Assembly (NCBI GenBank): GCA_958296445.1
Contig: OY282565.1
Span: forward strand, 785,936-849,935
Source: an uncultured Dehalococcoidia bacterium
GTDB lineage: Bacteria; Chloroflexota; Dehalococcoidia; Lucifugimonadales; UBA3495
Direction of reading: 5' to 3'
DNA: 64,000 bases
Positions 1-64,000 of the stretch are shown here, piece by piece. Within the stretch, counting starts at the first letter, position 1, and every line of letters begins with the position of its first letter. Position numbers and translations under genes: made by a program. The notes under the pieces were generated by a model, which worked only from the letters and a program-made list of their open reading frames with translations, searched no databases and was not told where the DNA came from.

Positions 1-3
1 ATT

Positions 4-861
4 TTACTCTTCGCTTGCTCGGTTTGCTGATTCTATAATGCGGGTCAGGGGATTGTCCATTATCTGCTGGGCGTAATCTAGGGAATTGGCTTCCAGCATC
101 TCCGGGTCGCTGGAGTCCAAGCCGTGGGATCCAAGCTTGTCGGCTATTCTCACCGCCCATCTTTTACCTTCGTGTTCTTCTTTGCGATGAAGCCTGACAG
201 CTTCCTCAATGGCTCTCTGGTACATCGAGGGGAATAGCGCCTGTAGCGAGTTTTCGTCTTGGCGTACTTGGTCTATGTGAAGTTTGTCTTCCGGATGGAT
301 CAGGATGACAATGCGTTGCCCGGACAGGTCAATTTTGTAGCTTTTTTGCCTTACGGCCTGCGACGGGGTGATTTCCACGTAGCTCTCCAGTTCTGTTGTG
401 GTGTCCGTATCGAAGCTCTTTTCCTTGCCTATGGCTAAAATTGCCCCCGACGGTACGTTGGCGCCGTGGGGCAGTAGGGTTTTTACTCCAGCTTTCCAGT
501 CGTCGTTGGAGATGTTTTCGATGCTTTGGGAGGCTACGATGAAAGGTTTTATCAGTACTTGTCCATGGTATCTCTTAGTCTCTATCCTTATGGTATGCGC
601 GTTCTTGATGGAGCGGTGGGACTCTCTCAGGTGGGTGACTATGCACTCCGTTAGAGTATGGTAGTGGGCCTGCTCTCTTTCTATCAGATCTTGTAGCACT
701 GGGCTGTTGAGCAGGTACTTTAGCGCTATGTTGATTTCTCCTGCTTGGGTTGAACGCCGGATGGCGGACGGTTCGGCCCTGAAGAAGAAATTTTCCAGGT
801 AGTCGCTTCGGGCTGGCTTGAGTGTCGGGTGGGGGAGGTCCCGCTGGTTCTGCGTCGTCAT
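4..861 (-). CDS. Hypothetical protein, last visible gene of the GHKL/DUF262 cluster
   Basis: A 285-residue soluble protein with no domain I recognise. It starts only 4 bases after the stop of the upstream GHKL ATPase gene, so the two are almost certainly co-transcribed and perhaps translationally coupled. No signal peptide or membrane segment is visible. The first two thirds look mixed alpha/beta; residues from about 205 onward form a highly charged helical region rich in Arg, Lys and Glu. Base composition is clearly less GC-rich than the backbone, as for the two upstream genes, which suggests joint acquisition. A role as sensor, adaptor or effector of the cluster is only inference. The stop lies at the window edge, so further cluster genes may follow outside. 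Confidence 0.75.
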   Translation of the reverse strand: MTTQNQRDLPHPTLKPARSDYLENFFFRAEPSAIRRSTQAGEINIALKYLLNSPVLQDLIEREQAHYHTLTECIVTHLRESHRSIKNAHTIRIETKRYHGQVLIKPFIVASQSIENISNDDWKAGVKTLLPHGANVPSGAILAIGKEKSFDTDTTTELESYVEITPSQAVRQKSYKIDLSGQRIVILIHPEDKLHIDQVRQDENSLQALFPSMYQRAIEEAVRLHRKEEHEGKRWAVRIADKLGSHGLDSSDPEMLEANSLDYAQQIMDNPLTRIIESANRASEE

Positions 862-865
862 GGCT

Positions 866-2785
866 TTACTGTCCTGCCGTCTGGAACTGGGCGATGGAGT
901 AGCTGTGGTAGGGTGCTGTCCCGGAATCCAAGGTCAGGCGCAAGGTTACGGGTGTGTCCGGCGGTGCGGTCACTTCTATAATGTTGCCATTCAGTCCCGC
1001 TTTTGTCAGCAGACTTCCTGTCTGTGTTATTCCGGCGAGCGGGATGCTTTCTTCGTATTTCTGATACTGCTCTCCGGCGGCTTTGATTCTGAACCGGATT
1101 GTCCCGGTGGGTTGTGGAGGCGTGGTAAAGGTCATAGCCAGTTCGTCTGGCCCGGTGCGGATTATCCGGGCATGGCGTATCGTATGCTCGTCTGGTTTCG
1201 GGCTAGTCCTTGGGATTTCCGGCTCATTGAAGTTTTCGTCGTTTTCATCCTCGCGCTCGCTGCTTTCTCGGTGGTCTCCTTCAGGGTCCAGTGTTCCGGG
1301 TTCGCTGTCCGGGTCTTCTATCGCACTGGTTTCGTCTACTATGTTGCTGGAGGGTTCGTGGTATTGCCTTTCCTTCCATTTGAGGTCGTGGGTTCCTTGT
1401 CTGATGTCCGGCAAGTCAGGGAACAGCTCTGCCAGTTCTTCTACGTTGCTGTTGGCTTCGGTAAGCGTGTCTTCGATGCGTTCTTTAATCAGGCGGGTGA
1501 TCTGCTCTCTCTGTGCCCGGACTTCGCGCTCCGCTGCCCTTTTGCGGTTGCTGTCGCGCAGTTGCCCATACTTGATTGCGTCATGGGCCGGAGGCTCCAT
1601 CGCTCTGATGTAGGCTTCGGTGCTCTCGTCTTGCGCTATCGTTACGGCGCACCATTCTGGCCATCCTGTGCCGCCGCTGGGGTAAAAGGGGTTTGTCGAG
1701 TGGGTTCGCTCGTCGGTGATCAGCATTCCGCGGCGGTTGATGTGTGCAGTCCGTCGGGGTGCTCCTTTGGCTGTGCTGATCCAGACCTGTAGCTGGCCCA
1801 TTTGGTCCAGGCGTCCCGACGGCTGGGTCAGGACGGGGTCATTGTCGGTGATGGCTTGCCAGTAGTGGCGTGTCGGCCTGTCCGGGGGAAGGTTGTCCAG
1901 TTCTATGGGGAGGGAATTATAGTCTATTACTCGGGGTAGGGCGTATGGGTTTTCCTTGATTACGACTGCGAGCCTGCGGGTGTGAATGGCGTGGAAGAAT
2001 TGCGTAACTACTGCTTGGGCGGTCTCTGCTGCCCAGTTCGGGTAGATGTCCTTGTCGAATCCGACTATGAAAATTCCTGTTCCCTTTTGCTCCAGTCTTA
2101 GGGGTTGTGGGATGTCCGTCCCTTGCACCGGCTGGTTCGGTGTCTCTGAGTGGATTGCCCAGAATCCCGTCTGTTGCAACCGCTCCTCTGGTTGCTCCGG
2201 GTTGTTGTGAGTTACCAGTTGCGAACGTCCTGCGAGGTGTTCGACCCGTCCTTTCTTGGCGGTGCTGACGTAGCGTGTGCTGTAAAGAACGGTGTTGCAC
2301 TCTGAGAGGTTGAATGGGGCGTTTTTGCCGAATCCATATGAGCCGCCTTTGGTCCGGCCTTCGGCGTTGGTCGGTGTTCCTTCGCGGAATATCAGGTTTC
2401 GCCAGTTTATTCCCTGTAGGCCGGTGGTTCCGCTGTCGGTTATGGCCAGGCATGGAATGACTGGCTGGCTTACGGTTTTTATCATCCGCTGGTAGTGCCT
2501 TACGGCTTCCGTGTCCTTGTCTTTCGTTACTTCCAGTAGGGATGATTCTATGTGCCTTTTTAGCTGGGGCATTCCGGCGTCTTCTGGTTGCAGCTCTATC
2601 AGCCGGAATTTCACTTCGATGGTGTCTATCCCGGGATCTGGATGGTCTACTGAGTTTTGTAGGACTTCCCGGACTGTCTGGGTTACTGCTTCGTTGGTGA
2701 AGTGGTGCTGGCCGGCGCTGTTTCCTTGCTCGGCTCCTCCGCCTGTGGGAGCAAAGTGCCAGCTGGGGCTGGATGCTATGGTCAT
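866..2785 (-). CDS. GHKL (Hsp90/MORC-like) ATPase
   Basis: A 639-residue protein with the Bergerat ATP-binding fold. The N box is visible at residues 39-47 (REVLQNSVD, with Glu40 and Asn44), the G1 box at 117-122 (DSGTTG), and the glycine-rich lid/G2 box at 148-154 (GSYGFGK). A second domain follows (about 180-400) with an Arg-Arg-Gly-Met stretch near 350, placed like the S5/transducer domain of GHKL enzymes. After a coiled region and an acidic linker (about 470-540) comes a C-terminal beta-rich domain. The family uses ATP-driven dimer closure; here it could clamp DNA or remodel a partner. It sits 77 bases downstream of the DUF262 nuclease gene and 4 bases upstream of the 285-aa gene. Fold confidence is high, function unknown. 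Confidence 0.8.
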   Translation of the reverse strand: MTIASSPSWHFAPTGGGAEQGNSAGQHHFTNEAVTQTVREVLQNSVDHPDPGIDTIEVKFRLIELQPEDAGMPQLKRHIESSLLEVTKDKDTEAVRHYQRMIKTVSQPVIPCLAITDSGTTGLQGINWRNLIFREGTPTNAEGRTKGGSYGFGKNAPFNLSECNTVLYSTRYVSTAKKGRVEHLAGRSQLVTHNNPEQPEERLQQTGFWAIHSETPNQPVQGTDIPQPLRLEQKGTGIFIVGFDKDIYPNWAAETAQAVVTQFFHAIHTRRLAVVIKENPYALPRVIDYNSLPIELDNLPPDRPTRHYWQAITDNDPVLTQPSGRLDQMGQLQVWISTAKGAPRRTAHINRRGMLITDERTHSTNPFYPSGGTGWPEWCAVTIAQDESTEAYIRAMEPPAHDAIKYGQLRDSNRKRAAEREVRAQREQITRLIKERIEDTLTEANSNVEELAELFPDLPDIRQGTHDLKWKERQYHEPSSNIVDETSAIEDPDSEPGTLDPEGDHRESSEREDENDENFNEPEIPRTSPKPDEHTIRHARIIRTGPDELAMTFTTPPQPTGTIRFRIKAAGEQYQKYEESIPLAGITQTGSLLTKAGLNGNIIEVTAPPDTPVTLRLTLDSGTAPYHSYSIAQFQTAGQ

Positions 2786-2862
2786 GGTTTCCTCTGATAG
2801 GTGATTGTCTTTCTGTTTTTGGTGCGTCTTGGGAAGTATGGTGTGATGGGGGCTTCCGCAGT

Positions 2863-4542
2863 TTACCGGATCATCTTGGGGCCTATCGCTCCGGCAATCA
2901 GTTCCTTCAGACGTTTAGTCCTCTCTTCGTGGAACGCCTTGAAGTCATTTTCCCTGAGTTCTTTGGCTGGTATCAGGTGCGACTCCAGTATTTTGTCCAT
3001 TTGGGTGTCGCTGATATTGCCAGCTCTTTTCTGTAGTTCCTTTAGGTAGCTGGAAGGGGCCTTACCCCCAATGATCCGATTGGTCTCGGCGTCGATTAGG
3101 GTCAGGTTCGCTACGGACTCTGTCTGTCCTTTATCTATGTTGTTATCCTTGCACCATTTTTTGGGGAATATGTGGTGCATTTCGATGGTGTTCTCTGCCA
3201 TCATTCTGATACGTGTTCCTTTTATCCAGTCGAGAGGATCGTTCTTCCTTTTTATCAGGGATTGTATGGCGATGGTTAGGCTTTTCTGCCTCTCTGAGCG
3301 TAGTCTGTCTGCGTTGAACGGGCGTTCAGCATAGATGGGGGGCCGGTTTAAAGGCCCTTGGGTTAGCTGAAGGGTAAGCTCTAGGAAATCGCGGGGCATT
3401 TGCTCGTCGGCTGCTCTGCCGCCGTATGATTCGTTCAGAAGTGTGATCCAGTACCACTGCTCGATGGTTTTCCGGGCTTGGATGGTGTCGGTTTGCTTTT
3501 TGCTGCATTGGGCATAGACGGCTGCCATTACAATTGCTTGGGGTATGTGGACAAGCTCTCCCGTCTTGTTGATGCCAAGTTCTCGCAGCAGTTTTGCTGT
3601 GCTTAGGAATCCCTTTGTTATATCTTGACTGTACTGTTCGTATTCTGTACGATTCAGTTTCAGCATATCCTTGCGCCGGGTGCTTGGCTGTTTTGTGTTC
3701 GTTGTCAGCAGTGTGATGGCTTTGATGTAATGGGTCTCGTCTATTTTTTTCAATACTGTTTCTGCTGATAGAGCTTTTTTCTGCCGGTTCCAATCTTCTC
3801 TCAGGTTGAGTCCTTCGCGTGTCATTTTTGCTGTGATGATGTCGAAGGCGTTCAGCCTGGTGCCTCGGTCGTTTGTCTTTTCGAAGGTGATGGCTATAAC
3901 TTCCAGCTCTATACTGGACATTCGCGCTTCTGGTATTTGATACCTCTCGAAGTTGCGTATGACCGAGTCCTCAAACTGGTAGAACAGTTGTCTTTTTGAC
4001 TCACTTTGCCCGTGGTATTCCAAGTATCCGTCACGCCAAGGCCGTTGGTTAAACATCATTTGCGCCGGGAAAATTTCGTCTTGATATTGCTCCTCAGGTT
4101 TGCTGTACTTTGGTTGATTAGCATTTTCTGAGATGACGCATTCCTCCCGGTCTGTTTCCTCGATGCACTTCTTAATGTCGAAGTAGTAGTGCCGTTGAGC
4201 ATCGTTATTCTTGGATTTCGTTGTCACTGGTTGGCCAGACTGGCACGCTTGGAACAGGGCTGTTAGTCTCTGTTGACCATCCAGCACTAAAGTTCTGGGG
4301 GATGAAGTTTCTGTCAGGTTAGTGCCTGCGAAGGGCCGGTGGTTGAGTTGGTCGTCGGCTTCTATCGTGAGTAGGGTTCCAATGGGTATCCCCATCGAAA
4401 CGCTGGCTAGCAGGCTTTTGATCTGGGCGTCTTTCCATATCCAGTCGCGTTGGAAGTCAGGTAGTTGCACTCTGCCGGTCCCGATTTCGCCTAGAACGTT
4501 GTCGAGGTTTAGCTTGTTGGTTTCGATACGATTGATGGTCAT
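2863..4542 (-). CDS. DUF262/DUF1524 (GmrSD/SspE-like) nuclease
   Basis: A 559-residue protein. The N-terminal DUF262 domain shows the Arg/Trp motif near 32-36, the small-helix motif SMGIPIGTLL (49-58) and the signature DGQQRLT (88-94). The C-terminal DUF1524 HNH-type domain is intact, with MHHIFPKKW followed by SVANLTLI and SSYL (about residues 455-500). This architecture is that of GmrSD type IV modification-dependent endonucleases and of SspE, which uses DUF262 for nucleotide binding and modification sensing and the HNH domain for DNA nicking. No dnd or ssp genes are visible, so the modification sensed is unknown. It is the first gene of a three-gene minus-strand cluster and has a GAGAGG sequence about 10 bases upstream of its ATG. 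Confidence 0.85.
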   Translation of the reverse strand: MTINRIETNKLNLDNVLGEIGTGRVQLPDFQRDWIWKDAQIKSLLASVSMGIPIGTLLTIEADDQLNHRPFAGTNLTETSSPRTLVLDGQQRLTALFQACQSGQPVTTKSKNNDAQRHYYFDIKKCIEETDREECVISENANQPKYSKPEEQYQDEIFPAQMMFNQRPWRDGYLEYHGQSESKRQLFYQFEDSVIRNFERYQIPEARMSSIELEVIAITFEKTNDRGTRLNAFDIITAKMTREGLNLREDWNRQKKALSAETVLKKIDETHYIKAITLLTTNTKQPSTRRKDMLKLNRTEYEQYSQDITKGFLSTAKLLRELGINKTGELVHIPQAIVMAAVYAQCSKKQTDTIQARKTIEQWYWITLLNESYGGRAADEQMPRDFLELTLQLTQGPLNRPPIYAERPFNADRLRSERQKSLTIAIQSLIKRKNDPLDWIKGTRIRMMAENTIEMHHIFPKKWCKDNNIDKGQTESVANLTLIDAETNRIIGGKAPSSYLKELQKRAGNISDTQMDKILESHLIPAKELRENDFKAFHEERTKRLKELIAGAIGPKMIR

Positions 4543-4711
4543 GGGTGAGTGCCTCTCTTTTTGCCTTTGGCTGGATGCAGTCTGAATTTGGCCTTCTCGA
4601 GCTATTGCGAAGTTATGATAGCACTCTTGTCAACCGGTGCGGCTACATCTGGCCCGCCTTGCCTGAAGCTGATTCGTATGTTTGTTCTATTGCGCCAGTT
4701 TGTCTTGCTGG

Positions 4712-5426
4712 TCATAGATTTTGGCGTCCAGTGTGGATGGACAGCATCCGGTTCAACAGGGTCTGGGTGAGCTCCTCGGCTTTGGTGGGGGCATTACCTC
4801 GGACATCTGGGTCATGGCGTCGCCGTAGGCGTCTTTGTAGTCTCGGAAGCGCACTTCGGTTACGGGCTGTACGTTGAAGCTGTCGCGGAATGCCCGCCGC
4901 GGGACGACGCCGTTGGCGATGGCGTTGCCCGCCTGATCCAGGCAATCCAGAGCGGTGCGGTTGACGCCGTTGCGGTTGGCGGTGACGCGGATGATGTCTT
5001 GCAGCCGGTAGCGGTTGCCGGGAACGGGGTCGCCGGTTACGAACTGGACGCCGCCGCCGGGCAGGGTGAAGACCAGCAGTGGGTAGCGCAGGTCTCCGGC
5101 GTAACGCTGCACGATGGCGTTGGCGGCCTGCACTTGGGCGGTAGTGACGTAGTTGCGCTGGCTGCTGGCCTGGCCTGCCGACAGGTCGAAGTGGACGGCC
5201 AGGTAGTCGGGGCCGAAGTCGTTGGGCAGGGCGCCGACACGGTGGCTGTGCTAGGCAGTTGCGGGTGGTCAACGACGATGATGGCGTTGTCAACTGGGGT
5301 GAAGCCCAGGACGCGGGCAGCGATTTGGCGCAGAGCGGCGGGGTGTTCCGCGCCGGGCTGGCGGGCCATCTCGTCTAGGTAGGATTGGACTAGTTTGCGG
5401 CGGTCTTCCAGGGTGTTTGCGGTCAT
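4712..5426 (-). pseudogene. Frameshifted N-terminal remnant of a type IIG restriction-modification gene
   Basis: One protein-like sequence can be read across three frames. Frame one starts at ATG 5426 with a GAGG ribosome site and runs to about 5250; a shift there leads into a second frame (DFGPDYLAVHFDLS, then LLVFTLPGGGVQF and NRTALDCLDQAG); a second shift near 4795 leads to AEELTQTLLNRML, and the frame stops at 4712. These stretches resemble the N-terminal part of Eco57I-like class I methyltransferase/nuclease fusions, in which RTALD and FNVQPVTEVRFRDYK-like segments precede the methylase domain. The methylase motifs (GxGxF, NPPY) are absent, so the gene is truncated as well as frameshifted. 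It lies between the DUF262 cluster and a transposase, which fits decay by rearrangement. Confidence 0.65.
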
Positions 5427-5609
5427 TGCGGCCTCGATGGGGGGTGGTTGTGGCGGTTATGCCGGAAGGCATCCGGTGTACGGCATCGCTTTGCTGGACG
5501 GGCGGGATTATATGGCAATGGGCGTATGTCGGCTAGTCTTAGTGGGAGTTGAAGAGGAAAGATGGTTGCCAACGGCCTGCTGGCCGCCAACCTGCTGTGG
5601 GTAGTGGGA

Positions 5610-7052
5610 TCACTCCTGCGCCTGGCCGGGTCCTGCTGCTGATGAGGCCCGGGGCAGCCTTATGTCCATCTGTCTCAAATTAGGGTAGTCCCCGGCCCTC
5701 AGCCGCCCCAACGCTGTCAGCAGATAGGCCAGCACCGACATCGTAGCGTGCAGTCTCACCCTTTCCCGCCCCAGGAACTGGTGCCGGTCTAGCAGCCGGG
5801 AATGCTTGGCGCTGGCAAAGTACCGCTCGATGGAAGTCCGTTTCTTGAACAGCCTCTTCCACTCCGCGCTGGCCCGGTGCACTGTTCCCATTATCCGCAG
5901 CAGTTTTCCTTCGGGCTTCTCCGCATACTCGAAGTCGCAGTAGCGGCTCCAGTCAGTCCGGCCTTTCAGATGACATCCACCATCCGGGCAACGGAACCGG
6001 TGCTTCCCGTCCGGGGAAGTCTCCAAGAAATCCATGCTCTGGCCCCCGAAGCAGACGGGCAGGCCCTTCTCGTCATACAACCCCCCGTACAGCCGCTTTC
6101 CCGTCTTCTTGTCTTTCTGCGGCCTGGGAACCGCTATAACCGGCGTGATGCCCAAGTCCGTTATGTGCTGGAAGTTATACCCCGCATGATACCCCTTGTC
6201 GGCAGTCAGATAGCGGGGTTTGAGCCAGGGGTGAAGTTTGAGGGCAGCATCCAGATCCGCCCGGAGCCTGGGGCCTTCGTTACGTCTGGCTGGGCGCACG
6301 TTGATATACAGGGGCAGGCCGTAGTGGGCGTCGCTGATGACGTCGGCGTCGTAACCGAAGAATATTTCCTTATTGTCGGCCCCGGCTTGGGGGCTTTTGT
6401 TCTTGGCCGTGCGGTATCCCGGAGCAGCATCGCGATCCGTGGGAGGATTACGGCGGCGGTTGGCATAGGCCGGGATGTCGGTGGCGTCTACCGCCAGGAC
6501 TTCGCCCAAGGCGGGGGCATCGGCGGGGATTACACCGGATTTCCGCAACTCTTCTATTTCAACGGCGCACTCCTCGACTACTGCCGCGATGATCGGAGTC
6601 AGCTCATCCTGATTTGGAGCGAGCCGGTGGTTCTTGAACCGGCTGAAGGCAACCTCCGAGGGTGCGCGGCTCAGGCCGCACAGCTTCAGCAGGCGCGGGT
6701 CATTGCGAACCCGTTCGAGGAACCGGTTAGCGTAGCGCTCGTTAAGCAGATACCTCAGGACCTGGAGCCGCAACATCTGCCGCGCCGGATACCCGGGATT
6801 GCCGCCTGTTTTGTGCGAACTGTCCAGCTTTGCAGCCAGCTCTCTGGAGCAGGCCGAGAAACAGTCCAGAACGTCTTTCAGGAGTCGATAGCCGCTGTTA
6901 GAGACTTGCGCGGCAAGCCCGGGTAAATTACTATTCCGGCGCGCCACTGGGAAGCGTCCCTTCCGGGTGGGTGCAGGAGCCGCCGGAGTTCGCACCTCTG
7001 GCGGCTCCCCTTTAGACAGCACAAATGTACTATCTTTCGCGGCGAATTGCAA
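5610..7052 (-). CDS. DDE transposase (IS1182/IS5-like), apparently intact
   Basis: A 480-residue transposase. An N-terminal segment (YLLNERYANRFLERV and LCGL) resembles the IS1182/IS5-type N-terminal transposase domain. The DDE catalytic triad can be placed: AVDATDIPAYAN (first Asp), YLTADKGYHAGYN (second Asp) and KKRTSIERYFASAK (Glu), with the usual spacing, plus a Cys-rich insert (RCPDGGC...SRYCDF) between the second Asp and the Glu. No frameshift is seen. I could not find convincing terminal inverted repeats or a target duplication in the flanks (5430-5609 and 7053-7150), so element ends are not given. It lies upstream of a decayed restriction-modification remnant, which supports local rearrangement. 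The exact IS family is uncertain. Confidence 0.85.
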   Translation of the reverse strand: MQFAAKDSTFVLSKGEPPEVRTPAAPAPTRKGRFPVARRNSNLPGLAAQVSNSGYRLLKDVLDCFSACSRELAAKLDSSHKTGGNPGYPARQMLRLQVLRYLLNERYANRFLERVRNDPRLLKLCGLSRAPSEVAFSRFKNHRLAPNQDELTPIIAAVVEECAVEIEELRKSGVIPADAPALGEVLAVDATDIPAYANRRRNPPTDRDAAPGYRTAKNKSPQAGADNKEIFFGYDADVISDAHYGLPLYINVRPARRNEGPRLRADLDAALKLHPWLKPRYLTADKGYHAGYNFQHITDLGITPVIAVPRPQKDKKTGKRLYGGLYDEKGLPVCFGGQSMDFLETSPDGKHRFRCPDGGCHLKGRTDWSRYCDFEYAEKPEGKLLRIMGTVHRASAEWKRLFKKRTSIERYFASAKHSRLLDRHQFLGRERVRLHATMSVLAYLLTALGRLRAGDYPNLRQMDIRLPRASSAAGPGQAQE

Positions 7053-7567
7053 CTGCCAAGTGTCAGTCGAGGAGCGGGGATTTCTATTTTTCCGGCGATG
7101 ATTCTTTTGAGTTAAGGTTTGAGACGTAGGAATTTCAGGTATCCGGAATGATTGGGCTTACCGGGGGCCGGGATTGTCCGGTGCGGTCTTGAGGGGGCGG
7201 ATACCTGAAGCGGTGCCTGTGGACGTTGCTTGTAGTGGTAAACCGGAGCGGTTCAAGGCCGGGGCGGTGGTTCCTGCCTGGTAGCATCTGCATTTTACCG
7301 CTGCCGGATGCTCATATTCAAATAGCGGCAGCGTTCGGAAGGATGCCGGTTCCGGCGCAGTTTGCGCGTGGCCATGCCATTCCTGCTCAGAGCTGGCATT
7401 TATGCTACGATTTTCGCAAACCTGCTCTGTATACGAAATCAGGCAGCCCGGCGGCTGGATTCGTCTAGGCTAAGAGTAGCGGAATTTCCTCATCCGTCCG
7501 CCCGCGCCTTGCCAAACCGCGCCGCCCCGCCTAAGATTAGTCCGGTAGGCCCCGGTGTGCCAGCATA
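7053..7567. other. Intergenic stretch without a recognisable gene
   Basis: About 515 bases between the transposase and the hydrolase gene. Short open frames here show no family resemblance. The part next to the transposase may belong to the mobile element. No clear terminator, repeat or RNA was identified. Confidence 0.4.
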
Positions 7568-7585
7568 TTGCGGGGGGTGAGTGCC

Positions 7586-8224
7586 TTGCGACAGAGCGCC
7601 GTTTCTTTTCAGACTGCCGGTCTCAGCTTTGAGGGCGTGATTGCCCAGCCCGACGCCACGGGCGGGCCGTGGCCCGGCGTGGTTATCTGCCACCCCCACC
7701 CGCTGCACGGCGGCTCGATGCACAACAACGTAGTGCTGGCCCTGGCCCTAGGGCTGGCTGAGGAAGGCTTTGTCACCCTGCGCTTCAACTTCCGGGGCGT
7801 GGGCGATAGTCAGGGCGAGCATGGACAGGGCGAAACGGAATATCAGGAAGCGCTGGGCGCCCTGGATCTAATCAAAGCCTGGCCCGACACCCGGGGCAAG
7901 ACCGGGCTGGTGGGCTACTCTTTCGGTTCGGGCGTCATCCTGCGCCACGATGCGCTGCACAAAGAGGCCGACGCGGTGGCCCTAGTTTCCCCGGCGTTGC
8001 GCTACGTCAGCGGCAGCCCGCTCAAGACCCGCAAGCTGCCCGCGCTGGTCGTCGCCGGAGACCGCGACCGGATGGTGGAGCCCGACCGGCTGGCCGACGA
8101 ACTGAAAACCTTTGACCGGGAGCCGGAAAGCCGCATTTTCGAGGGCGTTGACCATTTCTGGTACGGACACGAGGGCAGGCTGGTGCCGGAAGTGGCCCGG
8201 TTTTTCGTCGAGCAACTGAAGTAG
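7586..8224 (+). CDS. Alpha/beta hydrolase
   Basis: A single-domain alpha/beta hydrolase of about 212 residues, similar to cytosolic esterase/dienelactone-hydrolase-like proteins. It has the N-terminal HPHPLHGGSMHNN oxyanion-type segment, the FRGVGDSQG turn, the nucleophile elbow GYSFGS (Ser), an acidic residue in AGDRDRMV, and the catalytic His in GVDHFW. There is no signal peptide, so it is cytosolic. A TTG at 7586 is preceded at a good distance by GGGGGTGAG and is my preferred start; an upstream TTG at 7568 is in frame. The gene runs into lspA with a 14-base gap, so the three genes to 9916 probably form one operon. The substrate cannot be told. Confidence 0.8.
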   Translation: MRQSAVSFQTAGLSFEGVIAQPDATGGPWPGVVICHPHPLHGGSMHNNVVLALALGLAEEGFVTLRFNFRGVGDSQGEHGQGETEYQEALGALDLIKAWPDTRGKTGLVGYSFGSGVILRHDALHKEADAVALVSPALRYVSGSPLKTRKLPALVVAGDRDRMVEPDRLADELKTFDREPESRIFEGVDHFWYGHEGRLVPEVARFFVEQLK

Positions 8225-8238
8225 CGGCGCATAATTAC

Positions 8239-8991
8239 GTGGACACTCGCTCCGGCACATCCCGGCAAGGAGAGGCCGCCCCTTTGACCGGCTCAGGGCA
8301 ACCCGTCCCGCGCCCGCCCATCTACCGGGACTTTATCCTGATTCAGCTTGCCGTCCTGGTTTTCTTTGTTGACCAGTTCTCCAAATATCTGGTGCGGGAG
8401 TTCCTGCGCCTGTACCAGTCCTTTCCCGCCGACGGCTTTTTTCGCATCACCCACACCTTCAACACCGGCAGCATTTTCGGGATTTTCCAAGGCCAGAACA
8501 CGGCCTTTATTCTGGTTTCCTTTGTTGGCGTGGCCGTGCTGGTGTTGCTCTACCGCAGCCAGCGGTTCCCCACCGGGCTGCTGCGAATCAGCCTCGGCTT
8601 GCAGTTGGGCGGGGCCTTCGGCAATCTGCTGGACCGGGTGCGGCTGGGCCACGTTACCGACTGGGTGGACATCGGCCCCTGGCCTATATTCAACGTAGCC
8701 GACGCCTGCATCGTCACCGGCCTAGTGATTCTGGCCTGGCTGTTCATAATGTCGGAACGCGCCTCGCCCGCCCAACCCCCAATACCCGGCGACGCCCAAC
8801 CCCCGTTTCCCCCGAGCCTGCCGCAGGACGCTCCCGACTACTGCCCGATCTGCGACGGCGAGATGCGCCCCCTCCCGCCCCGCGGCGGACAGAGCGGCGG
8901 CTGGCGCTGCACCGCCTGCGGCGTCCGCGAGCGGGTGCTGCCCGCCACCGGGGCAGAGCCGAAACCCCCGCCCCCGGATGGGGATGGCTAG
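8239..8991 (+). CDS. lspA: Lipoprotein signal peptidase with C-terminal zinc ribbon
   Basis: Prolipoprotein signal peptidase II, an inner-membrane aspartyl protease that removes signal peptides from diacylglyceryl-modified lipoproteins. Family motifs are present: FVDQFSKY near residue 43, the NTGSIFG segment (75-81), GNLLDR (128-133), HVTDWVD with a catalytic Asp near 141, and FNVADA with the second Asp near 155; four membrane helices fit. A GTG start at 8239 fits the spacing. Unusually, about 80 residues follow the last helix: a Pro-rich linker and a CPIC...CTAC zinc ribbon (Cys 202, 205, 224, 227). Its end overlaps the next gene by 14 bases. Many lipoproteins encoded nearby (10.1-12.7 kb, 20-22.6 kb) are likely substrates. 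Confidence 0.93.
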   Translation: MDTRSGTSRQGEAAPLTGSGQPVPRPPIYRDFILIQLAVLVFFVDQFSKYLVREFLRLYQSFPADGFFRITHTFNTGSIFGIFQGQNTAFILVSFVGVAVLVLLYRSQRFPTGLLRISLGLQLGGAFGNLLDRVRLGHVTDWVDIGPWPIFNVADACIVTGLVILAWLFIMSERASPAQPPIPGDAQPPFPPSLPQDAPDYCPICDGEMRPLPPRGGQSGGWRCTACGVRERVLPATGAEPKPPPPDGDG

Positions 8992-9916
8992 GATGGAAAC
9001 GCCCCCCCCGGATACGCCCGAATCCGAACACCGCATACTGGTGGAAAGCGCGGACGCCCGCCTAGACTACTACCTCGCCGGGCTGGAGCTGGGGCTTACC
9101 CGCAGCCGGTTGCGCCAGCTCATCGCCGACGGGCAGGTGCGGGTCAACGGCGCGGCGGTAAAGCCCGCCCATCGCGTCCGCCCCGGCGACCGGGTGCTGG
9201 TTTCGGTGCCGCCGCCCCGCCCGGCCGTCGCCGTGGCCCAAGACATCCCCTTGACCGTGGTTTACCAAGACGCCGAGCTGGTGGTGATAGACAAACCCGC
9301 CGGGCTGTCGGCGCATCCCGGCCCCGGCCATCCCGACGGCACTCTGGTCAACGGGCTGCTGGCCCTATGCCCCGACATCCAGGGCATCGGCGGGCGGATT
9401 CGCCCCGGCATCGTCCACCGCCTAGACAAGGACACCTCGGGCCTGATGATTGCCGCCAAAACGGAACGCGCCCATCATAATCTGTCGCAACAGATTAAAG
9501 ACCGGGCCGTAGCCAAAGGCTACCTAGCCTTGACCGAAGGCGTGCCGTCGCCGGAATCGGGCGTCATAGACGTCCCCATCGGACGCGACCCGCGCCGCCG
9601 CACCCGGATGGCCGTGACCGCCGGGGGCCGCGAAAGCCGCACCGGATACCGCGTCTTGGAGCGGGCGGGCGCCCACGCCCTGCTGGAGCTGCAACTGCAC
9701 ACCGGCCGCACCCACCAGGCCCGCGTGCATCTGGCCTGGCTGGGCCACCCCCTGCTGGGCGACGCGGTATACGGCAAAAGCAGCCCGCTGCTGCCCCGCC
9801 ACTTCCTACACGCCCACCGCCTAGCCTTCGCCCACCCCGCCACCGCCAAGCCGCTGCGGTTCGCATCCCCCTTGCCCCCCGACCTGCAAGCCGCGCTAGA
9901 GTCGGCCCGCCAATAA
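8978..9916 (+). CDS. rluD: RluD-type 23S rRNA pseudouridine synthase
   Basis: A 312-residue RluA-family pseudouridine synthase. The N-terminal S4 RNA-binding domain (about 25-85) is followed by the catalytic domain with the signature HRLDKDTSGL, whose Asp attacks the uridine, and later segments LLELQLHTGRTHQARVHL and GHPLLGD typical of the RluA/RluC/RluD group. The S4 domain and the signature fit RluD best, but the exact rRNA uridines cannot be read from sequence. The start is ATG 8978 or 8993, inside the end of lspA, so translation is probably coupled. The gene ends the hydrolase-lspA-rluD operon. Confidence 0.9.
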   Translation: MGMARMETPPPDTPESEHRILVESADARLDYYLAGLELGLTRSRLRQLIADGQVRVNGAAVKPAHRVRPGDRVLVSVPPPRPAVAVAQDIPLTVVYQDAELVVIDKPAGLSAHPGPGHPDGTLVNGLLALCPDIQGIGGRIRPGIVHRLDKDTSGLMIAAKTERAHHNLSQQIKDRAVAKGYLALTEGVPSPESGVIDVPIGRDPRRRTRMAVTAGGRESRTGYRVLERAGAHALLELQLHTGRTHQARVHLAWLGHPLLGDAVYGKSSPLLPRHFLHAHRLAFAHPATAKPLRFASPLPPDLQAALESARQ

Positions 9917-9918
9917 TA

Positions 9919-9985
9919 CCTATCTCTCCGATAGGGGGTTGAGGGCTGCCCCGCAAGCGGGCGTGGTTTTCCCGTTCTGATATTG
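9919..9985 (+). terminator. Possible weak terminator hairpins after rluD
   Basis: Directly after the stop codon there is a 6-bp hairpin (CCTATC / GATAGG, loop of 5) and then a second small GC hairpin (CCCGC / GCGGG) followed by GTGGTTTT. Neither is a strong canonical terminator, but together they may end the operon. Confidence 0.3.
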
Positions 9986-10160
9986 CTGCCCCATACCGGA
10001 AAACATTGTATATTATTTCACAATCACCTTCCTTTGGGCAACTGCTAGTGCTTTATTTCACAAACGCTCCAAGTGTTGCTATAGGATATTATAAGCGGAT
10101 AAACTTGATTTACGCGAAGCGCAAGAACGCAACACGCCGAAATCGCTGAGGTGGCAGAAG

Positions 10161-10961
10161 TTGATAGTATTCGCAATTCTGATTCTACTCAGTGCAGTCG
10201 TCGCTTGCCAATCCTCCGGCTTTGGAGTTGAACCACAGGCAAGCGAACAGCGCCAACAATTTCCGGCTGTCAATAACGGGAGCAGTCAAAACGCCAACTC
10301 AAACACCCTGCCGAAAATGAGAACCTTGGCAAGACAAAATGCGGTGCCATTGTCGAGCTTGCTCATACCGCCAAAGAGTATACAGGATGTCGTCAACCGG
10401 CGGAGCGTGGTTTTCATCGGAACCATTGAGACAATATCCGAACCAATCTCGGAAAAACCATACAATCACGATCCAAGCGACGACGATTATTTCTCTCGAA
10501 ACGGACTTCCGTTGCCCCGCAGGGAAGTAGTCTACTACGACATTAACTTGGAGGATGTGTTTCTTGATGATGGCAACTTGGTTGCCAACCCGCGCTTGCG
10601 GCTGTTCGGCAGACATAGCAACCTCCGCCCCCAAGTAGGAGAGCGGTTCCTGTTCGCCCTGGGCGCCAATCCCGACGGCAAAAGCTACGGCGTGGCCGGC
10701 GACTGGTGTTTGATACCCCTCGACGGCGGCGCAATACGCAACTTCGACGGCGAATCGCCGGGCTACGCAGGAGTGACCGACGAAACCTCGCTAAAGTCCG
10801 CAGTCAAAAAAGCGGTGCCGGACCGGGTTTATTTGCCATTGAACCAGTGGCCCATACAAGAGAAATGGCGTGCCAACGAGGACGCCCCGGCCGAAACCCC
10901 GCAAACCCCCGGCGCACCGGACGACGAGGGCGACGGCCCGCCGGGGAACACCAACAATTAG
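10161..10961 (+). CDS. Putative lipoprotein, paralog 1 of 4 with GNTNN tail
   Basis: First member of a four-gene tandem family. The N-terminus is hydrophobic and ends in a lipobox-like LSAVVAC. The start is uncertain: a TTG at 10161 begins the hydrophobic segment, the frame is open further upstream but has no ATG, and the matching paralog at 11876 has a longer Arg/Lys-containing N-terminus, so the original start may be damaged. The conserved core comprises VQDVVNR, a FIGTIETIS-like strand, a YYDINLEDVFLDDGN segment, RPQVGERFLFALG, SYGV, NFDG, and GVTDETSLKSAVKKA. The C-terminus is a Pro/Asp/Gly-rich tail ending PGNTNN, shared by all four. I do not recognise the family; export and membrane anchoring are inferred. 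Confidence 0.65.
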   Translation: MIVFAILILLSAVVACQSSGFGVEPQASEQRQQFPAVNNGSSQNANSNTLPKMRTLARQNAVPLSSLLIPPKSIQDVVNRRSVVFIGTIETISEPISEKPYNHDPSDDDYFSRNGLPLPRREVVYYDINLEDVFLDDGNLVANPRLRLFGRHSNLRPQVGERFLFALGANPDGKSYGVAGDWCLIPLDGGAIRNFDGESPGYAGVTDETSLKSAVKKAVPDRVYLPLNQWPIQEKWRANEDAPAETPQTPGAPDDEGDGPPGNTNN

Positions 10962-11003
10962 CGCGGGATGCGCCACGGCGCGGCGCAATATGAGGTAATC
11001 CAA

Positions 11004-11768
11004 ATGCATAAAGTTTCCATCCTGGCAATGGCCTTAATCGCGATCATCACCCCCTTTCTCTTGGCCGCTTGCCAAGCAGTCGAGCCGTCCAAAGAACTGT
11101 CTGTAAACCTGCAACCCACAAGTCAGCCTGTTGACAGGACGTTGCATCTGGAGAAAGGATTCCCTGTGGCGGATTTTATCAGACAGCCCCGGAACATCCA
11201 AGAGTTTGTGAACCGGGTTGACGCTATCCTCATCGGGACGATCTCGTCGGTTTCAGATCTTGTTGGGATACTACCAGCCGGTACGACTGAAGAAGATTAC
11301 AAATGGGCGACAGATCGCGGCCTGCCTTTGCCATACATTCACTCGATTTTTTACGACATCACAATCGAGGAGGTTTTACTGGACGATGGCAATGTACAGT
11401 CAAATCCACGCCTGCGCTTGTCCGGCAACCACAGCCCGATTCGTCCACAAGTAGGAGAGCGGTTCATGTTCGCCTTGGGCGTGGATTATGACGGAAAAAG
11501 CTACGGCGTGACCGACGACTGGCATTTGATATTTCTGGACAACGGCCCAATCCGCAACTTTAATGGCAATTCGCCGGGATATGTAGGAATAACCGATGAG
11601 TCGTCATTGAAAGAAGCAGTGAAATCTGCCGTCCCTGGCCGAGTCGCCTTGCCAATGGATCAATGGCCCAGAGTTCAGGCCAACGAAGACGCCCCATCCG
11701 AAACCCCGCAAGCCCCCGGCGGCCCAGACGACGGAGACGGCGGCCCCACGGGGAACACCAACAATTAG
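11004..11768 (+). CDS. Putative lipoprotein, paralog 2 of 4 with GNTNN tail
   Basis: A 254-residue paralog of the preceding gene. The ATG at 11004 has a GAGGT site 9 bases upstream and starts a clean lipoprotein signal peptide (hydrophobic stretch then LLAAC, Cys 22 by my count). The mature part repeats the family core: an EFVNRVDAILIGTI strand, FYDITIEEVLLDDGN, RPQVGERFMFALG, NFNG, and GITDESSLKEAVKSAVPG, then the tail GGPDDGDGGPTGNTNN. It follows paralog 1 after a 42-base gap and ends in the same DNA sequence (AACAATTAGCGCGGGATG), a sign of recent tandem duplication. Function unknown; location probably the outer face of the cytoplasmic membrane. Confidence 0.75.
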   Translation: MHKVSILAMALIAIITPFLLAACQAVEPSKELSVNLQPTSQPVDRTLHLEKGFPVADFIRQPRNIQEFVNRVDAILIGTISSVSDLVGILPAGTTEEDYKWATDRGLPLPYIHSIFYDITIEEVLLDDGNVQSNPRLRLSGNHSPIRPQVGERFMFALGVDYDGKSYGVTDDWHLIFLDNGPIRNFNGNSPGYVGITDESSLKEAVKSAVPGRVALPMDQWPRVQANEDAPSETPQAPGGPDDGDGGPTGNTNN

Positions 11769-11792
11769 CGCGGGATGCGCCCGGCGCGGCGC

Positions 11793-11820
11793 AAGGGGCG
11801 GGAATACCCCGCCCCTTTGT
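11793..11820 (+). terminator. Rho-independent terminator after paralog 2
   Basis: A perfect 10-bp GC-rich stem (AAGGGGCGGG with CCCGCCCCTT, short AATAC loop) followed by TTGT lies 24 bases after the stop of paralog 2. It separates paralogs 1-2 from paralogs 3-4. Confidence 0.6.
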
Positions 11821-11875
11821 CTATGATTCCCGCCAAACATCCGCCAAGATACGCCCGCATACTAAGCGAGGTAAA

Positions 11876-12676
11876 ATGCGAAAAGATCATATAACGCCCC
11901 CAATTGCGTTGATAGTATTCGCAATTGTGATTCTACTCAGCGCAGCGGCCGCTTGCCGGACGGCCACGCCAACCGAAACTGCATCGCAAGATGCAACGCC
12001 TGTAACGGAACAGGTCAGGCAGCCTACTGTCGGCAGAACCCTATCCGGCAGCACAGGATCCTCTTTGTCGGGCTACTATATCTCGCCGCAGAGTGTGCAG
12101 GATTTGGTGAACCGCAATGACGCGGTTTTCACTGGCACGATTACGGCAGTCGGAGATCCGGTTGACGAAAAACCTTACGATTGGACGGCAGAGGAGGATG
12201 CCCGCGACCAAAGCCGGGGAATCCCGCTGCTACGGTTCAGGATGACTTACTACGATATTGAACTGGGCGAGGTTTTCTTGGACGATGGCAACCTGCACGC
12301 CAACCCCCGCTTGCGGCTGTCGGGAGACCACAGCCCGATGCGCCCCCAAGTGGGAGAGCGGTTCCTGTTCGCCCTGGGCGTCAATCCCGACGGCAAAAGC
12401 TACGGCGCGACCGCCAACTGGAATCTCATTCACTTGGACGGCGGCGCGATTCGCAACTTTGACGGGAGAGGGCCAAGTTACGAGGGAGTGACCGACGAAA
12501 CTTCGCTAAAGTCCGCAGTCAAAAAAGCGATGCCAGACCGGGTTTATTTGCCAGTGAACCAGTGGCCCATACAAGAGAAATGGCGTGCCAACGAAAACAC
12601 CTCGCCTGAAACCCCGCAAACCCCCGGCGCACCGGACGACGGGGACGGCGGCCCGACGGGGAACACGAACAATTAG
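11876..12676 (+). CDS. Putative lipoprotein, paralog 3 of 4 with GNTNN tail
   Basis: A 266-residue paralog. ATG 11876 with GCGAGGT upstream begins MRKDHITPP, then a hydrophobic stretch ending LSAAAAC, a good lipobox. The core is closest to paralog 1: NRNDAVFTGTI, YYDIELGEVFLDDGN, RPQVGERFLFALGVNPDGK, and a nearly identical DNA stretch of about 100 bases at the 3' end (around 12500-12600 versus 10790-10890), which points to recent duplication or gene conversion. It carries the same tail ending GGPTGNTNN. No enzymatic motif is seen. Confidence 0.75.
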   Translation: MRKDHITPPIALIVFAIVILLSAAAACRTATPTETASQDATPVTEQVRQPTVGRTLSGSTGSSLSGYYISPQSVQDLVNRNDAVFTGTITAVGDPVDEKPYDWTAEEDARDQSRGIPLLRFRMTYYDIELGEVFLDDGNLHANPRLRLSGDHSPMRPQVGERFLFALGVNPDGKSYGATANWNLIHLDGGAIRNFDGRGPSYEGVTDETSLKSAVKKAMPDRVYLPVNQWPIQEKWRANENTSPETPQTPGAPDDGDGGPTGNTNN

Positions 12677-12806
12677 CGCAGAATATACCCCGCCCCGTCC
12701 CCTTTCGCCAGATACATTGCAGTCCCACGACATCAGAGACATTAACTCTATGTATTGACCGGCCAAAGACGGCCAACCCATAACCCCATAACAAGGAGGC
12801 TGAAAA

Positions 12807-13583
12807 ATGCGGAAAATCATCATCTCCCGGCCAGTGATAACAATTCTGGTATTCCTAGCAGCCTTGGGCCTCATTGCGCTCTTTGGCCGGGCTACTCCAT
12901 CTCCTTTCGGGCAGTCATCCCCGGCTTCCCATGAAATAGAACTGGAAGATTGGGGACACCCTGTGCCGACGGGATACACCCACGCGCCTTGGCCCTACGC
13001 TTACCCCGAAGACATACAAGGGTATGTGAATCGGGTTGACGCCATAGCCATCGCAACTGTTTCAGAGATTTCGGCGCCGGTTGAAGAAGGCCCATACAGG
13101 CTTTCGGGAACGCCACACCCGCCGGAAGAAGCAGGATTCCCGGATCTTGCTATCACGGTGACCTATTATACTCTCAATTTGGAACAAATCTTGCTGGACG
13201 ATGGTAACATATCAGCCAATCCCAATCTGCGGCAAAGCGGGATTCACAGCAAGGAATCCCCGCAAGTTGGGCAACGCTATCTGTTCGGTATGAGAATCAA
13301 TCCAGACGAAAAAAGCTATGGCGCACCCAAAGAATGGAATATAATTCCCCTTGACGGCGGCTCAATCCGCAACATTGATGGCACGCCGATAGAGTACGTC
13401 GGCGTCACCGACGAGGCGTCATTGAAAGAAGCAATAGAATCAGCAATTCCAGGCCGGGCGCGATTGCACCCTGGACAGTGGCCCAGGGTGTCGGTCAACG
13501 AAAACGCCCCCGCCGAAACCCCGCACCCCCCCGGCGGCCCAGACGACGGAGACGGCGGCCCAACAGGGAACACCAACAATTGA
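12807..13583 (+). CDS. Membrane-anchored exported protein, paralog 4 of 4 with GNTNN tail
   Basis: The most divergent paralog, 258 residues. A strong AAGGAGG site precedes ATG 12807. The N-terminal hydrophobic segment (about 9-28) lacks a lipobox Cys, so this copy is either membrane-anchored by an uncleaved helix or cleaved by signal peptidase I. The family core is kept (NRVDAIAIATV, YYTLNLEQILLDDGN, SPQVGQRYLFGM, NIDG, GVTDEASLKEAIESAIPG) as is the tail GGPDDGDGGPTGNTNN. The loss of the Cys while the tail stays almost invariant suggests that the tail is the constrained part. Confidence 0.75.
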   Translation: MRKIIISRPVITILVFLAALGLIALFGRATPSPFGQSSPASHEIELEDWGHPVPTGYTHAPWPYAYPEDIQGYVNRVDAIAIATVSEISAPVEEGPYRLSGTPHPPEEAGFPDLAITVTYYTLNLEQILLDDGNISANPNLRQSGIHSKESPQVGQRYLFGMRINPDEKSYGAPKEWNIIPLDGGSIRNIDGTPIEYVGVTDEASLKEAIESAIPGRARLHPGQWPRVSVNENAPAETPHPPGGPDDGDGGPTGNTNN

Positions 13584-13636
13584 CGCGCGATGCGCCATGT
13601 CACGGCGCAAACAGCGGCTCCCCCCGCCCCCGTCCG

Positions 13637-13645
13637 TGCTACAAT
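13637..13645 (+). promoter_or_regulatory. Extended -10 promoter of the Uma2 gene
   Basis: TGC followed directly by TACAAT (13640-13645), 45 bases before the ATG of the Uma2 gene. TGN-TANNAT is the extended -10 pattern and recurs before several genes of this window. Confidence 0.45.
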
Positions 13646-13690
13646 TCCCCAACGCATCCCGAAAGGCAGGAATGCCCCGAGAGGCCCGAT

Positions 13691-14488
13691 ATGACCACCG
13701 CCAAACCCGCCGTCGCCGGAACATCCCCCTATCGCCTGCCGTACCCGCCGGAACGGGCGCCGGACGAGAATATGACCAACTACACCCACGTCTTTGACCG
13801 GGGACACCCGGAGAATATCCGCCAATACCTCGGCGACCGGGAGACCACCCTCATCGGCGCCGATCTGTACATCACCCTGGCCCCCGGAGACGACACTATA
13901 ACCCGCCGAAGGCCGGATCTGTTCATCGCCCGCAACGTCAGCCCGGAAATGTACCGGGCGGACAACGGCTACATAGTGTCGCGGCAGGGCAAGCCCCCGG
14001 ACTTCGTGCTGGAAGTGGCGTCCGCAAGCACCGGAGCGGTGGACACCGGGGCGAAACGCGACGATTACGAGAAACTGGGCATCGCCGAATACTGGCGCTT
14101 CGACGAAACCGGACGCTGGCACGGAACCCGGCTGGCCTGCGACCGGCTGGTCAACGGGCGATTCCAGCCCATCCCCATCGAAACTACAGAGGACGGCGCT
14201 CTGCAAGGATACAGCCCGATCCTCGACCTGATACTGCGCTGGCAGAACGGGGCGCTGCTGTGGATTAACCCGCATACCGGCCGGCACATAACTACCTACG
14301 ATGATATGCGGGAGGCCCTGGCCCAGGAAAGAGAGACCCTGGCCCAGGAAAGAGAGGCCCGAATCCGGCAACAGGAAGCCCTGGCCCAAGAACAGGAAAC
14401 CCTAACCCAAGAAAGAGAGGCGCGAATCAGGGCCGAAGCGCGAGTCCGCGAACTGGAAGCGGTAATCGAGCGGCTGAGAGGCGGCTGA
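13691..14488 (+). CDS. Uma2 family (DUF820) PD-(D/E)XK nuclease-like protein with coiled-coil tail
   Basis: A 265-residue protein. The Uma2 domain (about 1-190) has RRPDLFIARN and PDFVLEVASAST, the conserved Pro-Asp and Glu-Val pair of the restriction-endonuclease-like core, and RDDYEKLGIAEYWRFD, typical of the family. The last ~55 residues form a repetitive coiled coil of ALAQERE/ARIR units. The family is strongly expanded in Cyanobacteria and Chloroflexota and is of unclear cellular function. ATG 13691 is preceded by a purine-rich GAGAGGCC. The gene converges on the GMC oxidoreductase gene. Confidence 0.85.
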   Translation: MTTAKPAVAGTSPYRLPYPPERAPDENMTNYTHVFDRGHPENIRQYLGDRETTLIGADLYITLAPGDDTITRRRPDLFIARNVSPEMYRADNGYIVSRQGKPPDFVLEVASASTGAVDTGAKRDDYEKLGIAEYWRFDETGRWHGTRLACDRLVNGRFQPIPIETTEDGALQGYSPILDLILRWQNGALLWINPHTGRHITTYDDMREALAQERETLAQEREARIRQQEALAQEQETLTQEREARIRAEARVRELEAVIERLRGG

Positions 14489-14502
14489 CCGCGTTTGTCT
14501 TG

Positions 14503-14577
14503 ACGCAAATACGCAATGGCGCAAAGACGCAGTGACTAAATCCCCAACCCTTTGCGTCCTTGCGCCTTTGCGTTGAA
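14503..14577. repeat. GCAAA-type inverted repeat between convergent genes
   Basis: Imperfect inverted repeat: GACGCAAATACGCAATGGCG and following GCAAAGACGCAG face TTTGCGTCCTTGCGCCTTTG about 35 bases later. It can form a long hairpin and may act as a bidirectional terminator between the two convergent genes, or be a mobile palindromic repeat. Confidence 0.55.
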
Positions 14578-14599
14578 CACCCCGGGACAGGCGGCCGGG

Positions 14600-16150
14600 C
14601 TACTTCCCTTCCTTAACCCAGTCCGACACCCGCTCGGCAATCATTATAGTGGTGGCGTTGGTGTTGGCGCGGATTACGTCCGGCATCACCGAGGCGTCAA
14701 TCACCCGCAGGTTCTCCAGCCCGTGGACGCGGCAGTGCTGGTCTACCACCGCCATCGGGTCGGACGCGGGGCCCATCTTGCAGGTGCCGGTGATGTGGTG
14801 CTGGGTGTAGGCGTTGCGCAGCATCCAGTTGTCCAGCGCATCGTCCGAGGCGAAGTCGGCCTCGGTAGGGTTCAGCATCTCGGCGATGTGGGCCGCCATT
14901 ACCGGGTGTTCGGCGATGCGGATGGCGGTGCGCAGTGCCTCGCGCATCCGCTCCCGGTCGTAGGGGGCGGAAAACAACTGGTAATCCAGCCGGGGCTGCA
15001 CGTGGGGGTCGGCGGTGGTAAGGGTGATTTCGCCGGACGAAGTGGCGTTCTGCAACCCCACGCTCAAGCCCCAGTGGAACTCGTCGCCCTCGTAGCTGAC
15101 GCTGGCCGGGCGGTGCTCGCTGGTCATCAGCGTCGGCGTAATCTGAAAGTCGGCGCGGGTGGGCGACCCCGGCGTGCTGAAGCGCAGCCCCACCTGGATG
15201 GTGGGGGTTTCCACGTCGGCCGGGTCGCCGTAGCCCCGGAACACCATATAGGCCGCCGGATGGTCGCAGAAATTCTTGCCCACCCCGGGCAGGTCATGCA
15301 CCGGCGCGAGGCCGTGGGCCGCCAGCTCGTCCTTTGGCCCCACGCCGGAAAGCAGTAGCGCCTGGCAGGAGCCGATAGTGCCGCTGCTCAGGATTATCTG
15401 CTCGCCCTCCACCGTGAAAACCTCGCCGCCGCTCTCCGCCTGCACCCCCACGGCCTTTTTGCCCTCGAACAGCACCCGATGCACGGTGACATTGCCGCGC
15501 ACCGTGATGTTCAGCCGGTGGCGGGCCTGCGACAGGTAGGTCAGCGATGTGCTCATCCGCACGCCGTCAATGTTGTTCAGCGGGCGGACGCCGATGCCGT
15601 TGGAGTCCGGGGAGTTCTGGTCGGAGTCTTCGGGAAAGCCGACGCCGACGCAGGCATCGTAAAAGGCAGTGGAAACGGGTATCCACTCCTCGCGCTTGAA
15701 ACGGCGAATCGGCAGCGGCCCCTCGTCGCCGTGAAAATCGTCCCCGGGATGATCCCAGTCGTTCTCCATCTTGCGGAAATAGGGCAGGCAACTGGTGAAC
15801 CCCCATTCGTCGTTGCCCCAACTGGCCCAATTGTCATAGTCCTCCGGCACGCCCCGGAACACCACCTGCCCGTTGATGGCGCTGGAGCCGCCCGTGGCCT
15901 TGCCCCGCGGAATTATCATCGGCTCGCTCTGCGCCGAGTTGGCGATGCCCCGCAAGTCCCAACTGTGGGGGCCGTAGGCGGAACGCCACACGTTATAGCC
16001 CCGCTTCAGGTCGTCCGGCAGATGCTCAAACTCCGGGTAGTCCGGCCCGGCCTCCAGCAGCAACACCGACTTGCCGGGGTCTTCCGAAAGCCGGGTAGCC
16101 ACCACGCAGCCGGCCGACCCGCCCCCTACCACAATGTAATCGTACTTCAT
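14600..16150 (-). CDS. GMC-family FAD-dependent oxidoreductase
   Basis: A 516-residue glucose-methanol-choline oxidoreductase. The N-terminal Rossmann motif VVGGGSAGCVVATRLSE is followed by LLLEAG and the GMC signature 1 region PRGKATGGSSAINGQVVFRG; signature 2 (SSGTIGSCQALLLSGVG) is in the middle, and the C-terminal catalytic His region contains TQHHITGTCKMG and NTNATTIMIAERV. Choline dehydrogenase-like enzymes have this layout; alcohol, choline or sugar substrates are all possible. The start ATG 16150 (MKYDYIVVGG) has GGAGG 8 bases upstream and is preferred to the in-frame ATG at 16165. Being next to a glycine-betaine transporter operon, a choline-to-betaine role is attractive but unproven. 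Confidence 0.9.
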   Translation of the reverse strand: MKYDYIVVGGGSAGCVVATRLSEDPGKSVLLLEAGPDYPEFEHLPDDLKRGYNVWRSAYGPHSWDLRGIANSAQSEPMIIPRGKATGGSSAINGQVVFRGVPEDYDNWASWGNDEWGFTSCLPYFRKMENDWDHPGDDFHGDEGPLPIRRFKREEWIPVSTAFYDACVGVGFPEDSDQNSPDSNGIGVRPLNNIDGVRMSTSLTYLSQARHRLNITVRGNVTVHRVLFEGKKAVGVQAESGGEVFTVEGEQIILSSGTIGSCQALLLSGVGPKDELAAHGLAPVHDLPGVGKNFCDHPAAYMVFRGYGDPADVETPTIQVGLRFSTPGSPTRADFQITPTLMTSEHRPASVSYEGDEFHWGLSVGLQNATSSGEITLTTADPHVQPRLDYQLFSAPYDRERMREALRTAIRIAEHPVMAAHIAEMLNPTEADFASDDALDNWMLRNAYTQHHITGTCKMGPASDPMAVVDQHCRVHGLENLRVIDASVMPDVIRANTNATTIMIAERVSDWVKEGK

Positions 16151-16294
16151 CGCCAAAACCTCCAAACACGCCGATTAAGCCACCGCCCGCCCTTGGGCCC
16201 GGCGGCAGTCGCGCCTATTATATATCCCGGCGCAAACGCCGCAGGCAAACCGCCCCGGCGGGCCTTTCCCACGGCCTTTTCCCACGGCCATTTG

Positions 16295-16323
16295 TTGACA
16301 AACGGCATACATCGCCCTAATTT
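16295..16323 (+). promoter_or_regulatory. Sigma-70-type promoter of the opuA-like operon
   Basis: TTGACA at 16295-16300, a 17-base spacer and TAATTT at 16318-16323, 57 bases before the first gene of the glycine-betaine transporter operon. The -35 box is perfect, the -10 box weak. Confidence 0.45.
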
Positions 16324-16379
16324 AGCATTCAACCCCATCGAAACGGCCCAAACGCAGCCAGCACCGGAGGCCGACCATT

Positions 16380-17738
16380 ATGGCTACCACCGCCAGCCAG
16401 AACGGCGCAGATTTGGAAACCCAGCCCAGACCCCAATCCGGCGGCCAAAGCCCGGCCCCCATCATCAAGGTGGATTCCGTCTGGAAAGTCTTTGGCAAGA
16501 ACCCGGAACGGGTATTGGCGCCGGAGAACATCGCCAAGAGCAAGGCCGAAATCCAGTCGCAGATGGGCGCCGTCATCGGCCTGCACGACGTCTCCTTCGA
16601 GGTGCAGCGCGGCGAAACCTTCGTCATTATGGGGCTGTCCGGCAGCGGCAAGTCAACTATGGTTCGCTGCCTCATCCGCCTCATTGACCCCACCGCGGGT
16701 AGCATCGTCATAGACGGCAACGACATCACCGCGATGGCCGACAAGGAGCTGATGGAGTTCCGCCGCGGCAAAATCGCTATGGTGTTCCAGCACTACGGCT
16801 TGATGCCCCACCGCAACGTGCTGGATAACGCCTCTTGGGGGCTGGAAGTGCAGGGCGTCCCCGAAGCCGAGCGCCACCAGCGAACCCGCCAGATCCTCAG
16901 TATGGTAGGCTTGGGCGGCTGGGAAGCGTCCTTCCCCCGCCAGCTTTCCGGCGGAATGCAACAGCGCGTCGGCCTAGCCCGCGCCCTAGTTGTGAACACC
17001 GACATACTGCTGATGGACGAGCCTTTCAGCGGCCTAGACCCCCTAATCCGTCGCCAGATGCAGGACGAGCTGCTGCGCCTCCAGGAAGAACTGCAAAAGA
17101 CCATCGTATTCATCACCCACGACCTGAACGAAGCCCTAAAGCTGGGCGACCGCATCGCCATCATGCACGACGGGCGCGTGGCCCAGATCGGCTCCCCTGA
17201 GGACATCGTGCTGCGCCCGGAGGACGAATACGTGGGCGACTTCACCCAAGACGTGCGGCTGGAAAGCGTCTTGACCGCCAGCAAGGTTATGGTGCCGCCC
17301 AAGGCCACCGTTATGGGGCATCAAGGCCCCCGCGCCGCCCTCCACACCATCGGCGAGAGCGACGGCGACGCCGCCTGGATCGTTGACCGCCGCGAGCGCT
17401 ACCTCGGCCTGCTCACCATCACCAACGCCCAGAAGGCCCTGCGGGCCGGCGTCCGGCGTATGGACGAAGCGATGAACTACGTAGACCGGGAATACGAAGC
17501 AGTCAGCCCTACGACCAGTTTCGATCTGCTCATCCCCCGCGCTATGTCCAGCGACTACCCCATCCCGGTCACCGACGCCGACAACCTGCTGGTCGGCGAA
17601 GTCCACCGCAGCGCCCTAGCCGAAGCCCTAGCCGAAACCTCCACCACCGACCCCGACTATGAAGCCAACGCCGCCGCCAACGCGGCCCTAGCCGCCGAGG
17701 CCGCAACGGAAACGGAGCCGGAGCAAGCCGAAAGCTAG
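16380..17738 (+). CDS. opuAA: Glycine betaine/proline ABC transporter ATP-binding protein
   Basis: A 452-residue ATPase subunit of an osmoprotectant importer. Walker A GLSGSGKST (85-93), Q-loop region, signature LSGGMQQRVGLARAL, Walker B ILLMDEPFSGLDPL and the switch His (FITHDLNEA) are complete. The longer N-terminus (VWKVFGKNPERVL) and the C-terminal regulatory part (from about 280), with CBS-like segments, are typical of ProV/OpuAA rather than general ABC ATPases. A poly-Ala/Glu tail ends the protein. The permease gene follows 55 bases later and two substrate-binding proteins further downstream complete the importer. Confidence 0.93.
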   Translation: MATTASQNGADLETQPRPQSGGQSPAPIIKVDSVWKVFGKNPERVLAPENIAKSKAEIQSQMGAVIGLHDVSFEVQRGETFVIMGLSGSGKSTMVRCLIRLIDPTAGSIVIDGNDITAMADKELMEFRRGKIAMVFQHYGLMPHRNVLDNASWGLEVQGVPEAERHQRTRQILSMVGLGGWEASFPRQLSGGMQQRVGLARALVVNTDILLMDEPFSGLDPLIRRQMQDELLRLQEELQKTIVFITHDLNEALKLGDRIAIMHDGRVAQIGSPEDIVLRPEDEYVGDFTQDVRLESVLTASKVMVPPKATVMGHQGPRAALHTIGESDGDAAWIVDRRERYLGLLTITNAQKALRAGVRRMDEAMNYVDREYEAVSPTTSFDLLIPRAMSSDYPIPVTDADNLLVGEVHRSALAEALAETSTTDPDYEANAAANAALAAEAATETEPEQAES

Positions 17739-17793
17739 GAATCCAGACAGGCCAACCGGCCCCGGCAACACACCCCACCCCTTGGAGGCAGCA

Positions 17794-18909
17794 GTGGCAG
17801 ATATAACCCGCGACGATACCGGACGCGACAATACCGGATACGAGACCGATTTGGACGCCGGGGAACGCTCCGGCGGCCTTCTTGGGGGCGGCTTATCCGC
17901 CTTTCCGCAACGGTTCGGCCGCAGAGCGGGCATTATGCGATGGGTTGCCGCCCTGGCGGTGGTACTCGTCGCGCTGATTATATGCCTGATTGCTTGGGGC
18001 CCGAACATGGAATTCCCCAGCAAGGTTCCCCAAGGGCAGGAAGACGGCACTCAAAAGAGTGTGGAAATTAACCGGCTCATATCCGTAGAGATTAAGGACT
18101 GGACTACTTGGCTGGTGCGAAACTGGGGAGGGATGTTCGACGGCATAGACAAGGCAATCACCGTAACTATGGTGAATCTGGAAGACGCGCTGAAATGGGT
18201 CCCATGGCCGGTATCAATACTGGCCGTTACTGTTGCCGCTCTGATAATGGCCGGCTGGAGGCTGGCCCTATTGGCGTTGGTGAGCTTCGTGTTCATCGGG
18301 CTTATGAACCGTTGGGACAGTGCTGTGGAAACCATCGCAATCATCATATTTTCGGTGGTGGTTTCCGTGGTTATCGCCATGCCCCTAGGTATTCTCGGGG
18401 CTAGGTCAGACCGGGCAGACGGCATCTTGCGGCCTATTCTGGACGGGATGCAGACGATGCCCAGCTACGTCTATCTGGTGCCTGGAATCCTGTTCTTTGG
18501 CCTAGGCTACACTCCGGCGGTCATCGCCACGGTCATATACGCCGTGCCGCCCGCCATCCGGCTGACCAATTTGGGCATCAGGCAGGTATCCGAGGCCACG
18601 GTGGAAGCGGCCCGCTCCTTTGGGGCGTCGCCGACCCAGATTCTCGCCAAAGTCCAGGTGCCTATGGCCCTGCCCACCATTATGGCCGGCATTAACCAGA
18701 CGACTATGCTGGCCCTGTCAATGGTGGTCATCGCCTCTCTGGTGGGCGCCAGCGGGCTGGGCGAAGACGTGTTCCGCGCCTTGCAGCGCCAAGACCCGGG
18801 CAACAGCGTCATCGCTGGTCTATCCATAGTGCTTATCGCCATCGTGTTCGACCGGCTGACCCAATCGGCGGCTCGCAGCAGGCAGGAAGCCCTTCAGGAA
18901 GGACACTAG
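17794..18909 (+). CDS. opuAB: Glycine betaine/proline ABC transporter permease
   Basis: A 371-residue membrane permease. A hydrophilic N-terminus (about 45 residues) is followed by a first hydrophobic helix, a periplasmic segment, and then about six helices of the BPD_transp_1 domain. The cytoplasmic coupling loop reads EAARSFGASPTQILAKVQVP and is followed by SLVGASGLGEDVFRALQ, both hallmarks of the ProW/OpuAB group. The GTG at 17794 has GGAGG 6 bases upstream and is preferred to the upstream in-frame TTG at 17782. It works with the ATPase encoded immediately before it to import glycine betaine or proline betaine under osmotic stress. Confidence 0.93.
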   Translation: MADITRDDTGRDNTGYETDLDAGERSGGLLGGGLSAFPQRFGRRAGIMRWVAALAVVLVALIICLIAWGPNMEFPSKVPQGQEDGTQKSVEINRLISVEIKDWTTWLVRNWGGMFDGIDKAITVTMVNLEDALKWVPWPVSILAVTVAALIMAGWRLALLALVSFVFIGLMNRWDSAVETIAIIIFSVVVSVVIAMPLGILGARSDRADGILRPILDGMQTMPSYVYLVPGILFFGLGYTPAVIATVIYAVPPAIRLTNLGIRQVSEATVEAARSFGASPTQILAKVQVPMALPTIMAGINQTTMLALSMVVIASLVGASGLGEDVFRALQRQDPGNSVIAGLSIVLIAIVFDRLTQSAARSRQEALQEGH

Positions 18910-18916
18910 GCCGCGG

Positions 18917-19393
18917 ATGGCCCAAGAACCGGAAACGCCGGGCGGCGGCAGCCCGCCGCCCGAAAGGGAGTCAATCTGGAGCGTATCGGAGCAGTGGAAA
19001 GCCCTCTACTTCCCCCTGTTCACCGCGCTCACCATAATAGGGGCGGGATACGTGGTTTGGCACGGAATCACCCACCGCCCCCCGGGTGACATTCACGACG
19101 CCCTCGTAGCCATCATCCTGCGCCTGGCGCCCACCATAATAGTATCGGCGGGCGTCAGCTTCGTAACAACGGAACTAGGGAGGTACACCGCCATGCTATC
19201 CGACGTCCTCCGCGAAAAAACGGACAAATGGATTGCCAAGCGCCGCAAAGAAGAACGAGAGAAAATCCGCGCCGAAGGCCAAGAGGAAGCCCACGCCCAA
19301 AGGCAAAAACTGTGGGAGGACTGGAACAACCGGCGTATGGAGAGCGCAGCCAAGGGCGAGCCCTTTGACGAGCCGCCGCCGTCCCTCAACTGA
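18917..19393 (+). CDS. Small membrane protein with charged coiled-coil tail
   Basis: A 158-residue protein starting 7 bases after the permease gene, so in the same operon. Two hydrophobic segments (about 30-52 and 62-88) are followed by a long Lys/Glu/Arg-rich helix (about 98-140) and a Pro-rich end (FDEPPPSLN). I do not recognise a family. A partial copy of its last third lies just downstream. A role as accessory factor of the transporter is possible only from position. Confidence 0.65.
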   Translation: MAQEPETPGGGSPPPERESIWSVSEQWKALYFPLFTALTIIGAGYVVWHGITHRPPGDIHDALVAIILRLAPTIIVSAGVSFVTTELGRYTAMLSDVLREKTDKWIAKRRKEEREKIRAEGQEEAHAQRQKLWEDWNNRRMESAAKGEPFDEPPPSLN

Positions 19394-19448
19394 AATCACG
19401 CCCATAGCAGCACGGCTGCCGCTTAATGACTAGGGAGGTACACCGCTG

Positions 19449-19655
19449 ATGCTGTCCGACGTCCTGCGCGAAAAAACGGACAAATGGATTGCCAAGAAAC
19501 GCAAGGAAAAACTGGAGAAAGCCTACGCCGAAGGCCATGCCGAAATGCAAAAGCTGTGTGAGGACTGGTACGAGCGGCTTCTGGAGAGCAAAGCCAAAGG
19601 CGAGCCGTTTGACGAGCCGCTGCCGTCCCTCGACCGGCTGAAATCGCGCCCATAG
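19449..19655 (+). CDS. Partial duplicate of the preceding coiled-coil protein
   Basis: 68 residues matching the C-terminal third of the preceding protein (MLSDVLREKTDKWIAKKRKE..., GEPFDEPLPSLD) without the membrane segments. The duplicated DNA starts with CTAGGGAGGTACACCGC, which in the full gene is coding sequence and here lies just before the ATG as a ready-made Shine-Dalgarno sequence. It may be expressed as a small soluble protein or be a decaying fragment; the reading frame is open and the sequence has diverged at synonymous and non-synonymous sites, which argues that it is not brand new. Confidence 0.5.
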   Translation: MLSDVLREKTDKWIAKKRKEKLEKAYAEGHAEMQKLCEDWYERLLESKAKGEPFDEPLPSLDRLKSRP

Positions 19656-19678
19656 CAAACGCGACTGCCGTTCTGTCC

Positions 19679-19800
19679 CCCCTGCCATTCTAAGCGATCC
19701 CCCTTGTCATCCTAACCGCCTGCCATTCTAGGAGCGATCCCCCTGCCATTCTGAGCGATCCCCCTGTCATTCTGAGCGAAGCGAAGAATCTCCCGCCTTG
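19679..19800. repeat. Interspersed TCATTCTGAGC repeats
   Basis: Several degenerate copies of CTGCCATTCTNAGCGATCCCC and one full TGTCATTCTGAGCGAAGCG-AAGAATC unit (19765-19790). The same core recurs at 24.5 and 43.4 kb. The rest of this intergenic stretch up to 19985 shows nothing else clear. Confidence 0.7.
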
Positions 19801-19985
19801 GGCAACAAAGCCGCCGCTCAGGGGCAACAAACCCGAATCCCGCACCCCCCGCCGTTTGACACAACAGGGTTGACACTGATATAAGTTGAGCAATTGGCGT
19901 CCCCCAAGGGCGCCACTGATTCCCGCTTGAATTGCGACAGGAATCATCCTACAAATTTAAGCCCATAAGGGCGGAGGGTATTGCC

Positions 19986-21233
19986 TTGCTGACACGGAGC
20001 AGATTCATTCCCCTAGCGGTGCTGATGGCCATTGTGGCCATGATTGCCGTCGTCGCCTGCGGCTCGACCGAGACGGTCGAAGTCACCAGGGTCGTCGAGG
20101 TCGAAAAAGAGGTCACAAGAGTCGAGAGAGAGGAAGTCCCGGTTACCCAGATTGTCGTTGAGACCGAAAGGGTGGTTGAGGAGCGTGTGGTCGAAGCCAC
20201 GGTAGTTATGGAGCGGGAAGTCGAGGTCACCAAGGTAGTCACGGAACGGGTTGAGGTTCCGGTCACCCAAATCGTCGAAGTCGAGACCCCGTCCGGCCCG
20301 AAAGACACCATCATTTTCTCCGACCTCAACTGGACCAGCGCAGAAGTCCAGAACCGCATTGCTCAGTACATAGTCGAGCATGGTTATGGATTCCCCACCG
20401 ACGTGGTGCCGGGCGCAACCCTGCCCCTGTTCCAGGGTCTAAGAAAAGGCGACACCCACGTAACCATGGAAATTTGGCTGCCCAACCAGGACATCGGCTG
20501 GGAAGAAGCGGTAAACCTCGGCGAAGTCGTCTCCGTCGGCAAAAGCCTCGTCGGGGACTGGCAGAGCACCTTTGTCATCCCGGCTTACATCGCCGAACAA
20601 TACCCCGACCTGAAGACGCCGCAAGACCTGATGAAGCCCGAGTTCCAGGAACTGTTCTCCACCGACGACAGCCGCGGCAAGGCCCGGTTGGTGGCCTGTG
20701 TCCCCGGCTGGTCATGCGAACTGGTCAACGATGAGCAAATCGAGACCTACGGGCTGAGCGATTCCCTGTATGTCATCAAGCCAGGATCTCAGGATGCTAT
20801 GTTCGCCGAACTCTTTGGCTCCTACGAGAAACAGGAGCCTTGGTTGGGCTATATGTGGGGAACCGGCGACCCGGCCCTCAAGCTGGACCTAGTGCTACTG
20901 GAAGAGGAGCCGTACAGCCAAGAATGTTGGGATTCCGGCAAGGCTTGCCACTTCGACGAATCTCTGGTCTTGATCGCTGTCAATCCCAGCCTGCTGCCCC
21001 GTGCGCCGGAAGTAGTCGGCTTCCTGCAAAACTGGGAGTTCAACATTCCGGTATACAAGCCGGTCTTCCAGTGGATTGACGCCAATCCCGATGCCACGCG
21101 CTCCGAAGCCGCCATTTGGTGGCTGGAAAACAACCAGGATCTGTGGAGTAGCTGGGTAACCGCCGACGCCGCCGACGCCGTCCAGGCCGCCCTCGCCGCC
21201 GGCCTGGAAGCCGAAGGCTGGCCCGACGAGTAA
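19986..21233 (+). CDS. opuAC: Glycine betaine ABC transporter substrate-binding lipoprotein 1
   Basis: About 415 residues. A TTG start at 19986 with GGAGG upstream gives a lipoprotein signal (hydrophobic stretch ending AVVAC). Directly after the Cys comes a ~75-residue linker of Val/Glu/Thr/Arg heptads (units such as VEVTRVVEVEKEVTRVE), characteristic of Chloroflexota binding proteins, probably a coiled stalk. The OpuAC domain follows (TIIFSDLNWTSAEVQNRIAQ, then THVTMEIWLPN, GDWQSTFVIP, EPWLGYMWGTGDP), with many Trp residues of the kind that form the aromatic cage for quaternary amines. It binds the osmolyte outside and delivers it to the permease encoded upstream. Confidence 0.9.
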   Translation: MLTRSRFIPLAVLMAIVAMIAVVACGSTETVEVTRVVEVEKEVTRVEREEVPVTQIVVETERVVEERVVEATVVMEREVEVTKVVTERVEVPVTQIVEVETPSGPKDTIIFSDLNWTSAEVQNRIAQYIVEHGYGFPTDVVPGATLPLFQGLRKGDTHVTMEIWLPNQDIGWEEAVNLGEVVSVGKSLVGDWQSTFVIPAYIAEQYPDLKTPQDLMKPEFQELFSTDDSRGKARLVACVPGWSCELVNDEQIETYGLSDSLYVIKPGSQDAMFAELFGSYEKQEPWLGYMWGTGDPALKLDLVLLEEEPYSQECWDSGKACHFDESLVLIAVNPSLLPRAPEVVGFLQNWEFNIPVYKPVFQWIDANPDATRSEAAIWWLENNQDLWSSWVTADAADAVQAALAAGLEAEGWPDE

Positions 21234-21265
21234 CCCATACCCGGCATAACCAAGGCGCAATCAAA

Positions 21266-21303
21266 GGCGGCCCGGGTGCCTGACCGGGCCGCCTTTCCTG
21301 TTC
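21266..21303 (+). terminator. Rho-independent terminator between the two binding-protein genes
   Basis: A perfect 10-bp stem GGCGGCCCGG / CCGGGCCGCC with an 8-base loop, followed by TTTCCTGTT, 32 bases after the stop of binding protein 1. It implies that binding protein 2 has its own promoter or depends on readthrough. Confidence 0.75.
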
Positions 21304-21396
21304 CGGCCCCCGCCCCATCCGGCCCTTTGCGCCGCAATGCGGAATCGCCGGAACCATCCTGAAATCAAGACCCTTCCCGGTGCGGAGAGTATTATC

Positions 21397-22596
21397 TTGC
21401 TGATACGGAGCGGATTCATTCTCCCGGCGGTAATAGTGGCCCTGTTGGCTATGATTGCCGCCGTCGCCTGCGGTTCGACCGAGACGGTGGAAGTGACTAG
21501 GCTCGTCGAGGTCGAGAAAGAGGTCACAAGAGTCGAGAGAAGGCAAGTCCCGGTCACCCAGATTAGAGAAGTCGAAGTCACCAGAGTGGTGACTAAGGTG
21601 GTCGAGAGAGAGGTTCGAGTCACCCACGTCGTCGAAGTCGAAGTCGAGCCGCCGGCCGGCCCGAAAGAAACCGTTATCTTTGGCGACCTTAACTGGGCCA
21701 GCGCCCTGTTGCAAAACCGCATCGCCCAGTACATCCTAGAGTTTGGCTACGGCTATCCGACGGACGTAAAGTTCGGCGGCACGCTGCCCTTGTTCGAGGG
21801 GCTGAAAAAAGGCGACACCCACGTAGCTATGGAAATCTGGCTGCCCAACCTGGATGAGGCTTGGGAAAAGGCCCGCGCCGATGGCGCAGTCCTATCCGTG
21901 GGCAAAAGCCTAGGCCAAGACTGGCAATCGGCCTTCGTCATTCCGGCCTACCTGCAAGAGCAGTACCCGGAGCTGGACAGCGTTGAAGACCTGAAAGAGC
22001 AGCAATACAAAGACCTGTTCAAGACCAGGGAAACCGGCGACAAGGCGCGGCTGGTGTCCTGCGTCATCGGCTGGGCCTGCGAGGGCATCAACACCGCGCA
22101 GGTGGAAGCCTACGGCCTTGCGGAACACGTAGAAGTTGTCGCCGCCAGCGACGCGGTTGCCCTCAGCGCCGACCTCTATGGCGCCTACGAAAAAGGGAAG
22201 CCGTGGCTAGGCTATCAGTGGGGAACCAACGCCCCGTCCCTCAGCCTGGACCTAGTGCGCCTGGAAGAGCCGCCCTACAGCGACCAGTGCTGGTTCACCA
22301 CCAAAGCCTGCGCCTACGAAGACTCCACCGTCCTCATTGCCGTCAACCCCGACCTGCCCGCCAAAGCCCCCGATGTAGTCGAAATGCTGCGCCGCTGGGA
22401 TTTCAACGTAAACGTATACAAAACGGCAGTCCGCTGGCAGCTCCAGAACGGGAACCCGAACAACGAAGCCACCGCCCTGTGGTGGCTCAACGCCAACCAA
22501 GAAATCTGGTCGCAGTGGGTAACCGACGAGGCCGAAACCGCCATCCTCTCCGCCCTAGCCGACGGCAAAGAACCCGAAGGCTGGCCCGGCGACTAA
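21397..22596 (+). CDS. opuAC: Glycine betaine ABC transporter substrate-binding lipoprotein 2
   Basis: A paralog of the preceding binding protein, about 399 residues from the TTG at 21397 (GGAGAG upstream, same TTG-CTG start as its sister). It has the same signal peptide ending AAVAC, a shorter heptad linker, and the same domain landmarks (TVIFGDLNWASALLQNRIAQ, THVAMEIWLPN, KPWLGYQWGTN). Sequence differences between the two are spread over the whole domain, so they are probably specialised for different betaines or affinities rather than recent copies. It follows a strong terminator. Confidence 0.9.
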   Translation: MLIRSGFILPAVIVALLAMIAAVACGSTETVEVTRLVEVEKEVTRVERRQVPVTQIREVEVTRVVTKVVEREVRVTHVVEVEVEPPAGPKETVIFGDLNWASALLQNRIAQYILEFGYGYPTDVKFGGTLPLFEGLKKGDTHVAMEIWLPNLDEAWEKARADGAVLSVGKSLGQDWQSAFVIPAYLQEQYPELDSVEDLKEQQYKDLFKTRETGDKARLVSCVIGWACEGINTAQVEAYGLAEHVEVVAASDAVALSADLYGAYEKGKPWLGYQWGTNAPSLSLDLVRLEEPPYSDQCWFTTKACAYEDSTVLIAVNPDLPAKAPDVVEMLRRWDFNVNVYKTAVRWQLQNGNPNNEATALWWLNANQEIWSQWVTDEAETAILSALADGKEPEGWPGD

Positions 22597-22651
22597 CCCC
22601 AACCCCTGCCCCCTACGCCCCCTTTGCGGTAGAATGTAGCGAGGAACCAAT

Positions 22652-23179
22652 ATGTCCCAACCCTCCCAACAGCAAAGGGCGCGGCTCACGCGCTACCACG
22701 GCCAGAGCATCCGGCTGCTGCGCGACGCGATGAACGAAGCGCGGCAAAGCCGGTGGCTGCGCTGCGAGGAACTGCTGTGGGGCAGCGCCACCCTAGCCGT
22801 CAAGCGCGTGGCCCTCAGCCGCGGCGACGATGTGGACGACCGGCCAGCCGTGGAGCAGTACGCCCAAAGCCTAGGCCGCGAGCGCAACGACCGCCGCATC
22901 CGCGACCTGTTCAGCCGCCTCAATTCCTTCGCCGACGTCGCCGACCGGATGCGCGAATCCCGGGCCGAAGCCCAGCGCCTAATCGCCATCCTAGAAGACG
23001 TAACCTCGGCAGTGGAGCGTCTGTGGGATATGCTCCCCCTGGATAATCCCCCGGCTTCCCCGGATGAACCGGCATCCCAGGATTCTTACGATAACCCTGA
23101 TACGCCAACGCCGCGGCGGCGTTCCGCCCGCCCCCGGCGTCCCCGGCAAAGACGGATAAACAGGGACGATGACGAATAA
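22652..23179 (+). CDS. HEPN/PaREP1-like hypothetical protein
   Basis: A 175-residue, mostly helical protein. The N-terminal segment RCEELLWGSATLAVKRVALSRG resembles the first helices of HEPN/PaREP1-type domains, in which a Trp/Ala-rich helix is followed by a basic one. No clear R-x4-6-H RNase motif is seen. The last 40 residues are Pro, Arg and Asp-rich and look disordered. It overlaps the start of mtaB by 11 bases. Function unknown; a role linked to tRNA modification is only suggested by coupling. Confidence 0.55.
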   Translation: MSQPSQQQRARLTRYHGQSIRLLRDAMNEARQSRWLRCEELLWGSATLAVKRVALSRGDDVDDRPAVEQYAQSLGRERNDRRIRDLFSRLNSFADVADRMRESRAEAQRLIAILEDVTSAVERLWDMLPLDNPPASPDEPASQDSYDNPDTPTPRRRSARPRRPRQRRINRDDDE

Positions 23180-24482
23180 GCAACCCGCGCCGCCGCGCAC
23201 CGTCGCCATACACACCCACGGCTGCAAGCTGAACCAGGCCGACAGCCAGACCCTGGCCCGCCGCTTCAGCGAGGCCGGCTACCGCGTGGTCGGGCCGTCC
23301 GCCGCCGCCGATGTGGTGGTGCTGAACAGTTGCACCGTAACCGCCGCCGCCGACGCCAAGGCCCGCCAGTACCTCCGCGCCGCCCGCCGCCGCAACCCCA
23401 ACGCCGTCGTCATCGCCACCGGCTGCTACGCCCAGCGGGCCCCCGCCGAGCTGGAAAAGCTGGACGCCGTGTCGCTGGTCATAGGCAACACCGGCAAGCC
23501 GTCGCTGCCCGAATCGGCCCACGCCGCCCTGGAAGCCCAAAGCCCGCCACCGCCGGAAAATCGGGAATCCATACCCCTGCCCGCAGGCCGCACTCGCGCG
23601 ATGGTCAAGATTCAGGAAGGATGCGACCAAGTTTGCGCCTATTGCATCGTCCCCAAAGTGCGGGGGCGCGAGCGCAGCATCCCGCCGGAAACGATTATCG
23701 CCGAAATCAACCGCCACATATCCGGCGAAAGCGGGGGTGCAGGCTGCCGCGAAGTGGCCCTGACCGGCACCCAGTTGGGCAGCTACGGCTTTGACCTGCC
23801 GGACGCCAATCTGTTGTGGCTACTGGAGCGCATACTGGCCGAAACCGCCGTAGAGCGGCTGCGTGTATCATCCCTACAGGCTCACGAAATCACCGCGCCG
23901 CTACTGGAGCTGTGGCGCAACCCGCGGCTGATGCCCCACTTCCACATACCGCTACAGAGCGGCTGCGACTCGACGCTACGGGCAATGCGCCGCCGCTACG
24001 ATACAACGCAGTTTGCCGCATCAGTGGCCTTGACCCGGCGGATGCATCCCGACGCCGGAATTACCACCGACATCATCGTAGGCTTCCCCGGCGAAACCGC
24101 CGCCGACTTCAACGCCAGCATCGCCTTCGCCGCCACGATGCAGTTCTCCGACATCCACGCCTTCCCCTACTCCCCCCGCCCCGGCACCTCGGCGGCCCAC
24201 TTCAAGGCAATGGTCGCGGAGCCGGAAAAGCGGGCGCGGATGGGGCGAATGCTAACGCTGTCGGCCCAATCCCGCCACGACTTCCGGCAAAGCCGCCTCG
24301 GAACCATCCGCCCAACCCTATGGGAGCGGGCCGCCGGAAACGGAAACCTCTGGTCCGGCCTAACCGACAACTACCTCCGGGTTCGCGCCCCCAGCGACAC
24401 CCCCCTGTCCAACCAAATCACCAACGCCCGCCTAACCGCCCTAGACGGCGACTGGCTGCTGGCCGAAGTAGTGAACGCATAA
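23169..24482 (+). CDS. mtaB: tRNA t6A37 C2-methylthiotransferase MtaB
   Basis: A 437-residue radical-SAM methylthiotransferase that converts t6A37 to ms2t6A in ANN-decoding tRNAs. The N-terminal UPF0004 domain has THGCKLNQADSQ, LNSCTV and ATGCYAQ, supplying three cluster Cys residues; the radical-SAM motif is CDQVCAYC. Later landmarks are ALTGTQLGSYG, HFHIPLQSGCDSTLRAMRRRYD and GFPGETAADF. The GCKLNQ motif favours MtaB over MiaB (which has GCQMN). A TRAM-like C-terminus follows. TsaD, which makes the t6A substrate, is encoded at 45 kb. It starts inside the end of the HEPN-like gene. Confidence 0.92.
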   Translation: MTNKQPAPPRTVAIHTHGCKLNQADSQTLARRFSEAGYRVVGPSAAADVVVLNSCTVTAAADAKARQYLRAARRRNPNAVVIATGCYAQRAPAELEKLDAVSLVIGNTGKPSLPESAHAALEAQSPPPPENRESIPLPAGRTRAMVKIQEGCDQVCAYCIVPKVRGRERSIPPETIIAEINRHISGESGGAGCREVALTGTQLGSYGFDLPDANLLWLLERILAETAVERLRVSSLQAHEITAPLLELWRNPRLMPHFHIPLQSGCDSTLRAMRRRYDTTQFAASVALTRRMHPDAGITTDIIVGFPGETAADFNASIAFAATMQFSDIHAFPYSPRPGTSAAHFKAMVAEPEKRARMGRMLTLSAQSRHDFRQSRLGTIRPTLWERAAGNGNLWSGLTDNYLRVRAPSDTPLSNQITNARLTALDGDWLLAEVVNA

Positions 24483-24510
24483 AAAATCCCCTCCCCCTGA
24501 CCAGCCCCTT

Positions 24511-24790
24511 GTCATTCTGAGCATATACCTGTCATTCTGAGCAAAGCGAAGAATCCCACCTTGGGCGGTGAGACACTTCTCTGAGCATATACCTGTCATT
24601 CTGAGCATATATCTGTCATTCTGAGCAAAGCGAAGAATCTCGCCTTGGGCGGTGAGACACTTCTCTGAGCATATACCTATCACCCTGAGCATATACCTGT
24701 CATTCTGAGCAAAGCGAAGAATCCCACCTTGGGCGGTGAGACCCTTCGCTTTGCTCAGGGTGACAAAGGGTCGCTCAGGGTGACAGACAT
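24511..24790. repeat. Three tandem 84-bp repeats with inverted terminal half
   Basis: Three direct units with a period of exactly 84 bases (GCAAAGCGAAGAATC begins at 24541, 24625 and 24709). Each holds GTCATTCTGAGC, AAAGCGAAGAATC and TTGGGCGGTGAGAC. After the third unit comes the inverted counterpart CCTTCGCTTTGCTCAGGGTGACA, so the block can fold into a large hairpin. There are no unique spacers, so it is not a CRISPR array. The core is shared with the loci at 19.7 and 43.4 kb. Confidence 0.85.
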
Positions 24791-24830
24791 TCGCTCAAGG
24801 CTAGGGCGACAAAAACCCCCGCCTGCAACA

Positions 24831-24865
24831 AAAAAAACCGCCGCCCCAATAACATCGGGGCGGCG
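24831..24865 (-). terminator. Rho-independent terminator of the MBL hydrolase gene
   Basis: On the minus strand a perfect 9-bp stem CGCCGCCCC / GGGGCGGCG with a 9-base loop is followed by a run of seven or more T. It lies about 40 bases after the stop of the MBL-fold gene. Confidence 0.85.
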
Positions 24866-24904
24866 ATTCCGTAGCGCAACCACTGCGCTTGATGCCCGGA
24901 CAGC

Positions 24905-25735
24905 CTAAATGTCCACGGCCCGGAGAAAGCCCATTCCGCCGCGCCGCTCCAAATATCCGGCCCGCACATCGTGGCCGTGGGAAAATATCAGCAGCCATCC
25001 CTCGCGCTCGGCCCGGAACAGCAGTTCCTTCTTTTGCTCCAGGGTCACCTCCGGCGAGTTGTCGAAAGCGGAAATGGCTACCAAGTTGAGATGATGCGGC
25101 GTCGGCACGATGTCGCCCAGATACACCACCCGCTCGCCGCCGTGGTTGAACATCACCATTTGATGCCCCGAGGCGTGACCGTCGGTTACTACCACGTTCA
25201 GGCCGGGCAGAATCTCCCGGTCGCCGTCCAGCAACTCCAGTTGGCCCCGCTCCTCAACGGGCAGAAAATTGTCGGCCCTATGCGAGCGGTTGGCCCGCTC
25301 GTTGGGATGGCAAGCCTCGTGCCAGCACCGTTGCTGCACATAGTACCGGGCCTTGGTGAAAGTAGGCACCAGATTGCCCGCCCGGTCCAGCCGCGTACAG
25401 CCGCCGGAATGGTCGAAATGAAGATGGGTCAGGACTACCGCGTTAATGTCCTTGGGCGTCAGGCCGGCCGCCTTAAGTCCCCGCAGCAGCCTGCTCGGAA
25501 CCAGCCCCAGCTTTTCCCGGTCAATGTCCATTGTGTCCTTGGAGCCGATGCCGGTATCTATCAGCACGTTCTGGCCGCCCGCCTGCAACAACAGGCAGTT
25601 CAGCCCCAGGGTCATCCGGTTCTTGCGGTCGGTGGCGACGCTGCTCTCCCAAGTCTCCTTGGGCACCGGGCCGAACATAGAGCCGCCGTCAACCTTCATT
25701 ACTCCGTCACTGATGATTTTCACTTTTGTTGACAT
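24905..25735 (-). CDS. MBL-fold metallo-hydrolase (lactonase-like)
   Basis: About 276 residues. The zinc-binding motif THLHFDHSGG is complete, with later ligands in DGHASGHQ, YLGDIVPTPHH and the final FSHGHD. The N-terminal LLLQAGGQNVLIDTGIG strand and overall length fit the quorum-quenching lactonase/AttM-like branch of the superfamily, but many members of this branch have other ester or lactone substrates. Of two adjacent ATG codons (25738 and 25735) the second has the better spacing to GGGTGG. A longer in-frame start at 25792 lacks a ribosome site. Confidence 0.85.
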   Translation of the reverse strand: MSTKVKIISDGVMKVDGGSMFGPVPKETWESSVATDRKNRMTLGLNCLLLQAGGQNVLIDTGIGSKDTMDIDREKLGLVPSRLLRGLKAAGLTPKDINAVVLTHLHFDHSGGCTRLDRAGNLVPTFTKARYYVQQRCWHEACHPNERANRSHRADNFLPVEERGQLELLDGDREILPGLNVVVTDGHASGHQMVMFNHGGERVVYLGDIVPTPHHLNLVAISAFDNSPEVTLEQKKELLFRAEREGWLLIFSHGHDVRAGYLERRGGMGFLRAVDI

Positions 25736-25738
25736 CAT

Positions 25739-26413
25739 CAACCACCCATAACCCTTTATCTGCTCTCTGGTTTGCCAAGGTCGCGCTGCCAAACCCGGCC
25801 AAGGCCGCGAAAGGGTTACACCGGACGGCTTGCGGATACTGGAAGAGGAAGTAATACTGCGAAAAAGAAAGACAGCATCCGTAAAATCCGGCGGCGCCTC
25901 GCAGCAACAACCTAGACGCCGGGCCGCGCCCGGCAGGGGCAGCCGCTATATCCACCTCCTAGCTACAGGATTTCCCAAAAAGCGGGGCGTCCGGGCCGGG
26001 AAAGGGCCAACCGGCCCCGCCCATACCCCCCTGAACCACCGCGCATAGCCTAGCAGTTAAAGCCTTGATAACCGGATTGTCAAGCTGAATTTGATAATAA
26101 TCTAAATTATTTCTTAAAATTTATACAAAAATCGTCACCCCGCCCGCCCACACCGGAAATGACCAAATGCCCCCCAAATAACCCTATGTAGGGGCGTGTA
26201 GGGGCGCACAGCCGTGCGCCCGCCCCCCGCGCGTGGAATCCCGCCCCCGCCGGAACGACAGGTTGGCCGGAATGACCCTGGAACGACCCAATGTAGGGGC
26301 GCACAGCCGTGCGCCCGCCCCCGCGCGTGGAATCCCGCCCCCGCCGGAACGACGGCTTGGCGATGATAATGGCCGGTTGGCCGCAATCAACCGGCCCGAA
26401 TCCGCCCGTTCAG
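25739..26413. other. Long intergenic region between divergent MBL and DUF1800 genes
   Basis: About 675 bases. The part from 26040 to 26150 is AT-rich, with TTGATAATAATCTAAATTAT and an A/T run, and could hold the MBL-side regulatory region or an old insertion end. The part from 26198 holds two repeat copies listed separately. No convincing gene was found. Confidence 0.4.
26198..26353. repeat. Two direct copies of a ~61-bp GC-rich repeat
   Basis: GTAGGGGCGCACAGCCGTGC begins at 26198 and again at 26293, each followed by the same GCCCGCCCC...GCGCGTGGAATCCCGCCCC and GCCGGAACGAC. The period is 95 bases. The GCACAGCCGTGC core is palindromic. A degenerate relative (CACCCGTGCGCCCGCCCC) is seen near 55455. 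Confidence 0.75.
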
Positions 26414-26422
26414 TGCTATACT
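26414..26422 (+). promoter_or_regulatory. Extended -10 promoter of the DUF1800 gene
   Basis: TGC directly followed by TATACT (26417-26422), 34 bases before the ATG at 26457, with AAGGAG between. Same TGN-TANNAT pattern as at 13637. Confidence 0.45.
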
Positions 26423-26456
26423 ACCGCCAGACTTGGACGGCGCAAGGAGCAAGGCG

Positions 26457-27881
26457 ATGATACGGACGAGCGAGGCATACGGACAGAGCGAACTCTCCCA
26501 AATGGCCCACCTGTTGCGGCGGGCCGGATTCGGCGCAACCTTCGACGAACTGGAGCAATGCCTCTCCCAAGGCTACGAGGCCACCGTGGAGCGGCTGCTG
26601 CGTCCCGAAGACGCCCCGGAGTGGGACGACGCCCTCTTTCGCCGCTACCACGTAGACCAGAACAGCTTAATGCTCATCGAAAGCTCCCAATCCTATTGGC
26701 TCTACCGGATGATTAACTCACCCCGGCCGCTGGAAGAAAAAATCGCCCTTTTCTGGCACGGCCTGTTCGCCACTGCCTACGGCAAGCTCAACCACGCCAA
26801 AGCCGTAGTCAACCAGACCAACACCTTCCGCCGCCACGGATTGGGAACCTTCCGCAACCTCTTGTCGGAGCTGTCCCGCGACCCGGCTATGATTTTCTGG
26901 TTGGACAACAAGGACAACCACAAGGACGCCCCCAACGAAAACTACGGGCGCGAGCTGCTGGAGCTGTTCTCTATGGGCATCGGCGCCTACTCCGAAGCCG
27001 ACGTAAAGGCCGCCGCCCGCGCTTTCACCGGCTGGACCATCGCCAACCAAGACTATATGAGCGTCCGCGCCTCCCGCGATTCCATCTGGCCCCACGGACG
27101 CCTCGACTGGCAGTTTCAGTACCGCCCCGAAGACCACGACGACAGCCCCAAAACCTTCCTGAACCAGACCGGGCGCTTCAACGGCGAGGACGTGCTGGAC
27201 ATCATCTGCGGCCATCCCGCCAGTAGCTGGTTCTTGGCCGGCAAGCTCCACGCCTTCTTTGTTTCCGACCGCCCGGACGAAGCGGCGACCCAAATCATCG
27301 CCGAAGACCTGCGCCGCACCGGGGGCGACGTGCGCTCCGCCCTGCGAGTCATATTCCTGTCCGACTTCTTTAACTCCGAAAAGGCCCGCTACTCCAAAGT
27401 CAAAAGCCCGGCGGAAGTGGTGGCCGGTGTGGCCCGGATGGCCGGGGCCTTCGGCGCCCCCCACTGGAGCATCGTCAACCTAGCCCTGGACGCCAACTTT
27501 ATGGGCCAAGAAATCCTGAACCCCCCCACCGTCGAAGGCTGGCACACCGGCGCCGAATGGGTGGACACCGGCACGCTGATGGAGCGCGTCAACTCGGCGG
27601 CCCTGCTCATCGGCGACCCGGCCCAGCCCGGCGTCCAGAGCGTCATCCGCCGCCTGCGGGACGACCGCCCAACCTACTCCCCGGCCGAACTGGTGGACGC
27701 CTGCCTCGCCCTGTCCGGGGCCCTGGAAGTGTCCGAAGCCACCCGCCGCGAGCTGACCGCCTACGCCGCAACCCAAGGCGAACTGCGCTTCGAGCCGTCC
27801 TACGCCGCCCCCTGCGCCCAACAGCGCGTCGCCGAGCTGCTCCAGCTAATCGTCTCCACCCGCGAATACCAGATGGCCTAG
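26457..27881 (+). CDS. DUF1800 family protein
   Basis: A 474-residue member of DUF1800, recognisable by HLLRRAGFGAT near the start, EKIALFWHGLFATA, LSRDPAMIFWLDN, NENYGRELLELFSMGIG, ARAFTGW and LNPPTVEGW. The family is common in Chloroflexota and Planctomycetes and often pairs with an exported DUF1501 protein; none is visible here, and this copy has no signal peptide. Biochemical function is not established. The start ATG 26457 follows AAGGAGCAAGGCG; a longer in-frame start 24 bases upstream lacks such a site. Confidence 0.85.
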   Translation: MIRTSEAYGQSELSQMAHLLRRAGFGATFDELEQCLSQGYEATVERLLRPEDAPEWDDALFRRYHVDQNSLMLIESSQSYWLYRMINSPRPLEEKIALFWHGLFATAYGKLNHAKAVVNQTNTFRRHGLGTFRNLLSELSRDPAMIFWLDNKDNHKDAPNENYGRELLELFSMGIGAYSEADVKAAARAFTGWTIANQDYMSVRASRDSIWPHGRLDWQFQYRPEDHDDSPKTFLNQTGRFNGEDVLDIICGHPASSWFLAGKLHAFFVSDRPDEAATQIIAEDLRRTGGDVRSALRVIFLSDFFNSEKARYSKVKSPAEVVAGVARMAGAFGAPHWSIVNLALDANFMGQEILNPPTVEGWHTGAEWVDTGTLMERVNSAALLIGDPAQPGVQSVIRRLRDDRPTYSPAELVDACLALSGALEVSEATRRELTAYAATQGELRFEPSYAAPCAQQRVAELLQLIVSTREYQMA

Positions 27882-27914
27882 CCCGCAACACCCCCACACC
27901 CCGGAGAGATGCCT

Positions 27915-28235
27915 ATGCTGCTCACCCAAGACGTCAAAAAAGAAATCCTGAAGTTCATCGAAAAGAAAATCGAAACCGACGAAATGTGGGCCGAAGCCTT
28001 CAGCAAGCTAATCACCCTAGACGAGCCCGACCAAAACGGCGCCGTCTGGGATATGCTCGAGTCCATCAAGGACTCGATGCGGTGGGATGAGTCCTTCGCC
28101 AAACACCCGGAAGTGCTGGAAAAACTAGCGGAGGGCGCACTGAAATCCTACAAAGAGGGGAAAACAATCTCCCTGGACGAGTTTCTTGCGCTAACCGCAG
28201 AAGACGATTATCGGTCGCCGGACGACAGGAAGTGA
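27915..28235 (+). CDS. Putative antitoxin of a RelE-type module
   Basis: About 106 residues, acidic and helical, with a C-terminal segment KTISLDEFLALTAEDD reminiscent of antitoxin tails that wrap around RelE-family toxins. No clear DNA-binding fold was recognised. The ATG at 27915 is chosen because GGAGAG lies 6 bases before it; the ATG at 27909 directly abuts this site. The stop overlaps the GTG start of the toxin gene, the usual arrangement of type II modules. Identification rests mainly on the partner. Confidence 0.55.
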   Translation: MLLTQDVKKEILKFIEKKIETDEMWAEAFSKLITLDEPDQNGAVWDMLESIKDSMRWDESFAKHPEVLEKLAEGALKSYKEGKTISLDEFLALTAEDDYRSPDDRK

Positions 28236-28495
28236 TTTCACGCACAAGCTCCGAATTTTGGGATGCGTTCAGGAAACTGAATCCTGAGATACAACGCAAA
28301 GTCCGGCGAGCATACGCATTGTTCAAAGATAACCCGCGGCACTCCAGCTTGAAATTCAAGCGAGTACAAGGGACGAGAAACCTTTGCTCCGCCAGGATAG
28401 ACTCAAATTACCGGGTGATGGGCAGGATTGATGGTAGCCTGATAATCTGGTATTGGGTTGGCCCTCACGACGAATACGATAGGATGATTCCCTGA
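28232..28495 (+). CDS. RelE/ParE-family toxin
   Basis: An 87-residue basic protein with the RelE/ParE plan: helix pair SEFWDAFRKLNPEIQRKVRR, AYALFKDNPRHSSLKFKRV, then strands with SARIDSNYRVMG and a final WVGPHDEYD, which resembles the HxxYD end of HigB/RelE-like mRNA interferases. It starts at a GTG overlapping the antitoxin stop (GTGA), so translation is coupled. It probably cleaves mRNA at the ribosome or inhibits gyrase; the fold does not decide which. The last residues abut the ATG of the next gene. Confidence 0.7.
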   Translation: MISRTSSEFWDAFRKLNPEIQRKVRRAYALFKDNPRHSSLKFKRVQGTRNLCSARIDSNYRVMGRIDGSLIIWYWVGPHDEYDRMIP

Positions 28496-28496
28496 T

Positions 28497-29549
28497 ATGA
28501 CCACCACCACCGCAGCCATTCGTTACAGCCACACCGTAGGCTCGCTCTCCAACCAGGGCCGCGGGTTCCAGAACCCGGTAGATTTGGCGCTGGACTCCCA
28601 AGGCGTGATATATGTGCTTAACCGGGCCGGGCCGGAACTCCCCCTGCGCCTGCCCTACAAGCGCGTGTCTATGTGTACCGTGGACGAGGAATACTTGGGC
28701 GAATTCGGCGCCGGCGGCACCGCCCCCGGCGAATTTTGGTGGCCCAGCGCCCTCGCCTTCGACCGCCGCGACCGCCTCTATGTGGCCGACGAAGCCCTCA
28801 ACCGCATCACCGTATTCAACACCCAGGGCGAAACTCTGGATACTTGGGGCGAAGCCGGGGCCGCCCCCGGCCAGCTCAACCGCCCCTCGGGCATCGCCGT
28901 GGACGCCGCCGACAACCTGCTGGTTGCCGACAGCGGCAACCACCGGATACAGATGTTTACCGCCGATGGCCGCTTCCTCCAAAGCTGGGGCGGATTCGGC
29001 GACGGCCCGGGCCGCTTCAACACGCCCTGGGGCCTAGCCCTAGACAGCGCGGGCAGCGTCTACGTATCCGATTGGGGCAACGACCGGATTCAGAAGCTGG
29101 ACGCCGCCGGGCAGTATCTGGCCCAATTCCCCCGGCCCGGCGCCCCGATCCCCCAAGAGCGGCGCATCCGCCGCCCCGCCGGGCTGTGTGTTGACGCCGA
29201 GGGCATAATATACGTGGCCGACTGGGGCAACGAGCGCGTGCGCGTGCTGTCCCCCGAGGGCGAACTGCTGGCTACGCTGCGGGGCGACTCCCAAACCCCC
29301 ACTTGGGCCAACGAGTATTTTCAGGCCAACCCCGAGGAAGCCGCCCTGCGCCTAGAGGCCGACCTGTCGCCCGCCGTTGCCCCGCCCGGAGGTTTCGGAA
29401 CAACGCCCGACCGCGAGGAGTCGGCCAACGTGGAAAAGCTGTTCTGGGGGCCGACATCCGTGAAACTCGACGGGCGCGGCAACCTGCTGGTAGCCGATAG
29501 CTGCCGCCACCGCATTCAAGTCTACCGCTGGGAAGGCCGGACGGAGTAG
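28497..29549 (+). CDS. NHL-repeat beta-propeller protein
   Basis: A 350-residue protein made of six NHL-like repeats, each with a pattern such as FNRPSGIAVDAADNLLVADS / GNHRIQMF. Successive units are seen at about 20-50, 70-105, 115-150, 165-200, 225-260 and 310-345. No signal peptide or catalytic residues are evident, so it is a cytosolic six-bladed propeller, probably for protein or ligand binding. Its ATG lies one base after the toxin stop and its end 2 bases before the MFS gene, so it shares an operon with both. Confidence 0.85.
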   Translation: MTTTTAAIRYSHTVGSLSNQGRGFQNPVDLALDSQGVIYVLNRAGPELPLRLPYKRVSMCTVDEEYLGEFGAGGTAPGEFWWPSALAFDRRDRLYVADEALNRITVFNTQGETLDTWGEAGAAPGQLNRPSGIAVDAADNLLVADSGNHRIQMFTADGRFLQSWGGFGDGPGRFNTPWGLALDSAGSVYVSDWGNDRIQKLDAAGQYLAQFPRPGAPIPQERRIRRPAGLCVDAEGIIYVADWGNERVRVLSPEGELLATLRGDSQTPTWANEYFQANPEEAALRLEADLSPAVAPPGGFGTTPDREESANVEKLFWGPTSVKLDGRGNLLVADSCRHRIQVYRWEGRTE

Positions 29550-29551
29550 GG

Positions 29552-31009
29552 ATGATTCCAAACAATCAGCCAGCCGCGCAACCGGCGGCACAACGCCGGG
29601 GCGCCTACTATGGCTGGTACGTCGTGGTGACCGCTATGTTCATCGCCGCAGTCACCACCGGAGCCCGCAACGGCTTTGGCGTTTTCGTAATCCCGATGAG
29701 CGAATCCTTTGAGTGGAACCGCACCACTATATCCGTCGCCGCCGGTATCGGCTTTCTGATGAACGGGATTACCCAGCCCCTAGTGGGCCACCTGTTCGAC
29801 AAATTCAACTCCCGCAAGGTCATTCTCATCAGCCTGCTGGTGGCCGGCATAGCCACCGCCGGGTTGAGCCTGACTTTCCATTACCTTTTCCTAGTGTTCT
29901 TGTTCAGCTTCGTGCTGTCCACCGCGATGAGCGGCGCGTCCATCGGCACACTAGCGCCGCTGCTGGCCCGGTGGTTCGTGAAGCGCCGCACCACGGTGCT
30001 GGGGCTGGTGGCGGCCGGCACATCCTTGGGCGGGCTGATACTGATTCCCTTCAGTGCCTACATAGTAGAGCTGTTCAACTGGCGGGTGTCTTGGATTGCT
30101 CTGGGTATGATCGTAACTTTTCTGGCCCTGCCTTTGGGCTTTATATTCCTGCGCAACAACCCGGCGCAGATGGGCCTGCTGCCCGACGGAGACCCAGCCC
30201 CCCCTTCCGGCGCGGCGGGCAGCGCCCCGGTGCGCTCGCGCGGTATGTTCGAGGTTGACCAGTGGCGGCAGTGTTTCCGCTCGCCGCCTATCTGGAACCT
30301 TTCCGCCGCCTACACCGTTTGCGGCGTGACCGTAGGTCTCATATCCGTCCACTTCGTGGCTTACGCCGATGAACAAGTGGGAGTTTCGCCCACGATGGCC
30401 GGCCTGATCTTTGGCATTCTGACGGGCCTGAACGTGATAGGCGCCATCGGCGGCGGCTGGCTGGCCGACCGTTTTGGACGCAAGAACGTGTTAGGGACGG
30501 TCTACGCCGTGCGAGGCATCGCCTACCTAGTATTGATAGGCGGCCTGCTTTCGGTAGACAGTATTTTTCTGGGCGGAGGCGAAGTTGGCTACGGCGGAGT
30601 CAGCATGGCAGGAGATCCGTTGGGGTCTTTCCGGGTGGACAAGTTCACCATTCCTTTCCTAGGATCGCCGGGGGTGACGAGCCTTTGGCTGTTCGCCATA
30701 CTGGCCGGCTTTTCTTGGATTGCCAGCGTGCCGATCACCACGTCGCTGACTGCCGAGGTTTACGGGCTGCGGGCGCTGGCGACCATTTCGGGAATTTCCT
30801 TCCTGTGCCACCAAGTAGGCGCCTTTGTCAGCATCATACTGGCGGGAGTGCTGTTCGACCGGACCGGCTCCTACCTGCTGCCCTTCGCCCTCGCCGGCGC
30901 CCTGCTGATTCCCGCGTCCATAGCCGCATACACCATCAACGAAAAGAAATACTCAGTGCGCTACCAAACCGCCCCCGCCCCCGCAGCAGGCGCCGCAGCC
31001 GGGGATTAG
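29552..31009 (+). CDS. MFS transporter, monocarboxylate/OFA-like
   Basis: A 485-residue major facilitator with about 12 hydrophobic segments. The start YYGWYVVVTAMFIAAVTTGARNGF... matches the N-terminal helix of the MCT/OFA branch, followed by SESFEWNRTTIS and a GHLFDKFNSRKV loop between helices 2 and 3. The second half shows GGWLADRFGRKNV. An extra stretch after about residue 340 (GGEVGYGGVSMAGDP) is an unusual insertion. Substrates of this branch are organic anions such as oxalate, formate or monocarboxylates. It starts 2 bases after the NHL gene. Confidence 0.85.
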   Translation: MIPNNQPAAQPAAQRRGAYYGWYVVVTAMFIAAVTTGARNGFGVFVIPMSESFEWNRTTISVAAGIGFLMNGITQPLVGHLFDKFNSRKVILISLLVAGIATAGLSLTFHYLFLVFLFSFVLSTAMSGASIGTLAPLLARWFVKRRTTVLGLVAAGTSLGGLILIPFSAYIVELFNWRVSWIALGMIVTFLALPLGFIFLRNNPAQMGLLPDGDPAPPSGAAGSAPVRSRGMFEVDQWRQCFRSPPIWNLSAAYTVCGVTVGLISVHFVAYADEQVGVSPTMAGLIFGILTGLNVIGAIGGGWLADRFGRKNVLGTVYAVRGIAYLVLIGGLLSVDSIFLGGGEVGYGGVSMAGDPLGSFRVDKFTIPFLGSPGVTSLWLFAILAGFSWIASVPITTSLTAEVYGLRALATISGISFLCHQVGAFVSIILAGVLFDRTGSYLLPFALAGALLIPASIAAYTINEKKYSVRYQTAPAPAAGAAAGD

Positions 31010-31058
31010 CGCCCCGGCCAACAACCACCGGAAACGACGCGGCAATCAGGAGAACCCT

Positions 31059-31349
31059 ATGGCGCAAATCAGCACAGACCTAGACGAAGCGGCCTGCCAC
31101 GAAATTATGCGCCGCTACAAACTAGCCAGCAAAGGCGAGGCCATCAACCTCGCCCTCCGCAAGCTCGCCGCCGAACCCCCGCCCTACATACCGCCAACCG
31201 CCAAACCCCTGTCCGCCGACGAAATCCGCGCCTTTGAGGGCATCGGCTGGGATGGCGACCTAGACGCTATGCGTTCCGGCGGCGGCCAACAGCTACCGGA
31301 AACGCCGCCAATCAGGAGAACCCTATGGCGCACATCAGCACAGACCTAG
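31059..31349 (+). CDS. VapB-like antitoxin, tandem copy 1
   Basis: The first ~80 residues resemble type II antitoxins of the VapB family (MAQISTDLDEAACHEIMRRY, KLASKGEAINLALRKLA, then a Pro-rich stretch and LDAMR end). A 266-bp tandem duplication follows, and the frame of this copy now runs past the original end (DAMRSG) into the second copy for about 18 residues. No VapC PIN-domain toxin is encoded next to it, so it is an orphan antitoxin or its toxin has been lost. Confidence 0.6.
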   Translation: MAQISTDLDEAACHEIMRRYKLASKGEAINLALRKLAAEPPPYIPPTAKPLSADEIRAFEGIGWDGDLDAMRSGGGQQLPETPPIRRTLWRTSAQT

Positions 31350-31557
31350 ACGAAGCGGCCTGCCACGAAATTATGCGCCGCTACAAACTAGCCAGCAAAG
31401 GCGAGGCCATCAACCTCGCCCTCCGCAAGCTCGCCGCCGAACCCCCGCCTACACACCGCCAACCGCCAAACCCCTGTCCGCCGACGAAATCCGCGCCCTG
31501 CGGGGTATCGGATGGGAAGGTGACCTAGACGCTATGCGTTCCGGCGCGTTGCCGTGA
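31325..31557 (+). pseudogene. VapB-like antitoxin, tandem copy 2, frameshifted
   Basis: The second unit of the 266-bp duplication repeats the first 40 residues almost exactly, then a one-base loss (CCGCCCTAC to CCGCCTAC near 31447) shifts the frame. If the base is restored the sequence continues SADEIRALRGIGWEGDLDAMRSGALP and stops at 31557, which reveals the ancestral C-terminus missing from copy 1. As it stands, the frame ends early at 31528. Confidence 0.7.
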
Positions 31558-31573
31558 CTCCAGTTGACTCTTC

Positions 31574-31602
31574 TTGACAAATCTACCAGAACAATGTAGG
31601 TT
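31574..31602 (+). promoter_or_regulatory. Sigma-70-type promoter of the ParA pair
   Basis: TTGACA (31574-31579), 17-base spacer, TAGGTT (31597-31602), 29 bases before the ATG of the ParA gene, which has AGAGGTG upstream. The same two boxes and spacing occur before the ilvB T-box leader. Confidence 0.5.
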
Positions 31603-31630
31603 ACGAGCAGTTTTTACAGAGGTGAATTAA

Positions 31631-32470
31631 ATGGCTGTGAAAGTGGCGCTGGTCAATCGAAAAGGAGGTGTAGGTAAATCCACGCTTGCGGTAAACCTCG
31701 CATGGGAATTTACTGATGCGTCGAAAAGGGTCCTAGTGGTTGACTTGGACCCTCAATTTAACGCAAGCCAATATCTTCTTGGCGTGCACATATATGAAAA
31801 TATAGTATACAGAGCAAACTCTCCAACAGTCTGGAGTATCTTTGAGCAATTCACGAGGACTCCCGAAAACTCTGTCAGACCCTCATTGTCCCCAGATTCA
31901 ATTATCAGATACGTTACAGGAAACCGCTTTGGCGGCAGGCTCGACCTGATTCCTGCACAACTGGAGTTAGCGGATACGCTGAGACGTCCCGCCGGAAAAG
32001 AACATCTGTTGGCGAGGTTTATATCAGAGGTAGAGAATGAATACGACCTTATCCTCTTCGACTGTTCACCTACCGAGTCGTTGTTTACCATTGCAGCTTA
32101 CTTGGCAAGCGATCACATTTTAGTTCCGGTCAAGCCTGAGTATCTGTCGACAATTGGGCTTAATTTGCTTGTGAGGTCAATAGAGGATTTTCGCGATGAA
32201 TTCCCAGACTCTCAGCTTCATCTGGCCGGAATTGTGTTCAATGCTACATCAGGATACTCACCAGAAGAGAGCATATCTAAAAGAGAAGTGCGTCAAATCG
32301 CTTCTCAGAATAGCTGGTATGTATTCGATAACGAGATAAGTTATTCTCGTTCTTACCCTAAAGGAGCCCGCGAAAGTAGCTCTATATCTCGCACATCATA
32401 TGCTAGATATTGGTTAATGGAGGAGTTCAGAGCTGTTGCAGGCGAATTTGCAATGCGAGTTGGGTTATGA
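31631..32470 (+). CDS. ParA/MinD-like ATPase
   Basis: A 279-residue P-loop ATPase with the deviant Walker A KGGVGKST (residues 11-18), the A' motif LVVDLDPQFNAS, and the Walker B region LILFDCSPTES. It is the ParA/Soj type used for DNA or cargo positioning, here without a ParB or centromere-like repeats nearby. It is clearly AT-richer than the genome backbone and lies with its partner between an orphan antitoxin and a strong terminator, so it looks like a small acquired cassette rather than the chromosome partition locus. The stop overlaps the partner's ATG (ATGA). Confidence 0.85.
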   Translation: MAVKVALVNRKGGVGKSTLAVNLAWEFTDASKRVLVVDLDPQFNASQYLLGVHIYENIVYRANSPTVWSIFEQFTRTPENSVRPSLSPDSIIRYVTGNRFGGRLDLIPAQLELADTLRRPAGKEHLLARFISEVENEYDLILFDCSPTESLFTIAAYLASDHILVPVKPEYLSTIGLNLLVRSIEDFRDEFPDSQLHLAGIVFNATSGYSPEESISKREVRQIASQNSWYVFDNEISYSRSYPKGARESSSISRTSYARYWLMEEFRAVAGEFAMRVGL

Positions 32471-32997
32471 CTGCGCAACAAGAAATAAAGTTACTGATAG
32501 ACATAGCCAAGTTGCTCGACAAGTACGGCACAGAGTCATTTGAGAGACTGGCCGACTCTTTGTCTTCGCCGGAAACCATCCAAGTATGGGTCGATTTCTT
32601 GCGGAAAAGCTCTAGTGTTGCCCAAGAAATCGGATTTGAGCAGAGCGGCAAAGAGAAGCATAGCCCACAGCGTTCCGCAAAAGCGGAGTTGGAAAATATC
32701 AAAATTGGTGACCCTGAAAAATACGAAGTCTTGAACAGCTTTTATGATGCACTCCAGTCCAAAACTGTCTTGCCAACGTTGCGTGAAATTCGCTATTTCG
32801 CAGAAGATGGAGGCTTGCCTTCAGTAAGAGCCAACACTCGTGAGAAGGCAATATCTCCTCTTATCAAATCGATGATTCCACTGGGCATCAGCGAAATCAA
32901 CTCGCTAATCGGGTCGTTGCGGTTTTCACGATCGGAATCTTTTAATGATCTTGCCGGGTGGAGTGATATTATATTAAACAAAAAAGGGCGCAAATAG
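32467..32997 (+). CDS. Unknown partner of the ParA-like ATPase
   Basis: A 176-residue soluble protein with no domain I recognise. The N-terminal half is helical (LLIDIAKLLDKYGTESFERLADSL); the C-terminal half (from about 95) has LPTLREIRYFAEDGGLP and ends with a basic KKGRK. The 4-base ATGA overlap with the ParA gene indicates coupled translation and a shared task. It is not similar to ParB in any motif I can see. A strong terminator overlaps its stop codon. Confidence 0.75.
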   Translation: MTAQQEIKLLIDIAKLLDKYGTESFERLADSLSSPETIQVWVDFLRKSSSVAQEIGFEQSGKEKHSPQRSAKAELENIKIGDPEKYEVLNSFYDALQSKTVLPTLREIRYFAEDGGLPSVRANTREKAISPLIKSMIPLGISEINSLIGSLRFSRSESFNDLAGWSDIILNKKGRK

Positions 32998-33030
32998 GGC
33001 AGGGTTTCAACCCTGCCCTATTTCTTTTGT
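32992..33030. terminator. Strong bidirectional terminator between ParA pair and glnS
   Basis: A perfect 13-bp stem AAATAGGGCAGGG / CCCTGCCCTATTT with a 6-base loop followed by CTTTTGTTTTC; on the opposite strand the stem is followed by TTTG...CCCTTTTTT. It can stop both the ParA pair and the convergent glnS transcript. Confidence 0.88.
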
Positions 33031-33050
33031 TTTCTATGTGCTACCCATCC

Positions 33051-34736
33051 CTATGCCCCGCGCCCCCGACGCGCCCACGAGTCGCGCAGGGCCACCGTGC
33101 GGTTGAACACTAGCGCGTCGGGGGCGCTATCCTTGTCGGCGCAGAAGTAGCCCTGCCGCAGAAACTGGCAGCGGTAGCCGGGCTGCGCCCCGGCCAGCGA
33201 CGGCTCTACTTTGGCGGCCACCACCCGCAGCGAATCCGGGTTCAGATTGTCGGTGAACGCGCCCCCTTCCGGCGTGTCGCTGGGATCTTCCTGCGTAAAC
33301 AAGTGGTCATAAAGCCGCACCTCGGCCTCTACGCAATGCTCCGCCGAAACCCAATGCGATGTGCCGCGCACCCGCCGCCCGTCGGCGGAAGTGCCGCCCC
33401 GGGTGTCCGGGTCGTAGACGCAACGCAGCTCCGTAATCTCGCCGGTCGCCTCGTCCTTCACCACGCCGGTGCAGGTAACGTAATAGGCGTCCTTCAGCCG
33501 CACCTCGCGGCCCGGTGAAAGCCGGTGAAAGCCCCGCGGCGGCGTTTCCGCGAAATCGTCCCGCTCAATATACAGCGTGCGCGAAAAGGGCAACAGGCGA
33601 TGACCGGCGGCGGCGTCCTCCGGGTTGTTTTCCGACTCTACGTATTCGACCTGCCCCTCCGGGTAGTTTTCGATAACCAGCTTCACCGGGTCAAGAACCG
33701 CCATCACCCGCGGCGCGGTGCGGTTCAGGTTTTCCCGCAACGAATGCTCCAGCAGCGCGATGTCCGTCCAAGTGTCGCGCTTGGCGACGCCGATGCGCTC
33801 GCAAAAATCGCGGATGGCCTCGGGGGTATACCCCCGCCGCCGCAGGCCGGAAAGCGTGGGCATTCGCGGGTCGTCCCAGCCGTTGACATACCCCCCCTCC
33901 ACCAACTGAATCAGCCGCCGCTTGCTCAGCACGGTATAGGTGAGGTTCAGCCGGGCGAACTCGATTTGTTGCGGGTGATAAATGTCCAGCTCGTCCAGAA
34001 ACCAGTCATACAGGGCGCGATGCCCCTCGAACTCCAAAGTGCAGATGGAATGCGTAACCCCCTCGATGGAATCCGACTGCCCGTGAGCGAAATCGTACAT
34101 CGGATAGATTACCCAATCGTCGCCGGTGCGATGGTGCGACGCTTTCAGAATGCGGTAAAGCACCGGGTCGCGCAGGTTCAGGTTGGGCGAGGCCATATCT
34201 ACCTTGGCCCGCAGCACCCGGCTGCCCTCGTCGAACTCGCCGGCCCGCATCCGCCGGAACAAGTCTAGGTTCTCGGCTATGGGGCGCTCGCGGTAGGGGC
34301 TTTCCCGCCCAGGCTCGGTGAGAGTGCCGCGGTACTCCCGTATCTGCTCAAAGGTGAGGTCGTCAACGTAGGCTTTGCCCTTGCGGACAAGGTCAACGGC
34401 CATTTCGTATAGCTGCTCGAAGTAGTCCGAGGCGTAAAACAGGTTGTCGCCCCAGTCCCAGCCCAGCCAGCGCACGTCTTCCAGGATGGAGTTGACGTAC
34501 TCCACCTCTTCCCGCGTCGGATTGGTGTCGTCGAACCGCATATTGCACTGGCCGCCGTTCTCCGCCGCCAGCCCGAAGTTGAGGCAAGCGGATTTGGCGT
34601 GTCCGATGTGCAGGTAGCCGTTGGGTTCCGGCGGAAAGCGGGTAATGACCAGCCCGCCGAACTTGTTGCTGCGGTTATCGTCGGCGACGATGGCGCGAAT
34701 AAAGTCGCTACCCGCCGAAATGCCGGTTTGTGTCAT
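33051..34736 (-). CDS. glnS: Glutaminyl-tRNA synthetase
   Basis: A 561-residue class I synthetase that charges tRNA-Gln with glutamine. The HIGH motif is in [15 protein letters not shown], followed by [15 protein letters not shown] and VRWLGWDWG; the KMSKS loop reads TVLSKRRL; the anticodon-binding beta-barrels form the C-terminus ([24 protein letters not shown]). The start ATG at 34736 (MTQTGIS) overlaps the end of gltX by 29 bases, so the two are co-transcribed. GlnRS is patchy in bacteria that otherwise use GatCAB transamidation, so a horizontal origin is plausible. Confidence 0.93.
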
Positions 34737-36579
34737 TCTCGCCCGCCCGATTAGAGTATCTGAATTCAGGGTCTTCCAAGCGCAACTGTTCAAGCCAGTT
34801 CAAAACTGCCTGATAATGTCCCCCGTCTAAGCGCCAAGCAACCTCTTTAATAAGGGCGTCATCTTTCTTCGGTATGAGTTCAAGTATCCTTTGGATTTCC
34901 GTGACATTTCCCCGTTCCAAAGTCAGGTGTTTGACAAACTTTCGAATCGCAGATTCGGTTCGGGCCCTCAAGCGTTCTGCCATAAGCAGTATTGCTTTGT
35001 CAGTTTCTGGCCTCAGACACTTTGACATCGCTAGGATTGCAGGAGCGGTGCTCCGATTTAGATGATTGAGCATCTCCGGCAATGCTAAATAACTCTTCTC
35101 TAAATAACTCTGCTGATGGAGCAGAAGTTCTATAGCTTGCGACAAACGGAAAAGTACCCGTTTCCTGCCCAGGACTTCCATAGTCTCAAATAGTGGCGGC
35201 GATACCGCCCGGCCAGTTGCGGCGACGCGCAGCAGCCCGAAAAATTGACGACGGGAAAGTTCCAACCGTTGCTCGGCACTCTTCAGCGACGATTCCACCC
35301 TTTTGTGGTCGAAATTACCATCCTTAGTATCGCGGTTAATCACATCCAAGGCGAGTTGCAGAGCGATCAGCGCATCTATGGCGTCCATCCCCCGCTGCGC
35401 CAGCGTGGCCGGGTCATAGTCCGGCAGCTCGCCAAAAAAGTAGGCCGTCACTTCGCCCGATTCGTCCAGCCGCTTCAGCCGTTCCTGCACCAGCGGCGCG
35501 ATGCGCCCCAAGTAATCCTGCTCATCCCCGTCCAGCTCCCGGGGAATGAAAGGCGTCATCCGCCGGGCCAGTTCGTTGGCGTCCAGTTCGCGGATATAGA
35601 CCCCGTTCATCCACAGCAGCTTATCCTGGTCAAAGATGGCCGCCGACTTGGTGATGCGGTCTATGGTAAAGTGGTCAATGATGGTCTGCAACGGCATTAC
35701 TTCAGTGCTGCCGTCCAGCGACCAGCCCAACAGCACCATAAAGTTGAGCAGCGCCTCCGGCAGATAGCCCTGTTCCCGGTATTCCCCGATGGCCGTCGCC
35801 CCGTGGCGCTTGGACAGCTTGGCCCGGTCGGTGCCGGTAATCATCGGCAAGTGGGCGAACTCCGGCGGCTGAAAACCGAGGGCGCTGTAAAGCTGCAAGT
35901 GGCGCGGCGTGCTGGGCAGCCACTCCTCCGCCCGCATCACATGACTGATTTCCATAAGGTGGTCATCGGCCACCACCGCCAAGTGATAGGTAGGGAATCC
36001 GTCGGACTTCAGGATGATAAAGTCTTCCTGCAATTCGTTGCGCCATTCCACATCGCCGCGAATCAGGTCGCGAACCTGCGTAACGCCCGATTCGGGCATA
36101 GCGAAACGGACGACGCGGGAATCGTCGCCCTCCGGTTCCCCGACGGCCCCGGCGCGGCCCATACGCCGACAGTTGCAACCCCCGCCGGAATAAGGCGCGG
36201 CCCCGGCCCCGCGGCTGGCCCGCCGCAGCCGCTCCAGCTCCTCGCGGCTACAATAGCAGTAATAGGCGTTGCCCTGGTCAACCAACTGCTCCGCCATCCG
36301 CCGGTAGACCTCCAGCCGCCGCGACTGCTCGTAGGGCGAATGGGGGCCGCCGACTTCCGGGCCTTCGTCCCAGTCTATGTTGAGCCAGCGCAACCCGTCG
36401 AGGATGGCCTCGACGGCCCCCGGCGTAAGCCGCGTCTGGTCGGTATCCTCAATCCTGACAATAAACTTCCCGCCGTTGCGCCGGGCAAAAAGCCAGTTGA
36501 ACAAAGCAGTGCGAATGTTGCCGATGTGGGGCTGCCCCGTAGGGCTGGGGGCATATCTAACACGAACCGCAGTAGCCAA
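34708..36579 (-). CDS. gltX: Glutamyl-tRNA synthetase with an unusual C-terminal extension
   Basis: A 623-residue class I synthetase. Motifs: [13 protein letters not shown] (HIGH-like), RIEDTDQTR, a Cys-rich zinc loop CYCSREEL...CNC, and the KMSKS loop [15 protein letters not shown] start at 36579 with GGAGAG 8 bases upstream gives the canonical N-terminus. Normal family members end near [19 protein letters not shown]; here ~136 further residues follow (encoded about 34711-35118), helical, with [33 protein letters not shown] and a HEAT-like spacing. I cannot assign this extension. It overlaps glnS at its end. It reads as one continuous frame, so it is a real fusion or a stop-codon loss into former intergenic sequence. 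Confidence 0.92.
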
Positions 36580-36611
36580 ACCGGAAACTCTCCAGCAAAG
36601 GAACTGCCGCC

Positions 36612-36620
36612 ATTGTAGCA
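36612..36620 (-). promoter_or_regulatory. Extended -10 promoter of gltX
   Basis: On the minus strand TGC directly followed by TACAAT, 32 bases before the TTG start of gltX. Same TGN-TANNAT pattern as elsewhere in the window. Confidence 0.4.
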
Positions 36621-36764
36621 CGATTTCCTTGATCCACCATAGCCCTACTGGGGTGGCTAAGCCCTTCTCGCAGAGAAAAGCTGGGTCAGGGCCGTCTATC
36701 GCCGTTGTTAATGGGGGATTTGATTCGTTTCTGGCATCCTCCAGTTGCGCCACTGCGCTTCCCA

Positions 36765-36773
36765 TGCTAAAAT
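36765..36773 (+). promoter_or_regulatory. Extended -10 promoter of the restriction-modification pair
   Basis: TGC directly followed by TAAAAT (36768-36773), 55 bases before the endonuclease ATG. Confidence 0.35.
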
Positions 36774-36828
36774 GCGCGACAGATTATCAGACCAATCCCT
36801 ACTTTGGCGGAGAGGAGAGAAGATACTG

Positions 36829-37596
36829 ATGGCATACGATGACTTGACATTCAAGATTCCCGTTGAATCCGAAGATTATAAAGAATGTTCGGATTTTGTT
36901 GTCGCTTCAGTGGAGGGGATTATCCAAGACGCAATGGATGCTGGTAAGAACAAAATAGTAATCAACACTAATCTGAAGAAAGGCATTCCTATGGAAAACG
37001 TAAATAAAATCGCGGGGCCCTTCATAGAAGCATGGGCACTTGAAATGTTTCAAGACGCCCTTGAAGATGAGAACAACCAATACCATTTGATAAATGTTGA
37101 GGCAGGAGAGCGTCTTAATATGGCAGATGTAATACTTCAGTTTGAAGTAATCAGAAAAAGAATGTCCTCCATTTCAGGTTACGTGGATGTGAAAGCAACA
37201 TCGAGAGACATTCCTAACAGTGGAAAGTCCCCTAACATAACTTCGTTTGCACGCATACGGACAGCCTACATAAGAGATCCAGACTATATATTTGTTATTT
37301 TGTCCATCAAACATAGTGTGTTCAGTACGCGCGACAAGAACACAAAAATGATGATGGGGGTAATGGAAGTTGTTGATTTCAAAGCGTATGACCTAAAATA
37401 TATCGCTGACTCCGACATACAATATAATTCAGCATTAGGCAGCGGCCAGATACAAATAAAAGATATACATTACGTTGCCCTTGAGCAACGTAACACTTGG
37501 GAATTTTGTCAATTACTTGACAGAAAGTGTATATCATCAGCAAAGGGCTTCGACAACTGGTTGCGCTATGCAAAGCAGAACGGATGGACAAAATGA
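36829..37596 (+). CDS. Type II restriction endonuclease, PD-(D/E)XK type (putative)
   Basis: A 255-residue protein whose gene overlaps that of a DNA methylase (ATGA). A PD-(D/E)XK core is likely in the segment starting MADVILQFEV and continuing GYVDVKATSRDIPNSG, where Asp-Val-Lys fits the catalytic D/E-x-K and is followed by a TSFARIRTAY helix as in EcoRV-like enzymes. The ATG at 36829 has AGGAGAGAAG upstream. The gene is strongly AT-rich against its GC-rich neighbours gltX and fumC, which indicates recent transfer. The recognition site cannot be told. Identification rests on the partner, size and the nuclease-like motif. Confidence 0.7.
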   Translation: MAYDDLTFKIPVESEDYKECSDFVVASVEGIIQDAMDAGKNKIVINTNLKKGIPMENVNKIAGPFIEAWALEMFQDALEDENNQYHLINVEAGERLNMADVILQFEVIRKRMSSISGYVDVKATSRDIPNSGKSPNITSFARIRTAYIRDPDYIFVILSIKHSVFSTRDKNTKMMMGVMEVVDFKAYDLKYIADSDIQYNSALGSGQIQIKDIHYVALEQRNTWEFCQLLDRKCISSAKGFDNWLRYAKQNGWTK

Positions 37597-38465
37597 ATAA
37601 TATCGAGATACTGTCTGGCGACGCACTGGATTTGTTTGAGACAATTGAAGACGAGTCTGTTGATTTGGTAATCGCAGATCCGCCGTACAATTTGGGCAAA
37701 AACTATGGAAACAACAATGACTCTTGGGATTCTGAGAGTTATTTGGAATTTTCCCAAAAATGGCTTTCTCACTCCAAAAGAGTGCTAACTCCAAACGGAG
37801 CTATATATGTGTTTATGGGCGTCCGGTTTATTTCTTATTTGTACAGTATCATGGACAAAGATTTAGCGTTGCTTTTTAACAGTTGGATAGTTTGGCACTA
37901 CACACAGGGAATAGGGAAAACTCTCGGATTCTCTCCGCGCCACGATGATATACTATTGTTTACCAAATCAAAAAATTTCACATTCAACTTGGACCCTGTG
38001 CGAATCCCCCAAAAATACTACAGAGCTAGAAATAATATGCGAGGAGCGAACCCCGGTGATGTTTGGGAATTTTCCCATGTTCACTATTGTAACACAAATA
38101 GAGAAAACCATCCCACACAAAAACCTGAAGGTTTGATAGAAAGAATGGTTCTAGCATCAAGTAATGAAGGAAACTTGGTGTTAGATCCATTCGTTGGCAG
38201 CGGTACAACATTGCGGGTTTGCCAGCAGCTCAATCGGTCTGCTATTGGATTTGAAATCAATCCTGAATATGTTGCCATGACGAAAGAGCGACTTGCGACG
38301 CCTTTCGGTGGGTTTGATAGCATTGATCCAAGGATGTTGCGAATCCCTAACGACTTGAGAACCACCAGCATCAGGAAGGAATATCTTAAAAATCATGCTC
38401 AGTGGTTTTTGAAAAATCACGGACAATACAACTTGGAATTCAATAATCCCGAAAATCTTTTTTGA
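37593..38465 (+). CDS. DNA methyltransferase (N6-adenine/N4-cytosine, beta class)
   Basis: A 290-residue methylase. Motif IV, VIADPPYNLG (residues about 26-35), comes before motif I, LDPFVGSGTTLRVC (about 197-210), the order of beta-class enzymes; HPTQKPEGLIERMVLAS is the typical segment between them. The DPPY version is used by N6-adenine and some N4-cytosine methylases. It protects host DNA from the endonuclease encoded just before it (4-base ATGA overlap). The gene is AT-rich, and CATG, otherwise avoided in this genome, occurs several times in the pair. Confidence 0.92.
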   Translation: MNNIEILSGDALDLFETIEDESVDLVIADPPYNLGKNYGNNNDSWDSESYLEFSQKWLSHSKRVLTPNGAIYVFMGVRFISYLYSIMDKDLALLFNSWIVWHYTQGIGKTLGFSPRHDDILLFTKSKNFTFNLDPVRIPQKYYRARNNMRGANPGDVWEFSHVHYCNTNRENHPTQKPEGLIERMVLASSNEGNLVLDPFVGSGTTLRVCQQLNRSAIGFEINPEYVAMTKERLATPFGGFDSIDPRMLRIPNDLRTTSIRKEYLKNHAQWFLKNHGQYNLEFNNPENLF

Positions 38466-38478
38466 GGATTGCCCCGCC

Positions 38479-39897
38479 ATGACCGCCAGCCCCAACGTCA
38501 GAATCGAGCGCGACTCTATGGGCGAAATGGAGGTGCCGGCCGATGCCCTGTATGGCGCCTCCACCATGCGAGCCGTGCTTAACTTCCCCATCAGCAGCCT
38601 GCGCTTTCCCCGGACTTTCATCCGCGCTCTGGGCCTCATCAAGCAGTCCGCCGCCCGCAGCAATATGGCCCTGGGCCTGCTGGAGCATCAGACCGGCAAC
38701 GCCATCGTAGCCGCCGCCCAAGAAGTGATAGACGGCCAGCTCGACCGCCATTTTGTGCTGGACATTTTCCAGACCGGCTCCGGCACCTCCACCAACACCA
38801 ACGCCAACGAAGTCATCGCCAACCGCGCCAGCCAGCTTTTGGGCGGCGACCTCGGTTCCCGCCTGGTTCACCCCAACGACCACGTCAATATGGGCCAGTC
38901 GTCCAACGACGTCATACCCACCGCCATTCACTTGGCGGCCCTGCTGTCCATCAAAGAGGATTTGATACCCGGACTGGAAACTCTGGCCGCCGAGCTGGAG
39001 CGCAAGTCCGCCGAGTTCTGGCCCATCATCAAGACCGGCCGCACCCACTTGCAAGACGCCACCCCCGTGCGCCTGGGGCAGGAGTTCCTAGGCTACGCCG
39101 GGCAGGCCCGCTACGGCATCCGGCGGATGCAACGGACGCAGGAAGCCCTGGCCGAGGTGGCCCTAGGCGGCACGGCGGTCGGCACCGGCGTCAACACCCA
39201 CCCGGAGTTTTCCGCCCGCACCTGCGCCTTCGCGTCCGAAGCGGCCGGGGTGGAAATCCGCGAAACCGGCAACCACTTTCAGGCCCAATCGTCGCTGGAC
39301 GCCCTAGTCGAGGCCAGCGGCGAACTCAAAACCGTGGCCGTAAGCCTGCACAAAATCGCCAACGACATCCGCTTTATCGCCTCCGGCCCCCGCGCCGGTC
39401 TAGGCGAAATCGCCCTGCCCGAGGTGCAGCCGGGCAGCTCCATAATGCCGGGCAAAATCAACCCGGTGATTGCCGAGTCGGTGGTGCAGGTAGTGGCCCA
39501 GGTTGTCGGCAACGACGCCGCCGTAACCCTGGCCGGGCAAGGCGGCTACTTTGAACTCAACACGATGATGCCGGTAGCGGCCCACAACATCCTAGAGTCC
39601 ATATCCCTGCTGGCGGCCTCGGCCAACAACTTCGCCGACCAGTGCGTCCGGGACATCGAAGCCACCACCGTCGGCCCGGATATGGTGGAAAAAGGGCTGA
39701 TGCTGGGAACGGCCCTAGCCCCGGCCATCGGCTACGACGCCGCCGCCGCCATCGCCAAAGAAGCCGCCGCCACCGGCGCCACCATCCGCGAAACGGCCCG
39801 CGAAAAAACCCAGCTAACCGACGCCGAACTGGACACCCTGCTCAACCCCGAAAATATGACCGAACCCGGCGTAAGCGTAGGCGGCGGCGGGGGCTAG
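38479..39897 (+). CDS. fumC: Class II fumarate hydratase
   Basis: A 472-residue fumarase of the citric acid cycle, interconverting fumarate and malate in the cytosol. Fumarase/aspartase superfamily landmarks are all present: GSGTSTNTNANEVIANRA, the SSNDVIPTAIH segment, GRTHLQDATPV with the catalytic His, and the flexible signature loop GSSIMPGKINPV with the catalytic Ser. Aspartate ammonia-lyase is the nearest alternative, but the GRTHLQDATP and TAIH segments fit fumarase. High GC returns here after the AT-rich restriction genes. The start ATG follows 13 bases after the methylase stop. Confidence 0.93.
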   Translation: MTASPNVRIERDSMGEMEVPADALYGASTMRAVLNFPISSLRFPRTFIRALGLIKQSAARSNMALGLLEHQTGNAIVAAAQEVIDGQLDRHFVLDIFQTGSGTSTNTNANEVIANRASQLLGGDLGSRLVHPNDHVNMGQSSNDVIPTAIHLAALLSIKEDLIPGLETLAAELERKSAEFWPIIKTGRTHLQDATPVRLGQEFLGYAGQARYGIRRMQRTQEALAEVALGGTAVGTGVNTHPEFSARTCAFASEAAGVEIRETGNHFQAQSSLDALVEASGELKTVAVSLHKIANDIRFIASGPRAGLGEIALPEVQPGSSIMPGKINPVIAESVVQVVAQVVGNDAAVTLAGQGGYFELNTMMPVAAHNILESISLLAASANNFADQCVRDIEATTVGPDMVEKGLMLGTALAPAIGYDAAAAIAKEAAATGATIRETAREKTQLTDAELDTLLNPENMTEPGVSVGGGGG

Positions 39898-39936
39898 ACG
39901 CCGCCCCCAACCCCCGGTGCCGCCGACTAGGCCACG

Positions 39937-39964
39937 CAAAAGGGGCAACCAATAAGGTTGCCCC
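39937..39964 (-). terminator. Terminator between convergent fumC and small membrane genes
   Basis: Perfect 9-bp stem GGGGCAACC / GGTTGCCCC with an AATAA loop; on the minus strand it is followed by TTTTG, so it mainly serves the minus-strand genes. Confidence 0.65.
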
Positions 39965-40010
39965 CGATAATTGCCGCCCAAGCCCGGTTCCCGCCTAGCC
40001 GGAGAGCCTT

Positions 40011-40202
40011 TTAATTACCGCCCCCGGTGCTGTCGAACCGGGCGTTCACCTCGCCTCCGATGCTGTCGAACCAGGCATTCATATCGCTGCTGAGTCTGTT
40101 GAACTGGGAATCCATCATCCGCCAAGTGATGATGAACAGGGTCAAAATCAACCCGGCCAGTCCGACGCCGACGCCTAGTACCATATACATTTCCGGGCTC
40201 AT
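40011..40202 (-). CDS. Small single-pass membrane protein, copy A
   Basis: A 63-residue protein: one hydrophobic helix (about 4-26, MYMVLGVGVGLAGLILTLFI) followed by a short amphipathic region with repeated phrases (SQFNRLSSDMNAWFDS, GEVNARFDS). It is a paralog of the next upstream gene and shares its upstream DNA (GCCGAAAGGGTTGCCTTGAT versus GCCGAAAGGGATGCCTTGAT). Function unknown; similar tiny anchors with coiled tails are common and poorly studied. Confidence 0.55.
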   Translation of the reverse strand: MSPEMYMVLGVGVGLAGLILTLFIITWRMMDSQFNRLSSDMNAWFDSIGGEVNARFDSTGGGN

Positions 40203-40252
40203 GCGTCCTCTCTGCCGAAAGGGTTGCCTTGATGATACCTTTGCAGAGCCTT

Positions 40253-40540
40253 TTAATCATCGCCCCGCCCGTCGACTTCTTGGCGCACCCCCATCAGTCC
40301 CTCCAGCCGGGCCACCCGCTCCGCCAACGCGGCGACGATGGCGGTTAGCTGGCGGATATGCTCCTCCATCTGCAAGAACCGCGCATTCACCTCGCTGAAC
40401 CGCGCATTCACTTCGTTGAACCGCGCATTCACTTCGTTGAACCGGGAATTCATCATCTGCCAAGTGGCAACGAACAGCGTCAACACCAGCCCCGCCAGTC
40501 CGACGCCAACGCCTAGTATCATATACATTTCCGCGCTCAT
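40253..40540 (-). CDS. Small single-pass membrane protein with coiled coil, copy B
   Basis: A 95-residue paralog of copy A. The same membrane helix (about 4-26) is followed by four 7-residue repeats of FNEVNAR type and a leucine-rich coiled coil (LTAIVAALAERVARLEGLM). The heptad units are also repeated at DNA level, so the tail grows by slippage. It probably forms a membrane-anchored oligomer. Partner unknown. Confidence 0.6.
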   Translation of the reverse strand: MSAEMYMILGVGVGLAGLVLTLFVATWQMMNSRFNEVNARFNEVNARFSEVNARFLQMEEHIRQLTAIVAALAERVARLEGLMGVRQEVDGRGDD

Positions 40541-40611
40541 GCGTCCTCACTGCCGAAAGGGATGCCTTGATAATACCACAGCGCGGCGCCGGAACGGCTG
40601 CCCGCCCCGCG

Positions 40612-41016
40612 CTACCCCTCGTCCCACAGCGGGAGCCCCTGCTCGTTGGCGGCCCGCAGGCAGTTGGGGCAGCGGTCGCCGTGAGCGTGGCCCGTGGCCG
40701 GATAGAGGTTTTCGCCCCGCAGCCCGCAGAGAAAGTCAGGCATAATCTCCTCGATGCCCACCTGTAGCAGGTAGTGAACCTTTCCGGTCTTGGCCTCAAA
40801 AGCCCACCACCACGGCGTTTGCCCGGCGGCCATATCGTTGAGATACGACTTGAAATCGTCTTCCCACCCGTCGCCCGGCAACTCCACCAGCCAGCGGCCC
40901 GTCGCCGAATCCGCGTCCCGTTCCGCCTTCAGACTGCCCCGGCGGATATATTCGCGTATGTCCCGCTGCGACACATTCAACCGGCGGGACGCTTCCTGAA
41001 TCGTAACCTTCTCCAT
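40612..41016 (-). CDS. MerR/excisionase-like HTH protein with Cys-containing C-terminus
   Basis: A 134-residue protein. The N-terminal helix-turn-helix of MerR/excisionase type is seen in VTIQEASRRLNVSQRDIREYIRRGSL. The middle is Trp-rich; the end has CGLRGENLYPATGHAHGDRCPNCLRA, whose His and Cys residues could bind a metal. The ATG at 41016 has GGAGACGG upstream. It may be a small transcription factor; no target is suggested by the neighbours. Confidence 0.6.
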   Translation of the reverse strand: MEKVTIQEASRRLNVSQRDIREYIRRGSLKAERDADSATGRWLVELPGDGWEDDFKSYLNDMAAGQTPWWWAFEAKTGKVHYLLQVGIEEIMPDFLCGLRGENLYPATGHAHGDRCPNCLRAANEQGLPLWDEG

Positions 41017-41118
41017 AGCCGTCTCCAAAACAATCAAACGCCGCGGGCGCCGAGTACGCAAAGAGATCTATGAAAAACCCCCGCATTCTCCGCGCTCCCG
41101 GCGTTAAATCATAATACC

Positions 41119-42843
41119 CTACCCGCCCGGCGCATTGGGGGCCAGGGCCGGGTCTTCCAGCGTGTCGGCCAGTGAACCGCCGGGCGGCACCATCGGGTAG
41201 ACGTTGGCCGACTGATCCACCACGAACTCGATAAGAAACGGCCCGTCGTGGGCCTTGGCCTGCCGCAGTGCGGGCAGCACTTCTTCCTGCTCCGACACCC
41301 GCAGCGCCCCCACGCCGTAGGCTTCGGCCAGCTTCACGTAATCCGGCCCCGGCACCGGCACGGCTTTCAGGTGATTCTCAAAATACATTTCCTGCCACTG
41401 CCGCACCATCCCCAAATGCCCGTTGTTGATGAGAGCATACTTTACCGGCAGCTTCTCCTCGGCGGCCGTAATCAGCTCCTGTAGCGTCATCTGAAAGCCC
41501 CCGTCGCCCGCGATGCTCCACACCGTCGCCCCCGGCCGGGCCGCCTGCATCCCCAGAGCCGCCGGCACCTCGAACCCCATCGCCCCCTGCCCGCCCGACG
41601 ACACAAAGGTATTGGCCCGGTTAAACGAAAGAAACTGCGCGGCCCACATCTGATGCTGCCCAACGCCGGTCACTACCATAGCCCCCGGATCTTCCTGCAA
41701 CACCCCGTTCAGGCTGGACATAACGTGCTGGGTTTGCAGATTGTCCGACGGCGGGATGGCAAGGGACGGGTGTTCCCGGCGCATCCGGTTGATGTGTTCC
41801 ATCCAGTCCGAGCGCGGGCTGTGCGACACCAGCGGCGTCAACGCCCGCATCACCGCTTTGGCGTCGCCGGGCAGGGCCACCTCCACCGGCACATTGCGCC
41901 CGATTTGGGTCGGCTCGATGTCCACGTGAATGATGCGGGCATGGGGCGCGAAAGTGGCCGCCCGCCCGGTCACCCGGTCGTCGAACCGCATCCCGACGCC
42001 AAAAATCAGATCGGCCTCATCCACCGCGATATTGGCCCAATACATCCCGTGCATCCCCAGCATCCCCAGATTCAGGGGGTGGCCGCTGGGAAAGCTGCTC
42101 AACCCCAGCAGCGTAGTGATTACGGGTATGCCGGTGGCCTCGGCCAGTTCTTGCAGTTGGGCCGACGCGCCCGACGCCAGCACCCCGTGGCCCGTGATGA
42201 TTACCGGGCGCTCGGCTTCGTTCAGCAGCCGGGCCGCGGCCTGCAACCCCTGGCGCGTTTCCTCGGGCAGCTCCGGCGGTTGCGGCGGTTCTATCTCCGG
42301 GAAACTGGCATCGGCCATTTCAAGCTGCACATCCCGGGGAATGTCTATCAGCACCGGCCCGGGCCGCCCTTCCTGCGCAATGACGAAAGCCTCGCGGATG
42401 GTAGGGGCCAAGTCATTGGCCGACATAACCATAAAGCTCTTTTTGGTGCAGGTATAGGTGATGGAGCAGATGTCGCACTCCTGAAACGCCTCGGAACCCA
42501 GAGCCGTCCGCGCCACCTGCCCGGTAATCGCAATCAGCGGCACCGAGTCCGCCTTGGCCCCCATTATCCCGGTCACCAGATTGGTAGCCCCGGGGCCGGA
42601 AGTGGCGACGCAAACGCCCACCTTGCCGCTGACCCGCGAATATCCGTCGGCGGCATGGGCCGCCGCCTGTTCGTGACGCACCAGAATATGCCGCAACTGC
42701 GGATAGGCCCACAGCGCATCGTAGAAAGGAAGTATCGCCCCGCCCGGATGCCCGAAAAGGATTTCCACCCCTTCCCGGATCAGGCTTTCACAGATGATTT
42801 CCGCGCCCTTTAGCTTCCCTGTTAGTTTCCCGTTGACTTCCAA
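41119..42843 (-). CDS. ilvB: Acetolactate synthase large subunit
   Basis: A 574-residue ThDP-dependent enzyme condensing pyruvate to acetolactate, the first common step of valine, leucine and isoleucine synthesis. The catalytic Glu is in LVRHEQAAAHAADGYSR, the FAD/central domain follows, and the ThDP-binding motif (SIAGDGGFQMTLQELITAAEEKLPVKYALINNGHLG, here cited in part) is at the end. A TTG start at 42843 is chosen because GGAGG lies 7 bases upstream. The regulatory subunit gene ilvN and ilvC are not adjacent in this window. Expression is controlled by the T-box leader immediately upstream. Confidence 0.93.
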   Translation of the reverse strand: MEVNGKLTGKLKGAEIICESLIREGVEILFGHPGGAILPFYDALWAYPQLRHILVRHEQAAAHAADGYSRVSGKVGVCVATSGPGATNLVTGIMGAKADSVPLIAITGQVARTALGSEAFQECDICSITYTCTKKSFMVMSANDLAPTIREAFVIAQEGRPGPVLIDIPRDVQLEMADASFPEIEPPQPPELPEETRQGLQAAARLLNEAERPVIITGHGVLASGASAQLQELAEATGIPVITTLLGLSSFPSGHPLNLGMLGMHGMYWANIAVDEADLIFGVGMRFDDRVTGRAATFAPHARIIHVDIEPTQIGRNVPVEVALPGDAKAVMRALTPLVSHSPRSDWMEHINRMRREHPSLAIPPSDNLQTQHVMSSLNGVLQEDPGAMVVTGVGQHQMWAAQFLSFNRANTFVSSGGQGAMGFEVPAALGMQAARPGATVWSIAGDGGFQMTLQELITAAEEKLPVKYALINNGHLGMVRQWQEMYFENHLKAVPVPGPDYVKLAEAYGVGALRVSEQEEVLPALRQAKAHDGPFLIEFVVDQSANVYPMVPPGGSLADTLEDPALAPNAPGG

Positions 42844-42932
42844 AGCAACGCCTCCGGCGATTAAACATATAGCCCAGGCCGCGCAGGCCGTCAGACCTTT
42901 TCCTGCCGGATGAGGGGTCGCCGGGCGGCAAT

Positions 42933-43272
42933 AAAAAAGGCCCGCCCCCACATAGGGACGGGACTCTGCTGTTCCCGCGGTACCACCCTATTTGCCCCAA
43001 CAGCGTCAGGGCCTCTCTCGACAGGCACTATCATGCCCCGCCGTTGCTAACGGACGGCGAACCCCGGCCTGACCTACTAGCCCCGCGCTCACCCAAGCTC
43101 AACGGCTATTTCCCTGAGCTTGCCGGTTCATCCCGAACCTGCCAAGGATGCCGAAAGGGTTTTCAGCCGGCGGCTCCAGAGTGATTTTCAGCTAGGTTCG
43201 ATGCGCCTGCTTCCACCATACCAGGCTCGCTATGCCCGCAACCCTAACCTACTCGTCTCCATCACAGCCATT
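42933..43272 (-). promoter_or_regulatory. T-box riboswitch leader of ilvB, probable Leu (CUA) specifier
   Basis: On the minus strand the conserved T-box core AGGGTGGTACCGCGG lies at 42975-42989 and is followed by a terminator (CCCGTCCC stem, TATG loop, GGGGGCGGG) and a T run at 42933-42938. About 250 bases upstream, stem I features are present: GAGTAGG, the GGTGGAAGC-like distal segment, and the specifier-loop phrase GAACCTAGCTGAAAATCAC. By analogy with known leaders (GAAC followed by the codon) the specifier would be CTA, Leu (43193-43195). Uncharged tRNA-Leu would then stabilise the antiterminator and switch on ilvB. T-box identity is secure; the codon is inference. Confidence 0.9.
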
Positions 43273-43279
43273 CCCGAAC

Positions 43280-43308
43280 AACCTACCACAGGCCGCCAAC
43301 ACTGTCAA
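43280..43308 (-). promoter_or_regulatory. Sigma-70-type promoter of the T-box/ilvB transcript
   Basis: On the minus strand TTGACA (43303-43308), 17-base spacer, TAGGTT (43280-43285). It would give a leader of about 430 bases before ilvB, the right size for the T-box. Confidence 0.55.
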
Positions 43309-43440
43309 CCGCCCATTTCGCGCCCAGCCGATTGCAAACCTGCATCCGCCCCCTGCCATTCCGCCCCCTGTCGCCCTGCGCCCTGTCGCCCTGCGCTCTC
43401 TATCGCCCTGCCGCCCTGTCGCCCTGTCGCCCTGGCCCTC

Positions 43441-43690
43441 TGTCATTCTGAGCAACCCCACTGTCATTCTGAGCGCAGCGAAGAATCCCCCCCTATGGCG
43501 CCAATGGCGCCAAGACCCTTCGCTTTCGCTCAGGGTGACAAAAGGGAGTTTCCCAAACCTCTATTCGCGCCCCAAGCAACCCCACTGTCATTCTGAGCGC
43601 AGCGAAGAATCCCCCCCTATGGCGCCAAGACCCTTCGCTTTCGCTCAGGGTGACAAAAGGGAGTTTCCGAAATCCCATTTCGCGCCCAGG
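43441..43690. repeat. Two tandem ~124-bp REP/MITE-like units
   Basis: Each unit starts CACTGTCATTCTGAGCGCAG and continues CGAAGAATCCCCCC, GGCGCCAAGACCCTTCGC, TTTCGCTCAGGGTGACAAAA, GGGAGTTTCC. GAGCGCAGCGAAGAATC begins at 43471 and 43595. The two ends of a unit are complementary (AGCGAAG / CTTCGCT and GTCATTCTGAGC / GCTCAGGGTGAC), so each unit can fold. A stretch of CGCCCTGT microrepeats lies just before (43370-43440). Related to the repeats at 19.7 and 24.5 kb. Confidence 0.8.
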
Positions 43691-43712
43691 GCCTTTCAGT
43701 TTTTGAGGCAAT

Positions 43713-43872
43713 TGTCTGAATCAGGATTTTCAGGATTATAAGATTCACAGGATGGGAAAAATCCTGAAAATCCCCGAATCCTGAAAATCCTGATTCAGAC
43801 AAAACCCCGAAAAGCCCCGCCGGATGGGAAAAATCCTGAAAATCCCCGAATCCCGAAAACCCCGATTCAGAC
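43713..43872. repeat. 25-bp perfect inverted repeat plus degenerate second unit
   Basis: TGTCTGAATCAGGATTTTCA (continuing GGATT, 43713-43737) is perfectly inverted at 43777-43801. A second, more degenerate half-unit with AAAAATCCTGAAAATCCCCG and CCCCGATTCAGACA follows to 43872. Such TGTCTGAATCAGGAT palindromes are seen as dispersed repeats in unrelated bacteria. Confidence 0.85.
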
Positions 43873-43910
43873 AAAAACCCCAAAAGCCCTGCCGCCCCAT
43901 TCCCGGCGTA

Positions 43911-43919
43911 TGCTACTAT
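43911..43919 (+). promoter_or_regulatory. Extended -10 promoter
   Basis: TGC directly followed by TACTAT (43914-43919), 30 bases before the ATG at 43950. Confidence 0.4.
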
Positions 43920-43949
43920 TGATGCCCAAGCATTAACCCCGCGAGCGAT

Positions 43950-44924
43950 ATGAACGACAGCAAAGAAATCCCCCAAGAACAAACCACCCGGCGGCCCGAA
44001 AGCCGGCGGCCCGTCGTCCGCCGCGCACTGGCGCCCCCGCCGCCGACCGCGCCTGGCGAGTTCCTCGATGCCCAGAACCTGCCCGTCCGCCCGGAGCCGT
44101 CCGGCGGCGACGCCCGCCCGCCGCTAACCCCGCCCCCGCCGTCGGCGCCCGGCGAATTTCTGGCCCTCCAGCAACGCAAAGACGCTCCCGGCCCAGCCGC
44201 GCTAATGGATGCGTTCCTGAACGCCGCCGGGCCGGCCCCCCCGCCGCAATTCCAACCCGGCATCTGGCCCGCCCCATGGTGGGACGAGGAACCGGACGAA
44301 CCCGAAGCCGTCGCGGAGCAAGCCCCGGTTAAACCCAGAGAGCCGGTTCGCATCCGCAGCGTATCCCTAGCCCCCGGCGAGGAAATCGTCCAGGCCCTGC
44401 TCCCCGGCCAGGGCCTTTCCGCCACCCTCCCGTCCTCCGGCCAGGCCCTAATACTGACCAGTCGGCGCCTGATAGCTTTCCGTGGCGTGGAAGGCTTCCG
44501 GGATACTCACTTGGCGATGGCGTCGGAAATCAGCCAGTTCTCCATCCGCACCGGCCAGCGCAATTGGGGCGCGATAATCCAGGGCCTCCTGCTGATGGCC
44601 GGCGGCGGATTCCTCTACCTGCTGGTCGGCTACTGGCTGGCCGGGCAAGTCAGCGGCCCCAACGTCCCGGTGCTGAACATAGACGTCGCCCCCTTGATTG
44701 CGCTGCTGATTATCTTGGCCGGGCTGCTGGTAGTGTCGCAAAACTACTTCACCCGGCCCGCCGGAGCAGTAATTTTCCGCGGCCCCGGAGTGGAATTCGT
44801 TTTCCCCTTCCGCAGCGCGTTGGACGTGCGCCAAGTCTACGATTTCGTTGATATGGTGCAGGCGGTAGCGCAACAGCCCGCCGATGCGCCCGGCGCGGAA
44901 AAGCCCCCCATCCCGCCGGGATAG
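43950..44924 (+). CDS. Proline-rich membrane protein with PH-like region
   Basis: A 324-residue protein. Residues 1-130 are Pro/Ala/Arg-rich and contain a repeated phrase (APPPPTAPGEFLDAQ, then PPPPSAPGEFLALQ). Residues about 145-205 (GQALILTSRRLIAFRG) look like the strand pattern of bacterial PH-like domains. Two hydrophobic helices follow (about 210-232 and 245-265), then another beta segment. No known family assigned. It may be a membrane-associated scaffold. Confidence 0.6.
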   Translation: MNDSKEIPQEQTTRRPESRRPVVRRALAPPPPTAPGEFLDAQNLPVRPEPSGGDARPPLTPPPPSAPGEFLALQQRKDAPGPAALMDAFLNAAGPAPPPQFQPGIWPAPWWDEEPDEPEAVAEQAPVKPREPVRIRSVSLAPGEEIVQALLPGQGLSATLPSSGQALILTSRRLIAFRGVEGFRDTHLAMASEISQFSIRTGQRNWGAIIQGLLLMAGGGFLYLLVGYWLAGQVSGPNVPVLNIDVAPLIALLIILAGLLVVSQNYFTRPAGAVIFRGPGVEFVFPFRSALDVRQVYDFVDMVQAVAQQPADAPGAEKPPIPPG

Positions 44925-44984
44925 GTTCGGAACGAAGTTGCCCGGTGATTGTTTAGCCCGGCGGCGCATCAGCCCGGCAACGCA

Positions 44985-46025
44985 TCACCCCAGCGGCAGC
45001 CCCGGCTCAACGTCCAGCTCCAGCGGCCACTGCTCGCCCCGCTGGTGCTGGTAATAGGCGCACGCCGCCACCATCGCCCCGTTGTCGGTGCAAAGCACCG
45101 GCGGCGGGATGATTACCGGCAGCGGCGAGCGGCGCAGAATCTCCTCCCGCAGCCGCGCGTTGGCGGTCACCCCGCCCCCCAATACCAGCCCCCGCACCCC
45201 GTACTTGCGGGCCATCTCCACCAGCTTGACCGATATAACATCCACCACCGACTCCTGAAAGGCCGCCGCCAGCTCCCGCACCGCCGCCGCCATCGCCCCG
45301 TCGTCTAGCGCATTTTCCGAATCGGCGGGATACACCCCCTGCCCCTGCGCCAGATGCAACAACGCCGTTTTCAGCCCGCTGAAGCTGAAATCATGCGTAT
45401 CGCGCATCCAGGCGCGGGGCAAAGAAAAGCCGCCCGCCGCCCCCTGCGCCACCCGCTGGATTTCCGGCCCGCCGGGAAACCCCAGCCCCAGTATGCGGGC
45501 CGCCTTGTCGAAGGCTTCCCCCGCCGCGTCGTCGCGGGTGCGCCCCACCAGCCGGTAAACCCCATGCCCCTCCATCAGCAGCAGGTCGGTATGCCCCCCC
45601 GACGCCACCAGACAAGCCAGCGGAAACCCCGGGGCATCGGCCGGATTCGCCGGAGTCAGCCACGACGCATAAATATGCGCCTCCAGATGATTCACCCCAA
45701 TAAAAGGCTTCCCCAAACTATATGCGACAGCCTTGGCCGCGTTCAGCCCGGTCAGCAACGAACCCGCCAGCCCCGGCCCATAAGTGACCGCCACCGCATC
45801 CACATCCTCCAGCCCCATCCCGCACGACTCCACCGCCCGCTCCAGCACCGGCGCCAAGTCGCGCACGTGCTGCCGCGACGCCACCTCCGGCACCACCCCC
45901 CCGTACCGCGAATGCAACTCCGCCTGCGACGAAATGACATTCGAGCGCAACACCCGCCCATCCTCTACCACCCCCGCCGCCGTTTCGTCGCAAGAAGTTT
46001 CAATCCCCAAGATTCTCAAAGCCAT
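44985..46025 (-). CDS. tsaD: tRNA N6-adenosine threonylcarbamoyltransferase
   Basis: A 346-residue ASKHA-fold enzyme that, with TsaB/TsaE/TsaC, attaches threonylcarbamoyl to A37 of ANN-decoding tRNAs. Landmarks: ILGIETSCDETAAGVV at the start, GGVVPEVASRQHVRDL, the metal-binding HxxxH in GVNHLEAHIYA, CLVASGGHTDLLL, and the terminal metal ligand in CTDNGAMVAAC. Length and motif order are those of the bacterial family. MtaB, which methylthiolates the product, is encoded 21 kb away. TsaB and TsaE are not in the window. Confidence 0.95.
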   Translation of the reverse strand: MALRILGIETSCDETAAGVVEDGRVLRSNVISSQAELHSRYGGVVPEVASRQHVRDLAPVLERAVESCGMGLEDVDAVAVTYGPGLAGSLLTGLNAAKAVAYSLGKPFIGVNHLEAHIYASWLTPANPADAPGFPLACLVASGGHTDLLLMEGHGVYRLVGRTRDDAAGEAFDKAARILGLGFPGGPEIQRVAQGAAGGFSLPRAWMRDTHDFSFSGLKTALLHLAQGQGVYPADSENALDDGAMAAAVRELAAAFQESVVDVISVKLVEMARKYGVRGLVLGGGVTANARLREEILRRSPLPVIIPPPVLCTDNGAMVAACAYYQHQRGEQWPLELDVEPGLPLG

Positions 46026-46212
46026 ACGCCCATCCGCCTCTAAACTAGGCTATCCGCCGCAAATACGTAAGCCATAACGCCGGAACCCTGGCCCGAATAT
46101 AGCATTGCGTCCCCGGCGATTTCAATGACAATAAAAGGACACTCAAACCCGGGGCCGCCCGCCCGCCCGCCCGTAATCAAGAGCCCGTAATCAAGAAATG
46201 GAGAGCAAACCG

Positions 46213-49200
46213 ATGCCCGACCGCCGCCACATCCTAGACAACCAAACCGCCACTGTCGCCGACCACCTGCGCCGCACCCTGCGCCGCGCCGACGCCTTCG
46301 ATTTCGTTTCCGCCTACTTCACCGTCTACGGCTACGAACTGCTGGCCGAGGAGCTGGAAAGCGTCGCCCGGGTGCGCTTCCTCTTCGGCGACCCAACATC
46401 CGTAGAGCAGCTAGACCCCGCAGCCCAGGAACCCAAATCCTTCGAGCTAACCGAGCAAGGTTTGGCCCCCAACCACATCCTGCGGCAACGCCAATTGGCG
46501 AAGCAGTGCGCCGCCTGGGTAGCCCGCGACAGCGTGAACATCCGCTCCGTCCGGCAGTCCAACTTCCTCCACGGCAAGCTCTACCTAACCGGCGGCCCCA
46601 ACGGTGCCGCCGGAATAGTCGGCAGCTCCAACTTCACCAAGCGCGGGCTAGGCGGCAGCCAGCAAGCCAACCTAGAAATCAACCTAGCCGCCGACGACCC
46701 CGCCACCCTCTCCGAACTCCAAGAATGGTTCAACCGCCTATGGCGCGACCAACGCCGCACCGAGGACGTCAAAGCGCGGGTGCTGGACGCCCTCAAACGC
46801 ATCGGCCAAGACTACGCCCCCGAGCGGGTCTACTACAAAACCCTCTACGAAATTTTCCGCAAAGACATTGAAGCGATGCAGGCCAACGACGACGCCCTCA
46901 ACGCCGCCGGTTTCACCGCAAGCCAAATCTGGAACACCCTCTACGAGTTCCAGAAAGACGGCGTAAAAAGCGTCCTCGCCAAGCTACAAGCCCACAACGG
47001 CTGCATCCTAGCCGACAGCGTAGGCTTGGGCAAAACCTACACCGCCCTAGCCGTCATCAAGCGCTTCGAGCTACGCAACGACCGCGTCCTGGTTCTTTGC
47101 CCCAAGAAACTCGAGGAAAACTGGTCCCTCTATCAGGCCGCCAACAACCACATCCAAAACCCCTTCCCCGACGACCGCTTCGGCTACACCCTGCTGGCCC
47201 ACACCGACTTGTCCCGGGATTCCGGCAGAACGGGCAGCATTGACCTAGCCAACTTCAACTGGAGCAACTACGACTTGGTAGTCATAGACGAGTCCCACAA
47301 CTTCCGCAACGACGACGGCCGCCGCTACCGCCGCCTGCTCGACGACGTTATCGCCGGCGGCGCCCGCACCAAAGTGCTTATGCTCTCCGCCACCCCCGTC
47401 AACACCTCCCTAGTTGACCTCCGCAACCAAATCTACCTGATGACCGAAAAGCGCGAGGACGCCTTCCGCCAAACCCTAGGCGTAGGCAACATCCGCGCCC
47501 TGATGTCCGCCGCCCAAAAGCAGTTCAAGGAATGGGAAACCGGCCAAAGACGCAGCCCCCGCCGCGATAAATCCCTGCTGCTGGACAACCTAGGCGCCGA
47601 CTTCCTGCGCCTGCTCGACGCCGTCTCCATCTCCCGCTCCCGGCGGCTGGTAGAGCAGTTCTACGCCGCCGAAATGGAGCGCATCGGCCGGTTCCCCCAG
47701 CACGCCCCGCCCGTCAACCACTACCCGCCCACCGACACCGGCGGCAGCCTTTCCTACAAAGACCTAGCCGACCGCATCGGCCAGTTCCGCCTCGCCGTCT
47801 ACCAGCCCTCCGCCTACGTCACCGACCCCGACCGCCTCGCCGGCCTAGCCGCCGCCCGCCAGCGATACAACTTCAACCAGCAGGACAGCGAAACCTTCCT
47901 AGCCGGAATGATGCGTACCAATTTCCTCAAACGCCTAGAAAGCTCCGCCCACTCCCTTACCCTGACCCTAAAGCGCACCATCGCCAAAATTGACGACCTG
48001 CTGGACAAAATAGACCGCCACCAAAAAGCCAGCCAATCCGCCAATAACCCGCCAACCCCCGACGTCCTCCCCGATAACGACGTCCTCCCCGACGACGATA
48101 ACGACGACGACGAGTTTTTCGTCAACCGCGGCCGCAACCCCTACCGCCTCTCCGAGCTGGACTTACCCCGCTGGCAAAACGACTTGCGCCGCGACAAATC
48201 CACCCTCTCCGACGCCCTCCAACAGGTAAGCGCCGTCACCCCCGACCGCGACGGCAAGCTCGCCGCCATCCGCCAGGCCGTCCGCGACAAGGCCGCCCAC
48301 CCCCCCGCCGACCGCGACGGCAGCCCCAACCGCAAGCTGCTGATATTCACCACCTTCAAGGACACCGCCCAATACCTCTACCGCAACCTTTCCCCCCTAG
48401 CCGCCGGCCTAGGCGTCAACATCGCTATGGTATCCGGCGACGAAACCCATACCGCCGTCGGCCCCAACAACTTCAACTCCATCCTCTCCAACTTCGCCCC
48501 CGCCGCCCGCCGGCGCCCCCCCGCCCCCGCCAACCCCGACATAGACCTGCTCATTGCCACCGACTGCATATCCGAAGGCCAAAACCTGCAAGACTGCGAC
48601 ACCGTAATCAACTACGACATCCACTGGAACCCAGTCCGCATCGTCCAGCGCTTCGGGCGCATCGACCGCATCGGCAGCCGCAACCCATCCGTCCAAATGG
48701 TCAACTACTGGCCCACCCCCGATATGGACGTCTACCTCCGGCTGGAAAGCCGCGTGCAGGCCCGGATGGCCCTAGCCGACATCGCCGCCAGCGGCGACGC
48801 CGACCCCTTCACCGAAGCCGACGCCCAAACCGAACTCACCTTCCGCAACAACCAACTCCGCCGCCTCCGCGACGAAGCCCTCACCCTAGAGGAACTCGAC
48901 GACGTCCCCACCCTAGGCGACTTCACCCTGGACCACTTCATCGCCCAGCTACTACGCTACCTAGAGCGCAACAAAGACGAACTCGAAGCAATGCCCGCCG
49001 GTGCCTACGCCGTAGCCCCCGCCCCCGGCAACGTTAATGCAGGCAAAGCCGCCCCCGGCGTGATATTCTGCCTCCGACAGCGCAACGCCGCCCCCGCTAA
49101 CCCCGGCAATGCCGAAACCGGAAGCCGAACCGCCAGCCCAAAGCATCCCTACTACTTCGTCTATATCCTGCCCGACGGCGCCATCCGTTTCGGCTGCGCC

Positions 49201-49500
49201 AACCTGCAACAAACCCTGGCCGTCTTCGAGGCCGCCGCCATAGGCCAAACCGCCCCCCTAACCCAACTCTGCGACCGATTCGACCGCGAAACCGACCAAG
49301 GCCGCGATATGTCCCTATACGACCGCCTCCTCACCGCCGCCATCGCCGACATCCAAACCCAGCACAACCGCGAGCAAACCGCCGGCCTAGGACTCTTCGG
49401 CGACCCCAACTTCAGGCTCCCCACCGCCGCCGAAGCCCCCGACAGCCCCGACGCCTTCGAGCTAATAACCTGGCTGGTAATTATGGAGCAGGAACGATGA
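46213..49500 (+). CDS. PLD-nuclease/SNF2-type helicase of a restriction-like system
   Basis: A 1095-residue protein. An N-terminal phospholipase-D-like nuclease domain has a single HKD half-motif, HGKLYL at about 120-125 followed by GSSNFT (137-142). Then comes a superfamily 2 helicase: Walker A SVGLGKT (about 269-275), DESH (359-362), LSATPVN (motif III), and C-terminal motifs SEGQNLQ and QRFGRIDRIGS. PLD-helicase proteins of this plan belong to restriction and phage-defence loci. A start at ATG 46213 is chosen because GGAGAG lies 7 bases upstream; an ATG at 46198 is in frame. The stop overlaps the methylase ATG. Codon use is fully native, so it is an old resident. Confidence 0.85.
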   Translation: MPDRRHILDNQTATVADHLRRTLRRADAFDFVSAYFTVYGYELLAEELESVARVRFLFGDPTSVEQLDPAAQEPKSFELTEQGLAPNHILRQRQLAKQCAAWVARDSVNIRSVRQSNFLHGKLYLTGGPNGAAGIVGSSNFTKRGLGGSQQANLEINLAADDPATLSELQEWFNRLWRDQRRTEDVKARVLDALKRIGQDYAPERVYYKTLYEIFRKDIEAMQANDDALNAAGFTASQIWNTLYEFQKDGVKSVLAKLQAHNGCILADSVGLGKTYTALAVIKRFELRNDRVLVLCPKKLEENWSLYQAANNHIQNPFPDDRFGYTLLAHTDLSRDSGRTGSIDLANFNWSNYDLVVIDESHNFRNDDGRRYRRLLDDVIAGGARTKVLMLSATPVNTSLVDLRNQIYLMTEKREDAFRQTLGVGNIRALMSAAQKQFKEWETGQRRSPRRDKSLLLDNLGADFLRLLDAVSISRSRRLVEQFYAAEMERIGRFPQHAPPVNHYPPTDTGGSLSYKDLADRIGQFRLAVYQPSAYVTDPDRLAGLAAARQRYNFNQQDSETFLAGMMRTNFLKRLESSAHSLTLTLKRTIAKIDDLLDKIDRHQKASQSANNPPTPDVLPDNDVLPDDDNDDDEFFVNRGRNPYRLSELDLPRWQNDLRRDKSTLSDALQQVSAVTPDRDGKLAAIRQAVRDKAAHPPADRDGSPNRKLLIFTTFKDTAQYLYRNLSPLAAGLGVNIAMVSGDETHTAVGPNNFNSILSNFAPAARRRPPAPANPDIDLLIATDCISEGQNLQDCDTVINYDIHWNPVRIVQRFGRIDRIGSRNPSVQMVNYWPTPDMDVYLRLESRVQARMALADIAASGDADPFTEADAQTELTFRNNQLRRLRDEALTLEELDDVPTLGDFTLDHFIAQLLRYLERNKDELEAMPAGAYAVAPAPGNVNAGKAAPGVIFCLRQRNAAPANPGNAETGSRTASPKHPYYFVYILPDGAIRFGCANLQQTLAVFEAAAIGQTAPLTQLCDRFDRETDQGRDMSLYDRLLTAAIADIQTQHNREQTAGLGLFGDPNFRLPTAAEAPDSPDAFELITWLVIMEQER

Positions 49501-52500
49501 ACCACCAAAACATCACCGCCCCCAGCGCAACCAACGAAATCCAAACCGCCCTGTCCGCCCTAGCCAACGGCAGCCTAGCCGCCGGCGCCGACGCCCTGCT
49601 ACAAACCCTAGGCTACCGCAGCGACCGCCGCCTAAACGGGCAGACCGGCCACCCCGCCGATTTCGTCAAAACCTTTCCCGCGCCCCAACCCGGCACGGAA
49701 TCGGAACGCGCCTTCCTGCAACACGCCGCCGAAGCCCGCATCCTGTTCCAGCTAACCGACGCCGAAATCCCCGACGCCGCCGACCCCCAAGCCCGCCTGC
49801 TCGACGCCGCCCCCGCCTTCAGCCAAGGCAACAACAAAAGTTTCCTCTTCGCCGCCGTCCAACTACGCCAAACCAACTACCCCCGCGGCCAATACGCCGC
49901 CTTCGCCCGGGAAATAAACAAGCGCATCCCCATCCCCGCCGTAGTCCTGTTCCGCACCCACGACGACAACCTAATAACCCTGGCCTTCGTCCACCGCCGC
50001 CCCAACAAAACCCGCCCCGGCCGCCAAGTGCTGGGCAGCGTCTCCCTAATCCGGGAAATCAACCCCTCAAGCCCCCACCGCGCCCACCTAGATATACTAG
50101 ACCAACTCTCCCTCCCCCAACGCCGACGCTGGATGCACATCAACGCCAAGCCCCCCAACTTCGACGGCCTCCTAGACGCCTGGCTCGACGCCCTAGACAC
50201 CGAGGAACTCAACCGCCGCTTCTACCGCGAACTTTTCGCCTGGTTCGAGCGGGCCACCCGCGAAGCCCGGTTCCCCGATACCCCTTCCCCCGCCCAAGAA
50301 GCCCGTAGCCAAAAACAAACCCTAAAAGCCGAGGAACACGTAATCCGCCTCATAACCCGCCTCCTCTTCGTCTGGTTCATTAAAGAAAAAGGGCTCGTCG
50401 CCGAACCCCTCTTTACCGAAACTCAAGTAGCCCCCCTGCTAAAAAACTACGACCGCGCCCACGGCGATTCCTACTACCGCGCCATCCTGCAAAACCTCTT
50501 CTTCGCCACCCTCAACACCGAAACCGCCCACCGACGCTTCAGTGCCAAAACCCGCGACGACCACCGCAACTTCTCCGTCTACCGCTACCAAGACCAAATC
50601 GCCGACCCCGACGCCCTCCTCCGGCTCTTCGCCCAAACCCCCTTCATCAACGGCGGCCTCTTCGACTGCCTAGACAGCTACGCCGCCAAAGGCAGCGGCG
50701 GCCTCCGCGTAGACTGCTTCACCGACAACCCCAAACACCGCGCCGACTGCTCCGTACCCAACCGCCTCTTCTTCAGCGACCCCGGCGCCGACCCCGACCC
50801 CGGCCTAATCAACCTATTCAACCGCTACAAATTCACCGTCGAGGAAAACACCCCCGCCGAACAGGAAGTAGCCCTAGACCCCGAACTCCTAGGCAAAGTC
50901 TTTGAGAACCTACTAGCCGCCGTCAACCCCGAAACCAGCCTAACCGCCCGCAAAGAAACCGGCTCCTACTACACCCCCCGTCCCGTAGTAGACTATATGG
51001 CCGACCAGGCCCTAACCGCCGCCCTAGCCCAAAAAGCCCACCCCGACCCGGACAACCCCGCCCCCTGGCCCGGCCGCCTGCGCTGCCTGCTCGACTACGA
51101 TGACCCCTTCGACGCCCCCCAAACCCTATTCACCCCCGCCGAACAAGAAAGCATCATCCGCGCCATCGCCGCCCTCAAAACCCTCGACCCCGCCGTAGGC
51201 TCCGGCGCCTTCCCAATGGGCATCCTCCACAAACTAACCCTCGCCCTCCGACGCCTGGACCCCCACAACCGCACCTGGGAAAAAATCCAGCGCGAACAAG
51301 CCGCCAACCGCGCCGCCAACGCCTTCGACACCGACGACCCCAACGCCCGCGCCGACGAACTCCAAGAAATCAGCAACATCTTTGAGAAATACCGCAACTC
51401 CGACTACGGGCGCAAACTCTACCTCATCCAAAACACCATCTACGGCGTAGACCTCCAGCCCATCGCCGCCCAAATCGCCAAACTCCGCTTCTTCATCTCC
51501 CTAGCCATCGAACAGCAGCCCAACCCCCACGCCGACAACTACGGCATCAAGCCCCTCCCCAACCTAGAAACCCGATTCGTAGCCGCCGACACCCTCCGCG
51601 CCCTCCAACGCCCAACCCAAAGAACCCTAGGCCAGACCGACGCCGTAACCAACCTAGAACAGGAAATCGCCGCCAACCGGGAACGCCACTTCCACGCCAA
51701 CACCCGCCAAACCAAACTAAACTGCCGCCAAACCGACGCCCGCCTCCGCCGCCAACTCGCCAAACAACTACAATCCGCCGGCTTCCCCGCCGCCTCCGCC
51801 AACCAAATCGCCCAATGGGAACCCTTCGACCAAAACGCCCCCGCCGCCCAATGGTTCGACCCCGAATATATGTTCGGCGCCCCCCACGGCTTCGACATCG
51901 TAATCGGCAACCCCCCCTACATCCAGCTACAAAAAGACGGCGGCAAGCTAGGCAACCTCTACGAAAACGCCGGATTCACCACCTACGCCCGCACCGGCGA
52001 CATCTACCAATTGTTCTACGAAAAAGGCTGCCAACTGCTCAAACCGGACACCGGCCTGCTGGCCTACATCACATCCAACAGTTGGCTCAAAGCGGAATAC
52101 GGCAAATCCACCCGCCGCTGGTTCGCCGAGCGCCATACCCCGGTTCGCCTGCTGGAAATGGGCAAAGACGTCTTCGAGCAGGCCATCGTTGACGCCAGCA
52201 TCCTGATTGTCCGCCACGGCAAAAGCGCCACCCCCGGCCTAGGCGTGGATATGGACCGTCTAACCGACAAAACCTTCCCCCCCGATGAACCCCTATGGAG
52301 CGAACTGCGCCCCCACGCAGAAAAACCGTGGACTCTGCTGTCCCCCGTAGAGCAGTCGGTAATGGACAAAATAGAAGCAACAGGCACCCCGCTGAAAAAT
52401 TGGGATGTGACAATCTACCGCGGCGTCACCACCGGCCTAAACGACGCCTTCATCATTGACGCCGACACCCGCCAAGCGTTAATAGCCGCCGACCCCAAAT

Positions 52501-53174
52501 CCGCAGAAATCATCAAGCCCGTACTGCGAGGCCGCGACATTCGTAACTATCAATCACGGTGGACAGGGTTGTACCTGATCACGACTTTCCCGGCACTGGA
52601 AATTGACATTGATAATTATCCGGCAGTAAAAGAGCATTTGCTGTCTTTTGGGCAAGAGCGGTTAGAGCCAACCGGCAGGATGCTTCCGGGCGGCATACGG
52701 TCTCGTCGAAAAGCTCGCCATTCGTGGTTCGAGGTACAAGATGCCACTGCCTATCACGCAGAATTTGCCAAAGAAAAACTGTTCTGGGCCGATATGGCAA
52801 AAACCGGCCGGTTTGCCTATTCGGACAGCGAAACCTACTGCAACAACAAAGGCTACATAATGACCGGAAAATCATTAAAGTACCTTTGCGCAGTCCTCAA
52901 CAGCTCGCTGATAACCTGGTACATACAAAACACAGCGGCAACCACCGGAATGGGATTGACGGAATGGACGATAGTCACCGTAGAGCGAATCCCCATCCCC
53001 CGCCTAACGGCAACCCAACGCCGCCCCCTAGAGCGACTAACAACCCAAATACTACGGGCCAAAGCAACCAACCCCCAAGCAAACGTCACCGACCTAGAGG
53101 CGGAGATAGACCGCCAGGTATATGCCCTCTACGGCCTTACGCCAGAGGAAATCGCGGCAGTGGCAAGGGGGTAG
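49497..53174 (+). CDS. Eco57I-family DNA methyltransferase (type IIG-like)
   Basis: A 1225-residue protein. After a ~500-residue N-terminal region (with FVWFIKEKGLV and a YYTPRPVVDYMADQA segment typical of this group) comes the gamma-class adenine methylase: motif I LDPAVGSGAF at about 562-571 and motif IV IGNPPYIQL at about 801-809. The C-terminal ~350 residues form a TaqI-like target-recognition domain (RGVTTGLNDAFII, PVLRGRDIRNY, WADMAKTGRFAY). The N-terminus may hold a nuclease, but I see no clear PD-(D/E)XK motif. With the helicase encoded just before (ATGA overlap) it forms a two-gene modification and translocation/cleavage system. Confidence 0.88.
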   Translation: MNHQNITAPSATNEIQTALSALANGSLAAGADALLQTLGYRSDRRLNGQTGHPADFVKTFPAPQPGTESERAFLQHAAEARILFQLTDAEIPDAADPQARLLDAAPAFSQGNNKSFLFAAVQLRQTNYPRGQYAAFAREINKRIPIPAVVLFRTHDDNLITLAFVHRRPNKTRPGRQVLGSVSLIREINPSSPHRAHLDILDQLSLPQRRRWMHINAKPPNFDGLLDAWLDALDTEELNRRFYRELFAWFERATREARFPDTPSPAQEARSQKQTLKAEEHVIRLITRLLFVWFIKEKGLVAEPLFTETQVAPLLKNYDRAHGDSYYRAILQNLFFATLNTETAHRRFSAKTRDDHRNFSVYRYQDQIADPDALLRLFAQTPFINGGLFDCLDSYAAKGSGGLRVDCFTDNPKHRADCSVPNRLFFSDPGADPDPGLINLFNRYKFTVEENTPAEQEVALDPELLGKVFENLLAAVNPETSLTARKETGSYYTPRPVVDYMADQALTAALAQKAHPDPDNPAPWPGRLRCLLDYDDPFDAPQTLFTPAEQESIIRAIAALKTLDPAVGSGAFPMGILHKLTLALRRLDPHNRTWEKIQREQAANRAANAFDTDDPNARADELQEISNIFEKYRNSDYGRKLYLIQNTIYGVDLQPIAAQIAKLRFFISLAIEQQPNPHADNYGIKPLPNLETRFVAADTLRALQRPTQRTLGQTDAVTNLEQEIAANRERHFHANTRQTKLNCRQTDARLRRQLAKQLQSAGFPAASANQIAQWEPFDQNAPAAQWFDPEYMFGAPHGFDIVIGNPPYIQLQKDGGKLGNLYENAGFTTYARTGDIYQLFYEKGCQLLKPDTGLLAYITSNSWLKAEYGKSTRRWFAERHTPVRLLEMGKDVFEQAIVDASILIVRHGKSATPGLGVDMDRLTDKTFPPDEPLWSELRPHAEKPWTLLSPVEQSVMDKIEATGTPLKNWDVTIYRGVTTGLNDAFIIDADTRQALIAADPKSAEIIKPVLRGRDIRNYQSRWTGLYLITTFPALEIDIDNYPAVKEHLLSFGQERLEPTGRMLPGGIRSRRKARHSWFEVQDATAYHAEFAKEKLFWADMAKTGRFAYSDSETYCNNKGYIMTGKSLKYLCAVLNSSLITWYIQNTAATTGMGLTEWTIVTVERIPIPRLTATQRRPLERLTTQILRAKATNPQANVTDLEAEIDRQVYALYGLTPEEIAAVARG

Positions 53175-53192
53175 ACGCCGCCGCAGGCCGCG

Positions 53193-53201
53193 TGGTACAA
53201 T
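53193..53201 (+). promoter_or_regulatory. Extended -10 promoter
   Basis: TGG directly followed by TACAAT (53196-53201), 40 bases before the ATG at 53242. Confidence 0.35.
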
Positions 53202-53241
53202 GGCAACGTCGCCTAGTTGAGCAGCAATGGAGTGAGCTATA

Positions 53242-53340
53242 ATGCGCCACCCTCATAAACTCCAAAACAGAAAACCTAATGTCACTAGTGAGATTCAAAG
53301 GAAAGCCGAACAAAAGATCGAACATCTTAAGGGCGAGTGA
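53242..53340 (+). CDS. Short ORF, probably the N-terminal piece of the following gene
   Basis: Thirty-two codons from ATG 53242 (GGAGTGAG 5 bases upstream) to TGA 53338-53340. It reads MRHPHKLQNRKPNVTSEIQR and then a charged helix ending HLKGE. The same frame continues without another stop straight into the next gene (DKIADLLQKSNQE..., then MNNSHVIGEK), so this is probably the start of one protein split by a nonsense codon. As an independent peptide it would be unusual. Confidence 0.45.
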   Translation: MRHPHKLQNRKPNVTSEIQRKAEQKIEHLKGE

Positions 53341-53418
53341 GACAAAATAGCCGACCTACTACAAAAGAGCAACCAAGAATGCTTAATTCCTTGCGTCTCA
53401 GAGGAAAAGCACAATGAG

Positions 53419-54375
53419 ATGAACAACTCTCATGTCATTGGAGAAAAATTCCTCGAACTCATAGCTAACAAGAGAGGCCAAGTGCTCTCTTGGCCTCTAT
53501 CTGTGCGGGCATTAGGGCACCTAGCAATTGATCTGCTACGCGCTGGAGAGTGGCAGCTATATCCACCATACTTCGACATCAAAAAATACCCACCTGTTCC
53601 GTTGCGAAAGAACCACAAGGAACTCAAGTTCACCTTTGCCTGCCAATATCACGACGGCAAAATTTTCAAACTTGCCGATGACCCAGTAGGATTCAACCCT
53701 CAAGACCCCGAAACTCAGTTTGAACTGGCCTTGAGAACAATAGCCGCACACACAGCCATCTATCAAGGCCACAAGCAATATGCCCGGAAGGATTTTGACG
53801 ATGACTCTGAAATCCATCAACATATACAGAAACACCCGGAGCTACGACAGATAGCTAAAATAGCGTGGGCTTTCGGAGCAACGCAATCCACAGTCGAAAA
53901 CCAGCTAGAACACGAAATAGACCGTTGGCAAACTGTCGGCAAAAAATCGGATAGGAGTAGGGTTGTGTCATTTGCAACAATGACATCCCCTAAATTGCGG
54001 CTTGCCGGAACAAGTATCCGACAGCGTAATGGACATCATATTGCAGTCTCTATACTGCCTACCATTCAGGGTAGCTGCGCAATCATCGCTACTACTCTTG
54101 CCCGTCCCAAGCCGCTATGGTGGGTAGACAAATGGATGTGTCAATCAGCGGTACGCAGCGAAGCAGAGGCCATAAAAGATCTGCTGGAAAACACGCAGCC
54201 TGCCCATTGGTTAGCGCAGTTAGCAACGGAGTGGGTGTTCTTGTACGTATCACCAGACGACTACGGAAAACTTCCAGAAGAAGACCGCCTACGGATAGAG
54301 CAAAGCGCCGGACGAAAATATAGAGAGATGTTTGAATATCTCCCTACAGCCCAAACCCTAGGCAGCGCAGGTTAG
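53419..54375 (+). CDS. Hypothetical protein downstream of the methylase
   Basis: A 318-residue protein with no recognised domain. The ATG at 53419 has GAGGAAAAG 10 bases upstream. It is soluble, with a charged central helix (about 115-170) and a C-terminal part containing PKPLWWVDKW and HWLAQLATEWVFLYV. The frame is open upstream to the TGA at 53340 and joins the short ORF there, so the natural protein may be about 377 residues. Lower GC than the methylase operon suggests separate acquisition. Its position next to a restriction-like operon makes a defence role plausible but unproven. Confidence 0.65.
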   Translation: MNNSHVIGEKFLELIANKRGQVLSWPLSVRALGHLAIDLLRAGEWQLYPPYFDIKKYPPVPLRKNHKELKFTFACQYHDGKIFKLADDPVGFNPQDPETQFELALRTIAAHTAIYQGHKQYARKDFDDDSEIHQHIQKHPELRQIAKIAWAFGATQSTVENQLEHEIDRWQTVGKKSDRSRVVSFATMTSPKLRLAGTSIRQRNGHHIAVSILPTIQGSCAIIATTLARPKPLWWVDKWMCQSAVRSEAEAIKDLLENTQPAHWLAQLATEWVFLYVSPDDYGKLPEEDRLRIEQSAGRKYREMFEYLPTAQTLGSAG

Positions 54376-54443
54376 CCGACGTTCAGCAGCACCGCCAAGA
54401 AAATGGAAACAAACAAACAACTACAATAGAGAGGTGCCGCACG

Positions 54444-54950
54444 ATGAAATCCCTTGCCCCCATCATCGGAATGGCAATGGTCTCATTCGGCGCCCTCGGC
54501 CTTGTGGCGAGCCTTGGGGCGCTGTTTTACTACAACTGGCCCCGCTCCAAAAACAAAAGCAAGACCGATAAAACGCCCTCGCCAATCCCCCCTGAATTGG
54601 CAAATGCCCTGCAAGAACTCAGCGAAGTGCCAGCCGACGCAGAAGAAGACGGCCTCGAGATACCCTCCGACCTAGCCTTTAACAACGCCAAACGTTTGCT
54701 GGAAGCAATGTACCGCATTTCGCCGCGCCAGTACTCGATCTATCCGGTGTCGGATGGCTACATTGCCATTGACACCCGCAGCGCCAATGTTGGTATAACA
54801 GTGGTGATGTGCGGCTCCGATGGCGGTGTGCTATGCCTAGCCACCATAAACAAAGAATCCCGGCGGGCCCGCTACTCTACGGCAAGCAAGTTGCCTGACG
54901 GATTTATTCGCGAGGCACTGCTTGAGTTGGGAGAAGAACCGTCCCGATGA
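54444..54950 (+). CDS. Membrane-anchored hypothetical protein, first of a coupled pair
   Basis: A 168-residue protein starting at ATG 54444 behind GAGGTG. One N-terminal helix (about 7-31) anchors it, followed by a basic linker and an acidic stretch. The C-terminal domain (about 80-165) has LLEAMYRISPRQYSIYPVSD, DTRSANVGITVVMCGSDGGV and KLPDGFIREALLEL and looks like an alpha/beta sensor-type fold. I do not recognise the family. The stop overlaps the next gene's start (ATGA). Confidence 0.65.
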   Translation: MKSLAPIIGMAMVSFGALGLVASLGALFYYNWPRSKNKSKTDKTPSPIPPELANALQELSEVPADAEEDGLEIPSDLAFNNAKRLLEAMYRISPRQYSIYPVSDGYIAIDTRSANVGITVVMCGSDGGVLCLATINKESRRARYSTASKLPDGFIREALLELGEEPSR

Positions 54951-55411
54951 CAGCACTGGACGCAAATCCGGTCGGCAACCCCGGGCCAGTGAGCGAATGG
55001 GAGGAACTAGGCCGAAGTGTATTTTCAAGCTCCCAGCGCCGGAAGGCGGCCAACAAGGGAGTGGTTCCGATGGAAGTTTTCTTGGAAAGGGCGGGCAAGC
55101 GGAAAATATCGGTGGATCGTCTTAACATCGCTCCGATAGTTGACGTCGTTGCTAACTCAAAAAGGGTTGCCCTTTCCCGCGACCCTTCCAGAAATTTTTA
55201 CGGATGGGCGGTAGTTACCGCCGAAAAAGTCCGCGCTGAGGGCTACGGAGTAATAGATTCTCCATTGCCGGATAATCCATATCACGCTGAAATTGAACTG
55301 CCTGATTCTGCTATGGAGAGCCGCGACGCTCAAATGCGGTCCGCAACAGAATTAGCGTTTATATCCGAGTGGAGGCCCTGGCCGCCCACGCCGGAGACAA
55401 CAGCGACATAA
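54947..55411 (+). CDS. Hypothetical protein, second of a coupled pair
   Basis: A 154-residue soluble protein that starts in a 4-base ATGA overlap with the membrane-anchored partner. Core features are MEVFLERAGKRKISVDRL, LSRDPSRNFYGWAVVTAEKV and NPYHAEIELP. The middle suggests a small beta-rich domain. No catalytic motif is evident. The strict coupling indicates a two-component module, perhaps sensor and effector; this is inference. Confidence 0.65.
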   Translation: MTALDANPVGNPGPVSEWEELGRSVFSSSQRRKAANKGVVPMEVFLERAGKRKISVDRLNIAPIVDVVANSKRVALSRDPSRNFYGWAVVTAEKVRAEGYGVIDSPLPDNPYHAEIELPDSAMESRDAQMRSATELAFISEWRPWPPTPETTAT

Positions 55412-55477
55412 CGACCCCCCCCCTCACGCAACGGAACCCAACAATCGTAAGGCCGCCCACCCGTGCGCCCGCCCCCG

Positions 55478-56416
55478 CTAAGCCTCCAAGTCTAGCAATC
55501 GGGTAATGACATACCGGGCCCGCCCCTGTCCCACGCGCCTAGCCCGGGCCATAACCCTAACATCCTGATTCAGCATTTCGTTGATGTCGCTCGTATCGGC
55601 CACTGCCCTCTCAACCCTACCGGACACCACTGTTCCCGCCGCCTCCCGCAAAAATTTCCCATCGCTTTCCGCTACCAGAAATTCCGCCCGCCTGCTATAA
55701 GGCAGAAACCCTTGGAACTGCCCGGCAAGGGTCACATCCTCCTCTATAATGTTGTCATTGCTCAACCGGCTTTCGCTGCGGCGCACTTGGTCAGGATCTC
55801 TGAAACGAAACTCATCCCCTTGAAATTCCAGAGCGCACATCGCCCGGTTATCCGCCATTAGCTTGAGGAAACCCTGCACTGCGTCCAGTGCCCGCCGGTC
55901 CGTATCGGCTATCGCTTCCACCAGTTCGTCATCCGTTCTTATGGACGCCTCCAAAATTTCCTTGAATTTCCCTATGGCAAGCTCAACCGGGGAAGATTCG
56001 CCTGCCAAGGCAGGCTGTTGCGCCGCGTCTTCAACCTGGAATCCAAAAGACCCGGTAGCCGTCCCCGTAATCATCAACTTATACTCTGCGCTGTTTGGAA
56101 TCCGGCCACTAGCGGCTAGTGAGGAACTCCAACCGGCGCAGATTCGAGTAATGGCTTCGTCAAAAAACTTGACGGCTTCAGTCCCAAAGTCGGCAAGAAT
56201 CCCCCGGTTATTCACCACCGGCCTGCCCCGAAAAGTAAGCCGCGCATTAACCAGACGCGGCGAAAACCCCTCATAAGCCTCCAGCTCCTCTTCCACCTGT
56301 TGCAGGCGAGACTTCAGACTCATCCGCCCAAGCACATTGCCGGAAGATGTCTGACTAATCAGCCTATTCAGAGTCCCCCGCTCCGACAAAAGAAAGCGGT
56401 ATTCGTGAACATTCAC
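55478..56416 (-). CDS. Hypothetical partner of the NTase-like protein
   Basis: A 312-residue protein translated from an ATG overlapping the stop of the NTase-like gene. Residues about 20-50 form a coiled coil (SLKSRLQQVEEELEAYEGF); the middle has two similar alpha/beta halves (FGTEAVKFFDEAITRICAG; ALDAVQGFLKLMADNRAMCALEF); the end is beta-rich, with FLPYSRRAEFLV and RARYVITRLLDL. I know no family function. The fixed pairing with a nucleotidyltransferase-like gene suggests a toxin-antitoxin or signalling module. Confidence 0.65.
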   Translation of the reverse strand: MNVHEYRFLLSERGTLNRLISQTSSGNVLGRMSLKSRLQQVEEELEAYEGFSPRLVNARLTFRGRPVVNNRGILADFGTEAVKFFDEAITRICAGWSSSLAASGRIPNSAEYKLMITGTATGSFGFQVEDAAQQPALAGESSPVELAIGKFKEILEASIRTDDELVEAIADTDRRALDAVQGFLKLMADNRAMCALEFQGDEFRFRDPDQVRRSESRLSNDNIIEEDVTLAGQFQGFLPYSRRAEFLVAESDGKFLREAAGTVVSGRVERAVADTSDINEMLNQDVRVMARARRVGQGRARYVITRLLDLEA

Positions 56417-57003
56417 CCTTGACCTCCTCCTTCTCCGCTCAGTTGGTCAAGTTGAAGCCGCGCCTCTTCATCATCAGCGCCGCCCAAATCAATTTGCAAA
56501 TAACCTTTCCATTCCCCATTGCGAGTATGCGACCATAAGCTGTACCAATATGTTGACTCATTGACTATCTCTTGTGAGGTAGTCTGATTTAACTGGACAA
56601 AAAATGAGTCAATGTGATGCTTGTTTTTTAACATACTCCGTTCAAACCGGCCCTGATACACCAAATCGAGATATTCCTCAGTACACCATTCGGGTATACG
56701 AAGAAATGTAACCACATCAATATCGTTGGGTGAGCGATTTTCTCTGGCTTCAATATCTTCTGTGAAACTGCCGTTAATCCACTGAAAACCATCAACAAAT
56801 CCGACTTGGTGCAATTCAGAGCGAAAATTCAGCAAACCTAACAATAGACCCCGGCGAGCCTCGCTATCCCCAAATCCCATTATTAAGTCAATAAGCGAAA
56901 TGCTATACGGAGATCTTTCGCGAGAAGTAGGAGCCGCCGGATCAAATGCAGGCAAGAAACCATCTTCGTTCCATTCCGGGATAAAGCTCATCTCAGACGC
57001 CAT
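56413..57003 (-). CDS. Nucleotidyltransferase-like protein (DUF6932-like)
   Basis: A 196-residue protein with a plausible polymerase-beta NTase core: GFQWINGSFTED (Gly78-Ser79) followed by NDIDVVTF with Asp94 and Asp96, the GS...DxD pattern of minimal NTases. A downstream Asp in YLQIDLGG could be the third carboxylate. Similar short NTase-fold proteins act as AbiEii/MenT toxins or are annotated DUF6932. It is first in a two-gene minus-strand operon, overlapping its 312-residue partner by 4 bases, and has lower GC than the flanking native genes. Confidence 0.65.
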   Translation of the reverse strand: MASEMSFIPEWNEDGFLPAFDPAAPTSRERSPYSISLIDLIMGFGDSEARRGLLLGLLNFRSELHQVGFVDGFQWINGSFTEDIEARENRSPNDIDVVTFLRIPEWCTEEYLDLVYQGRFERSMLKNKHHIDSFFVQLNQTTSQEIVNESTYWYSLWSHTRNGEWKGYLQIDLGGADDEEARLQLDQLSGEGGGQG

Positions 57004-57156
57004 TATTTACGACCCCATCCATTCCGTTTGATATGGGCGTTTAATGGCGATAGAGTACCACCTTGCCCCCTCCTTATGTCAACCGCAGAGCAACGCCCCC
57101 TACCACCCCCCAACCCACCCCCCAACCCCCCCGCCTTTACACCCCCACCCCCCCAA

Positions 57157-57165
57157 TGCTATCAT
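57157..57165 (+). promoter_or_regulatory. Extended -10 promoter of the CNNM operon
   Basis: TGC directly followed by TATCAT (57160-57165) in an otherwise C-rich stretch, 91 bases before the ATG at 57257. Confidence 0.4.
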
Positions 57166-57256
57166 TCCCTCCAGACACCCCACCCCTCAGCCCACCCCAA
57201 CCCCGGCAAACCCCGGGGCGAACCCAAACGCCACTTCCGGGAGGTAACGCGAAAAT

Positions 57257-58543
57257 ATGGATGCCGGAGACTCATGGAGATGGGGCCTGCTTGCGTTATG
57301 CCTGATTCTTTCCGCCTTCTTTTCGGCATCTGAAACCGCCTTCAGCGCCCTGCCTAGGGCCCGGCTGCTCCACCTAGTCCAAACCGGACGCTCCGGGGCC
57401 AACCGGGTTTCCGCGATGATCCAGCGGCCGGAGCGGTTCCTAGCCACCGTCCTGCTCAGCAACAACCTTGTCAACACCGCCGCCGCCGCCCTAGCCACCG
57501 TGCTTATCGTCGAAATAATCGGCAACCCCTCCCTGTCCGTCGTGGTGTCCACCATCGGCGTCACCCTCGTACTCCTACTTTTCTGCGAAACCCTGCCCAA
57601 AACCATCGCCTGGCACCGCTCCGAAAAAGTCGCCTTCGCCGTCTCCCGCCCCCTCTACGCCGTCGGCGTCACCCTGTCCCCCGCCGTCGCCCTGCTCCAG
57701 GCGTTCACCACCCTAGCCAGCCGCGCCCTCGGCATCACCGGCGCCCCCCAGCAGGTCGGCGAAGCCGAAATACGCAGCCTCATCGCCGCCGGCGCCGAAA
57801 CCGGAACCGTCGAAGCCGAAGAAGCCGATATGCTGGAAAAAGTGTTCCGCTTCGGCGACCGCCAAATGCGCGAAGTAATGACCCCCCGCCCCGAAATCGT
57901 CTGGCTCGAAAAAGGCGCCACCCTGTCCGAATTCCTAGAAATCTACCAAGAAAAAAGCCATACCCGCTTCCCGGTCTACGAAAAAACCAAAGAAAACGTC
58001 GTAGGCATCCTGTCGGTAAAAGACGTCCTGTCCAGCATGAGTACCGGCCAAATCACCCCGCAGAGCGACGTCACCACCCTGCTGCGCGAAGCCTACATCG
58101 TCCCCGAAACCAAAAACGTAAGCGACACCTTCGCCGAAATGCGCCAGGGCCGCCACACCGTAGCCTTGACCTTCGACGAGTTCGGCGGCATCGCCGGCCT
58201 AGCCACCACCAAGCAGCTACTCGAAGTCATCGTCGGCCAAGTCGGCGACGAAGACCGCGCCCCCGACGAAGTAGTCACCCCCCTGGGCCGCAACAGCTAC
58301 CGCGTTGACGCCGCCGTAGGCATATCCGAAATCAACGAAGAGCTGTCCCTAGACCTCCCCGAGGGCGACTACCAGACCCTAGCCGGTTTTATGCTGGCCC
58401 AATTAGGCCGCATCCCCGAAACCGGCGAAGTGGTCGAATACCGCAACCTGAGCCTAACCGTCAAAGCAATGGACGGCGTGCGCATTGACCAAGTGGAGCT
58501 GATGCGAACCCCCGAAGGCGCCGCCGCAGAGGATGCCCGGTGA
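57257..58543 (+). CDS. CNNM/HlyC-CorC family membrane protein
   Basis: A 428-residue protein. The CNNM (DUF21) membrane domain has FFSASETAFSALPRARL and three further helices with LLSNNLVNTAAAALAT and FCETLPKTIAWH; the cytosolic part has a CBS pair (REVMTPRPEIVWLEKGATLSEFLE and following) and a C-terminal CorC_HlyC domain (RNSYRVDAAVGISEINEEL, GDYQTLAGFML). Such proteins are linked to Mg2+/Co2+ efflux and cation homeostasis; the older name hemolysin is misleading. The ATG follows GGGAGGTAACGCGAAAAT. It overlaps the next gene by 4 bases. Confidence 0.92.
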   Translation: MDAGDSWRWGLLALCLILSAFFSASETAFSALPRARLLHLVQTGRSGANRVSAMIQRPERFLATVLLSNNLVNTAAAALATVLIVEIIGNPSLSVVVSTIGVTLVLLLFCETLPKTIAWHRSEKVAFAVSRPLYAVGVTLSPAVALLQAFTTLASRALGITGAPQQVGEAEIRSLIAAGAETGTVEAEEADMLEKVFRFGDRQMREVMTPRPEIVWLEKGATLSEFLEIYQEKSHTRFPVYEKTKENVVGILSVKDVLSSMSTGQITPQSDVTTLLREAYIVPETKNVSDTFAEMRQGRHTVALTFDEFGGIAGLATTKQLLEVIVGQVGDEDRAPDEVVTPLGRNSYRVDAAVGISEINEELSLDLPEGDYQTLAGFMLAQLGRIPETGEVVEYRNLSLTVKAMDGVRIDQVELMRTPEGAAAEDAR

Positions 58544-59163
58544 AGTTCTACCTGCTACGCCACGGCGAAACCGAATGGAACAAGCTGGGCAAGTTCCAAG
58601 GCTTGACCGACGTCTCGCTCAACCCGCGCGGCTTCGCCCAAGCCCGCGATTCCGCCCGCGCCGCCCTAGCCTGGCAGCCCGCCGCCCTCTACGCCAGCTC
58701 CCTAACCCGCACCCTCCAAGTCGCCGAGGAAGTCCGCAAAACCACCGGCGCCCCCCTAACCGCCGACCCCGGCCTACGCGAACTAAGCCTAGGCGACCTA
58801 GAAGGCGTCACCGGCGCCGAAATGCGGGCCGGCTGGCCCGAAGTATACGAAACCTGGCGCAACAACCCCGCCGACGTAATAATGCCCAACGGCGAGTCCC
58901 TAGCCCAACTACAAAAACGCGCCTGGAGCGTCATCCTAGAAATCGAACAAGCCCACGCCCACGCCAACGACCCGGCAATAGTAGTGGTTTCCCACAACTT
59001 CACCATCCGCACCATCATCTGCGCCATCCTCGACATCCCGCTATACAACTTTCACCGGATGTCCCTGTCCCTAGGCTCCCTCTCCACCTTTGAGAGCGAC
59101 GGAAACGGCCGCCGCCTGATTACCTACAACTGCAACAGCCACCTATCGCCCGAAAATCGGTAG
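58540..59163 (+). CDS. Histidine phosphatase family protein (PGM-like)
   Basis: A 207-residue member of the histidine phosphatase superfamily. The catalytic motif LLRHGETEWN is at the N-terminus, followed by FQGLTDVSLNPRG, SSLTRTLQVAEEV, the acid in LRELSLGDLEG, and the second His in VVVSHNFTIRTI. It could be a phosphoglycerate mutase-like or alpha-ribazole phosphatase (CobC)-like enzyme; substrate is not readable. The GTG start at 58540 overlaps the stop of the CNNM gene (GTGA), and tilS starts 10 bases after its stop. Confidence 0.9.
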   Translation: MKFYLLRHGETEWNKLGKFQGLTDVSLNPRGFAQARDSARAALAWQPAALYASSLTRTLQVAEEVRKTTGAPLTADPGLRELSLGDLEGVTGAEMRAGWPEVYETWRNNPADVIMPNGESLAQLQKRAWSVILEIEQAHAHANDPAIVVVSHNFTIRTIICAILDIPLYNFHRMSLSLGSLSTFESDGNGRRLITYNCNSHLSPENR

Positions 59164-59173
59164 CCCCGCCGCT

Positions 59174-61075
59174 ATGCCCACACCATCCGACCCAGAGCCG
59201 CCATCAAGCCCAGAGCGGCCGCCGGGCCCAGAACGCCCACCGACCCTAGAGCAGCCGCCGGGCCCAGAGCAGCCGCTAGGCCCAGACCGGCCATCGGGCC
59301 CAGAGCAGCCGCCGGGCCTAGAACGGCCATCGGGCCCAGAGCAGCCGCCGGGCCTGGAGCAGCCATCGGCCTTGGACCGGCAAGTATCCGCCTCCCTGCG
59401 CCGCGCCGGATTCGCCCCCGGCACCACGCTGGTAGTCGCCGCATCCGGCGGCCCCGACTCCACCGCCCTCCTCCGCTGCCTGCACCACCTGCGCCGCGAA
59501 TACCGGCTAAGACTCCACGTAGCCCACCTGAACCACGATTTCCGCGGCGCCGAAGCCGACCACGACGCCGCCTTTGTCCAACGCCTAGCCGACCGACTAG
59601 GCTTGCCCGCCAGCATAGACAAACAAGACCCCATCGCCTACCAGCGGCAGCGAGGCATTTCGTCCTTCGAGCAGGCCGCCCGCGAAATGCGCTACGCCTT
59701 CCTGTCCGCCGTAGCCGCATCCGTCGGCGCCGCCGCCATAGCCCTAGGACACACCGCCGACGACCAAGCGGAAACCGTGCTGCTCCACCTATTGCGCGGC
59801 TCCGGCCTACACGGCCTGCGCGGAATGTCCGAAATAGCCCCCTGGCCCTGGCCCCAACCCCAACCCGCCCCCCGGCCGCCCAGCCCGCGCGAAACGCCCG
59901 AAGCACCCCCCAGTCCTGAACCCCAACCCGGCCCCCGGCTGCCCAACCTGCGCGGAACGCCCGAAGTAACCCCCTGGCCCGAACCCGAACCCCAACCCGG
60001 CCCCCTACTGTTCCGCCCCCTGCTAGGCGCATCCAAAGCCGACACCGCCGCCTACTGCCGCGCCCTAAACCAGCCCTACCGCCAAGACTCCGGCAACTAT
60101 ATGTGGCGTTTCACCCGCAACAAAGTGCGCCACGACCTAATCCCCCGCCTGTCCCGCGACTACAACCCCCGCGTCCGCCAAGCCTTGACCCGCCTATCCC
60201 GCGCCGCCGCCGAGGAAGTGGACTACATCGAGAACGAACTGGCCCGCCACTGGCCCGCCATCGCCAACGAAAACGACGGCGCGATAAGTTTCAACCTGAA
60301 CGCCCTAACCGCCCTACATCCCGCGCTCCGGCGCCAAGCCCTGCGCCGCGCCTACGCCGCCGTAGCCGGCGACCCCCGCAACCTAAGCGAAAGCCACCTA
60401 GAGGCAATGCTGAATCTGCTGCGCCAACAACAAGGCGGACGCGCCCTAAACCTGCCCCGCGGCGTCCGCGCCCAACGCCAAGCAGCAACCCTGCTGCTAA
60501 CCCGCCAACCCGCCCCCCCAACCCTCCCCGAACTCCCCGGCGAATACGACATTACCCTCCCCCCCCACCCCGGCGAGGAAATCACCCACCAAATAGGCAA
60601 CTGGCGCCTAACCCTCCAAACCCTCGAACCGCCCCCCCCAACCCCCCACGCCGCCCCCAATGCCCCCGCCGCCGCCCCCAATCCGCTGCAACTAACCGCC
60701 CGCACCAATCCCTACGCAGATTTGGCCGCCGCCGAACCAGCCCACCCCAGCCCCGACCCCGCCCCCAACCCGCCACAACTAACCGCCCTCCTCAACCGCG
60801 ACGCCCTAGGCGCCACCGCCACGCTACGAACCCGCCGCCCCGGCGACCGCTTCCAACCCTCGGGAATGACCGGCCACAAAAAACTCCAAGACTTCCTGAC
60901 CGACGCCAAAATCCCCCGCCAACACCGCGACCGCATCCCCCTGCTAATCTGCGCCAACGGCATCGCCTGGATAGCAGGCCACCGCACAGCCCAATGGGCC
61001 GCCCCCGTCCCCGACGCCCCAACCCTATCCATATCCCTAACCCCAACAACCCCACCCCCCGCCAACCAACCCTAG
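59174..61075 (+). CDS. tilS: tRNA(Ile)-lysidine synthase with proline-rich inserts
   Basis: A 633-residue enzyme that converts C34 of tRNA-Ile(CAU) to lysidine. The PP-loop motif AASGGPDSTALL lies near residue 95, with HLNHDFRG, AREMRYAF and LGHTADDQAETVLLHLLRGSG following, then RNKVRHDLIP and a C-terminal TilS domain with RRPGDRFQPSGMTGHKKLQDF. Unusual are an N-terminal ~70-residue tract of GPEQPPG/GLERPS repeats before the catalytic domain and a second Pro-rich insert with a repeated RGTPE/RETPE phrase at about 228-275; another lies at 500-540. The family is usually about 320-460 residues. Its 3' end is tandemly duplicated downstream. Confidence 0.9.
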   Translation: MPTPSDPEPPSSPERPPGPERPPTLEQPPGPEQPLGPDRPSGPEQPPGLERPSGPEQPPGLEQPSALDRQVSASLRRAGFAPGTTLVVAASGGPDSTALLRCLHHLRREYRLRLHVAHLNHDFRGAEADHDAAFVQRLADRLGLPASIDKQDPIAYQRQRGISSFEQAAREMRYAFLSAVAASVGAAAIALGHTADDQAETVLLHLLRGSGLHGLRGMSEIAPWPWPQPQPAPRPPSPRETPEAPPSPEPQPGPRLPNLRGTPEVTPWPEPEPQPGPLLFRPLLGASKADTAAYCRALNQPYRQDSGNYMWRFTRNKVRHDLIPRLSRDYNPRVRQALTRLSRAAAEEVDYIENELARHWPAIANENDGAISFNLNALTALHPALRRQALRRAYAAVAGDPRNLSESHLEAMLNLLRQQQGGRALNLPRGVRAQRQAATLLLTRQPAPPTLPELPGEYDITLPPHPGEEITHQIGNWRLTLQTLEPPPPTPHAAPNAPAAAPNPLQLTARTNPYADLAAAEPAHPSPDPAPNPPQLTALLNRDALGATATLRTRRPGDRFQPSGMTGHKKLQDFLTDAKIPRQHRDRIPLLICANGIAWIAGHRTAQWAAPVPDAPTLSISLTPTTPPPANQP

Positions 61076-61227
61076 CAAGGCATCCCCCTGCTAATCTGCG
61101 CCAACGGCATCGCCTGGGTAGCAGGCCACCGCACAGCCCAATGGGCCGTCCCCGCCCCCGACGCCCCAACCCTATCCATATCCCTAACCCCAACAACCCC
61201 ACCCCCCGCCAACCAACCCTAGCAAGT
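60934..61227 (+). repeat. 147-bp tandem duplication of the tilS 3' end
   Basis: The last ~142 bases of tilS, including its stop codon (60934-61080), are repeated directly at 61081-61227 with only a few substitutions (GATAGCAGG to GGTAGCAGG, GCCGCCCCCG to GCCGTCCCCG). The second copy lacks its own start and is not a gene. Unequal slippage is the likely origin. Confidence 0.9.
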
Positions 61228-61272
61228 CGCCGCCAGCACCACAGCAAACTCGCATTGATTCGCAAAGCAGGC

Positions 61273-61278
61273 TATAAT
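61273..61278 (+). promoter_or_regulatory. Putative -10 box of the coiled-coil gene
   Basis: A perfect TATAAT 75 bases before the ATG at 61354; no good -35 box at 17 bases. Confidence 0.35.
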
Positions 61279-61353
61279 GCATAAGCAACATCCCAATGGT
61301 TCCCGCTAATAACCCCATTAAAACTAAGGCGGCGTAACCAAGAGAAAAACTGT

Positions 61354-62286
61354 ATGACAACCATCAACGACATCGGCGACTTGGTAAAAATCCTGCAAGA
61401 ACGCCCCGAATGGCGGGCCACCATCAGCAACCTGCTGCTAGGTGACGACCTGCTGAACCTGCCACGCCAGTTGGCCCTATTCATCGAGGCCACCAACGAA
61501 AACTTCCGCCAAATGACCGAGAGCATACAGGCCCTAACCGACCACGCCCGGCAAACAGACGAAAACTTCCGCCGGATGAGCGAGAGCATACAGGCCCTAA
61601 CCGACCACGCCCGGCAAACAGACGAAAATTTCCGCCGGATGAGCGAGAGCATACAGGCCCTAACCGACCACGCCCGGCAAACTGATGAAAACTTTCGCCA
61701 AGTGAACGAGAACCTGCAAGCCCTCAACGACCACGCTCGGCAAACAGACGAAAACTTCCGCCAAGTGAACGAGAACCTGCAAGCCCTCAACGACCACGCC
61801 CGGCGCACTGACGAACACGCCCGCCGGTCGGACGGGCGGCTAAACCGCTTAGAAGGAAGGGTAGGCAACTTGGAAGGCAAAGGCTACGAACAAAGCATCA
61901 TCAACCGCGTTCTGTTCCGGGCTGAGCGCCGTTTCAGTTTGGACAACCCAGTCATCGCTATGTCCCAATTCTTGCAGAAAACCCCTGAATTGAACCGCCT
62001 GATTGCCAGGGCCATCCAATCAGGCACGGCCACAGACGAAGAGCTGGACGACTTGCACGAATCCGACATCATCATATCCGACGACCAAAACCGCCACATA
62101 GTAGTCGAGGTTTCGCTCACCGTTGATAATAGCGACATCGAGCGGGCGGCAAGGCGGGCCAACATTATGGCCGCCATATCGGGCGCCGAATCAATGCCGG
62201 CTTTGGCAACCGACAACATCCCCGAACCCCAACAAACCCTAGCCGAAAGCCGCGGCGTAGCAGTTTTCATAATCCCAAACCGCTAA
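61354..62286 (+). CDS. Coiled-coil protein with C-terminal PD-(D/E)XK-like domain (DUF3782-like)
   Basis: A 310-residue protein. After a short N-terminal domain, five near-identical 21-residue units (three heptads each, ENFRRMSESIQALTDHARQTD type) occupy about residues 47-151; at DNA level they are 63-bp repeats. A further coil leads to a C-terminal domain (about 170-310) with DIIISDDQNRHIVVEVSLTVD, in which Asp and Glu-Val resemble the PD-(D/E)XK core of DUF3782-type proteins. The family is common in Chloroflexota and Cyanobacteria; function unknown. Unit number should vary between strains. Confidence 0.75.
   Translation: MTTINDIGDLVKILQERPEWRATISNLLLGDDLLNLPRQLALFIEATNENFRQMTESIQALTDHARQTDENFRRMSESIQALTDHARQTDENFRRMSESIQALTDHARQTDENFRQVNENLQALNDHARQTDENFRQVNENLQALNDHARRTDEHARRSDGRLNRLEGRVGNLEGKGYEQSIINRVLFRAERRFSLDNPVIAMSQFLQKTPELNRLIARAIQSGTATDEELDDLHESDIIISDDQNRHIVVEVSLTVDNSDIERAARRANIMAAISGAESMPALATDNIPEPQQTLAESRGVAVFIIPNR
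61492..61807 (+). repeat. Five 63-bp in-frame repeats
   Basis: Direct repeats inside the coiled-coil gene; phrases GACGAAAACTTCCGC and CAGGCCCTAACCGACCACGC recur every 63 bases. Units 1-3 and units 4-5 form two subtypes (SIQALTDHAR and NLQALNDHAR). Confidence 0.85.
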
Positions 62287-62302
62287 CCGCCCGAGGCAAA
62301 CT

Positions 62303-62857
62303 ATGGAACAAGACGCCTACGAAATTTTCACGCGGGCGCACCGGGTCTATATCAAAGGAATTCGCGCCGCCATCGCGGAACGCCTGCAATCGGCCTACGG
62401 CGCCGATTGGTGGGAGCGCGGCGTCTTATCCGCCATAGGCGACAACCAGCGGGAAAACTTGGAGCGCGACCTGCAAAAAGGGCAGCCGGAAGATATGACG
62501 GAGCTTCTGGATACCGCCCATTTCGCCCGCATCGTGGAGAAAAACCACGCCGCCGCCTTTTCCGGCGAGTTCACCAGCATTGACTATACATTGCAGTTGT
62601 TCAGCCACCTTTCCGCAAGGCGAAACGAATGGGCCCACGTCCTAGACGCCCATTGGACGGCGCCGGACATAATGCAGTCAGTCCAGGCAATGCGCGAAAT
62701 CCTGATTCCACTACGCCGCAGAGAAGCACTGGAGATTGACCGGTTGTTTCAGGACAACCTAGACCGGCAGGGAAGCATCCCGCAAGCAGTCTTGAACACC
62801 CCGGGAGACCCGCCGCCCGCCCCCGACGACGACGCCCACCCGCTCCCGGCGGATTAA
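62303..62857 (+). CDS. Swt1-like HEPN domain protein (N-terminal part)
   Basis: A 184-residue protein. The start (YEIFTRAHRVYIKGIRAAIA, YGADWWERGVL) matches Swt1-type HEPN domains, and the RNase motif R-x4-H is in SARRNEWAH near residue 114, with the polar residue after Arg. HEPN proteins of this sort are usually ribonucleases in defence and stress systems. The last 25 residues are Pro/Asp-rich, then a TAA; the same frame stays open directly after it (ALLGFWRTLESYLAVES...) into the next ORF. It is therefore probably the N-terminal half of one original gene. Confidence 0.7.
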   Translation: MEQDAYEIFTRAHRVYIKGIRAAIAERLQSAYGADWWERGVLSAIGDNQRENLERDLQKGQPEDMTELLDTAHFARIVEKNHAAAFSGEFTSIDYTLQLFSHLSARRNEWAHVLDAHWTAPDIMQSVQAMREILIPLRRREALEIDRLFQDNLDRQGSIPQAVLNTPGDPPPAPDDDAHPLPAD

Positions 62858-62893
62858 GCACTGCTGGGATTCTGGCGCACCCTAGAGTCTTAC

Positions 62894-63637
62894 TTGGCAG
62901 TCGAGTCTGCCATATTGCCCCAGCAAGACGAGGAACGCAACAGAGAACTGGTCAGAGTGCAGGTCAGAATCACCAACACCGCCCCAGCCAGCGAAGGCAG
63001 ACCGGACATCAGATTCAGAAATGTAAGGCTGGACGTAACGGGAGCGGAAACTCGCAGTCGTTTAGACCGGGAACACTTGGAGCCGGGACAGACGGCAACA
63101 AGCGAATTCACCGTTGCCGCAAAAGGGCTGGCCTCCGTAGAATTTCGCGTATCCGGCGAAATTGACCAAGACAGGCTGTTTCAAGTGCGTCGGCGCAACA
63201 CCCTGCCCGATGAGATAGTCGCGCCCCTGCTGGAGCAGCTCCGAACTCAGTTCGAGGATGTGGGAATAGAGGAAGCTCTAACCAAAGTCATCGAAACGGT
63301 TGCCCGTATTCAACCCGATATGACACTGGCCGAAGTTTCCGCCCTCCGCAACGAACTGGAGCAACTTAAGCCGCTAATCGCAGAAAAGCGGCAAACCCTA
63401 GGCGGCCTTTTCAGAGAGTACCATATCAACCGGGAGTCGCCGCTGGGAGCGCCTTTGCGGGAAGTAATAATACTCCTTGAGGATTTGGAAACAAACAAGA
63501 TAACCGCGATGGACAACGCCATCAGCAACACTGATTTGGAATCAATCCGCGCCGTAGCCCACGATTTCGAGCAACTGCAAATCTCGGTGCTGCGGGTGCG
63601 GGAAACCATCAGGGAGCGGATGCGCCCCCACCGCTAA
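62894..63637 (+). CDS. Continuation of the HEPN gene after an in-frame TAA, or a separate gene
   Basis: A 247-residue frame from TTG 62894, in the same frame as the HEPN ORF and separated from its TAA (62855-62857) by 12 open codons. It has no good ribosome site. The first part (VRVQVRITNTAP, RPDIRFRNVRLDV, LEPGQTATSEFTV) looks like a beta-sandwich; the second part (from about 120) is a long coiled coil (LAEVSALRNELEQLKPLIAEK). Swt1-HEPN proteins often carry such a C-terminal region, which supports a split gene. Confidence 0.6.
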   Translation: MAVESAILPQQDEERNRELVRVQVRITNTAPASEGRPDIRFRNVRLDVTGAETRSRLDREHLEPGQTATSEFTVAAKGLASVEFRVSGEIDQDRLFQVRRRNTLPDEIVAPLLEQLRTQFEDVGIEEALTKVIETVARIQPDMTLAEVSALRNELEQLKPLIAEKRQTLGGLFREYHINRESPLGAPLREVIILLEDLETNKITAMDNAISNTDLESIRAVAHDFEQLQISVLRVRETIRERMRPHR

Positions 63638-63670
63638 CCCCCGCAGCTTGCCACCAACACCGCAGCTTGG

Positions 63671-63676
63671 TAGCAT
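63671..63676 (+). promoter_or_regulatory. Putative extended -10 promoter of the SDR gene
   Basis: TGG directly before TAGCAT, 30 bases upstream of the ATG at 63707. Confidence 0.35.
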
Positions 63677-63706
63677 AGCCCCAATCCGCCACCGGGAGGC
63701 CGCGTT

Positions 63707-64000
63707 ATGGACTTGGGATTGACCGGCAGGGTAGCCGTCATCGGCGGCGGCAGCAAAGGGCTGGGCCGCGCCTGCGCCGATTCGCTCGCCCAAGAGGGCG
63801 CCACAGTCGTCATTTGCAGCCGCAACGCCCAAGAACTCGACGCCGCCGCCCAACAGATCCGCGCCGCCACCGGCGCCGAAGTCCTGGCCGTCCCCGGCGA
63901 CCTCTCCCAACTGGACGACATCCAACGGCTGATCCAGTCCGCCGTTGACCGCTACGGGCGGCTCGACATCCTAGTCGCCAACTCCGGCGGCCCCCCGGAA
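63707..64000 (+). CDS. Short-chain dehydrogenase/reductase, truncated by window end
   Basis: The first 98 codons of an SDR oxidoreductase, starting at ATG 63707 behind GGGAGG. The cofactor motif is VIGGGSKGLGRACAD (the TGxxxGxG motif with Gly in place of Thr), followed by CSRN after the second strand, which favours NADP(H), a GDLS strand end and VANSGGPP, the variant of NNAG seen in 3-oxoacyl-ACP reductase-like proteins of this type. The catalytic Tyr-Lys part lies outside the window. Confidence 0.88.
   Translation, partial: MDLGLTGRVAVIGGGSKGLGRACADSLAQEGATVVICSRNAQELDAAAQQIRAATGAEVLAVPGDLSQLDDIQRLIQSAVDRYGRLDILVANSGGPPE

Follow-up and report, generated by a model that had tools for sequence, protein, structure and literature searches.

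Why should almost 7 kb of a bacterial chromosome contain no CATG, and is this peculiar to the stretch or a property of the whole genome? The window analysed here is a 64-kb segment with 60% GC, positions 785,936-849,935 of a single-contig 4.0-Mb genome, and the stretch in question spans positions 46,213-53,174 of it (6,962 bp). Both were described in an earlier sequence-only reading. The product of the argH gene in the window has 79-80% protein identity with MAGs named Dehalococcoidia or Chloroflexi. The features referred to below are the following (window coordinates).

1-4550, minus strand: defence-like island with PDC-M33B, PDC-M33A and GmrSD-type genes (PADLOC and Pfam)
20717-30603: longest CATG-free stretch of the window, 9.9 kb (a gap of 9,891 bp between the CATG at 20,713 and 30,604)
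36745-37596, plus strand: type II restriction endonuclease of the 36.8-kb pair (PADLOC PDLC03492, E 2.3e-99)
37527-38465, plus strand: beta-class N6/N4 DNA methyltransferase, partner of the endonuclease (Pfam PF01555, E 1.1e-64; PADLOC PDLC03299)
45567-53430: CATG-free stretch enclosing 46,213-53,174, between consecutive CATG at 45,563 and 53,431
46198-49500, plus strand: HKD/PLD and SNF2 helicase defence protein, 1100 aa (PADLOC PDLC01075 HKD+Snf2, E 1.8e-106; Pfam PLDc_2, SNF2 and Helicase_C)
49497-53174, plus strand: type IIG-like restriction enzyme/methyltransferase, 1225 aa (PADLOC PDLC03596, E 3.7e-135; Pfam Eco57I and TaqI_C)

CATG in the window and along the chromosome

A direct count confirms that 46,213-53,174 holds no CATG. 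The expectation of roughly 20 given by the sequence-only reading was slightly high; the maximal-order Markov model that was applied to the stretch and to the window gives 14.2. In the entire window, CATG occurs 48 times against 195 expected, and this observed/expected ratio (O/E) of 0.25 is the lowest of all 256 tetramers, followed by GATC at 0.31. The genome-wide Markov test that the earlier reading had called for was carried out on 60 blocks of 20 kb (1.2 Mb) across the 4.0-Mb chromosome, and again places CATG lowest, with 844 occurrences against 3,829 expected (0.22), and GATC at 0.226. The statistics throughout are based on 1.2-1.76 Mb, complemented by pattern counts over the whole genome. 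At the genome's own CATG rate, 4.9 sites are predicted in the reported stretch and the probability of finding none is 0.007; gaps of at least 6,962 bp make up 6 of the 784 gaps in the chromosome sample. Because similar and longer gaps recur, among them the one of 9,891 bp that had been overlooked, the stretch is representative of a genome depleted throughout rather than special in itself. Neither does it consist of ordinary native genes, as had been supposed: it encodes a defence pair, the HKD+Snf2 protein and the IIG-like enzyme, with native-like codon use. The gene for the latter, which has a native-like codon score, overlaps the helicase gene by 4 bp.

As for the islands thought to be foreign, the minimum numbers of CATG previously given for the 36.8-kb pair (five) and for the first 4.5 kb (seven) hold, with 6 sites counted in 36,745-38,465 and 7 in the first 4.5 kb. 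Both regions are low-GC defence genes, and the O/E of CATG is 0.78 for the pair (GC 41%) and 0.40 for the first 4.55 kb, the remaining window being at 0.22. The endonuclease of the pair has no Pfam or NCBIfam match, and a structure prediction for it reached a mean pLDDT of only 36. Across the genome, CATG stands at 0.43 in DNA of GC 0.42-0.47 and at 0.18 above GC 0.65, while the 13 most avoided words rise from an O/E of 0.020 in high-GC DNA to 0.175 in low-GC DNA. These increases toward low GC fit a gradual purging after import. CATG density, which had been proposed as a map of foreign islands, is thus higher in the islands and at low GC, but marks imported DNA only weakly, and is uncorrelated with trinucleotide distance (Spearman -0.008).

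Nested CATG words and other missing palindromes

CATG is its own reverse complement, and when its occurrences are split by flanking bases, the symmetric RCATGY contexts are far lower than all others. In the 1.2-Mb sample there are 3 RCATGY sites against 758 expected (O/E 0.004). The four individual RCATGY words lie at 0.000-0.006 and the other contexts at 0.10-0.41, for instance CCATGG with 75 observed of 500 expected and TCATGA with 14 of 143. The complete genome contains GCATGC 5 times, and ACATGC not at all on the forward strand and twice on the reverse (GCATGT), against 774 occurrences of the control word with reversed letters; none of 147 other genomes of the class has fewer than 86 ACATGC/GCATGT. 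The sharpest avoided word is therefore RCATGY, with a weaker second layer across all CATG.

Comparison among relatives resolves three nested layers, GCATGC, RCATGY and CATG, that are separable by lineage. Avoidance of GCATGC is widespread across the order (for example 1/20 in G028, 2/24 in G033 and 1/20 in G016). RCATGY other than GCATGC stands at 1/425 here, at 0/27 in the relative G004, which belongs to another genus, and at 10/36, a partial depletion, in the congener G001. CATG as a whole is at 0.27 here, 0.47 in G004 and 0.93 in the congener; CATG is at normal levels in sampled relatives of equal GC, and CATG outside RCATGY lies at 0.74-1.21 in 16 of the sampled relatives, with G004 (0.47) as the exception. 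NlaIII recognizes CATG, NspI RCATGY and SphI GCATGC, and the three depleted word sets are equal to these three recognition sequences. GATC is avoided almost evenly across all flanks (0.23), resembling the trace of a four-base reader, and is at 0.11 in another relative (G037). A segment of a Litorilinea MAG (L065) has CATG at 0.34 of expectation (21/63), when nearly all other fetched loci are close to 1, and may represent an independent case.

The avoidance is not confined to CATG but takes in about 20 palindromes of six bases; 24 of the 64 possible ones lie at approximately 0.10 or below. Among these 24 are (observed/expected) GGTACC (2/338), ACGCGT (2/262), AAGCTT (4/202), GCTAGC (8/360), CAGCTG (14/443) and CTGCAG (14/305), and palindromes such as GACGTC (1.42), CCTAGG (1.21) and GTATAC (1.01) are not avoided. 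Pooled over all palindromes, the ratio is 0.33, compared with 0.92 for words one base off. The list varies among relatives, GCGCGC being at 0.04 here and at 1.18 in G004. A loss that is specific to word and lineage fits many separate enzymes rather than a general dislike of palindromes, and with about 20 words involved, no single enzyme explains the pattern. The restriction-type palindrome avoidance proposed from the sequence thus stands as a genome-wide effect beyond codon use, but its sharpest target is RCATGY and it extends over some 20 palindromes, not to the site of one enzyme.

Resident restriction-modification genes and a candidate CATG reader

The genome encodes 56 DNA methyltransferase ORFs, although two short adjacent ones may be fragments of a single gene. 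In a set of 18 genomes, palindrome O/E falls as methylase hits become more numerous (Spearman -0.63, p 0.005), and does so too when the present genome is left out (-0.56, p 0.02); one relative, G024, shows strong palindrome avoidance though no PF01555 or PF02086 methylase was found in it. Endonucleases that adjoin methylases and can be named by Pfam were compared with the O/E of their words. A HindIII family endonuclease (E 1.7e-92) adjoins a beta-class methylase of foreign codon use at 126,579-128,430 of the genome (L232:5580-7431), and its word AAGCTT is at 0.020. Eco47II lies beside a methylase, with GGWCC at 0.085, as does a BsaWI-like endonuclease, with ACCGGT and TCCGGA at 0.04, and also MvaI/BcnI, with CCWGG at 0.45 versus CCSGG at 0.89. 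For a CfrBI-like endonuclease, CCWWGG shows no special avoidance and is similar to control words, and for a NotI-like endonuclease, GCGGCCGC is at 0.39, not below its core. The avoided words therefore match most, not all, of the nameable resident endonucleases, among them HindIII, Eco47II and the BsaWI-like enzyme. NCBIfam and Pfam searches gave no family names for the unnamed endonucleases.

The arsenal includes about 12 methylase-nuclease fusions with an Mrr or HNH nuclease. Beta-class methylases that carry an Mrr-type nuclease at the C-terminus stand in tandem at 1,728,993-1,732,286 and 1,743,533-1,746,771 of the genome (L229:4994-8287 and L230:5534-8772), and near-full-length homologues exist in Mesorhizobium and others. 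The fusions at 1,728,993 and 1,730,754 are almost identical in their N- and C-terminal parts and 4-43% identical in the middle segment, which looks as if target-recognition domains had been swapped. It is conceivable, at rather long odds, that such expanded single-chain fusions (beta-class methylase with C-terminal Mrr or HNH nuclease) partly enforce the avoidance of many palindromes. If so, tandem fusions with a swapped target-recognition segment would generate new palindromic specificities, and the missing words of the genome would record how these arose. In one case, a methylase-HNH fusion is followed by a protein with a CAP12/Pycsar TIR domain (L239:6374-9003). The sole C5 cytosine methylase found adjoins a DndB-family gene (L197:4472-6894).

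The genome yielded no gene with a proven specificity for CATG or RCATGY. The NlaIII/ICEA family (PF05315) gave no match in 40 genomes, and gave none in control genomes either, and no homologue of NlaIII, NspI or SphI was identified. The leading candidate for the CATG layer, a tentative one, is the following pair (genome coordinates).

2,911,355-2,913,338 (L157:11355-13338): type II endonuclease (PADLOC PDLC03568, E 1.9e-126) followed by a D12 methylase at 2,912,205-2,913,338

The pair is situated between molybdenum-hydroxylase-type subunit genes, and occupies the same slot in G004 (L318), where the methylase is 78% identical. Among the sampled relatives, G004 alone shows a clear avoidance of CATG overall. 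Among the D12 matches of the other 38 relatives there is no close homologue of the methylase, and when 400 Chloroflexota genomes were drawn, the endonuclease was absent from the 399 others and present only in this one. A search of viral contigs for the endonuclease found none, a comparison of the pair with PDB sequences gave no match, and a plasmid tblastn with the methylase returned only distant D12 methylases in mixed surroundings. The D12 methylase could equally well be a GATC reader, and the beta-class methylases common to this genome and G004 remain alternatives as readers of CATG.

Selection, its rivals and known systems

Codon use or dinucleotide bias could make CATG rare, in particular as 458 of the 842 genic CATG fall at the codon junction xxC/ATG. 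In the corresponding null model, synonymous codons of 1,167 genes were swapped among sites with the same amino acid and the same preceding and following base, which preserves the proteins, the genome codon use and the junction dinucleotides. This shuffle expects 4,394 CATG where 842 are observed (O/E 0.19, z -96), and 823 RCATGY where there are 2. Depletion is strongest at the xxC/ATG junction itself (458 versus 3,857 expected), but is present in all three reading frames, and relatives of the same GC show normal CATG. Codon use and dinucleotides hence do not account for the avoidance, and this explanation, rejected by the shuffle, has next to no chance of being right; the outcome that the earlier reading had named as a refutation, CATG at the expected frequency after such a correction, did not occur. 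The alternative that methylated cytosine within CATG decays from C to T finds some favour in the over-representation of TATG (1.32 in the window), but would not be expected to produce the observed codon replacements. Among four-fold codons that precede ATG, the share ending in C is 6% instead of 56%, and all three other bases gain, G rising from 21 to 47%, T from 11 to 26% and A from 12 to 21%. The CAT share of His codons drops from 35-45% to 12% before G, CAC being used instead, and A in xCN codons is down to 3% before TG; neither change follows from decay of C. The claim that codons before Met usually end in T or A is accordingly not exact, G being the commonest base. Since the gain is spread over G, T and A, the loss is selective rather than mutational in character, and decay of methylated cytosine was rejected as highly improbable on this pattern.

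If selection is at work, it need not be directed against cutting. The cost might lie in methylation of the sites, by disturbed expression or regulator binding, and solitary methylases could then suffice. Such a possibility has been raised (PMC4687349), and some methylases here adjoin housekeeping genes without a recognized endonuclease, but coding DNA is depleted in all frames, and endonuclease families, not methylases alone, can be matched to three or more of the avoided words, so that a cost of methylation is quite unlikely to be the main cause. Only a little less doubtful is the idea that the words are lost during passage of DNA between cells rich in restriction-modification (R-M) systems, where only site-free DNA survives and exchange spreads such alleles. 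Low-GC DNA, which is probably imported, has no RCATGY against 21.7 expected at GC below 0.50, and its palindromes are reduced. However, the 13 most avoided words stand higher there (0.17 versus 0.02) and purging is greatest in high-GC, native-like DNA, so that most of it follows arrival. Finally, the HKD-SNF2 and IIG pair is a restriction-type system located within the CATG-free stretch, but is very unlikely to be the CATG reader, as the absence of CATG there is ordinary for the genome and a survey found type IIG systems without site avoidance (PMC4687349).

The most probable explanation, to which we assign a probability of about 0.8, is that selection against self-cutting by type II R-M systems has cleared CATG-containing words from the chromosome. 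The specificities at work would have been three, nested in one another, on GCATGC (SphI-type), RCATGY (NspI-type) and CATG (NlaIII-type). Whenever methylation of a site fails or the methylase is lost, the matching endonuclease would cut the chromosome, and lineages that shed sites, mostly via synonymous third-base changes, would do better. The same process would have purged about 20 other palindromes, probably because the genome harbours, and exchanges, an unusually large set of R-M systems. Plain self-restriction fits less well with CCWWGG, at 0.65 despite the resident CfrBI-like enzyme, and is strained by the near-zero values, because nearly excluded sites are rarer in cellular genomes; their lower frequency in prokaryotes than in lytic phages has been ascribed mainly to host methylation, which weakens selection (PMC6286503), and the present values are an extreme exception to this. 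The case is thereby a test of the strength that self-restriction can attain in a cellular genome. Having lost over 99% of one degenerate word, as well as some 20 palindromes of six bases, the genome offers a readable record of past restriction systems, and as the depletion splits into nested words that can be compared between relatives, R-M specificities may be ordered and assigned without methylome data.

Avoidance of orthodox type II sites is established (Gelfand and Koonin 1997; PMC4687349, Rusinov et al. 2015), and the phenomenon as such is already known. The present genome shares with it the codon-independent depletion of palindromic restriction sites in an R-M-rich genome, and a weaker effect in recently imported DNA. 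CATG at 0.22 and RCATGY at 0.004 are both below the survey's avoidance threshold of 0.78, and the relatives lack the depletion (0.74-1.21 in 16, with G004 at 0.47, and with G024 excepted for palindromes generally). No cognate endonuclease was identified for CATG, though one is present for AAGCTT (HindIII) and one for GGWCC (Eco47II family). The difference is one of strength and breadth, which are exceptional here. Comparable in breadth is Microcystis aeruginosa PCC 7806, which has 21 putative restriction enzymes, 4 palindromes below a ratio of 0.02, and palindromes as 51% of the rarest 1% of six-mers (PMC2442094). The present genome similarly combines many restriction enzymes with rare palindromes, 5 of which are below 0.02 and which make up 19-21 of the 41 rarest six-mers, but differs in belonging to an unrelated phylum, in its high GC, and in the resolved nested layers of CATG.
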